Assembly (NCBI RefSeq): GCF_016862635.1 | Contig: NZ_BONI01000096.1 | Location: forward strand, 1-32,280 | Direction of reading: 5' to 3' | DNA: 32,280 nucleotides | From: Catellatospora coxensis | GTDB taxonomy: Bacteria; Actinomycetota; Actinomycetes; Mycobacteriales; Micromonosporaceae | Shown here: positions 1 through 32,280 of the stretch, in pieces | How the letters are laid out: the number at the start of each line of letters is the position of its first letter | Position numbering within the stretch: position 1 is the first letter of the stretch | Made by a program: the position numbers and the translations under genes | The notes under the pieces: generated by a model | What the model was told of the DNA's origin: nothing | The model's database searches: none | Seen by the model: the letters and a program-made list of their open reading frames with translations, nothing else

Positions 1-75
1 GACGCTCTCGGCTTCGAGAGCATCGAGGTGGGAGACCCGGTACGCAGCCGGCTGCTCAGACGCAGGCTGGATCAT
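1..75 (-). CDS. cysD: Sulfate adenylyltransferase subunit 2 (CysD), N-terminus only
   Basis: The first 25 codons of a minus-strand gene run off the left edge. The translation ends in YRVSHLDALEAESV, which closely matches the conserved N-terminus of CysD (typically ..HLDALEAESIHIMREV). CysD is the ATP-sulfurylase subunit that makes adenylyl sulfate from ATP and sulfate in the cytoplasm, working with the GTPase CysN. The ATG at 75 has a good ribosome-binding site, AGGAAAGG, at 83-90 on the minus strand. It lies 61 nt downstream of cysQ on the same strand, so the two probably form one sulfate-assimilation unit. The identification rests on a short but characteristic peptide. Confidence 0.82.
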   Translation of the reverse strand, partial: MIQPASEQPAAYRVSHLDALEAESV

Positions 76-136
76 ATCCAGACCTTTCCTAGTGAATTAC
101 TCGGGAATCAACCCTACACGCGGTCGCGCTTGCCGA

Positions 137-916
137 TCAAGAATGCTGTGACACGGCCGACAGCAGGTCAGCGGCCAGATCGCGGCGGCAGACGAGCAGA
201 TCGGGCAGGCTCGCGTCCGACTGGTTGTAGATCAGCGGCGAGCCGTCGATGCGCGAGGTGTGCAGGCCCGCGGCCGCCGCGACGGCGACCGGCGCGGCCG
301 AGTCCCACTCGTACTGGCCGCCGCCGTGGATGTAGGCGTCGACCTCGCCGGTGACCACGGCGGCGATCTTCGCGCCGGCCGAGCCCATCGGCACCAGCTG
401 GGCGCCGACCTGCTCGGCGACGGCGGCCAGGAAGTACGGCGGCCGGGTGCGGCTGGTCGCGATGCGGATCGGGCCGCCCGCGGCGACCTCGGGGGACAGC
501 GGCGGGTACGGCGCGGCCGGCTCGCTGCCGAGCACCCGCTGCTGCGCGGGCAGGCCGACGGCTCCCGCGGCGAGCACACCCGTGCTCTCGCCGGTACGCC
601 GCCACAGCGCCACGTGCACGGCCCAGTCGGCGCGGCCCTGCTCGCCGAACTCGCGGGTGCCGTCGAGCGGGTCGATGATCCACAGCCGGTTGGCGGTGAG
701 CCGGGCGGGGTCGTCGACGCCCTCCTCGCTCAGCACCGCGTCGGCGGGCCGCCAGCGGCCCAGCTCGGTCATGAGAAGGTCGTGCGAGCGCTTGTCACCG
801 GCGGCGCGCAGGCCGGCCGGGTCCTCGAAACCGAGTTCGTCACGCAGGGCGAGCAGCAGGTCGCCGGCCTGTCGGGCCAGCCATACGGCGAAGGCGCCGT
901 CTTCCACCGGGGGCAT
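137..916 (-). CDS. cysQ: 3'(2'),5'-bisphosphate nucleotidase CysQ (inositol monophosphatase superfamily)
   Basis: 259 residues. It is predicted to hydrolyse 3'-phosphoadenosine 5'-phosphate, the by-product of PAPS-dependent sulfate reduction, to AMP. The family's Mg-binding signatures are visible: LSEEG near residue 63, WIIDPLDGTREF near residue 80, and EWDSAAPVAVAAAAG near residue 205. The related phosphatases SuhB and HisN share this fold, but the length and the neighbouring cysD favour CysQ. Its ATG overlaps the stop of the upstream sugar transferase by one base (TGATG), which suggests translational coupling. cysD follows 61 nt downstream. Substrate preference cannot be read from the sequence. 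Confidence 0.88.
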   Translation of the reverse strand: MPPVEDGAFAVWLARQAGDLLLALRDELGFEDPAGLRAAGDKRSHDLLMTELGRWRPADAVLSEEGVDDPARLTANRLWIIDPLDGTREFGEQGRADWAVHVALWRRTGESTGVLAAGAVGLPAQQRVLGSEPAAPYPPLSPEVAAGGPIRIATSRTRPPYFLAAVAEQVGAQLVPMGSAGAKIAAVVTGEVDAYIHGGGQYEWDSAAPVAVAAAAGLHTSRIDGSPLIYNQSDASLPDLLVCRRDLAADLLSAVSQHS

Positions 917-2559
917 CAGTACGCTCCAGAGCTACGGGCAACGGCGGTCAGCGTACGCAGGAGTATGAGCAGGTCCATGGACATTGACCAGTTCTCGACA
1001 TAGCGGAGGTCCAACCGGACCGCCTCCTCCCACGGCAGGTCGGATCGCCCGGAGACCTGCCAGAGTCCTGTCATGCCGGGCTTCACCGCCAGTCTGCGCC
1101 ACACGTCGGCGGCGTACTCTGCGACCTCGCGGGGCAGTGGCGGCCGCGGCCCCACCAGCGACATCTGCCCCAGCAGCACATTCAGCAACTGCGGCAGCTC
1201 GTCCAGCGAGTAGCGGCGCATCCAGCGGCCCATCGCGGTCACGCGCGGATCGTCCCGGATCTTGAACAGCACTCCGTCGTGCTCGTTGAGATGCTTCAGC
1301 TCGGCAAGCCGCGCCTCGGCGTCGGTGTACATGGTACGGAACTTGTAGATGACGAACTCGCGGCCGTCCCTGCCGACCCGGACCTGCTTGAACAAGGCCG
1401 GTCCGGGCGAGTCGATGCGCAGCGCCATCGCGATCACCAGGAGCAGCGGCGCGGACAGCACCAGCAGCAGCGCCGCGCCGACCCGGTCCATCAGCTCCTT
1501 CATCACCCGGCTGCCGCCGGACAGCCGCGGATGTTCCACGTGCAACATCGGCAGACCGTCGACGGGGCGGATGGTGGTGCGCCCGCCGGCGACGTCGATC
1601 AGGGAGCTCGCCACGATCAGGTCGATCTCGTCGCGCTCCAGCTGCCAGGCCATCCGGCGCAGCGCGTGCCCGTCGAGTTCGGGGCAGCTGAGCACGATCA
1701 CGGTGTCCGCGCCCGCGGCCCGCACCGCCGGCGCGACGTCCTCGAAGGTGCCGTACACGGGCAGGCCGACGCGGCCGTCGCTGCCCCGCGGCACGCACGC
1801 CCCCACGACCTCCAGGCCGTGGAAGCGCTCGCGGCACAGCTGCCGGGTCAGCCCGATGATGGCCAGCTCGTGCCCGACCACGACGACCCGGCGCAGGCAG
1901 TCGCCGCGCTCGCGCCGCCGGTGCAGCGACTTGCGGATCAGGAACCGGGTCAGCACCAGCGTGCCGGTGGCGGCGGGCAGGGCGATCAGCACGTAAGAGC
2001 GGGCGGTGGGCAGTTCGAGGGCGTACGAGCCGACGGCCGCCGTCGCGATCAGCCACAGGCCGCCGCGCATGACCCGGTCGTACTCCTGCGTGCCGACGTA
2101 CAGGTAACGCTTGTCGTAGGCCCTGGTCAGCGCCAGCGACGCGACGAGCGCGAACGGCAGCGCCAGCGACAGCAGGACATAGGTGCTGGTATACGGCGTG
2201 ATCTCGCTGCCGAAGCGCAGCATGTACACCAGCACACCCGCAGCCGCGCCGACGAGCAGGTCGGAGCCGAGCAGCGTGCGCAGGTACCGCTGCTCCCAGC
2301 CCTTGCGTCGGTCGAGCACGCGCACTGGGGTGCCGATGTGGGTGCTGCCCCGGTGCAGCGGGCGGCGTCCCGCCGGGGGCCGGTGCTGGGGCGTCTGCGG
2401 ACGTACCGCGACCAGGCCCACCGGCGCGGGGCTGAACGGCGCCGGACCGGCCGGGGTCGGCGCGGCGGTGTAGGACAGCGCCCCGGACGCGTCGATGTGC
2501 CGGTGGCGCTGCGGGTAGGGCCGCGGGCCGCGCCGATCGTCGTCTCGGCGCTGCTCCAT
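916..2559 (-). CDS. Undecaprenyl-phosphate sugar-1-phosphate transferase (polyprenyl glycosylphosphotransferase)
   Basis: 547 residues. It probably starts exopolysaccharide or glycan synthesis by moving a hexose-1-phosphate from a nucleotide sugar to undecaprenyl phosphate at the membrane. The layout is a Pro/Arg-rich cytoplasmic tail (1-85), four hydrophobic segments between about 97 and 205, a CoA-binding-like Rossmann region (about 220-330), a fifth hydrophobic segment (VGAALLLVLSAPLLLVIAMAL), and the C-terminal bacterial sugar transferase domain. The catalytic domain shows KFRTM, SLDELPQLLNVLLGQMSLVG, PRPPL and KPGMTGLWQVSGRSDL. This matches WbaP/WcaJ-type enzymes. The sugar is not predictable, and no other polysaccharide genes are in the window. 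The ATG has a GGGG ribosome-binding site 5 nt upstream. Confidence 0.9.
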   Translation of the reverse strand: MEQRRDDDRRGPRPYPQRHRHIDASGALSYTAAPTPAGPAPFSPAPVGLVAVRPQTPQHRPPAGRRPLHRGSTHIGTPVRVLDRRKGWEQRYLRTLLGSDLLVGAAAGVLVYMLRFGSEITPYTSTYVLLSLALPFALVASLALTRAYDKRYLYVGTQEYDRVMRGGLWLIATAAVGSYALELPTARSYVLIALPAATGTLVLTRFLIRKSLHRRRERGDCLRRVVVVGHELAIIGLTRQLCRERFHGLEVVGACVPRGSDGRVGLPVYGTFEDVAPAVRAAGADTVIVLSCPELDGHALRRMAWQLERDEIDLIVASSLIDVAGGRTTIRPVDGLPMLHVEHPRLSGGSRVMKELMDRVGAALLLVLSAPLLLVIAMALRIDSPGPALFKQVRVGRDGREFVIYKFRTMYTDAEARLAELKHLNEHDGVLFKIRDDPRVTAMGRWMRRYSLDELPQLLNVLLGQMSLVGPRPPLPREVAEYAADVWRRLAVKPGMTGLWQVSGRSDLPWEEAVRLDLRYVENWSMSMDLLILLRTLTAVARSSGAY

Positions 2560-2682
2560 GAATGCCCCCCGTCACGACCCGGCGGCACCTGCGTATGACC
2601 TGCGGAAACTGGTCTGTGGCAGATGCGCCTGACGGTTACAACGCGAGAAAAGGGCAAATGTGACGGCGGGGAACTGTCGGGA

Positions 2683-3276
2683 TCAGGCGGTGTGGTACGT
2701 CTGCTGCGCGGCGGCCAGGCCGCCCTTGACGATCGCCTCGACCGCGTCCGCCGCCCGGTCCACCAGGAACTCCAGCTCCTTGCGCTCCACCGCGGAGAAG
2801 TCGGACAGCACGAAGTCCGCCGGGTCCTGCCGGCCGGGCGGGCGGCCCACCCCGAACCGCACCCGCAGGTACTCCTTGGTGGCCAGCGACTTGCTCATCG
2901 AGCGCAGCCCGTTGTGGCCGCCCTCGCCGCCGCCCACCTTCAACCGCAGCTGCCCGTACGGGATGTCCAGCTCGTCGTGCACCGCGATGATCTGCTCGAC
3001 CGGCACCTTGTAGAACTGGCTCAGCGCCGCGGCGGGCCCACCGGACAGGTTCATGTAGGTCAGCGGCTTCACCAGCACCAGCCGCGGCGCGTCCGCGCCG
3101 TAACCCAGCCGGGACTCGGCCACGTCGGCGACGGCCTTGCGGTGCCGGCCGAACTTCACGCCGGTGCGCTCGGCCAGCAGGTCGGCGATGAAGAACCCGA
3201 CGTTGTGCCGGTTGCCGGCATACTGCGGCCCCGGATTGCCCAGGCCCACGATCAGCCACGGTGCGGCCTGCTCCAT
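2683..3276 (-). CDS. pth: Peptidyl-tRNA hydrolase
   Basis: 197 residues from the chosen start. The enzyme cleaves peptidyl-tRNAs released prematurely from ribosomes, recycling tRNA. The family signatures are present: [18 protein letters not shown] at the N-terminus with the conserved Asn and catalytic His, [18 protein letters not shown] with the catalytic Asp, and [12 protein letters not shown] with the tRNA-binding Asn. A longer frame opens 12 codons upstream, but the ATG at 3276 has GGGGAG six bases before it and matches family length. It lies downstream of rplY in the same direction, the usual rplY-pth pairing, with a hairpin at 3298-3338 between them. Confidence 0.96.
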
Positions 3277-3297
3277 CAACACTCCCCTGAAAACACT

Positions 3298-3338
3298 CGT
3301 GGCGTCCTCCACGCTGCTACAGCATGAAGGACGCCACG
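3298..3338. terminator. Intercistronic hairpin between rplY and pth
   Basis: A perfect 11-bp inverted repeat (CGTGGCGTCCT / AGGACGCCACG, 3298-3308 and 3328-3338) encloses a 19-nt loop that itself contains the small palindrome TGCTACAGCA. It lies just past the rplY stop and just before the pth ribosome-binding site. There is no T-tract, so attenuation, partial termination or mRNA processing are all possible. Confidence 0.6.
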
Positions 3339-3350
3339 GGCGGACGTGGA

Positions 3351-3989
3351 TCAGGCCTCGGCGGCCACGGTCTCCTCGGCCTCGGCAGCCTCGGCCTCGG
3401 CGGCCTCCGGAGCCTCGGCGGCCTCGCCCTCGAGCTGCTCGGCGGTCGGGGCCAGGCTCACCACAGCGACGATGGTCTCGGCGTCGGCGACCAGCTGCGC
3501 GCCACGCGGGAGCTTGATGTCACCGGCGGTGACGTGCGAGCCGGCCTCCAGGCCCTCGATCGAGGCCTCGACGAACTCCGGCAGGTGCAGCGCCTCGGCC
3601 GCGATGGAGATCTTGTCGTGCTCGGTCATCACGAGGGTGCCCTTGGCGGCCTCGCCGACCAGGTGCACCGGAATCTCGACGGTGACCTGCTCGCCGCGCT
3701 TCACGATGACCAGGTCGATGTGCTCGTAGGTGTCCTTCAGCGGGTCACGCTGGATGGCCTTCGGCAGGGCGAGGGTCTTGGCGCCGTCGGGGCCGACCAG
3801 CTCGAACACGGTGTTGATGCCACCGTGGCGGATCGCGGCGGCGAACTCACGGGCCGGGACGGCGATGTGGCGCGGGGCCTCACCGTGGCCGTAGACGACG
3901 GCGGGCACGAGACCCGCGCGGCGGGTGCGGCGCGCGCCGCCCTTGCCGAACTCGGTACGCGGCTCGGCGCTGATCTTTACTTCAGACAC
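3351..3989 (-). CDS. rplY: 50S ribosomal protein L25/general stress protein Ctc
   Basis: 212 residues from the GTG at 3989. L25 binds 5S rRNA in the large ribosomal subunit. The N-terminal L25 domain (about 1-95) has the typical [16 protein letters not shown] and [11 protein letters not shown]. The TL5/Ctc beta domain follows to about 180 ([29 protein letters not shown]), and the C-terminus is a low-complexity Glu/Ala tail. A longer frame opens with TTG at 4007, but AGGAG seven bases before the GTG decides the start. prs lies 343 nt upstream and pth 74 nt downstream, the standard actinobacterial order. Confidence 0.95.
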
Positions 3990-4332
3990 GATTCTTCTCC
4001 TGCTCAACGGGTCTCTGTCAGGCCGAGCGAACGAGGGCGCGCGGGGTAACCATGACCCGGAGCACCGCGTCGATCACGGCGCCATCAACAGGCTTTTCGA
4101 CCCGCAGGGCACCCTCGCCGTGGCAACCCGATTACTGTACCCGATCACTTTCGGTGATCCCCGGCGGGGCGGCTCAAATCACCCCAGCTCCGCGCACCTG
4201 CGGCCCACCGCACTTCACATCGACGTTGGCCTATCACATCGAGAAATCACCACTCGAATTCGATGTGATAGGCCAACGTCGATGGCAGGACGGTCTACGG
4301 CGCGAGCGCCCCCGACTGCGCGGAGCGGACGG
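3990..4332. other. prs-rplY intergenic region (343 bp)
   Basis: I see no convincing gene here. It holds the long inverted repeat at 4218-4284, a small perfect hairpin (GATCAC-TTTCG-GTGATC, 4143-4159), and the rplY ribosome-binding site. A possible minus-strand -10 (TACAGT, plus-strand 4131-4136) lies beside the small hairpin but has no clear -35. The gap is long for two genes in the same direction, so rplY-pth probably has its own promoter here. Confidence 0.5.
4218..4284. repeat. Dispersed long inverted repeat, copy 1
   Basis: Two perfect 25-bp arms (4218-4242 and 4260-4284) flank a 17-nt loop. The arm reads CATCGACGTTGGCCTATCAC followed by ATCGA. The same arm, with few changes, recurs at 13989-14045 and 22135-22193, while the loops are unrelated. 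This copy begins 48 nt past the prs stop codon. It is AT-richer than its surroundings, has no T-tract and no target-site duplication that I can see. Confidence 0.92.
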
Positions 4333-5313
4333 TCAGCTGAGGCCGCCGAAGAGGGTCGTGACGGAGCCGTCGTCGAAGACCTCGCGGATCGCGCGGGCCA
4401 GCAGCGGGGCGATCGACAGCACGGTCAGCTTGTCGAACTGCTTGTCCGAGCCCAGCGGCAGCGTGTTGGTGACGATGACCTCGCTGATCCGGCTGTTCTT
4501 CAGGCGCTCGGTCGCCGGGTCGGAGTGCACGGCGTGCGTCGTGGTCACGATGACGTCCGCGGCCCCGTTGTCGAACAGGATGTCGGCGGCCTTGCAGATG
4601 GTGCCCGCAGTGTCGATCATGTCGTCGACCAGGATGCAGGTGCGCCCCGCGACCTCGCCGATGACCCGGTTCGCGACGACCTGGTTCGGCTTGAGCGGGT
4701 CGCGGGTCTTGTGGATGAACGCCAGCGGGCAGCCGCCCAGGCGGTCGGTCCAGCGCTCACCGACGCGCACCCGGCCCGAGTCGGGCGACACCACGGTCAG
4801 CTCGCGGTGGCCGTAGTTGGCCTGTACGTAGTCGGCCAGCACGTCCATCGCGAACAGGTGGTCCACCGGGCCGTCGAAGAAACCCTGGATCTGCGCGGTG
4901 TGCAGGTCGACGGTCAGGATGCGGTTCGCGCCGGCCGTCTTGAGCAGGTCCGCGATGAGGCGGGCGGAGATCGGCTCCCGGCCGCGGTGCTTCTTGTCCT
5001 GGCGCGCGTACGGGTAGAACGGCAGCACCACGGTGATGCGCTTGGCCGAGCCGCGCTTGGCCGCGTCCACCATGAGCAGGGTTTCCATGATCCAGTTGTT
5101 CACCGGCTGGCTCATGGACTGGACGATGAAGGCGTCCGAACCACGGACGGACTCCTTGTAACGGACAAACGTCTCACCGCTGGCGAAGTCGTATGCCGTC
5201 GTCGGGGTCACCCCCACGCCCAGCACCTCGCCGATCTCCTTCGCGAGCTCGGGGTAGGCCCGGCCCGAGAAAAGCATCAGGTTCTTGCGGTTCTCAGTGA
5301 CGATGCTGCCCAT
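4333..5313 (-). CDS. prs: Ribose-phosphate pyrophosphokinase (PRPP synthetase)
   Basis: 326 residues, typical length. It makes PRPP from ribose-5-phosphate and ATP for purine, pyrimidine, histidine, tryptophan and NAD synthesis, and in actinobacteria also for the arabinose donor decaprenyl-phosphoryl-arabinose. Visible motifs are the flexible-loop and ATP region PFYPYARQDKKHRGREPISA, DLHTAQIQGFF, and the PRPP-binding loop CILVDDMIDTAGTI. The ATG at 5313 follows a GAAGGGG ribosome-binding site. glmU lies upstream in the same direction, but the antisense HTH gene and a strong bidirectional terminator separate them. prs therefore probably uses its own promoter near 5347-5352. Confidence 0.96.
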   Translation of the reverse strand: MGSIVTENRKNLMLFSGRAYPELAKEIGEVLGVGVTPTTAYDFASGETFVRYKESVRGSDAFIVQSMSQPVNNWIMETLLMVDAAKRGSAKRITVVLPFYPYARQDKKHRGREPISARLIADLLKTAGANRILTVDLHTAQIQGFFDGPVDHLFAMDVLADYVQANYGHRELTVVSPDSGRVRVGERWTDRLGGCPLAFIHKTRDPLKPNQVVANRVIGEVAGRTCILVDDMIDTAGTICKAADILFDNGAADVIVTTTHAVHSDPATERLKNSRISEVIVTNTLPLGSDKQFDKLTVLSIAPLLARAIREVFDDGSVTTLFGGLS

Positions 5314-5346
5314 CGGCTTGCCGCCCCTTCACGATGGTCTGCGGTC

Positions 5347-5352
5347 AGTATC
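5347..5352 (-). promoter_or_regulatory. Candidate -10 element for prs
   Basis: The minus strand reads GATACT here, a good -10 match that would give a leader of about 27 nt before the prs ATG. No convincing -35 is seen at 17-18 nt spacing, so this is a weak prediction. Confidence 0.35.
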
Positions 5353-5472
5353 ACCTTTTCGGTTCATCCTCTCCCGGCGGTTCGCCAACCGGCCAGCAAG
5401 CCCGTTCCCGGGTGCGACAGATCACGGACAGACCGCTTGCCCTGGAGTTCACGCAGGTGACACCGGGGTGCC

Positions 5473-5502
5473 TTGCCCGGCCCCGACAGCGGGCGCTACC
5501 TT
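5473..5502 (+). promoter_or_regulatory. Candidate promoter for the small LuxR-type HTH gene
   Basis: TTGCCC (5473-5478), an 18-nt spacer and TACCTT (5497-5502) resemble a primary-sigma promoter. It would give a leader of about 32 nt containing the ribosome-binding site GAAAGG at 5526-5531, nine bases before the ATG at 5541. Confidence 0.5.
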
Positions 5503-5540
5503 CGTTAAGCACAAGTGCCCGTACAGAAAGGCTGCGCTCG

Positions 5541-5780
5541 ATGGCCAGGGACCGGTCCGGAGAACCGACGCTCGTTCAGCGCCGGATCCTCCTGCTGCTC
5601 GCCGCGGGCTTCACCGTGCAGACCATCACCAAACTGGTCTTCCTCAGCGAGCGCGCCGTGCACGACCACATCGCCAGCCTCAAGCAGACCACCGGCGCGA
5701 AGAACCAGTTCTCCCTCGGGGCCGAGGCCGCCAAGCGCGGCTGGCTCGAGGACGAGGACGAGCAGCCCGGCCGCCGCTGA
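5541..5780 (+). CDS. Small orphan LuxR-type helix-turn-helix protein
   Basis: 79 residues, essentially a single GerE/LuxR DNA-binding domain with no receiver or sensor domain. The helices read LVQRRILLLLAAGFTVQTIT, then KLVFLSERAVHDHIASLKQT, then NQFSLGAEAAKRGWL, which fits the LuxR pattern (recognition helix ..LSERAVHDHI..). The C-terminus is acidic (EDEDEQ). A longer frame opens upstream, but GAAAGG before the ATG at 5541 and the domain boundary support this start. It lies antisense between prs and glmU, with its own candidate promoter and a terminator at 5804-5834. Its targets are unknown; autoregulation or control of the flanking genes is only a guess. Confidence 0.8.
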   Translation: MARDRSGEPTLVQRRILLLLAAGFTVQTITKLVFLSERAVHDHIASLKQTTGAKNQFSLGAEAAKRGWLEDEDEQPGRR

Positions 5781-5803
5781 CCCGGCCCGCACTCCGCAGA
5801 CGA

Positions 5804-5834
5804 AAAGGCGCGACCCCCGCGGGGTCGCGCCTTT
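5804..5834. terminator. Strong bidirectional terminator
   Basis: A perfect 14-bp stem (AAAGGCGCGACCCC / GGGGTCGCGCCTTT) closes a 3-nt loop, with A and T runs on the two outer ends. It lies between the converging ends of the HTH gene (5780) and glmU (5851), so it can serve both strands. Confidence 0.9.
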
Positions 5835-5850
5835 CGCAAACTCGTGCCGG

Positions 5851-7290
5851 TCAGCCTTCCCCGGCGGCCGGGTGCTCCGCCGCCTCGGCCCGCTCGGCAG
5901 CCTCCGCCGCCGCGCTGCCCGGACGGGACCGGCGCACCCAGCCCTCGATGTTGCGCTGGTGCGCCCGCGCCACCGCCAGCGCCCCCGGCGGCACATCCTT
6001 GTCGATCACCGAACCGGCCGCCGTGTACGCGCCGTCGCCGACCTGCACCGGCGCCACGAACGTCGTGTCACAGCTCGTCTTCACGTGCGAGCCGATCACC
6101 GTGTGGCTCTTGGTGCTCCCGCTGTAGTTCGCGAACAGGTTGCCCGCGCCGATGTTGGTCTGCTCGCCGATCGTCGCGTCACCCACGTACGTCAGGTGCG
6201 GCACCTTGGTGCCCTCGCCCAGCGACGCGTTCTTGATCTCGACGAACGTGCCGACCTTGCCCTTGCGCCCGATCCGCGCCCCCGGCCGCAGGTACGCGTA
6301 CGGCCCCACGGACACGTTCGGGCCGATCTCGGCCTGCACCGCGTGCGCGCGTACCACCTGGGCCTGCTCGCCCACGATCGTGTCGATCAGCGTCACGTCC
6401 GGACCCACCACCGCGCCCGTGCCGACGCTGGTCGCCCCGCGCAGCTGCACGTTCGGCTCCAGCAGCGCGTCGCGCTCCACGGTCACCGTGGCGTCGACCC
6501 AGGTCGTGGCCGGGTCGACGATGGTCACGCCGTCGCGCATCAGCCCGAGGTTGATCCGGTCGCGCAGCAGCGCCCGCAGCGTCGCCAGCTCGGCCCGGTC
6601 GTTGCAGCCCAGCGTCTCGGTCGCGTCGGCGGCCAGGTGCACGCGCACCGGCGAGCCCTCCGTGACGAACAGCTCGAAGACGTCGGTGAGGTACTCCTCG
6701 CCCTGGTCGTTGTCGGTGGTCAGCTTCGCCAGCGCGGTCCGCAGCGCGGCCGCGTCGAAGGCGTAGATGCCCGCGTTGATCTCGCGGATCGCCCGCTGCT
6801 CCGGCGTCGCGTCGCGCTCCTCAACGATGCGGGCCAGCCCGCCGTCGGCGTCGCGCACCAGCCGGCCCAGGCCGGTCGGGTCCGGCACGGACGCGCCCAG
6901 CACGGTCGCCGCCGCGCCCGCCGCCTCGTGCGCCTCGACCAGGTCCTGCAGCGTCTGCGCCCGCAGCAGCGGCACGTCGCCGTTGAGCACGACCACGGTG
7001 CCGTCGAGCTCACCGAGCGCCTCGACGGCGATGCGGACCGCGTGGCCCGTGCCGTTCTGCTGGGCCTGCAGCGCGGTCGCCACATCCGGCGCGATCTCGG
7101 CGAGGTGTGCGGTGACCTGGTCGGCACGGTTGCCGACGACGGCCAGGGTGCGCTCGGCACCGAGCGGGGCGGCGGCGGCGAGCACGTGGCCCACCAGGGA
7201 GCGGCCGAGCAGCGGGTGCAGCATCTTCGGCAGATCCGACTTCATCCGCTTACCCTCGCCAGCCGCGAGGACGATCACCGTACGAGTCAC
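5851..7290 (-). CDS. glmU: Bifunctional UDP-N-acetylglucosamine pyrophosphorylase / glucosamine-1-phosphate N-acetyltransferase
   Basis: 479 residues. It makes UDP-GlcNAc for peptidoglycan and other glycans by acetylating glucosamine-1-phosphate and transferring UMP. The N-terminal nucleotidyltransferase domain (about 1-230) shows VLAAGEGKRMKSDLPKMLHP, QQNGTGHAV and LNGDVPLL. The C-terminal left-handed beta-helix (about 250-450) shows hexapeptide repeats and the catalytic region RPGARIGRKGKVGTFVEIKN with HLTYVGDATIGE. The GTG at 7290 is preceded by AGGAG. tRNA-Gln ends 31 nt upstream on the same strand, so the two may share a transcript. It ends against the terminator at 5804-5834. Confidence 0.96.
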   Translation of the reverse strand: MTRTVIVLAAGEGKRMKSDLPKMLHPLLGRSLVGHVLAAAAPLGAERTLAVVGNRADQVTAHLAEIAPDVATALQAQQNGTGHAVRIAVEALGELDGTVVVLNGDVPLLRAQTLQDLVEAHEAAGAAATVLGASVPDPTGLGRLVRDADGGLARIVEERDATPEQRAIREINAGIYAFDAAALRTALAKLTTDNDQGEEYLTDVFELFVTEGSPVRVHLAADATETLGCNDRAELATLRALLRDRINLGLMRDGVTIVDPATTWVDATVTVERDALLEPNVQLRGATSVGTGAVVGPDVTLIDTIVGEQAQVVRAHAVQAEIGPNVSVGPYAYLRPGARIGRKGKVGTFVEIKNASLGEGTKVPHLTYVGDATIGEQTNIGAGNLFANYSGSTKSHTVIGSHVKTSCDTTFVAPVQVGDGAYTAAGSVIDKDVPPGALAVARAHQRNIEGWVRRSRPGSAAAEAAERAEAAEHPAAGEG

Positions 7291-7321
7291 GAGCTGCCCA
7301 TCTCCTTACTTGGCTTGCTAG

Positions 7322-7393
7322 CTGGGGCGCCTGGATTCGAACCAGGACCTTCCAGATTCAAAGTCTGGTGAGCTGCCATTACTCCACGCCCCA
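7322..7393 (-). tRNA. tRNA-Gln (anticodon TTG)
   Basis: 72 nt on the minus strand. The acceptor stem TGGGGCG/CGCCCCA pairs fully. The anticodon stem CCAGA/TCTGG carries the loop CTTTGAA (anticodon TTG, reading CAA/CAG), and the T arm contains GGTTCGAATCC. The discriminator base is G and the 3' CCA is not encoded. A possible -10 (TAAGCT, plus-strand 7405-7410) overlaps the end of the upstream gene. Confidence 0.96.
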
Positions 7394-7407
7394 TCCGGCG
7401 CCAAAGC

Positions 7408-8118
7408 TTATCGTGGTTCGCCCGCGGACGCTGCACCGGTGCGGCGATCGAGTTCGTCGATGATCCCCTCGATCCGCCAATAGAGTTCCCGCCTGCGCCG
7501 TGCGGTCACCACGAGGCAGCCGTGGTATCCCTCTCCCTGGTTGTGTCGCGTGCTGGTGGGACGGTGCCGCTTCATGGTCGCTTTGCGGAAGCACTCCAGC
7601 GGCACGTCGAGCTCGGCAGCCCACCAGCGCGCCGCCTCATCAGGATCGGCGGTCTCGTGGATGCTCACGCGGTAGCTGAGTTCACTGCGGCTGACGCCGA
7701 CCGACTCCAGAAACCGGATAAAGATCCGCAGCAGGCGGGGATCCGTATTGGTGATCGTCACACGGCCGTCGTTGGCCCGCCAGGGCTTCTCCTTGGTCCC
7801 CTCACACCAGAAAATCACCGCGCCCAGCAGCGCGAGATCCCGCTCGGTCAGCTCCTCGACGACCGCTTGCCCGACGTCCCGTGCGCCCTGTCTGCGCTGC
7901 GCGGTCTGCACCCGGTGCGTTCCCCAGCGCGCGTCGGTCATGGCACGCGAGTGCGCACGCCGACGCTCGGCTGCCCCGACATCCGAGTCGAGGGGGATGT
8001 GACGGACCCACTGGAAGGCGGTGGACCGGGCGACGCCCAGCCTCGACGCGATGTCCGGCACCGAGCATCCCGCCTGGCGCAACACCACTGCCTGTTCGCG
8101 AAGTTCCGGCTTGGCCAC
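7408..8118 (-). CDS. HTH protein with C-terminal LAGLIDADG-like domain, function unknown
   Basis: 236 residues starting with GTG. Residues 1-40 form a Hin/homeodomain-like HTH (QAVVLRQAGCSVPDIASRLG, then VARSTAFQWVRH). Residues about 90-225 resemble a single LAGLIDADG-type domain: LALLGAVIFWCEGTKEK with an acidic residue in the expected place, then ITNTDPRLLRIFIRFLESVG, and further on YHGCLVVTARRRRELYWRIE. Such pairings are common in actinobacterial chromosomes, usually annotated as hypothetical or homing-endonuclease-like. Neither an intein nor an interrupted host gene is visible, so a domesticated regulator is as likely as a nuclease. The spacing to tRNA-Gln is 14 nt. No clear ribosome-binding site precedes the GTG. 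Confidence 0.72.
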   Translation of the reverse strand: MAKPELREQAVVLRQAGCSVPDIASRLGVARSTAFQWVRHIPLDSDVGAAERRRAHSRAMTDARWGTHRVQTAQRRQGARDVGQAVVEELTERDLALLGAVIFWCEGTKEKPWRANDGRVTITNTDPRLLRIFIRFLESVGVSRSELSYRVSIHETADPDEAARWWAAELDVPLECFRKATMKRHRPTSTRHNQGEGYHGCLVVTARRRRELYWRIEGIIDELDRRTGAASAGEPR

Positions 8119-8177
8119 TCGGTGACGATAGAACAGGCGTACGACCCTTTGTGCGGGAAATTCACAGAGACGGGATC

Positions 8178-8215
8178 TGTCAAACTACGGTCCCGTAGGT
8201 TACGGTGTCGTAGGT
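8178..8215 (+). promoter_or_regulatory. Desaturase promoter with tandem operator-like repeats
   Basis: A candidate promoter, TGTCAA (8178-8183), a 17-nt spacer and TACGGT (8201-8206), is overlaid by two adjacent 15-bp repeats: TACGGTCCCGTAGGT (8186-8200) and TACGGTGTCGTAGGT (8201-8215). They are identical at 13 of 15 positions. The first contains the perfect inverted repeat CTACGG-TC-CCGTAG (8185-8198) and the second TACG-GTGT-CGTA. This is a typical form for a TetR-family operator, and the TetR gene lies directly downstream of the desaturase. Confidence 0.65.
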
Positions 8216-8255
8216 AGTACAAACCAGTGCCTTCCCCCAGCTCCAGCGAGGTGCC

Positions 8256-9245
8256 ATGACCACGACAGCCATCGACACGCCTACCGGCACCGCGGCGCCT
8301 GCTCGCGGGCAGAAGCCGCTGACCGAGGGAGCCCAGTCCAAGGGCACCTTGATCGGGCTCTGGGCCTTCGTGGTCCTGCCGTTCCTGGCGCTGTTCGCTG
8401 TGGTCCCGGTCGCCTGGGGCGGCTGGCTCAACGTCACCGACGTGGTGATCTTCGCGGTGATGTACGTGGTGACCGGCCTCGGCATCACGGTCGGCTACCA
8501 CCGCTACCTGACGCACAGCTCGTTCAAGGCGACGCGCTGGCTGCGCGTGACGCTGGCGGTCTCCGGCGCGATGGCCGTGCAGGGCTCGCCGACCCAGTGG
8601 GTCGCCGACCACCGCCGCCACCACCAGTACTCCGACCTGGAGGACGACCCGCACTCGCCGTGGCGCTTCGGCAACTCGTTCAAGGGCCTGACCAAGGGCA
8701 TGTTCCACGCCCACGTGGGCTGGCTGTTCGCCCGCGAGCTGTCCAACCGCACCCGGTTCGCGCCGGACCTGCTGGCCGACAAGGACATCGCCAAGGTCGA
8801 CAAGATGTTCGGCCTGCTGTCGCTGACCACCGCGTTCGCGCCGGCCGTCGTCGGCGGTCTGGTGACCATGTCGTGGCAGGGCGCGCTGACCGCGTTCTTC
8901 TGGGCGGGCCTGATCCGTATCGGCCTGCTGCACCACGTCACCTGGGCCATCAACTCGGTCTGCCACGTGTACGGCGAGCGCCCGTTCGAGATGCGCGAGG
9001 GTGACAAGGCCTCGAACTTCTGGCCGCTGGCGATCCTGTCGTTCGGTGAGAGCTGGCACAACCTGCACCACTCGGACCCGACCTGTGCCCGGCACGGCGT
9101 GATGCGCGGTCAGATCGACATCTCGGCCCGGGTGATCTGGCTGTTCGAGAAGTTCGGCTGGGCGACGAACGTCAAGTGGCCCAAGGTGGACCGGCTCCAG
9201 GCGAAGATGATCGACCGCGACGCCGAGCTCAAGCTGGCCCGGTGA
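8256..9245 (+). CDS. Acyl-CoA/fatty acid delta-9-type desaturase
   Basis: 329 residues. This is an integral membrane di-iron enzyme that introduces a cis double bond into saturated acyl chains to tune membrane fluidity. The three histidine boxes of the stearoyl-CoA desaturase family are intact: HRYLTH (82-87), HRRHH (119-123) and HNLHH (268-272). Two pairs of hydrophobic segments lie at about 32-80 and 185-230. The TetR gene follows, with its likely GTG 57 bp past the desaturase stop, so the two are probably cotranscribed. A tandem operator-like element overlaps the promoter. Chain-length preference and electron donor cannot be read from the sequence. Confidence 0.93.
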   Translation: MTTTAIDTPTGTAAPARGQKPLTEGAQSKGTLIGLWAFVVLPFLALFAVVPVAWGGWLNVTDVVIFAVMYVVTGLGITVGYHRYLTHSSFKATRWLRVTLAVSGAMAVQGSPTQWVADHRRHHQYSDLEDDPHSPWRFGNSFKGLTKGMFHAHVGWLFARELSNRTRFAPDLLADKDIAKVDKMFGLLSLTTAFAPAVVGGLVTMSWQGALTAFFWAGLIRIGLLHHVTWAINSVCHVYGERPFEMREGDKASNFWPLAILSFGESWHNLHHSDPTCARHGVMRGQIDISARVIWLFEKFGWATNVKWPKVDRLQAKMIDRDAELKLAR

Positions 9246-9301
9246 CCGTCGACACGACGGGCACCCCCTCGCCGCCCCCGTCCTCCTGGCAGGATGGGGG
9301 C

Positions 9302-9982
9302 GTGGCAGACGACACCCGCGACGTCCGGCCGGCCGGGCGCCAGGCAGCCGTGCCGAAGACCGGCTCACGGGTGCGGATGAGTTTCTCCCAGCGGCGCGAG
9401 CAGCTGATCGCCGTGGGGCGGCAGCTGTTCGCCGAGCGCGGTTTCGACGCGACCTCGATCGAGGAGATCGCCTCCCGCGCCAAGGTCTCCAAACCTGTGG
9501 TGTACGAGCACTTCGGCGGGAAAGAAGGCCTGTACGCCGTCGTGGTGGACCGCGAGGTCACCTCCCTGCTGACCCGGGTCACCTCGGCGCTGACCGCGGG
9601 GCATCCGCGTGAGCTGCTGGAGCAGGCGGCGCTGGCGCTGCTGGACTACATCGAGGAGGAGACGAACGGCTTCCGCGTGCTGGTGCGCGAGTCGCCGGTG
9701 ATGTCCTCTTCGGGCAACTTCTCGTCGGTGCTCAATGATGTCGCGCACCAGGTGGAGCACATCCTCGGCGCGGAGTTCAAGACCCGGGGCTACGACCCGA
9801 AGCTCGCGGAGCTGTACTCGCAGGCCCTGGTGGGCATGGTGGCGCTGACCGGCCGCTGGTGGCTGGAGGTGCGCAAGCCGCGCAAGGAGACGGTGGCCGC
9901 GCACCTGGTGAACCTGTGCTGGAACGGCCTGGCACAGCTGGAGGCCAAGCCGGTCCTGCTGACCCGCAAGGGCAACAAGTAA
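9302..9982 (+). CDS. TetR family transcriptional regulator
   Basis: 226 residues from the GTG at 9302, which has AGGA at 9291-9294 as ribosome-binding site. A second in-frame GTG at 9242 overlaps the desaturase stop (GTGA) and would add 20 residues; it lacks a clear ribosome-binding site. The TetR N-terminal domain reads RREQLIAVGRQLFAERGF, then DATSIEEIASRAKVSKPVVY and EHFGGKEGLYAVV. The C-terminal ligand and dimer domain (to about 215) contains WWLEVRKPRKE and resembles regulators of fatty-acid genes such as FasR. Its position next to the desaturase suggests that it controls membrane unsaturation through the repeats at 8186-8215. The ligand is likely an acyl-CoA, by inference only. Confidence 0.9.
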   Translation: MADDTRDVRPAGRQAAVPKTGSRVRMSFSQRREQLIAVGRQLFAERGFDATSIEEIASRAKVSKPVVYEHFGGKEGLYAVVVDREVTSLLTRVTSALTAGHPRELLEQAALALLDYIEEETNGFRVLVRESPVMSSSGNFSSVLNDVAHQVEHILGAEFKTRGYDPKLAELYSQALVGMVALTGRWWLEVRKPRKETVAAHLVNLCWNGLAQLEAKPVLLTRKGNK

Positions 9983-10016
9983 CGTCGCCCGCGGTGGCCG
10001 GCGAGCATGTCACCGC

Positions 10017-10511
10017 TTACTTGTTGGCGTGCGGTTTGACAGCGAACTTGTCGCCGGGGCGGGTGCTGTGGCGCAGCACCTCTTCGGCGATGGACTCGGC
10101 CGGGGTGCCGACTTTGCCGTACAGCCCGGCGATCAGCATGATCGTGCCGATGATGAACGAGACCACGCAGGTGGAGATCTCGTAGTTGAGCTTGTTCAGC
10201 GGCGTCTGCATGACGGTGAGCATGATGAGCCCGGCCAGCAGGAAGACCGCGCCGCCCCAGATGTTGATGAAGTGGTCGACGTTGCGGCCGATGATCGCGC
10301 CGCCGAGCACGATCGCGCCGACGATGATGGACAGCCAGGCGAACGCCGGGTTGGTCTTCAGGCCGAGCGCCTCGGTGTCGCCGCGGCTGAAGAAGGGCTC
10401 ACCTGCGGTTCGGATGGCCCCGACGATGCCGAAGATCAGCAGGTACGCGCCCGACAGTCCCGCCAGGAAGCGCCACTGAGGCCTTAGCCGGTGATTGACC
10501 GGGATATGCAT
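10017..10511 (-). CDS. DUF4383 family membrane protein, copy A
   Basis: 164 residues from the ATG at 10511. Four hydrophobic segments are visible: FLAGLSGAYLLIFGIVGAI, then FAWLSIIVGAIVLGGAII, then FINIWGGAVFLLAGLIMLTV, and ISTCVVSFIIGTIMLIAGLY. The N-terminal motif HIPVNHRLRP and the GRNVDHFINIWGG segment are characteristic of DUF4383, an actinobacterial membrane family of unknown function. It is a tandem paralogue of the gene at 10562-11023, which it follows with a 10-bp hairpin in the gap. A longer frame upstream overlaps that neighbour and is rejected. It converges with the TetR gene across a 34-bp gap. Confidence 0.85.
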   Translation of the reverse strand: MHIPVNHRLRPQWRFLAGLSGAYLLIFGIVGAIRTAGEPFFSRGDTEALGLKTNPAFAWLSIIVGAIVLGGAIIGRNVDHFINIWGGAVFLLAGLIMLTVMQTPLNKLNYEISTCVVSFIIGTIMLIAGLYGKVGTPAESIAEEVLRHSTRPGDKFAVKPHANK

Positions 10512-10520
10512 GACCCCAGT

Positions 10521-10547
10521 GTCCCGCCGGGAGTGTCCCGGCGGGAC
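10521..10547. terminator. Hairpin between the two DUF4383 genes
   Basis: A perfect 10-bp inverted repeat (GTCCCGCCGG / CCGGCGGGAC) encloses a 7-nt loop. It lies in the 50-bp gap between the two paralogues and just upstream of the second start codon. It could be a terminator, an attenuator or an mRNA stability element. There is no T-tract. Confidence 0.55.
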
Positions 10548-10561
10548 CGGTTCGCGGCAAA

Positions 10562-11023
10562 TCAGGCGGTGCCGTGGCGGTGCTTCTCCTCGGCGACGGC
10601 CTTGGCGGCCGAGCCGACCTTGACGTACATGCCGGCGGTGAACAGGACCGATCCGATGAGGTACGAGACGATGCAGGTCGCCATCGTGAAGTTGAGCACG
10701 TTCGAGTCGGTGTGCATGAGCGCCAGCATCGCGGTGCCCACGAGCAGGAACCCGGCGCCGACCCACATGTCGATGAAGCGGTCCAGGTTGCGGCCGACCA
10801 GCGTGGCCAGCAGGACGGCGGCACCGGCGCCGATGCTCGCGTACGAGAAGAGGGGGTTGGTCTTCAGCCCGAGCGCGCTGGCGTCACCCTGGTTGAGCAG
10901 CGGCTCACCCTGGCTGTCGAGGTAGCCGAGCAGCCCGAACGCCAGCACGAACAGCCCGGCGAGCAGGGCCAGCCCACGGTAGAGCGGGCGCAGGGAGTGG
11001 TTGACGGGCATGTGGGAAGCCAT
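10562..11023 (-). CDS. DUF4383 family membrane protein, copy B
   Basis: 153 residues. It has the same four-helix layout as its neighbour: PLYRGLALLAGLFVLAFGLL, then FSYASIGAGAAVLLATLV, then FIDMWVGAGFLLVGTAMLAL, and TCIVSYLIGSVLFTAGMY. The shared HMPVNHSLRP start and ALGLKTNP.F motif show that the two arose by duplication. The ATG at 11023 has GGAG seven bases before it. A -10-like TAGCCT (plus-strand 11064-11069) lies inside the loop of the terminator that ends the upstream ABC-F unit. Function is unknown. Confidence 0.88.
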   Translation of the reverse strand: MASHMPVNHSLRPLYRGLALLAGLFVLAFGLLGYLDSQGEPLLNQGDASALGLKTNPLFSYASIGAGAAVLLATLVGRNLDRFIDMWVGAGFLLVGTAMLALMHTDSNVLNFTMATCIVSYLIGSVLFTAGMYVKVGSAAKAVAEEKHRHGTA

Positions 11024-11046
11024 GTCGCAGCTCCGGCGGGTACGAG

Positions 11047-11087
11047 GGGTCAGGGGATGCGTGAGGCTATCAGGCCTCCCCTGACCC
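11047..11087. terminator. Terminator after the ABC-F gene, overlapping a candidate promoter
   Basis: A perfect 11-bp stem (GGGTCAGGGGA 11047-11057 / TCCCCTGACCC 11077-11087) closes a 19-nt loop that has its own short GAGGC/GCCTC pairing. It lies 20 nt past the ABC-F stop. The loop holds TAGCCT on the minus strand, a plausible -10 for the DUF4383 pair. Confidence 0.75.
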
Positions 11088-11107
11088 GCGACCCGCCAGT
11101 GCGGGAG

Positions 11108-12907
11108 CTATTCCGAGATCAGCTCCGCGAGGTTGAGCCACTCGTCTTCGAGCAGCCCGCGCTCGTCCTGCAGCGCTTTGAGGCTCGCGTCCAACTCGGC
11201 GATCTTCGCGAAGTCGGTGGCGTGCTCGGCCATCTGCGCATGCAGCTTCTCCACGCGCTGGTCGAGCTTGTCGATCTGGCGCTCGACCCGCGAGACCTCC
11301 TTCTTCGCAGCCCGCACCTCGGCCGCGCTGGGCCCGCCGGTGCGTTCGGCCCTCGGCTCCTTGGCCGGGGCCGCCGCGCCGCCGCCGGGAGCCGCGTCGT
11401 GGTCGACCCGCTCCAGGTACTCGTCGACGCCGCCGGGCAGGTGCCGGATCTTGGCGTCGCCGAGCAGTCCGTACACCTTGTCGCAGACGCGCTCGACCAG
11501 GTAGCGGTCGTGGCTGGCCACGATCATCGTGCCGGGCCAGGTGTCGAGCAGGTCTTCCAGCGAGGCCAGGGTGTCGGTGTCGAGGTCGTTGGTGGGCTCG
11601 TCGAGGATCAGCACGTTCGGCTCGCCGGCGAGCAGGCGCAGCAGTTGCAGCCGCCGCCGCTCGCCGCCGGACAGGTCGGCGACCGGGGTCCACACCCGGC
11701 GGTCGGTGAAGCCGAAGATCTCGGCGAGCTGCGACGCCGACAGTTCCCGGTCGCCGAGCTTGACCCGCCGGGCGACCTGCTCGACGGCTTCCAGCAGCCG
11801 CAACTCGCCGGGCAGTTCCGCGAGTTCCTGGGACAGGAACGCGGGCCGCACCGTCTGGCCGGCGCGGAAACCGGCCGCGTCGGTGACCCTGGCCAGCAGC
11901 CGCAGCAGCGTCGACTTGCCCGCGCCGTTCGCGCCGAGCAGGGCGATCCGGTCGCCGGGGCCGACGTGCCAGGTGACGTCGTCGAGGATCAGCTTCGGCC
12001 CGGCGTACAGGGTGACGTTCTCCAGGTCGTAGACCTGGCGGCCGAGCCGGGCGGTGGCCAGCTTGGCCAGGGTGACCTGGTCGCGCGGGGCGGGCACGTC
12101 GGCGATGAGCGCGTTCGCGGCGTCGATGCGGAACTTCGGCTTGGAGGTGCGGGCCGGCGGTCCGCGGCGCAGCCAGGCGATCTCCTTGCGGAGCAGGTTC
12201 TGGCGGCGGGACTCGGTGACCGCGGCGACCCGTTCCCGCTCGGCGCGGGCCAGGATCCACGCGGCGAAGCCGCCGTCGTACGCGCGTACCTGCTGGTCGG
12301 CGACCTCCCAGATGCGGTTGCAGACGGCGTCGAGGAACCACCGGTCGTGGGTGACCACGACGAGCGCGCCGCGCAGGCTCTGGTTGAGGTAGCGGGCCAG
12401 CCAGTTGACGCCCGCGATGTCGAGGTGGTTGGTGGGCTCGTCGAGGATCAGCAGGTCGGTCGGGCGCACCAGCAGGGCGGCCAGCGCGATGCGCCGCCGC
12501 TCGCCGCCGGACATCGGCCCGACGGGCTGGTCGAGCCCGAGGCCGGGCATGCCGAGGCCGTCGAGGATGTTGCGGACGCCCGCGTCGCCGGCCCATTCGT
12601 GCTCGGCCTGGAACGCGGCGGGCAGCCAGGCGTCGCCGAGCACCACGTCGCGCACGGTCAGGTCGGGGGCCAGCTCGAGCGCCTGTGGCAGCGCGGACAC
12701 GCGCAGGTCGCGGCGGTGCGTGACGCGCCCCGAGTCGGGTTCCTCGAACTTGGTCAGCATGCGCAGCAGGGTCGACTTGCCCGCGCCGTTGAGGCCGACC
12801 ACGCCGATCCGGTCGGCGTCGTCCAGACCCAGGGAGACGTCGGTGAGCAGCGGGCCGGTCGGGCCGTAGCCCTTGCTCACCCGGTCGAGATTGATGATGT
12901 TGGCCAT
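11108..12907 (-). CDS. ABC-F family ATPase (Uup/EttA-like, ribosome-associated)
   Basis: 599 residues with two ATP-binding cassettes and no membrane segments. Cassette 1 has Walker A GLNGAGKST, signature MSGGERRR and Walker B LLILDEPTNHLD. Cassette 2 has Walker A GANGAGKST, signature LSGGERRR and Walker B VLILDEPTNDLD. A linker rich in Arg and Lys joins them, and a C-terminal coiled coil (about 525-590, VERQIDKLDQRVEKLHAQMA) resembles Uup. ABC-F proteins act on the ribosome in translation control or antibiotic protection; which applies here is open. It starts 7 nt past ispE, so it is cotranscribed. A terminator follows at 11047-11087. Confidence 0.92.
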   Translation of the reverse strand: MANIINLDRVSKGYGPTGPLLTDVSLGLDDADRIGVVGLNGAGKSTLLRMLTKFEEPDSGRVTHRRDLRVSALPQALELAPDLTVRDVVLGDAWLPAAFQAEHEWAGDAGVRNILDGLGMPGLGLDQPVGPMSGGERRRIALAALLVRPTDLLILDEPTNHLDIAGVNWLARYLNQSLRGALVVVTHDRWFLDAVCNRIWEVADQQVRAYDGGFAAWILARAERERVAAVTESRRQNLLRKEIAWLRRGPPARTSKPKFRIDAANALIADVPAPRDQVTLAKLATARLGRQVYDLENVTLYAGPKLILDDVTWHVGPGDRIALLGANGAGKSTLLRLLARVTDAAGFRAGQTVRPAFLSQELAELPGELRLLEAVEQVARRVKLGDRELSASQLAEIFGFTDRRVWTPVADLSGGERRRLQLLRLLAGEPNVLILDEPTNDLDTDTLASLEDLLDTWPGTMIVASHDRYLVERVCDKVYGLLGDAKIRHLPGGVDEYLERVDHDAAPGGGAAAPAKEPRAERTGGPSAAEVRAAKKEVSRVERQIDKLDQRVEKLHAQMAEHATDFAKIAELDASLKALQDERGLLEDEWLNLAELISE

Positions 12908-12914
12908 GATCCGA

Positions 12915-13871
12915 TCAGCCTATCCGGGCGCCGTGCACGGCTCCGTACGCCTGCTGCACGCCGCGGCACAGGCCGGACTCCCGCAGCGCCTGGGCGAGGT
13001 CTGCCCCGTGGGGCTCGTCACGGGCCAGGAAGACGCAGGTCGGGCCGCTGCCGGAGACCAGGCTGGCGAGCGCGCCCGCCTTGTCGCCGACGTCGAGCGT
13101 GTCGGCCAGCGAGGGCCGCAGCGACAGGGCGGCGGCCTGCAGGTCGTTGCCGAGCGCCGCGCCGAGCACGGCCGGGTCGCGCTGCCGCAGCGCGCTGAGC
13201 AGGTCGTCGCTGCTGCCCAGCGGGGCGGGCGCGGTGCCGGCGGCGCGCATCCGGTCCAGTTCGCCGTAGACCCGCGGGGTGGACAGGCCGCCGTCGGCGA
13301 ACGCCACCACCCAGTGCCACTTGTTGGCGCGGGCGAGCACGGGGCTGACCGCCTCGCCGTGGCCGGTGCCCAGCGCGGTGCCGCCGTACAGCAGGAACGG
13401 CACGTCGGAGCCGAGCGTGGCGGCGATCCGGGCCAGCTCGTCGCGGCCCAGGCCGGTGCCCCAGAGCACGTCGAGGGCGACCAGGGTCGCGGCGGCGTCG
13501 GCGGAGCCGCCGGCCAGGCCGCCCGCGAGCGGGATCGTCTTGCGCAGGTGCAGCCGGGCGTGCGCGGGCACCTTGGCGGCCGCGGCCAGCGCGTGCGCGG
13601 CGCGGATCACCAGGTTGCTGTCGTCGAGCTCCAGCTCGCCGACGCCCTCGCCCTGCATGGTCAGGCTGAGCGTGTCCCCGGACCGCGCGGTGACCTCGTC
13701 GTACACCGAGATGGCGTGGTACACGGTGTGCAGCTCGTGGTAGCCGTCGGAGCGCAGCGGCCCGACCCCGAGGTGCAGGTTGATCTTGGCGGGCACTCTC
13801 ACCCGGACCGGTCCTGACGAGGCTCCCGCCAGGTCATCGTCGTCGTCGCCGAGCGTCCATGCCTCTGTCAC
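12915..13871 (-). CDS. ispE: 4-diphosphocytidyl-2-C-methyl-D-erythritol kinase
   Basis: 318 residues from the GTG at 13871. It phosphorylates CDP-methylerythritol in the non-mevalonate isoprenoid pathway, which supplies undecaprenyl phosphate and other lipids. GHMP-kinase motifs are visible: VRVPAKINLHLGVGPLRSDG, the ATP loop PLAGGLAGGSADAAATL, and SGSGPTCVFLA. The frame stays open to 14042, but that extension runs into the inverted repeat at 13989-14045 and is not family-like. The start is supported by a TACGCT -10 element seven bases upstream, as in leaderless genes; there is no good ribosome-binding site. It lies between ksgA (upstream) and the ABC-F gene, in conserved order. Confidence 0.94.
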   Translation of the reverse strand: MTEAWTLGDDDDDLAGASSGPVRVRVPAKINLHLGVGPLRSDGYHELHTVYHAISVYDEVTARSGDTLSLTMQGEGVGELELDDSNLVIRAAHALAAAAKVPAHARLHLRKTIPLAGGLAGGSADAAATLVALDVLWGTGLGRDELARIAATLGSDVPFLLYGGTALGTGHGEAVSPVLARANKWHWVVAFADGGLSTPRVYGELDRMRAAGTAPAPLGSSDDLLSALRQRDPAVLGAALGNDLQAAALSLRPSLADTLDVGDKAGALASLVSGSGPTCVFLARDEPHGADLAQALRESGLCRGVQQAYGAVHGARIG

Positions 13872-13878
13872 GCCGACC

Positions 13879-13884
13879 AGCGTA
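13879..13884 (-). promoter_or_regulatory. Candidate -10 for a leaderless ispE transcript
   Basis: The minus strand reads TACGCT, then 7 nt, then the GTG of ispE, which would place the transcript start at or beside the first codon. The -35 is not recognisable. This fits the absence of a ribosome-binding site. Confidence 0.45.
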
Positions 13885-13988
13885 CTGGCCCCGCCCGGAT
13901 CACCCGGCGGCGCAGCACCCCGCTCCCACATGCCCGGCCACGGGCCCGCGCCGCCCCTGCCGGGCCTCTCCCGCCGCGCCTCGCATAA

Positions 13989-14045
13989 ACGTTGGCCTAT
14001 CTCATCGAATTCGATCGCCCGGAATTCGATGTCATAGGCCAACGT
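13989..14045. repeat. Dispersed long inverted repeat, copy 2
   Basis: Arms at 13989-14012 and 14022-14045 pair at 22 of 24 positions around a 9-nt loop. They begin ACGTTGGCCTAT as in copy 1. The two mismatches fall together: the left arm has CTATCTCATC where copies 1 and 3 have CTATCACATC, and the complement of the right arm has CTATGACATC. It lies in the ksgA-ispE gap, 41 nt past the ksgA stop. The rest of that 215-bp gap holds only the ispE start region. Confidence 0.9.
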
Positions 14046-14086
14046 CGATCAAAAGCCGGAACGCGACGGCGCACGCCCCGCGCAGG

Positions 14087-14944
14087 TCACTGCTTCGCGG
14101 CGGCCAGGGCGGCGAACGCGTGCACGTCGAGCTGCTCGCCGCGCGCGGACGGGTCGATTCCTGCCTTGCGCAGCAAGGCCTCCGCAGCCGGCGCGCCCCC
14201 GGCCCAGCCCGCCAGCGCGGCCCGAAGCGTCTTGCGGCGCTGCGCGAATGCCGCGTCGACCACCGCGAACACGGCGTCGCGGGACACGTCGTCGCGGGGC
14301 GGCTCGCGGCGGGTGAACGAGACCAGGCCCGAGTCCACGTTGGGCACCGGCCAGAACACCGCGGGCGGCACCTTGCCGGCCTGGCGGGACGAGGCGTACC
14401 AGGCGAGTTTCACCGACGGGATGCCGTAGATCTTGTTGCCGGGCTGGGCGGTGAGCCGGTCGGCGACCTCCTTCTGCACCATGACCAGCCCGTGCCGGAT
14501 GCTCGGCAGTTCGGCGAGCAGGTGCAGCACCACCGGCACGGCGACGTTGTACGGCAGGTTCGCCACCAGCGCCGTGGGCGGCGGGTCGAACTCGGCGGCG
14601 GTGATCCGCATGGCGTCGCCATTGTGGACGGTGAGCCGGTCGGCGAGCCCGGGGGCGCGTTCGGCGGCGGTCGCGCCGAGCGCGGCGGCCAGCGGCGGGT
14701 CGATCTCCACCGCGTGCACGTGCGCGGCGGCGCTGAGCAGGCCCAGGGTCAGAGAGCCCAGGCCGGGGCCGACCTCGACGGCGACGTCGGCCGGGTCGAG
14801 TTCGGCGGCGGCCACGATGCGCCGGATGGTGTTGGGGTCGTGCAGGAAGTTCTGCCCGAGCTTCTTGGTCGGCGCGACGCCGAGCCGCGCGGCCAGCTCC
14901 CGGATCTCCGCCGGGCCGAGCAGTCTTGCCTGTTCAACGGTCAC
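14087..14944 (-). CDS. ksgA: 16S rRNA dimethyladenosine transferase (RsmA/KsgA)
   Basis: 285 residues starting with GTG. It dimethylates the two adjacent adenosines in the 3'-terminal helix of 16S rRNA late in small-subunit assembly; loss gives kasugamycin resistance. The N-terminal [14 protein letters not shown], the SAM-binding [11 protein letters not shown], and the catalytic [11 protein letters not shown] are all present, with the C-terminal [12 protein letters not shown] region. A TAGCCT element (plus-strand 14951-14956) ends 6 nt before the start, so the mRNA may be leaderless. It is followed by copy 2 of the long inverted repeat and then ispE. In many actinobacteria rpfB precedes it; here a P450 gene does. 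Confidence 0.96.
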
Positions 14945-14996
14945 CCCCTCAGGCTATCGGGCCGCCCGTGTCGGCACGCTGTCGCAGCGGGCGGGA

Positions 14997-16325
14997 TCAG
15001 GGCCGGGTGCGGACCGTCATGTGCAGGCCGCCCTTGGGCCGGATCGTCGCCTGCCCGGACAGTCGGGCGGGCCGGCCGGAGACCGGTTCCAGGGTGACCC
15101 GGGGCACCAGGGTGGCCAGCACCAGCGCGATCTCGGCCTCGGCGAAGCGGTTGCCGACGCAGATCCGCGGGCCGTCGCCGAACGGCAGGTACGCCTCGCG
15201 CGAGACCTCGGCCCCGGGGGCGAAGCGCTCGGGCCGGAACTCCTCGGGCTCCGGCCAGTACGCCGGGTCGGTGTGGATGACGTACGGGCTGAAGAACAGG
15301 ATCTGCCCCGCCTTGACGGTGTGCCCGCCGAGCCGCGTGTCGGCGACCGGGGTGCGGTCGAACAGCCAGCCCGGGGGCCAGCGGCGCAGCGTCTCCTTCA
15401 CGACCTGGCCCAGGTAGGGCAGGTTCGGCAGGTCGGCCATGGTGGCGGGGCGCTCGCCGAGCACCTCGGCGACCTCGGCGCGCAGCCTCTCCACGATCTC
15501 CGGGTGCCGGCCCAGCTCGTAGAACGCCCAGGTCAGGGCGGTCGCACTGGTCTCGTGGCCGGCGAAGAACATGGTCAGCAGCTCGTCGCGGATCTCGGTG
15601 TCGGTCAGCGCCGGGCCGCCCTCGGGGTCCTTCGCGCTGATCAGCATCGAGAGCAGGTCGCCGCCGTCGCCGCCCTGCTCGCGGCGGCGCCGGATCAGCT
15701 CGTACGACAGCCGGTCCGTCCGGGCCACGCTGGCCTTGCGCCACCGGTGCGTCTTCGTGGGCACCCAGCCGGGCAGCAGCCCGAAGGAGAGCAGGTAGGC
15801 GTTGAGCGAGTTGACGAAGTCGTGCACCGCGGCGAACACCTCGTCGCCGTCGTCGTCCACGGTGAACAGGGACTGCCCGACGATGCGCAGGGTCAGCCGC
15901 GTCATCTCCTCGACGACCTCGACGCGCTGCCCGTCGACCCAGGAGCCGAGCAGGCGCCGCGACTCGCCGACCATGATCTCGCCGTACCGCGCGATGCGCT
16001 GGGTGTGCAGGCTCGGCAGCACCAGGCGGCGGTGCCGGCGGTTCTCCGCGCCCTCGCGGGTGAGCAAGCCGTCGCCGACGTGGCCCTGCAGCAGCCGGGT
16101 GGTGCGCCACGACTTGGCGAACTCCTGCGGCCGCTTGACCAGCATCTCGTGCACCAGCACCGGATCGGCGACGAGCAGCATCGACAGCGGGCCCATCCGC
16201 ACCCGGCTCACCGGCCCCATGGTGCGGGCCGTGTGCTGCAGGAAGCCCGGCATGTCGCGGTTCATCTCGCGCAGGTTGCCGAGCAGCGGCAGGCCGGGCG
16301 GGGAGGGGATGGTCTCCGTCGTCAC
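14997..16325 (-). CDS. Cytochrome P450
   Basis: 442 residues from the GTG at 16325. This is a haem monooxygenase with all core signatures: I-helix AGHETSATAL (from residue 255), K-helix ETLRRW (311-316) and the haem-binding loop FGDGPRICVG with the ligand Cys at 389. The N-terminus is proline-rich (PSPPGLPLLGNL), with no strong membrane anchor, so it is probably soluble. Substrate and redox partner are unknown, and no ferredoxin gene is adjacent. The frame continues to a GTG at 16355, directly beside the tatD stop; TAACCT seven bases before the 16325 GTG favours the shorter form. It lies between tatD and ksgA, where rpfB is usual in relatives. Confidence 0.93.
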   Translation of the reverse strand: MTTETIPSPPGLPLLGNLREMNRDMPGFLQHTARTMGPVSRVRMGPLSMLLVADPVLVHEMLVKRPQEFAKSWRTTRLLQGHVGDGLLTREGAENRRHRRLVLPSLHTQRIARYGEIMVGESRRLLGSWVDGQRVEVVEEMTRLTLRIVGQSLFTVDDDGDEVFAAVHDFVNSLNAYLLSFGLLPGWVPTKTHRWRKASVARTDRLSYELIRRRREQGGDGGDLLSMLISAKDPEGGPALTDTEIRDELLTMFFAGHETSATALTWAFYELGRHPEIVERLRAEVAEVLGERPATMADLPNLPYLGQVVKETLRRWPPGWLFDRTPVADTRLGGHTVKAGQILFFSPYVIHTDPAYWPEPEEFRPERFAPGAEVSREAYLPFGDGPRICVGNRFAEAEIALVLATLVPRVTLEPVSGRPARLSGQATIRPKGGLHMTVRTRP

Positions 16326-16332
16326 ATCGACG

Positions 16333-16338
16333 AGGTTA
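16333..16338 (-). promoter_or_regulatory. Candidate -10 for a leaderless P450 transcript
   Basis: The minus strand reads TAACCT followed by 7 nt and the GTG at 16325. The -35 is weak. If real, the P450 has its own promoter 18 nt past the tatD stop and is not simply part of a tatD operon. Confidence 0.45.
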
Positions 16339-16355
16339 GACGTCCCCCGCGACAC

Positions 16356-17210
16356 TCACCAGGGTCCGAAGATCCGGTTCCCGTTGTCCGAGATCGCCTC
16401 GCACATCTCGGCCAGCGGCATGCCCTTGGCCTCGGCAAGCGCCCGCACCGTCAGCGGGATCAGGTAGGAGGCGTTGGGCCTGCCCCGAAACGGCATCGGC
16501 GTCAGGTAGGGCGCGTCGGTCTCGACCAGGATCTGGCGGGGCGGGGTCAGCGCCGCCGCCGCCCGCAGCTGCGGGGCGTTCTTGAAGGTGACCGTGCCGG
16601 CGAAGGACAGCACGAAGCCGCGCCGCACGCACTCGGCGGCGAACGCCTCGTCGCCGGAGAAGCAGTGCATCACCACGGTCTCGGGCGCGCCCTCGTCGTC
16701 GAGCACCCGCAGGATGTCGGCGTGGGCGTCGCGGTCGTGGATGACCAGCGGCTTGCCGACCCGCTTGGCCAGCGCGATGTGGGCCCGGAAGCTGCGTTCC
16801 TGCGGCCGCAACCCCTCTTCCCTGGTACGGAAGAAGTCCAGGCCCGTCTCGCCGATGCCACGCACCCGCGGGTCCTCGGCCAGCGCCGCGATCTCGGCGA
16901 GCGCCGCGTCCAGGTCGGACAGGCGCGGGGCCTCGTTCGGGTGCAGCGCCACGGTGGCGACGACGGCGGGGTGCTCGGCGGCGCAGGCCACGCCCCAGCG
17001 CGACGACTTCACGTCGACACCCACCTGCACCAGCCGGTCCACGCCGACCTTCGCGGCCGCGTCGATCTGGGTGGCCGGGTCGCCGCCGTCCTCGGCGACG
17101 ATGTCGAGGTGGGTGTGGCTGTCCAGCACCGGGTGCGGCAGCGGCTCCGGGGCGGGCGGGAAGGACTCCCAGCGGCGTTCGGCGGCCCGCGCGGCGCGAT
17201 CGTTCGTCAC
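16356..17210 (-). CDS. tatD: TatD family metal-dependent deoxyribonuclease
   Basis: 284 residues starting with GTG. TatD proteins are TIM-barrel hydrolases acting as 3'-5' exonucleases or in DNA repair. Metal-binding motifs are intact: DSHTHLD, GIGETGLDFF, VIHDRDAHAD, MHCFSGD and VETDAPYLTP. Length is slightly above the usual 260 because of an N-terminal extension of about 25 residues. An ATG six bases further upstream is closed at once by an in-frame TGA, so the GTG at 17210 is the likely start. In many actinobacteria it neighbours metG, rpfB and ksgA; here an unrecognised divergent gene separates it from metG and a P450 follows it. Confidence 0.93.
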   Translation of the reverse strand: MTNDRAARAAERRWESFPPAPEPLPHPVLDSHTHLDIVAEDGGDPATQIDAAAKVGVDRLVQVGVDVKSSRWGVACAAEHPAVVATVALHPNEAPRLSDLDAALAEIAALAEDPRVRGIGETGLDFFRTREEGLRPQERSFRAHIALAKRVGKPLVIHDRDAHADILRVLDDEGAPETVVMHCFSGDEAFAAECVRRGFVLSFAGTVTFKNAPQLRAAAALTPPRQILVETDAPYLTPMPFRGRPNASYLIPLTVRALAEAKGMPLAEMCEAISDNGNRIFGPW

Positions 17211-17302
17211 CCGGCCATGATCCCACCCGGCGCTGCCGTCGGTGAGCGGACCGTCTCGTTGCGAGGTCGATCACCCTGCGCGCGGCCTTCTGTTCAGTCC
17301 GT

Positions 17303-17332
17303 GTTCACCTGGGCGGCACGCGCGGATATTAA
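17303..17332 (+). promoter_or_regulatory. Candidate promoter of the 410-residue hypothetical gene
   Basis: GTTCAC (17303-17308), an 18-nt spacer and TATTAA (17327-17332) resemble a primary-sigma promoter. The GTG start follows 11 nt after the -10, so the leader would be only a few nucleotides. Confidence 0.5.
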
Positions 17333-17343
17333 CGTCGGAGTTC

Positions 17344-18576
17344 GTGACGACCGTCAATGACACCGAGCGCGGCACGGTCCTCGTGGACGGCCGCGCCTAC
17401 GCCGCGGACGCGATCGCCGGTGGCGCCGCGTACGAACTGTTCAGTGAGACGCCCGCGCCGGGCTTCCTGCGCCTGGACAACCCGGCCCGGTGGGCGTACC
17501 ACCGCTTCGTGCCGGCCGCCGAGGTCACCGCGGGCGCGCAGGCACTGGCCGCGTCGCATCCGGAGTCGCCGCTGTGCGCGCCGCTGTCGCGTGCGGTGAG
17601 CTGGGAGCACGTGCACCGGCTGAGCCAGCGCCCGCCCCGGGACCGGCAGGCCGCCGGGCTGATCGGCACCGTGCGGTCCAGCGCCGCCGTACGCCGGGGC
17701 ACCCGGATGGTCATGCCGCTGACCCCCACCGGAGTCACCGCACTGCTGCGCGGCCGGCTGCCGCACGGCTTCTGCTACCGCGAGTGGGACCTCGCGCACC
17801 TGCGCACCCCGGCCGAGCTGGCGGTGCTCGGCGCGGGCGGCACCGGGGCCCAGGACCCCGCCGACGAGATCGCCTACCTGCTGCGCTGGCGGGCCGTCGA
17901 CCCGCGCGACTACCAGCCGTCGAGCGGGGACGCGGTCGCCGGGCTGGTCGCGATGCCGCCCCACGACCGGGTCGGCGCGGCGGTGCTGGGCACCGGGTTC
18001 GCGCCGAGCAGCAGCGAGCTGATCCCCGAGTGGATCACCGCGGACTTCGCCGACCTGCCGCTGCCCGCGCACGCCGCGCTGGTGGCGTACGTGCCGGACG
18101 GCACCGAGATCGTGCTCTACACCTTCCAGCCCGAGCAGCGGGGCTGGCTGCGCCTGGTCGGGCCGCAGTGGCGGCGGCTGCTGCACCCGCTGCGCGAGAT
18201 CAGCGCGGACCAGGAGTACCTGCCGATCCCGCGTACCGAGGCGGTGTTCAGCCGGCTGATCGGCACGTTCCGCGGCGAGGAGTACGAGGCCGTCGCCGAC
18301 CCGCCGGAGGAGTTCCGGGTGCTGGCGATGAGCCGGGCCGCCCGCTACCCGGTCGAGTCGCTGCTGCGGCGCACCCGCTACGCGCACTGGCGCGGCGCGC
18401 CCTGCACCGTGCTCGCGGCGGACAGCACCTGGGTGCGGCTGCGCCTGTGCCGCCCCGACCCGCAGAACGTGGCCGCGCTGGGCGCGCAGTGCTACGAACG
18501 GGGCATCTACGAGGCCTGGGCGCCGGCGACCGAGGTCACCGACGCCCAGGACGTCAACATCCCGTACCCGCTCTAG
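17344..18576 (+). CDS. Hypothetical protein, unrecognised, 410 residues
   Basis: I do not recognise the family. The protein appears soluble, with no signal peptide or membrane segments, and is rich in Arg, Pro, Ala and Trp. The N-terminal segment [19 protein letters not shown] and the C-terminal segment [15 protein letters not shown] look related, hinting at a duplicated small beta domain at the two ends. The middle (about 115-300) contains [15 protein letters not shown] and [16 protein letters not shown]. Codon use matches its neighbours, so this is a real gene. A candidate promoter lies just upstream. Its stop overlaps the metG stop on the shared palindrome CTAG (18573-18576), leaving no room for a terminator between these convergent genes. 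Confidence 0.85.
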
Positions 18577-20348
18577 CCTTCGAGCCGGGCCAGCTCCTCG
18601 TCCACGATGGACGGGTCCAGCTTCTTGAACACCGGCGTCGGCGCGCTCAGCGGCGTGCCGGCGCGCAGCTCGCGCGGCTCCCACTTGGCCCCGACGGTGT
18701 AGTCGCCGGTCAGCACCGGGTAGCCGGGGCCGCCGTCGAGATCGGACACCTCGACGATCTCCGGCATCGGCGCGTGCACGCCCTCGCCGCCGAGCAGCGT
18801 GTGGATCTTCTGCGCGGCGTGCGGCAGGAACGGGGTCAGCAGCGTGTTGCAGTCGGTGATCGCCTGCAGCGCGGTGTGCAGGATGGTGGCCAGCCGGGGC
18901 CGGTCCTCCTCCGCCTTGATCTTCCACGGCGACTGGTCGGACAGGTACTTGTTGGCCTCGCCGACGATGCGCATCGCCTCGTTGATCGCGGCCTTCTGCT
19001 TGTGGTTCTCCAGCAGGTTGCCGACCGTCGTGAAGCCGCCGCGCACCGTCTCCAGCAGCGCGGTGTCCTCGGCGGTCAGGTCACCGGCCATCGGCACCGC
19101 GCCGAAGTTCTTCGCCGCCATCGAGATGGTCCGGTTGACCAGGTTGCCCCAGCCCGCGACCAGCTCGTCGTTGTTGCGGCGCAGGAACTCCGCCCAGGTG
19201 AAGTCGGTGTCGGTGGTCTCCGGACCGGCCACCGCGATGTAGTAGCGCAGCGCGTCGGCGTCGTAGCGGGCCAGGAAGTCACGCACGTAGATGACGACCC
19301 GGCGCGACGAGGAGAACTTGCGGCCCTCCATCGTCAGGTACTCGCTGGACACCACCTCGGTGGGCAGGCCCAGCTCGCCGAGCTCGCCCGGCTTGCCGCC
19401 CTTGTCGCCCTTGCCGTCGTAGCCGAGCAGGATCGCCGGCCAGATCAGCGAGTGGAAGACGATGTTGTCCTTGCCCATGAAGTAGTACGAGCGGCCGTCC
19501 TCGGACTGCCACCACCTGCGCCACGCCTCCGGGTCGCCGGAGCGGCGCGCCCACTCGATCGAGGCCGACAGGTAGCCGATGACCGCGTCGAACCAGACGT
19601 AGAAGCGCTTGGTGTCCCAGCCCTCCTTCGGGATCGGCACACCCCAGTCCAGGTCCCGGGTGATCGCGCGGGGGCGCAGGTCGGCCACCAGGTTCTTGGA
19701 GAAGCGCAGCACGTTGGGCCGCCATCCCTCGCGGGTGTCCAGCCACGCGCCCAGCGCCTCGGCGAACGCCGACAGGTCGAGGAAGTAGTGCTCCGAGTCC
19801 ACGAACTCCGGCGTCTCGCCGTTGATCTTCGACTTGGGGTTGATCAGGTCGATCGGGTCCAGCTGGTTGCCGCAGTTGTCGCACTGGTCGCCGCGGGCGC
19901 TGGTGTAGCCGCAGATCGGGCAGGTGCCCTCGATGTACCGGTCGGGCAGGCCGCGGCCGGTCGACGGGGAGATCGCGGCCTGGGTGGTCTTCGCGATCAC
20001 GTACCCGTTGTCGAACAGGGCCGTGAACAGCTCCTGCACCACGGCGTAGTGGTTGCGGGTGGTGGTCCGGGTGAACAGGTCGTAGGCCAGGCCCAGGCCG
20101 TGCAGATCCTCGACGATCATCCGGTTGTACTTGTCGACGGCTTCGCGGGGCGTGATGCCCTCGGCGTCGGCCTGCACCTGGATCGGCGTGCCGTGCTCGT
20201 CGGTGCCCGACACCATGAGCACGTCGTGGCCCGCCATGCGCATGTACCGGCTGAATACGTCGGAGGGCACTCCGAAACCGGAGACATGACCGATGTGGCG
20301 CGGGCCGTTGGCATAAGGCCAGGCGACCGCGGCGAGAACGTGACTCAT
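18573..20348 (-). CDS. metG: Methionyl-tRNA synthetase
   Basis: 591 residues from the ATG at 20348. It charges initiator and elongator tRNA-Met. The class I signature HIGH is at 18-21 and the KMSKS-equivalent loop is KFSSS at 344-348. A zinc-knuckle CPIC...CDNC uses Cys 143, 146, 156 and 159. The tRNA-binding helical domain follows to about 530; there is no C-terminal EMAP/Trbp111 extension. The frame remains open for over 350 codons upstream, antisense to the next gene, and that part is not protein-like. The ATG has no ribosome-binding site but sits 8 nt after TACGCT. The 3' end overlaps the convergent hypothetical gene. Confidence 0.97.
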
Positions 20349-20356
20349 GACTAACC

Positions 20357-20362
20357 AGCGTA
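20357..20362 (-). promoter_or_regulatory. Candidate -10 for a leaderless metG transcript
   Basis: The minus strand reads TACGCT, then 8 nt, then the metG ATG. The hexamer and spacing resemble the elements before ispE and the mannosyltransferase gene. The -35 is not clear. Confidence 0.45.
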
Positions 20363-20472
20363 GTGAAGGCCACCGCTGCCGCGCGAACCGGTTGTCGCCT
20401 CGTACGACACGCGCGGCAAATCCGCTTGTCGGGTGTCCGACTGGAGTGAAATGACCAGGTATGAGGGATAAC

Positions 20473-22107
20473 GTGGACAGCCTCGCGCACGATGAGCCCA
20501 CCCAGCGGGTCGAGCCCGGCACGGCCCCCGGCCGCGACGAACCCCACCCCTCCCGGCCCGTCCGGTCCGGCACGCTCGTCGCGCCGCCCCCGCCCGGCCT
20601 GGTGGCCCTGCCCGTCGACGTGGACGCCCCGTGGCGCCGCCCCGACGAAGCGCCCAAGCCACCCCGGGCTGCCACACCCGACCCGACTCCGCAGGCGACG
20701 ACGCCACCGGATGCGGTCGCGCACGCGACGCCGCAGGACGCGCCGGATGCGGTCGCACCCGCGATGCTGCCGGACGCGCCGTCGCCGGGCACGACGTCAC
20801 AGGACGTGGCGTCACCGGGCACGGCGGCACAGGACGCGGCGGCCCCGATGGTTCGCACACCGGACCAGGCAGATGTCCCCGACACCGCCCCGGCCGCCGA
20901 CGGGCCGGCCGAGCAGCCGGTGCGCGCGGCATCGCCGCGGCAGGTCGAGAGCGCGCCCGCCGTTCCGCACCCCGACCCGGCCGTACCCGCGGAACTCACC
21001 CGACACGCGGCACCCGCCGGCGCCGTCGAGCCCGCCCATGCCGTCGAGACCCGCGCCACCGAATCCGCGCACGCCCCGGAGCCCGCGGAGCGCGCGCACC
21101 CCGCCTGGCTCGGCGAGCCGACCGGTCGCTTCGACCTCGACCTGCCGGAGCACGGCCGCACCAACCCGTCCTGGCTCGGCGAGCCCACCCGCCGCCCCGA
21201 TCCCGACGTGCCGTTCGACCAGTACGCGCTACCCGACGACCCGCCACCGGCCGCGTTCGGCCGGGGAGTCGACGCCGCGCCGGCCCGGCCGGTGACCGGC
21301 CCGGCGCGCGCGGCGCGGGACGCCGTGACGATCGACCTGGCCGAGGACGACTGGCACGCCGACCTGCCGGACCCCGTCGGCGGATCCGCGTCCGGCTCCC
21401 CCACGCCGGCCATCCCCGCGCCGCCCGGGGCGCACCGGCCGGTGGCGGCCGGAGCCGCTCAGCCGCCGGCTGCCGGGTACTCCGCGCCCACCGAGGCGTT
21501 CACCATGCCGGTGCAGGAGGTCCCCCGGGAGAGCTGGATCGACCCGCGACTGCGCGGCGGCCGCCGCGCCCGGCCGGAGGACGCTCCGAAACGCAAGCGG
21601 GCGAGGCCGCCGCGCGCGCCCCGGCGGACCGCGGTCGCGATGCCGCTGCTGATCCTGTTCGCGCTGGTCGCCGCGTTCTTCAGCTGGGTCAGCGCGGAGC
21701 CGCTGTGGCTCGCGATGGGTCACGGCAAGACCGGCACGCTGACCGTCACCAGCTGCGCGGGCAGCGGGCTGCTGCAGCGCTGCGTGGGCGAGTTCGCCAC
21801 ACCGGCGCGCGACTTCACCGCCGTCCCGGTCGACGTGTTCGGCCCGCCCGGGCAGGCCGAGGGCCTGAGCGCCCCGGCCCGCATCGTCGGCGCGAACAGC
21901 CACCGGGCGTACGTCACCAACGGCACCGGCGGCCTGCACCTGCGCTGGATCGTCGGGCTGTCGATCGTGCTGCTCTGCTCGATCGCCATCGTCTTCGCCA
22001 CCGGCGCCCTGCGCCTGCCGGAGCGCCGCGAACGCCTCGCCGCCGCCGGCCTCGCCTTCGCCGGCCCGTTCCTCATCACCATCGGCTTCCTGGCCGCCAC
22101 CTTCTGA
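20473..22107 (+). CDS. Pro/Ala-rich membrane protein with repeats, function unknown
   Basis: 544 residues from the GTG at 20473, which has GAGGG six bases before it; an ATG at 20461 is the alternative. Residues 1 to about 385 are hydrophilic, low-complexity and Pro/Ala/Asp-rich. They include a 10-residue tandem repeat ([20 protein letters not shown]) and a 22-residue tandem repeat centred on WLGEPT. A basic stretch ([13 protein letters not shown]) leads into a first hydrophobic helix ([17 protein letters not shown]). A compact extracytoplasmic domain with a Cys pair ([12 protein letters not shown]) follows, then two C-terminal helices. The predicted topology has a long cytoplasmic tail and three membrane spans. 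It may be a scaffold or envelope protein, but no family is recognised. It diverges from metG. Confidence 0.85.
20782..20841 (+). repeat. 30-bp tandem repeat within the Pro/Ala-rich gene
   Basis: Two adjacent 30-nt units (20782-20811 and 20812-20841) encode [10 protein letters not shown] and [10 protein letters not shown]. The nearby CCGGATGCGGTCGC also occurs twice. This suggests expansion of the low-complexity tail by slippage. Confidence 0.75.
21097..21228 (+). repeat. 66-bp coding repeat with WLGEPT motif
   Basis: Two adjacent 66-nt units (21097-21162 and 21163-21228) encode 22-residue segments [17 protein letters not shown] and [17 protein letters not shown]. The conserved WLGEPT core stands out in otherwise disordered sequence and may be a short linear binding motif. 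Confidence 0.8.
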
Positions 22108-22134
22108 CCCCTCCGTCCCACCCCGATTTTCATT

Positions 22135-22193
22135 GACGCTGGCCTATCACATCGAGTTTTCGTGACTCGTACTCGATGTGATAGGCCAGCGTC
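22135..22193. repeat. Dispersed long inverted repeat, copy 3
   Basis: Perfect 22-bp arms (22135-22156 and 22172-22193) enclose a 15-nt loop. The arm reads GACGCTGGCCTATCACATCG plus AG. Compared with copies 1 and 2 it carries GCTGG/CCAGC in place of GTTGG/CCAAC, so the pair is conserved by a change in both arms. It lies between the converging membrane-protein gene (27 nt past its stop) and rsmI (118 nt from its stop). Confidence 0.92.
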
Positions 22194-22230
22194 TATTCGG
22201 GGACCGGGACGGCGGGACGGCGGGGCGGCG

Positions 22231-22326
22231 CGCGGGTGAGCGCGGGAGCGCGGGTGAGCGCGGGAGCGCGGGTGGAGCCGTGCGGGTGGGCGGCGGGTGG
22301 AGCCGTGCGGGTCAGCGGCGGGTGGA
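22231..22326. repeat. GC-rich tandem repeats at the end of rsmI
   Basis: Two 18-nt units CGCGGGTGAGCGCGGGAG (22231-22248, 22249-22266) are followed by a 25-nt unit beginning GCGGGTGGAGCCGTGCGG (22268-22292, 22293-22317) and a partial third copy to 22326. They fill the space between hairpin copy 3 and rsmI and overlap its last codons. Confidence 0.85.
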
Positions 22327-23142
22327 GAGGTCGTAGACGTCGCGTTTGGGGAGGCGGTGGGCCGCGGCCACGGCGGCGGCGGCGTCGCGGCGGGACATGC
22401 CCTCGGCCACGTGCGCGGCGACCTCGGCGATGAGCTGCTCGTCGGTCGGGCGGGTGGTGTCGGGCACCGCGCCCGCGACGACCAGGGTGATCTCGCCCCG
22501 GAACTCGTCCAGCTCCGCCAGCTCGGCCAGCGGCGCGCGGCGTACCTCCTCGTAGGTCTTGGTCAGCTCGCGGCACAGCGCGGCCGCGCGGTCGCCGCCG
22601 AAGGCCGCCACCAGGTCGGCGAGGGTGTCCTGGACGCGGTGGGTGGACTCGAAGAAGACCAGGGTGCGCTCCTCGGCCGCGAGCGCGGCCAGCCGGGCGC
22701 GCCGCTCGCCGCCCTTGCGCGGCAGGAAGCCCTCGAAGCAGAACCGGTCGCAGGGCAGCCCGGACAGCGCCAGCGCCGTGGTGACCGCGCTGGGGCCGGG
22801 GGCGCAGGTGACCGGCAGCCCGGCCGCGAGCACCGCCGCGACCAGCCGGTAGCCGGGGTCGCTGACGCTGGGCATGCCGCCGTCGGTCACCAGCGCCACC
22901 CGCTGCCCGTCGCGCATCGCCTCGACCAGTTCGGGGGTACGCCGCTCCTCGTTGCCCTCGAAGTACGAGACGATCTTGCCTGGTATGACGATGTCGAGGT
23001 CCCGGGCCAGCCGGAGCAGCCGCCGGGTGTCCTCGGCCGCGACCAGGTCGACCTCGGTGAGCACCTGGCGCAGCCGCGCCGAGGCGTCCGCGGGGTTGCC
23101 CAGCGGCGCACCGCACAGCACCAGCCCGGTCAGTTCCGCCAT
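22312..23142 (-). CDS. rsmI: 16S rRNA (cytidine-2'-O-)-methyltransferase
   Basis: 276 residues from the ATG at 23142, which follows AAGGCGGG. It 2'-O-methylates a cytidine of the 16S rRNA decoding centre using SAM. Family motifs are visible: LCGAPLGNPADAS at the N-terminus, VAAEDTRRLLRL, VTDGGMPSVSDPG, CAPGPSAVTTALALSGLPCD, FEGFLPRKGGER and FESTHRVQDTL. The frame opens 12 codons earlier, but the methyltransferase domain begins right after the chosen start. It diverges from the mannosyltransferase gene, an arrangement also known for mycobacterial Rv1003/Rv1002c. The last codons run into GC-rich tandem repeats, which could let alternative C-termini arise by slippage. Confidence 0.95.
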   Translation of the reverse strand: MAELTGLVLCGAPLGNPADASARLRQVLTEVDLVAAEDTRRLLRLARDLDIVIPGKIVSYFEGNEERRTPELVEAMRDGQRVALVTDGGMPSVSDPGYRLVAAVLAAGLPVTCAPGPSAVTTALALSGLPCDRFCFEGFLPRKGGERRARLAALAAEERTLVFFESTHRVQDTLADLVAAFGGDRAAALCRELTKTYEEVRRAPLAELAELDEFRGEITLVVAGAVPDTTRPTDEQLIAEVAAHVAEGMSRRDAAAAVAAAHRLPKRDVYDLSTRR

Positions 23143-23214
23143 CTGTACCCGCCTTCGATGTGTTCTTTTGCCGATCACCGTGAACTCAGGCGACGGTTTC
23201 GCAGTTTTTCAGCC

Positions 23215-23220
23215 TACGAT
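23215..23220 (+). promoter_or_regulatory. Candidate -10 for a leaderless mannosyltransferase transcript
   Basis: TACGAT, then 7 nt, then the GTG at 23228. No ribosome-binding site precedes the GTG, which fits a leaderless mRNA. The -35 region is weak. Confidence 0.45.
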
Positions 23221-23227
23221 CCTTGGC

Positions 23228-24754
23228 GTGACCCAGACGGCGACGGCGCCCCCGCAGGCGCCCACCACTTCCGAGCCGCACGTGCTCAATGTCGTTCGGC
23301 GCCGCCTGCTGCCCCTGGAGCAGCGGCTGAACCCGTACGCGTGGCTGGCCGCGCTGGCGGTCACCTTCCTCGCGGGTGTGCTGCGCCTCTACAACCTGGC
23401 GAAGCCGCCCGGCAAGATCTTCGACGAGACCTACTACGCCACCGACGCCCACTGGCTGTGGGAGAAGGGGTTCGAGTGGGACGAGAAGAACGGCACCGCC
23501 GGTTACGTCGTGCACCCGCCGCTCGGGAAGTGGATCATCGGGCTGGGTGAGCAGGTCCTCGGCTACAACGAGGCGGGCTGGCGGCTGTCGGCGGCGGTGT
23601 TCGGCACCATCTCGGTGCTGATGTTCACCCGCATCGCCATGCGCATGTTCGGCTCGGTGGTGCTGGGCTGCGCGGCGGGCCTGCTGATGGCGTTCGACGG
23701 CATGCACTTCGTGCTGTCGCGCACCGCGCTGCTGGACCTGTTCCTGATGTTCTTCCTGCTGGCCGCGTTCGGCGCGCTGGTCCTCGACCGCGACCAGCGC
23801 CGCCTGCGCTGGCTGCGCTTCGTCGAGGGCGGCGGCGACCCGCACGGGCGGGGCCGGGACAGCCGGCCGGCGTTCGCGGTGCCGTGGTGGCGACTGGCGG
23901 CGGCGGCCCTGCTGGGCTGCGCCCTCGCCGTGAAGTGGTCGGCGCTGGCGTTCCTGCCGGTGGTCGTGCTGCTGGTGATCTGGTGGGAGGTGGGCGCCCG
24001 GCGCAGTGCCGGGGTGCGCCACCCGATCCGCGACACCATCCTCGACGAGGGCCTGTGGATCCTCGCCTGCGTCCCGATCGTGCTGGGCGTGTACCTGGCG
24101 AGCTGGAGCGGCTGGATCCTCACCGACGGCGGCTACTACCGCGACTGGTCGCCGAACTGGTTCAGCAGCCTGGTGCACTACCACCAGGAGGCGCTGAACT
24201 TCCACGAAGGCCTCAGCTCGGAGCACACGTACCAGTCCGCGGGGCCGTGGGCGCCCATCCAGTGGCTGCTGCTGGGCCGCCCGGTGGCCTTCTACTGGTC
24301 CGGGGACCCGGGCTGCGGGGTGGACCAGTGCGCCGCCGAGGTGCTGCTGCTGGGCACGCCGCTGCTGTGGTGGAGCTTCCTGCCCGCGCTGGGCGCGACG
24401 CTGTGGTTCGGCATCGCGCGCCGCGACTGGCGGGCCGGGGCGATCCTGGCGATGACCGCCGCCGCGCTGATCCCGTGGTTCTTCTTCCCGAACCGCACGA
24501 TGTTCTACTTCTACGCCATGCCGGCCGAGCCGTTCCTGATCCTGGCCGTGGTGTTCGTCTTCGGAGCGATCATCACCTCGCCGCCGGGCCTGCCGCAGGA
24601 CGAGAACAGGCAGCTCATCGGCTCGATCGCGCTCGGCGCGTACGTGCTGCTCGTCGTGATCATGTTCGCGTTCTTCTACCCGATCTACACGGGCACGTCG
24701 ATCCCGTACGTGGACTGGCAGCACCGCATGTTCCTCGGCAACCGCTGGATCTGA
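23228..24754 (+). CDS. pmt: Dolichyl-phosphate-mannose-type protein O-mannosyltransferase (PMT family)
   Basis: 508 residues from the GTG at 23228. This multi-spanning membrane enzyme transfers mannose from polyprenyl-phosphomannose to Ser/Thr of exported proteins. The GT39 signatures are present: the first extracytoplasmic loop with the catalytic acidic pair in KIFDETYYATDAHWLW, then VVHPPLGKWIIGLGE, DGMHFVLSRTALLDLFLMFF and ALAVKWSALAFLP. About ten hydrophobic segments are seen, and the C-terminus has FFFPNRTMFYFYAMP. The order beside rsmI and the length agree with mycobacterial Rv1002c. The frame is open far upstream, antisense to rsmI, and that part is rejected. Two hairpins follow the stop. 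Confidence 0.95.
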   Translation: MTQTATAPPQAPTTSEPHVLNVVRRRLLPLEQRLNPYAWLAALAVTFLAGVLRLYNLAKPPGKIFDETYYATDAHWLWEKGFEWDEKNGTAGYVVHPPLGKWIIGLGEQVLGYNEAGWRLSAAVFGTISVLMFTRIAMRMFGSVVLGCAAGLLMAFDGMHFVLSRTALLDLFLMFFLLAAFGALVLDRDQRRLRWLRFVEGGGDPHGRGRDSRPAFAVPWWRLAAAALLGCALAVKWSALAFLPVVVLLVIWWEVGARRSAGVRHPIRDTILDEGLWILACVPIVLGVYLASWSGWILTDGGYYRDWSPNWFSSLVHYHQEALNFHEGLSSEHTYQSAGPWAPIQWLLLGRPVAFYWSGDPGCGVDQCAAEVLLLGTPLLWWSFLPALGATLWFGIARRDWRAGAILAMTAAALIPWFFFPNRTMFYFYAMPAEPFLILAVVFVFGAIITSPPGLPQDENRQLIGSIALGAYVLLVVIMFAFFYPIYTGTSIPYVDWQHRMFLGNRWI

Positions 24755-24768
24755 TCGCGGAACGCCTC

Positions 24769-24803
24769 CCGAAGGCCCGTGGCGAGCCGCCGCGGGCCTT
24801 CGG
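24769..24803 (+). terminator. Terminator-like hairpin after pmt
   Basis: An 11-bp perfect stem (CCGAAGGCCCG 24769-24779 / CGGGCCTTCGG 24793-24803) encloses a 13-nt loop, 14 nt past the pmt stop. There is no T-tract, which is usual in high-GC actinobacteria. Confidence 0.7.
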
Positions 24804-24837
24804 CGTGTCCAGGCCCGCACCGGGGCCGGAAATGGCG

Positions 24838-24865
24838 AAAGCCCAGCTCGTATGAGCTGGGCTTT
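24838..24865. terminator. Bidirectional terminator between pmt and tRNA-Ala
   Basis: A perfect 12-bp stem (AAAGCCCAGCTC / GAGCTGGGCTTT) with a GTAT loop. It ends 6 nt before the 3' end of tRNA-Ala on the opposite strand, so it can stop both the tRNA transcript and pmt read-through. Confidence 0.88.
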
Positions 24866-24871
24866 CTCGGG

Positions 24872-24945
24872 TGGAGACGAGGGGATTCGAACCCCTGACC
24901 CCCTCGATGCGAACGAGGTGCGCTACCGGGCTGCGCCACGTCCCC
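24872..24945 (-). tRNA. tRNA-Ala (anticodon CGC)
   Basis: 74 nt on the minus strand. The acceptor stem GGGGACG/CGTCTCC has one G-U pair. The anticodon stem CCTCG/CGAGG carries the loop TTCGCAT (anticodon CGC, reading GCG, a common codon here). The T arm contains GGTTCGAATCC, the discriminator is A, and the 3' CCA is not encoded. Confidence 0.95.
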
Positions 24946-24972
24946 GAGTTCGTCCGTTTCACGGACCGGCCA

Positions 24973-25002
24973 AGGTTAGCAGGTCTGCCGGACGTTCGCG
25001 AA
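24973..25002 (-). promoter_or_regulatory. Candidate promoter of tRNA-Ala
   Basis: On the minus strand TTCGCG, an 18-nt spacer and TAACCT resemble a promoter about 28 nt upstream of the tRNA 5' end. The short leader contains a small GTCCG/CGGAC hairpin. Confidence 0.5.
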
Positions 25003-25034
25003 TCACTACCCGGTGCGTCGTGGATCACGCCGTC

Positions 25035-25790
25035 TCACGCGGCCGGGCCGGCGTGGTACGGCTTGCCGCGTACGCCGCCCTGGCGGCCGCGGTAGGAGAT
25101 GGTGGCCACCCGTGGCGGCGGGGGCGCCTCGGCGGCCAGGGACTCCGCCTGGGCCTGCAGGGCGGCCAGCTGCTCCTGGGCCCGCAGCAGCTCCTCCTGG
25201 AGCAGCCTCGCGGCCTCCCGGCGGGCCTCGGCGCGGCGGCGCTGGGCGAGGCGGACCTGCGCCTGCTGCTCGGCGAGCCACTGCGCCTGCCGCTCGTCGG
25301 CCCGGCGGCGGCGCGCCGTACGCAGCGCCTGCCCGCGCAGGTGGGCGACGTACAGCAACAACATCGAGCCGGTCACCGACACGCTGATCAGGAATCCTGG
25401 GCTGACCAGCGCGACACCGGCGAGCTGCACCAGGTTCAGCAGCACCAGCCCGGCGAGCAGCCGCCGGCGGCGGTACACGGCGGGACGGTGCCGGCGGCGG
25501 GGTCTGGCCTTGGCGCGTTCACCCTGGCCGACGAGCCGGAGCCGGGTCCGGGACGGGCCGGCGGGAGCGGGCGGCGCGGACACGGGGGCGGTGCACAGTG
25601 CCCGGGGCGGCCGGATCGGGCGGCGGCCGGGCACCGTGCGGCGGCGGCGCCGGCGCGACAGCACCCGCGCGGTAGAGATCGCCCGCTCCGCCACCAGCCG
25701 CTCGGTGGCGTCGTACCGGCGCACCAGCGCCGGGGCGAGAGCGAGCAGGCCCGCAGCGGCGAGGACGGCGAGGAGCACCGAGGTCGGCAC
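25035..25790 (-). CDS. Membrane protein resembling division factor SepX/GlpR
   Basis: 251 residues from the GTG at 25790, with AGGGG five bases upstream. It starts with a membrane helix (TSVLLAVLAAAGLLALAPAL, about 3-22), then VRRYDATERLVAERAISTA, a basic Pro/Arg-rich linker, two further helices (about 111-153), and a long Arg/Glu/Gln-rich predicted coiled coil (about 157-222). This layout and its position after galU-glp-rimJ match mycobacterial Rv0996, corynebacterial GlpR and Streptomyces SepX. GlpR is the membrane receptor of the gephyrin-like protein Glp and helps place FtsZ; SepX acts in septation. The identification is by synteny and architecture. A perfect 12-bp palindrome lies in the 135-bp gap upstream. 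Confidence 0.75.
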   Translation of the reverse strand: MPTSVLLAVLAAAGLLALAPALVRRYDATERLVAERAISTARVLSRRRRRRTVPGRRPIRPPRALCTAPVSAPPAPAGPSRTRLRLVGQGERAKARPRRRHRPAVYRRRRLLAGLVLLNLVQLAGVALVSPGFLISVSVTGSMLLLYVAHLRGQALRTARRRRADERQAQWLAEQQAQVRLAQRRRAEARREAARLLQEELLRAQEQLAALQAQAESLAAEAPPPPRVATISYRGRQGGVRGKPYHAGPAA

Positions 25791-25878
25791 CCTCACCCCT
25801 CCCGTCACACCCGTAGTGCGGCGACCGGCCCATCGATCGGCCACCGTAAGACTTCCAGTGAGGGGAGCCTACGTTCGT

Positions 25879-25890
25879 GATCACGTGATC
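25879..25890. promoter_or_regulatory. Perfect palindrome upstream of the SepX/GlpR-like gene
   Basis: GATCACGTGATC is a perfect 12-bp palindrome in the rimJ-glpR gap, built from two CGTGATC direct repeats (25876-25882, 25884-25890). A minus-strand -10-like TACGGT (plus-strand 25843-25848) lies about 30 nt downstream. A regulator site is plausible but unproven. Confidence 0.4.
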
Positions 25891-25925
25891 GCGTAACGCC
25901 ACACCGTACGAAGGTGAAGTCGGGT

Positions 25926-26552
25926 TCAGCCGCGCCGGCGCCGCCAGCGGGCCATCAGGCCGCCGTCGGTGGCGACGTCCTCCCAGGTCAACGCGTATCC
26001 GATGTGATCGCGCCAGGCGCCGTCGATGAACATGTAGTGCGGGTGGTAACCCTCCTCGCGGAAGCCGAGCTTCTCCACCACGCGGCGGCTGGGCTTGTTC
26101 TCCGGCCGGATGTTCACCTCGACCCGGTGCAAGCGGCCCGGCCCGAACGCGTGGTCGACGACGAGCGCGAGCGCCGTGGGCATGATGCCGCGCCCGGCCA
26201 CCCGCGAGTCGATCCAGTAGCCGCAGTACGCCGACGAGAACGCCCGGCGCACGATGCTGCCCAGGTTGATGTGCCCGACGAGGCGTTCGCGGCCCTGCTC
26301 GCGTACGCAGATCGCGAACGGCATCGACTCGCCCTGGCGGGCGCCCTTGCGCATGGCTCGCCGGATCATGTGGAACGCGGCGGTCGAGTTCAGCTCGGCC
26401 CACGGCGCGGGCGGCGTGGCCTCCCACTGCCGCAGCCAGGCCTCGTTGTAGGTGCGCACCTCGACCCACTGCCCGGCGTCGCCGCGCCGGTACGGCCGCA
26501 GCACGACGTTCCCGTCGGTGAGCACCGCCGGATACCCCACCGCCGAAGTCAT
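25926..26552 (-). CDS. rimJ: GNAT N-acetyltransferase, RimJ/RimL type
   Basis: 208 residues. It belongs to the acetyl-CoA-dependent family that acetylates protein N-termini, such as ribosomal protein S5 for RimJ. Visible features are VVLRPYRRGDAGQWVEVR at the N-terminus, YCGYWIDSRVAGRGIMPTAL with the acetyl-CoA pyrophosphate loop (RVAGRGI), and RVEVNIRPENKPSRRVVEKL followed by GFREEG. The ATG has a strong GAGGAG site five bases upstream. It follows glp at a distance of 67 nt, filled by a short repeat-derived frame, and precedes the SepX/GlpR-like gene. The gene order is the same in Mycobacterium (Rv0995). The actual substrate is unknown. Confidence 0.9.
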   Translation of the reverse strand: MTSAVGYPAVLTDGNVVLRPYRRGDAGQWVEVRTYNEAWLRQWEATPPAPWAELNSTAAFHMIRRAMRKGARQGESMPFAICVREQGRERLVGHINLGSIVRRAFSSAYCGYWIDSRVAGRGIMPTALALVVDHAFGPGRLHRVEVNIRPENKPSRRVVEKLGFREEGYHPHYMFIDGAWRDHIGYALTWEDVATDGGLMARWRRRRG

Positions 26553-26623
26553 GCCTTCTCCTCGCTGCGCTCGTCGGCAGCATGAGGACCAGAAGACATG
26601 ATTCGCTCGCTACGCTCCCTCAT
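26549..26623 (-). CDS. Possible 24-codon mini-ORF within a repeat between glp and rimJ
   Basis: An open frame of 24 codons exactly bridges glp and rimJ. Its ATG overlaps the glp stop (ATGA, 26620-26623) and its TGA overlaps the rimJ ATG (ATGA, 26549-26552). It reads MRERSERIMSSGPHAADERS, then EEKA. Its DNA contains two related repeats, ATGAGGGAGCGTAGCGAGCG... (26597-26623) and GACGAGCGCAGCGAGGA (about 26557-26573). A ribosome-binding site for it is weak, so it may simply be an open-frame intergenic repeat that keeps ribosomes coupled across the gap. No homologue is recognised. Confidence 0.35.
   Translation of the reverse strand: MRERSERIMSSGPHAADERSEEKA
26597..26623 (-). repeat. Short dispersed repeat ATGAGSGAGC..GCGAGCGAATCA
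   Basis: This 27-nt segment (read on the minus strand ATGAGGGAGCGTAGCGAGCG, then AATCATG) resembles ATGAGCGAGCTCGCGAGCGA, then ATCAG at 32253-32277 on the plus strand. Both lie at or just past a stop codon. From memory, similar sequences are frequent at gene borders in Micromonosporaceae genomes. Confidence 0.6.
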
Positions 26624-27921
26624 CTTCTACGGTCCAGCAGCAGCACGTCCACGGTGGAACCCGCGGCCGCGCTGGTCACCCGCTCACCCAGCACCAGAAG
26701 TCCGTTCGCCTCCGCCATACCGGCCAGGGTACGGGCACCGCCCGGCAGCGGTTGCACGGTGTAGCCGCCCCCGCGGCGCTCGGCGACCAGCGCGGGCCGG
26801 AACTCGCGCAGCCCGCCCGGGGAGGCGACGGTCTCCAGCAGGTGGCCGCGCACCGAGGGCCGGAACACCGGCTCGGCCCCGGCCAGCACCTGGATCACGG
26901 GCCGGGCCAGCACCTCGAAACCGATCAGCGCGGCCCCGGGCTCGCCGGGCAGGCACACGATCGGCACCTCCTCGGCACTGCCGACGGTCCCGAAGCCGAG
27001 CGTGCCGCACGGGTACAGCGACACGTCGGTGAAGGTCACCATGCCCGCGCGGCTGCCGTCGCGGCGGGACAGGATGCGCCGCACCATGTCGCCCGGCCCG
27101 GTGCCGGACCCGCCGGTGGTGATGATCAGATCGGCGCGCAACGTCTGGTCCTCCAGCAGCGCGCGCAGCGCCTCCGGGTCGTCGTCGCAGATCCCCACGC
27201 GGTACGCGTGCGCGCCCGCCTCCGCGGTGGCCGCGGTCAGCGCGTGCGAGTTGACGTCGACGACCTGCCCGGCCTGCGAGACCCGGCCCGCCTCGACCAG
27301 CTCGTCGCCGGTGGACACGATCACGACGCGCGGGCTGGGCCGCACCACGACGTGCCCGATCCCGCTGGCGGCCAGCGCCCCGACCAGCGCCGGGGTCACC
27401 GTGGTCCCGGCCCGCGCCAGCACCATGCCCTCGGCGACGATCTCGCCGGTGCGGCGTACGCCCATGCCGCGTTTGGCCGGGTGGTACACCTCGACCGAGG
27501 CCATGCCCTGGTCGGTCCAGCGGATCGGCACCACCACGTCGGCGGCCTGCGGCAGGGCCGCCCCGGCGGCGACGGAGAAGCAGGTGCCGGGCGTGAGCCG
27601 GGCCGGCCGCCAGCTGGACGCGGCGAGGTCGCCCACCACGTTCAGCCGGGCGGGCCGGCCGGCTGCCGCCGCGGCGACGTCCTCGGACCGCGCCGCGTAG
27701 CCGTCGATCGCGGCCTGGTCGAAGGCCGGGTACGGGTGGCTCGCCACCACGTTGTCGGCCAGCACGTTGCCGTGCGCCTGGGTCAGGTCCAGATCCAACG
27801 CCGGCAACGCCCGCAGCCTGCGCAGCACGCTGCCCAGGTAGTCGGCGAGTGGCGTCAGCTCGGCCGCGGCTGCCGCGTCGAGATGGACGGGGTCCGGAGT
27901 GGACCTGACCGTGGCGGTCAT
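26620..27921 (-). CDS. glp: MoeA-type gephyrin-like protein (Glp candidate)
   Basis: 433 residues from the ATG at 27921, one base after the galU stop. The MoeA fold is clear: HPYPAFDQAAIDGYA, the MogA-like STGDELVEAG, TTGGSGTGPGDMV, and LPGEPGAALIGFEVLARP. MoeA inserts molybdenum into molybdopterin. Here two active-site segments differ from the textbook MoeA forms (GG-x-S-x-G-x-x-D, and LPGNPVSA), the second with Glu for Asn. In Corynebacterium the galU-linked paralogue Glp binds FtsZ and the membrane protein GlpR instead, and a GlpR/SepX-like gene lies two genes downstream. A division role is therefore likely, by synteny; a residual molybdenum role is not excluded. Confidence 0.85.
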   Translation of the reverse strand: MTATVRSTPDPVHLDAAAAAELTPLADYLGSVLRRLRALPALDLDLTQAHGNVLADNVVASHPYPAFDQAAIDGYAARSEDVAAAAAGRPARLNVVGDLAASSWRPARLTPGTCFSVAAGAALPQAADVVVPIRWTDQGMASVEVYHPAKRGMGVRRTGEIVAEGMVLARAGTTVTPALVGALAASGIGHVVVRPSPRVVIVSTGDELVEAGRVSQAGQVVDVNSHALTAATAEAGAHAYRVGICDDDPEALRALLEDQTLRADLIITTGGSGTGPGDMVRRILSRRDGSRAGMVTFTDVSLYPCGTLGFGTVGSAEEVPIVCLPGEPGAALIGFEVLARPVIQVLAGAEPVFRPSVRGHLLETVASPGGLREFRPALVAERRGGGYTVQPLPGGARTLAGMAEANGLLVLGERVTSAAAGSTVDVLLLDRRR

Positions 27922-27922
27922 G

Positions 27923-28873
27923 TCAGGCGGCCTTCCCCGCATTGCGGTCGAGTCCCGCGACGAAGGACTTCAGCCACTCCGTGAAGGCGGGGCCGAGGTC
28001 GTCCCGCTCGCTGGCCAGCTGCACGACGGCCTGCAGGTAGCCCAGCGGCATGCCGGTGTCGTAGCGGTGCCCGCGGTACACGATGCCGTGCACCGGGGTG
28101 CCCTCCGCGAGCAGCAGCGCCATCGCGTCGGTGAGCTGGATCTCGCCGCCGCTGCCCGGCTTGGTGCGCCGGATCGCGTCGAAGATCGTGCCGGGCAGCA
28201 CGTACCGGCCGACGACCGCCAGGTTGCTCGGCGCCTCGTCGACGGCGGGCTTCTCCACCAGCCCGGTGACCCGTACGACATTGTCCACATCGGCGTACTC
28301 GGGACCGGCGTCGGACACCGACGCGATGCCGTACCGGTTGACCTGGTCCTGCGGAATCTCGATGAAGGCCAGCACGATGCCGCCGGTGCGCGACTGCAGC
28401 TCGATCATCTGCGGCAGCAGCGGCTGCGACTCCTCGGTGAACTCGTCACCCAGCAGCACCGCGAACGGGGCGTCGCCCACGTGGGACTCGGCGTAGGAGA
28501 CCGCGTGGCCCAGGCCCAGCGGCTCGCCCTGGCGGCAGGTGTAGATCTCGGCCAGCTCCGACGTCCCGCGGACCGCGGCCAGGCGCTCCAGGTCGCCCTT
28601 GGCCTCCAGCCGCGCCTCCAGGTACGGCTGGCGGTCGAAGTGGTCGACCATGCTGGTCTTGCCGCGACCCGTGATCAGCAGGACGTCGTTGATGCCCGAC
28701 CGCGACGCCTCCTCCACGATGTACTGCAGGACCGGCCGGTCGACGACCGGCAGCAACTCCTTGGGCACCGCCTTGGTGGCCGGAAGGAACCGGGTCGCCA
28801 GTCCGGCGGCCGGGATGACCGCCTTGGTGGCCCGCTGACCGTGCGCTTGTGCGTGGGGGGTGTGCTCCGACAT
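27923..28873 (-). CDS. galU: UTP-glucose-1-phosphate uridylyltransferase
   Basis: 316 residues. It makes UDP-glucose from UTP and glucose-1-phosphate, feeding cell-wall polysaccharides, glycolipids and trehalose. Motifs are VIPAAGLATRFLPATKAVPKE with the catalytic Arg and Lys, QYIVEEASRSGI, QGEPLGLGHAV, VLLGDEF, VGRYVLPGTIF, GGEIQLTDAM and YDTGMPLGYLQA. The start at 28873 fits family length. It begins 9 nt after the diguanylate cyclase stop and ends 1 nt before glp, so the four to five minus-strand genes appear to form one operon. Confidence 0.96.
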   Translation of the reverse strand: MSEHTPHAQAHGQRATKAVIPAAGLATRFLPATKAVPKELLPVVDRPVLQYIVEEASRSGINDVLLITGRGKTSMVDHFDRQPYLEARLEAKGDLERLAAVRGTSELAEIYTCRQGEPLGLGHAVSYAESHVGDAPFAVLLGDEFTEESQPLLPQMIELQSRTGGIVLAFIEIPQDQVNRYGIASVSDAGPEYADVDNVVRVTGLVEKPAVDEAPSNLAVVGRYVLPGTIFDAIRRTKPGSGGEIQLTDAMALLLAEGTPVHGIVYRGHRYDTGMPLGYLQAVVQLASERDDLGPAFTEWLKSFVAGLDRNAGKAA

Positions 28874-28882
28874 GTCGCGAGA

Positions 28883-31507
28883 CTAACGGCCCCGAGCCTG
28901 TCGAGGGGCTTGTGGGCTGCTCGACGCGCCGCCGGATGGGCACAGGATCCCGCCGGGCAGCGCGACCTGGAAGGTGTCGCGCCCGGCCGCCTTGGCGGCG
29001 TACAGGGCCTCGTCGGCCGCCTGGAGCACTCCCGCGCCCTGCGACCCGTGGTCGGGCAGCACCGCCAGTCCGATGGAGACCGTGACATTGACGTACAGGT
29101 CCGCGCCGCCGTCCCGGGCCGGCACGATGATCGGCTCCCGGCGCACCGCGTCGCACAGGCGCTCGGCGACGGCGACGCCGCCGACCTCGTCGGTCTCCGG
29201 CAGCAGCACCACGAACTCCTCGCCGCCGTGCCGGAACGCCACGTCGACCTCGCGGATCTCGTACCGGATGCGCTGGGCGAACTCGGCCAGCACGGCGTCC
29301 CCGGCGGCGTGGCCGTAGGTGTCGTTGATCTCCTTGAACCGGTCCAGGTCCAGAGCGAGCACGCACAGCCGCCGGCCGAAGCGCACCGCCCGCTCGGACT
29401 CCCGGCGCAGCGAGTCGCGCAGCGAGCGGTAGTTGAACAGCCCGGTCAGCGGGTCGGTGACGGACAGCCGCTGCGCCTCCTCGTGCACCCGTACGTTGTC
29501 GACCGCGACCGCGGCCTGCCCGGCGAAGGTGCGCAGGGTGACCAGATCGGAGTCGTCGAACTCGTCGCGGCCCAGCCGGTCGTAGAGGGCCAGCACGCCG
29601 CGCGCCGCGGGCAGCGCCCCGGGCTGCGGGAACGAGCTCGCCTCGCCCAGCCCCGGCGCCGAGAACGGCACCACCATGTACGTGCGGCAGTCCGGCTCGC
29701 CCGGGTCCAGCCGCGGCCCGTCCCGCTCGACGCGGCCCAGCCTCGGCACACCGGTGGCGGCCACGGACCCGGTCAGGCCCAGCCCGTACGGCACCCGCAG
29801 GGTGCCCCGCTCGCCGGTCGTCCAGCGCTCGTCGAGGCCCTCGGTGCACTGGCCGACCAGCGCGCCGGTGGCCGGGTCGGCCAGCAGCACCATGCCGGCC
29901 GACGCGCCGGTGGCGTGCCGGGCGGTCTGCAGGATGACCCGCAGGATGCGGTCCAGGTCGTGGGTGCTGGACAGGGTGTCGCCGAGCACGCCGAGGTGCC
30001 CGCGCAGCTGGTCGCGGCTGGCGGTCAGCGCCGCCACATACGTGTGCAGCTCCCGGGTCATGTGGTTGAACGCGGTGGCCATCCGGCCGATCTCGTCGTT
30101 GCCGCGTACCGGCACCCGGGCGTCCAGGTCGCCGCCGGCCACCCGGTCGGCGGCCGCGGCCAGCTCGACCACGGGTTCGGTGGCGGTCTTCGCCAGCCAC
30201 CAGGCCACGGTCACGGCCACCCCGGCGGTGATCAGTACGACGAGGGTGAGCAGCAGGTAGAGACCGGTCGGCGGGCGGGCGGGCAGCGACACGGCCAGCG
30301 GCAGCGGCTCCCCGGCCACCGGCCCGACCCGGGCCACCAGGTGCCCGTTGTCGGCCGCGCCGGTCGCGCCGTCGCCCAGCTTGCCCGCGTACCCGCTGAT
30401 GGTGGCCGCGTCCGCGCCGAGCATGGTGGTGTGCACCGGACCGCCCGTGCCCGGGTCCTCGGGCGCGGGGGCGAGGTCGACCTCGCGGCCGAAGTCGCCG
30501 CCGACCGGCTCGTCCCCGGCCACGCCGGTCCCCTGCGCCCCGTCCACGCCCGCCGGGCCGCCCGGGTCGATGCCGCCCGGAGCGGCGACGGCGTCGGCAG
30601 CGCCGGGCCCGTCGGCCGTCGGGTCGACGGGCAGCGCGCCGCCGGTGAGGTCGCCGGGCTGCCCCGCCGCCACGCCTGCCGCCACACCGTTGGCCCCGGC
30701 CCCGGCGAGGGCCTGCCCGTTCGTTCCGGGACCGGCGGCGGTGCCGTTCGCTCCGGGACCGGCGGGGGCGCCGTCAGTGCCGGTGCCGCCCGGGCCCGGG
30801 CCGATCGCGCCGATGCCGCCCGGAACAGCGCCGGGCATGCCGCCGATGCCGCCCGTGTCGTCCTCGGCACCGTCGGCGGTGTCGCCCGTGCCGTCCGGCT
30901 CGCCGCTGGGTTCGCCGAGGGTGCCGTCGGGGTCGGCCGCCAGGTCGGGGTCTTCGGCGGGCGCGCCCGCCGGGACGCCCGTCCCAGGCAGCAGGGTCAG
31001 CTGCGCGCCGCTGGCCTGGGCCAGGCGGCGGATCAGGTCGCCGTCGACGGTGAGGGCGGCCGAGACGGTGCCGGTCGGCTCGCCGTTCGGGCCGGCCAGC
31101 GGCACCCGGGCCGACAGCGCCTCGAATCCGGCGACCGCGTCCGGGCGCACCTGCGGGTCGGGCCCGGCGCAGTCGGCCCACGGCGGGGCCGGGGCCTGGG
31201 CGGTGGTGACACCGTCGACGCCGGTGTCGATGTGCACACCGCCCGCGAGTCCGGCGGCGACCATGCGCTCCGCAGTGGCCAGGCGCTGGTCGGCCGGGGC
31301 GGCGGCGACGCCCTCGGCGACGGCGCGCAGCTGGCCGCAGAGCGAGCCGACCGAGGTGCGCACCGAGCCGGCGGCGACGGCCAGCCGCTCGGTGGCCCGC
31401 TCGTGGGAGAGCTTGCTGACCATCGTGCCGACGAAGAAAGCGCCGAGCAGGACGGGACTGAGGACCACCGCCAGGAAGGCGGTGGTGAGCCGGGCGCGCA
31501 GTGTCAC
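28883..31507 (-). CDS. Membrane diguanylate cyclase with HAMP, GAF and GGDEF domains
   Basis: 874 residues, starting with GTG. It is predicted to make cyclic di-GMP in response to an extracytoplasmic signal. The order is: membrane helix (8-30), extracytoplasmic sensor (31-412) holding a Gly/Ala/Pro/Asp-rich insert (about 181-355), second helix (414-438), HAMP (440-492), GAF (about 510-675) and GGDEF (680-850). The active site is GGEEF at 761-765. An RxxD inhibitory site (REVD, 752-755) lies exactly five residues before it, so the enzyme should be active and product-inhibited. No EAL domain is present. The stop is 9 nt before galU. It diverges from the cyclo-ligase gene across about 150 bp. 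Confidence 0.94.
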   Translation of the reverse strand: MTLRARLTTAFLAVVLSPVLLGAFFVGTMVSKLSHERATERLAVAAGSVRTSVGSLCGQLRAVAEGVAAAPADQRLATAERMVAAGLAGGVHIDTGVDGVTTAQAPAPPWADCAGPDPQVRPDAVAGFEALSARVPLAGPNGEPTGTVSAALTVDGDLIRRLAQASGAQLTLLPGTGVPAGAPAEDPDLAADPDGTLGEPSGEPDGTGDTADGAEDDTGGIGGMPGAVPGGIGAIGPGPGGTGTDGAPAGPGANGTAAGPGTNGQALAGAGANGVAAGVAAGQPGDLTGGALPVDPTADGPGAADAVAAPGGIDPGGPAGVDGAQGTGVAGDEPVGGDFGREVDLAPAPEDPGTGGPVHTTMLGADAATISGYAGKLGDGATGAADNGHLVARVGPVAGEPLPLAVSLPARPPTGLYLLLTLVVLITAGVAVTVAWWLAKTATEPVVELAAAADRVAGGDLDARVPVRGNDEIGRMATAFNHMTRELHTYVAALTASRDQLRGHLGVLGDTLSSTHDLDRILRVILQTARHATGASAGMVLLADPATGALVGQCTEGLDERWTTGERGTLRVPYGLGLTGSVAATGVPRLGRVERDGPRLDPGEPDCRTYMVVPFSAPGLGEASSFPQPGALPAARGVLALYDRLGRDEFDDSDLVTLRTFAGQAAVAVDNVRVHEEAQRLSVTDPLTGLFNYRSLRDSLRRESERAVRFGRRLCVLALDLDRFKEINDTYGHAAGDAVLAEFAQRIRYEIREVDVAFRHGGEEFVVLLPETDEVGGVAVAERLCDAVRREPIIVPARDGGADLYVNVTVSIGLAVLPDHGSQGAGVLQAADEALYAAKAAGRDTFQVALPGGILCPSGGASSSPQAPRQARGR

Positions 31508-31593
31508 ACTTTCCCCCTCGGCGGCGGTGAAGTCACCGGGGTCAACGGCGAACGTCGCGCTAGGATGCGTCGCTTGTACAACCTGAGGACGTT

Positions 31594-31662
31594 ATGAGTG
31601 AATATTCCGTTTTGTCAGTAACCATTGCGACCGGGCGCGTCCGGGCGGGCTCGCGGCGGTGA
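31594..31662 (+). CDS. Possible 22-codon leader ORF overlapping the cyclo-ligase start
   Basis: The ATG at 31594 has a good site, GAGG, five bases upstream. The frame reads MSEYSVLSVTIATGRVRAGS, then RR and TGA at 31660-31662. This stop overlaps the GTG of the next gene (GTGA), a classic coupling arrangement, and the cyclo-ligase itself lacks a good ribosome-binding site. A -10-like TAGGAT (31561-31566) would start the transcript about 21 nt before the ATG. No homologue is recognised. It could be a translation-coupling leader. Confidence 0.45.
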   Translation: MSEYSVLSVTIATGRVRAGSRR

Positions 31663-32249
31663 CCACGCCCGTCCCCGCCAAGCGCGACCTGCGCGCCGTG
31701 GTGCTGGCGGCGCGCCGAGCGCAGACCTCGGCCGCGCTCGACGAGGCGGACACGGCGCTGGCCGCGCGGCTGCCAGAGCTGGTCGCGCCCGGCGCGGCGC
31801 TGACCGTCTGCGCGTACGTGCCGATGGCCGGCGAACCCGGCGGCCCCGGGCTGCCCGACCGGCTGGCCGCCACACCCGGCGTGGCCCGGGTGCTGCTGCC
31901 GGTGCTGCGGCCCGACCGCGATCTCGACTGGGCCGCCTACGCCGGGCCGGGGTCGCTGGCACCCGCCGCGTTCGGGCTGCGCGAGCCGGCCGGGCCACGG
32001 CTGGGCGTGACGGGGATCACCACGGCCGATCTGGTGCTGGTCCCGGCGGTCGCGGTCGACCGGCGCGGCACGCGCCTGGGCCGCGGCGGGGGCAGCTACG
32101 ACCGCGCCCTGGCCCGGGTGAGCGGCGGCACGCCGGTGATCGCGCTGCTGTACGACGGCGAACTGCTCGACGAGATCCCCGCCGAAGCACACGACCAGCG
32201 CGTGAACGGCATGCTCACACCGAGCGGCCTGCGGCGCATTCCCGGCTGA
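31659..32249 (+). CDS. 5-formyltetrahydrofolate cyclo-ligase
   Basis: 196 residues starting with GTG. It converts 5-formyltetrahydrofolate to 5,10-methenyltetrahydrofolate with ATP, returning stored folate to one-carbon metabolism. Typical features are the basic N-terminus KRDLRAVVLAARRAQ, the central VLLPVLRPDRDLDWAAY and FGLREPAGP, and the nucleotide-binding LVPAVAVDRRGTRLGRGGGS followed by YDRAL, ending with HDQRVNGMLTPSG. It is divergent from the galU side, as in Mycobacterium (Rv0992c/Rv0993), except that a diguanylate cyclase gene lies between. Translation may depend on the overlapping leader ORF, since no ribosome-binding site precedes the GTG. Confidence 0.93.
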   Translation: MTTPVPAKRDLRAVVLAARRAQTSAALDEADTALAARLPELVAPGAALTVCAYVPMAGEPGGPGLPDRLAATPGVARVLLPVLRPDRDLDWAAYAGPGSLAPAAFGLREPAGPRLGVTGITTADLVLVPAVAVDRRGTRLGRGGGSYDRALARVSGGTPVIALLYDGELLDEIPAEAHDQRVNGMLTPSGLRRIPG

Positions 32250-32252
32250 CGC

Positions 32253-32280
32253 ATGAGCGAGCTCGCGAGCGAATCAGCGG
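32253..32280 (+). other. Repeat-like sequence or start of a next ORF at the right edge
   Basis: Four bases past the cyclo-ligase stop an ATG opens a frame, MSELASESA, to the end of the window. The DNA (ATGAGCGAGCTCGCGAGCGA, then ATCAG) matches the repeat at 26597-26623. It may be the repeat itself or the N-terminus of the next gene; the window ends before this can be decided. Confidence 0.4.

Follow-up and report, generated by a model that had tools for sequence, protein, structure and literature searches.

High-copy hairpins of nearly fixed length behind stop codons in the genus Catellatospora

Three long inverted repeats lie behind stop codons in a stretch of 32,280 nucleotides of Catellatospora coxensis DNA (the window, by which we mean the whole stretch analysed), and they raise the question of whether they belong to a larger family of hairpins and what such a family would do at the ends of genes. 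Below we describe the three elements, follow their copies through the genus and weigh the roles that these copies may have.

Three hairpins and their copies in the genus

The elements and the genes around them are as follows.

3351-3989, minus strand: ribosomal L25 gene, adjoining the gap of element 1
4215-4287, no strand: element 1 with outer arms, 3' of the prs stop and ahead of the L25 gene
4227-4275, no strand: element 1 core, 49 nt, TGGCCTAT..ATAGGCCA, with a 17-nt interior at 4243-4259
4333-5313, minus strand: prs, stop at 4333
7322-7393, minus strand: tRNA gene (Rfam)
12915-13796, minus strand: GHMP-kinase gene, probably ispE, adjoining the gap of element 2
13981-14053, no strand: element 2 with outer arms, 3' of the ksgA stop and ahead of the GHMP-kinase gene
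13993-14041, no strand: element 2 core, 49 nt, two arm pairs mismatched, with a 17-nt interior at 14009-14025
14087-14944, minus strand: ksgA, stop at 14087
20461-22107, plus strand: gene of a 548-aa protein without Pfam match, stop at 22107
22128-22200, no strand: element 3 with outer arms, in the convergent gap between the 548-aa protein gene and the rsmI-like gene
22140-22188, no strand: element 3 core, 49 nt, with a 17-nt interior at 22156-22172
22312-23142, minus strand: rsmI-like gene, convergent with the 548-aa protein gene
24872-24945, minus strand: tRNA gene (Rfam)

All three hairpins were found where the original prediction had placed them, and its distances to the three stop codons are correct. 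The elements fold strongly on the plus strand (z -12.1, -7.2 and -11.2 for elements 1, 2 and 3, as single-stranded DNA against dinucleotide shuffles), the stem of element 1 comprising 25 pairs. The loops of 17, 9 and 15 nt that had been given for them turned out to reflect the extent of extra pairing, and in a common register each element has, apart from small changes, the arm AT.GACG.TGGCCTAT...CATCGA, followed by an interior of 17 nt and by the arm in reverse. A search of the window against Rfam placed no family above its gathering score at the elements; the models drawn by element 1 at relaxed limits, mainly of microRNA hairpins, lay far under their thresholds and were rejected. A simple terminator scan of positions 4100-23200 returned five sites (3.9 in shuffles, sd 2.1), none of them inside the elements, which it could hardly detect because it permits only loops of 3-8 nt. 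One of the five sites lies between the ksgA stop and element 2 (14080-14057, minus strand).

The expectation of many more copies per genome was amply borne out. The genome that contains the window (G000) has 9.35 Mb in 222 contigs. With up to two mismatches allowed, 108/110 matches to the 16-nt arm were counted in it (2/0 for the reversed control), and there are 107 exact core pairs TGGCCTAT..ATAGGCCA with 18-48 nt between them (none for the reversed control), where three copies only would have told against a family. Other species of the genus hold 134 (G009), 62 (G010), 56 (G005), 55 (G006) and 16 (G003) exact core pairs; G002 and G007 hold one each, together with at least 17 and at least 14 RNA-model rows, respectively, both strands counted. 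RNA-model matches were obtained in all 11 genomes of Catellatospora, a genus of the Micromonosporaceae, and an exact-pattern scan of named genomes matched only Catellatospora sichuanensis (11 stretches). Outside the genus the RNA model matched at least four of 239 family genomes, RNA-model counts being minima throughout because they come from the best 150 candidates at most per genome (19 at most in the 250-genome run), and the exact arm pattern was present in two of 289 genomes. The matches in genus g66 are short relatives with other spacings, three of the four fetched carrying arms ACGTTGGCCGATC, and the match in G177 is by eye unlike the element. These hairpins, which we call family A, are thus present in high copy and nearly confined to the single genus Catellatospora, rather than spread over the Micromonosporaceae at large (250 and 300 sampled genomes). 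In the open-licence PMC literature, judged on titles and the starts of abstracts, we found no description of the core, in line with the original prediction.

Length, arms and interior

The distance from core to core is 49 nt in 90 of the 92 copies read in G000 (50 nt in the other two), a set that leaves out a 93rd match of 82 nt inside a gene, in 79 of the 80 copies of G008 (50 nt in one) and in all 52 copies read in nine other genomes. Off-length copies account for five of the 16 exact pairs in G003 (47, 48, 48, 50 and 50 nt) and, among the matches listed, for one in G004 (50 nt) and one in G006 (47 nt). Orthologous copies differ on average at 10 of the 17 interior positions; the 225 copies used in that comparison were pre-chosen at 49 nt, and the length counts rest on the other sets. 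The spacing between element and stop codon was equal in only five of 156 orthologous comparisons. As substitutions are many and length changes few, the length appears to be under constraint. Neutral decay alone does not fit a length that stayed constant while stop-codon spacings changed in 151 of the 156 comparisons.

Within the arms, GGCCTAT is invariant on both sides in all 90 G000 copies. The conserved ends AT.GACG and CGTC.AT are symmetric and mostly paired, the pairs between CGTC and GACG being the commonest in 78, 90, 90 and 88 of 90 copies, and the whole stem is about 22-28 bp long. Symmetric positions covary in G000 (z 8.0, 4.6 and 5.4 at offsets -1, 9 and 16; 1000 shuffles), and a control confined to the first 24 copies gave weak covariation, 22 of 500 shuffles attaining the observed score and 40 to 377 attaining the other measures. 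Between species the inner arm swaps as a block among CATCGA, CTGGATGA and AGAAGA/AGAGGA types, often remaining self-complementary: in 19 of the 111 orthologous pairs both inner arms are perfect and yet different. The flanks of the G000 copies are T-rich before the stem and A-rich after it, with no T-run after the stem, as had been noted for the three elements.

The loops had been described as unrelated, but comparison of many copies reveals an oriented consensus in the 17-nt interior. It is asymmetric, its positions at offsets 18-21 pairing less than in shuffles (z -4.0 to -5.7) because an oriented motif is present in both orientations. When the interiors are sorted by a two-class model, 65 of 90 in G000 and four of 79 in G008 fall into ATCCGag.C.CGgATTT, and the other 25 and 75, respectively, into gTTCGATCT.C...cAg; GATC is found in 73 of the 79 in G008 and in 27 of the 90 in G000 (p 1.3e-17). 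The interior is thus partly homogenised within species. Its orientation carries no bias to the gene strand in tandem copies (17 of 30) and no clear bias by contig in G008 (23:16 and 23:17). Two elements of G004 about 1.1 kb apart (C2:12985 and 14134) have interiors that are exact reverse complements of one another. Some orthologous interiors look turned around (G004/G010, identity 0.82 flipped versus 0.24 direct), and spacer inversion was considered and dropped, since 7 of 111 orthologous pairs were of this kind against 7.9% of random cross-genome pairs; the direct-orientation class comprised 23 of the 111 pairs against 7.8%.

Gaps that hold the hairpins

The 92 copies in G000 comprise 59 in convergent, 30 in tandem and one in divergent gaps; two lie inside called genes, which may be call errors, so the random placement including gene interiors that would have spoken against a functional family is not what is seen. 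In G008 the 80 copies divide into 48 convergent, 31 tandem and one divergent, with none in genes. Of 77,897 intergenic bp in gaps of 75 bp or more, 15,229 belong to convergent gaps, which nevertheless hold 59 of 90 copies (p 2.6e-21, same pieces). The G000 pieces (709,518 bp) were picked around matches, with five further 20-kb pieces from contigs without listed matches, and are therefore not a random sample; genes were called by our own position-specific GC script and not by a published caller. The upstream stop is the nearer one for 25 of the 30 tandem copies in G000, at a median of 46 nt, and the median distance to the stop in convergent gaps is 45 nt in G000 and 63 nt in G008. An intergenic, genome-wide, REP-like family 3' of genes, as originally predicted, is what these counts describe. 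As for its spread along the chromosome, none of the 80 copies of G008 lies in C1 below 1.38 Mb and two lie in C2 below 1.57 Mb, which may mean that one part of the chromosome is favoured; a weak DnaA_N match is found at C1:4.57 Mb (E 2.8e-4, below the curated cut-off).

Many of the sites are common to several species. With G000 included, the prs gap is filled in nine of 11 genomes, the rsmI gap in seven and the ksgA gap in six, the G003 copy in the last being degenerate by eye. For at least 39 of the 76 copies read in other genomes, G000 has one in the corresponding gap; the number is a lower bound because 32 of the other 37 are without a matching fetched G000 piece and five are partial. Interior identity at shared sites is 0.403 in direct orientation against 0.338 at random (sd 0.016; 111 non-independent pairs from 225 copies, many from the same site), indicating that sites are at least partly inherited and that turnover is large; arm identity (0.866) is no higher than at random (0.860). 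Orientation was the same in 11 of 13 comparisons with G008 and in 20 of 33 with other genomes (13 of 20 sites, p 0.26), and is a weak argument because the sign given to differing interior classes is arbitrary. Re-insertion at the same sites as a general rule is disfavoured by the direct interior identity above chance, together with the 11 of 13 in G008. In the gaps that were inspected, species differ so strongly in their flanks that none offers a clean empty site on which a target-site duplication, as left by a MITE, would show. In G003 the gap between the 548-aa protein gene and rsmI (L132) retains only the left outer end CTTTCCATAGACG, as if the hairpin had been deleted. On the whole, the original interpretation stood as far as a REP-like hairpin family is concerned, and it had missed the 49-nt geometry, the oriented species-specific interior and the sites shared across the genus.

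Gaps without the element may hold other hairpins. Among 13 element-less gaps that are filled in a relative, seven contain another hairpin at z -3.0 or lower (fifty shuffles per gap): the prs gaps of G002 and G007, the rsmI gaps of G002 and G007 (family B) and of G005 (family C), and two gaps of G000. The remaining six, namely all five at ksgA and the rsmI gap of G003, are without a strong hairpin. This set omits two gaps of G000, C8:178747-179814 (roughly 1 kb long and containing a called gene) and C8:102862-103002 (which holds a 50-nt copy and is truly shared). Compared with three mononucleotide shuffles per gap, G000 gaps without the element fold at a median of -8.7 kcal/mol when convergent (n 24) and -3.4 kcal/mol when tandem (n 137), and at 0.1 kcal/mol above the shuffles, i.e. 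with no folding excess, when divergent (n 79).

Two of these other hairpins recur, in counts that are small and that required near-exact cores. Family B is palindromic with arm ACGTCGATCTTGCGCGAACTGT and measures 69 nt from core to core in all 10 cases found, six of them convergent, three tandem and one inside a called gene (L135, L138, six of L302-L313 and two G000 pieces); it is at its most abundant in the two species nearly without family A, its arms numbering 97/99 in G002 and 84/98 in G007, and 0 in G005, G008 and G009. Family C, palindromic with AAGGGCACCTTC..GAAGGTGCCCTT, measures 42 nt from core to core in all seven cases found, five convergent and two at piece edges (L136:17447, L253:1928 and five G000 pieces). 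A further long hairpin, CTTGCCTGGCAC..GTGCCAGGCAAG, occupies G000:C13:15640-15765 where G008 carries family A, and may represent a fourth family.

Possible roles and known systems

We believe there is an even chance that family A is a transposase-less, REP-like hairpin serving gene 3' ends in both directions, as an I-shaped terminator and/or as a stem against 3'-to-5' decay after Rho. Whichever side a transcript comes from, it would typically meet, about 45 nt past the stop codon, a stem of about 22-28 bp that carries an oriented cap, and the hairpin would then act as a terminator without U-tract (I-shaped) and/or block 3'-to-5' decay after Rho termination. The working form would be the RNA hairpin, which would end or protect the RNA, and either a cell factor would read the outer core and the length or a mobiliser would act on the hairpin. 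Such a bidirectional 3'-end structure is supported by the placement, by the paired form and by the other hairpins that take some of these gaps; the core, the length and the cap are not explained by any of this. Several observations argue against it. The T-rich and A-rich flanks are the reverse of those of a canonical terminator, a conserved core, a fixed length and a species-specific interior are all more than a plain terminator requires, and the region behind stop codons is also where a harmless mobile repeat would mainly be tolerated. Furthermore, six of the 13 element-less gaps lack a strong hairpin, the interior is unbiased to the gene strand and pair covariation was weak on the first 24 copies.

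A mobile repeat akin to REPINs or MITEs, moved by a putative hairpin-acting enzyme, without host function and surviving behind stops as the least harmful place, is possible, and we rate it as the less probable account. It would fit the copy number, the REP-like placement, the gain and loss between clades seen at the ksgA gap, the near-loss in G002 and G007, and the interior consensus that differs between species, as with GATC. The asymmetric cap would also suit it by analogy, as IS200-type enzymes read hairpins with an asymmetric cap. No link to an enzyme of the Y1/RAYT type was found: PF01797 has no match in five of the 11 genomes, including the element-rich G005, G009, G006 and G008, and none of nine PF01797 loci in other genomes (about 3.3 kb each) contains a core pair at element spacing, so that an origin from RAYT/Y1 was rejected. 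In G000 the arms occur almost only as short pairs, so a long copy with its enzyme is not expected there; a MITE parent with the same terminal repeats may have disappeared or may sit in another place. The interior identity at shared sites, indicating partial inheritance, also speaks against mobility. The concern that the sequence might be a known transposon end found no substance in the records searched, where element 1 matched neither plasmids nor phages and the main arm type (ATCGA) no viral contig. DNA uptake sequences, which occur as single copies spread over a genome, some as inverted pairs, were rejected, as arms in G000 are nearly always paired.

Of the remaining explanations, a duplex DNA site in which two GGCCTAT half-sites, about four helical turns apart, bind a dimeric nucleoid or gyrase-like protein that handles supercoils between convergent genes, a role that has been proposed for REP elements, is improbable: the invariant half-sites at 49-nt spacing and the strong preference for convergent gaps would suit it, but a paired single strand is indicated by the covariation and by inner arms that were exchanged without loss of pairing (two equal half-sites could change together too), a related copy in G002 (L078) has changed the core itself symmetrically, and the spacing leaves the oriented interior unexplained.

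Returning to the 3'-end hairpin, we also entertain, as a rather doubtful extension, that length-calibrated hairpins mark many gene 3' ends in Catellatospora and perhaps in related actinomycetes. On this view at least three unrelated families (49, 69 and 42 nt) would occupy one type of gap, and sometimes one and the same gap in different species; a dedicated factor might measure their length and recognise the cap, and changes in the factor might then drive species-specific caps at about a hundred sites. How transcripts end without U-tracts in high-GC actinobacteria is not fully settled, and about 100 near-identical gene-end hairpins, abundant in some species and almost lost in their sisters, offer a naturally occurring set on which to test this. 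A cell factor that reads the fixed length, if there is one, would add a new component to RNA 3'-end formation or represent a new kind of hairpin mobiliser that works without RAYT.

Among known systems, the closest in placement are the REP elements. In the portions of PMC3733652 drawn on here, the GTAG and CGTC super-families are high-copy short intergenic palindromes between convergent or unidirectional genes and near stops, with stems of 5-13 bp and one unpaired tag; CGTC families are reported without a dedicated transposase, and untagged REP-like families are named in M. tuberculosis, D. radiodurans and others, the word 'actinobacteria' being absent from the text. Family A shares the high copy number and the position near stops between convergent or tandem genes, and in the broad sense of a high-copy extragenic palindrome so placed it is a REP. 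It differs in its stem of about 22-28 bp, in having CGTC and GACG paired at both ends and in its nearly fixed length; it has neither the unpaired GTAG tag and short palindrome of GTAG REPs nor the unpaired CGTC tag, 8-9 bp stem and 4-5 nt loop of CGTC REPs. REPINs, as characterised in the portion of PMC3116915 used here, are intergenic and hairpin-forming, with two inverted conserved arms around a variable spacer and a sequence population in each genome. The plan of inverted arms around a spacer is shared, whereas the family A arm is not itself palindromic (24-nt consensus arm z 0.18, reverse complement z -1.36 against shuffles), single arms are nearly absent in G000 and many sites are common to several species. 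Family A is thus REP-type in placement and is filed neither as a GTAG REP, nor as a CGTC REP, nor as a REPIN.

The other comparison is with mycobacteria, where, according to the sections consulted of the review PMC12288462, I-shaped terminators lying no more than 50 bp from the stop codon are mostly used and Rho termination dominates. Family A resembles them in belonging to a high-GC actinobacterium and in forming hairpins that lack a U-tract and lie within some 50 nt of the stop, with a median of 45-46 nt in G000 (63 nt in convergent gaps of G008). The mycobacterial terminators are a structural class for which those sections mention no common sequence, whereas about 100 copies of family A share an invariant core, their length and a consensus for the interior.
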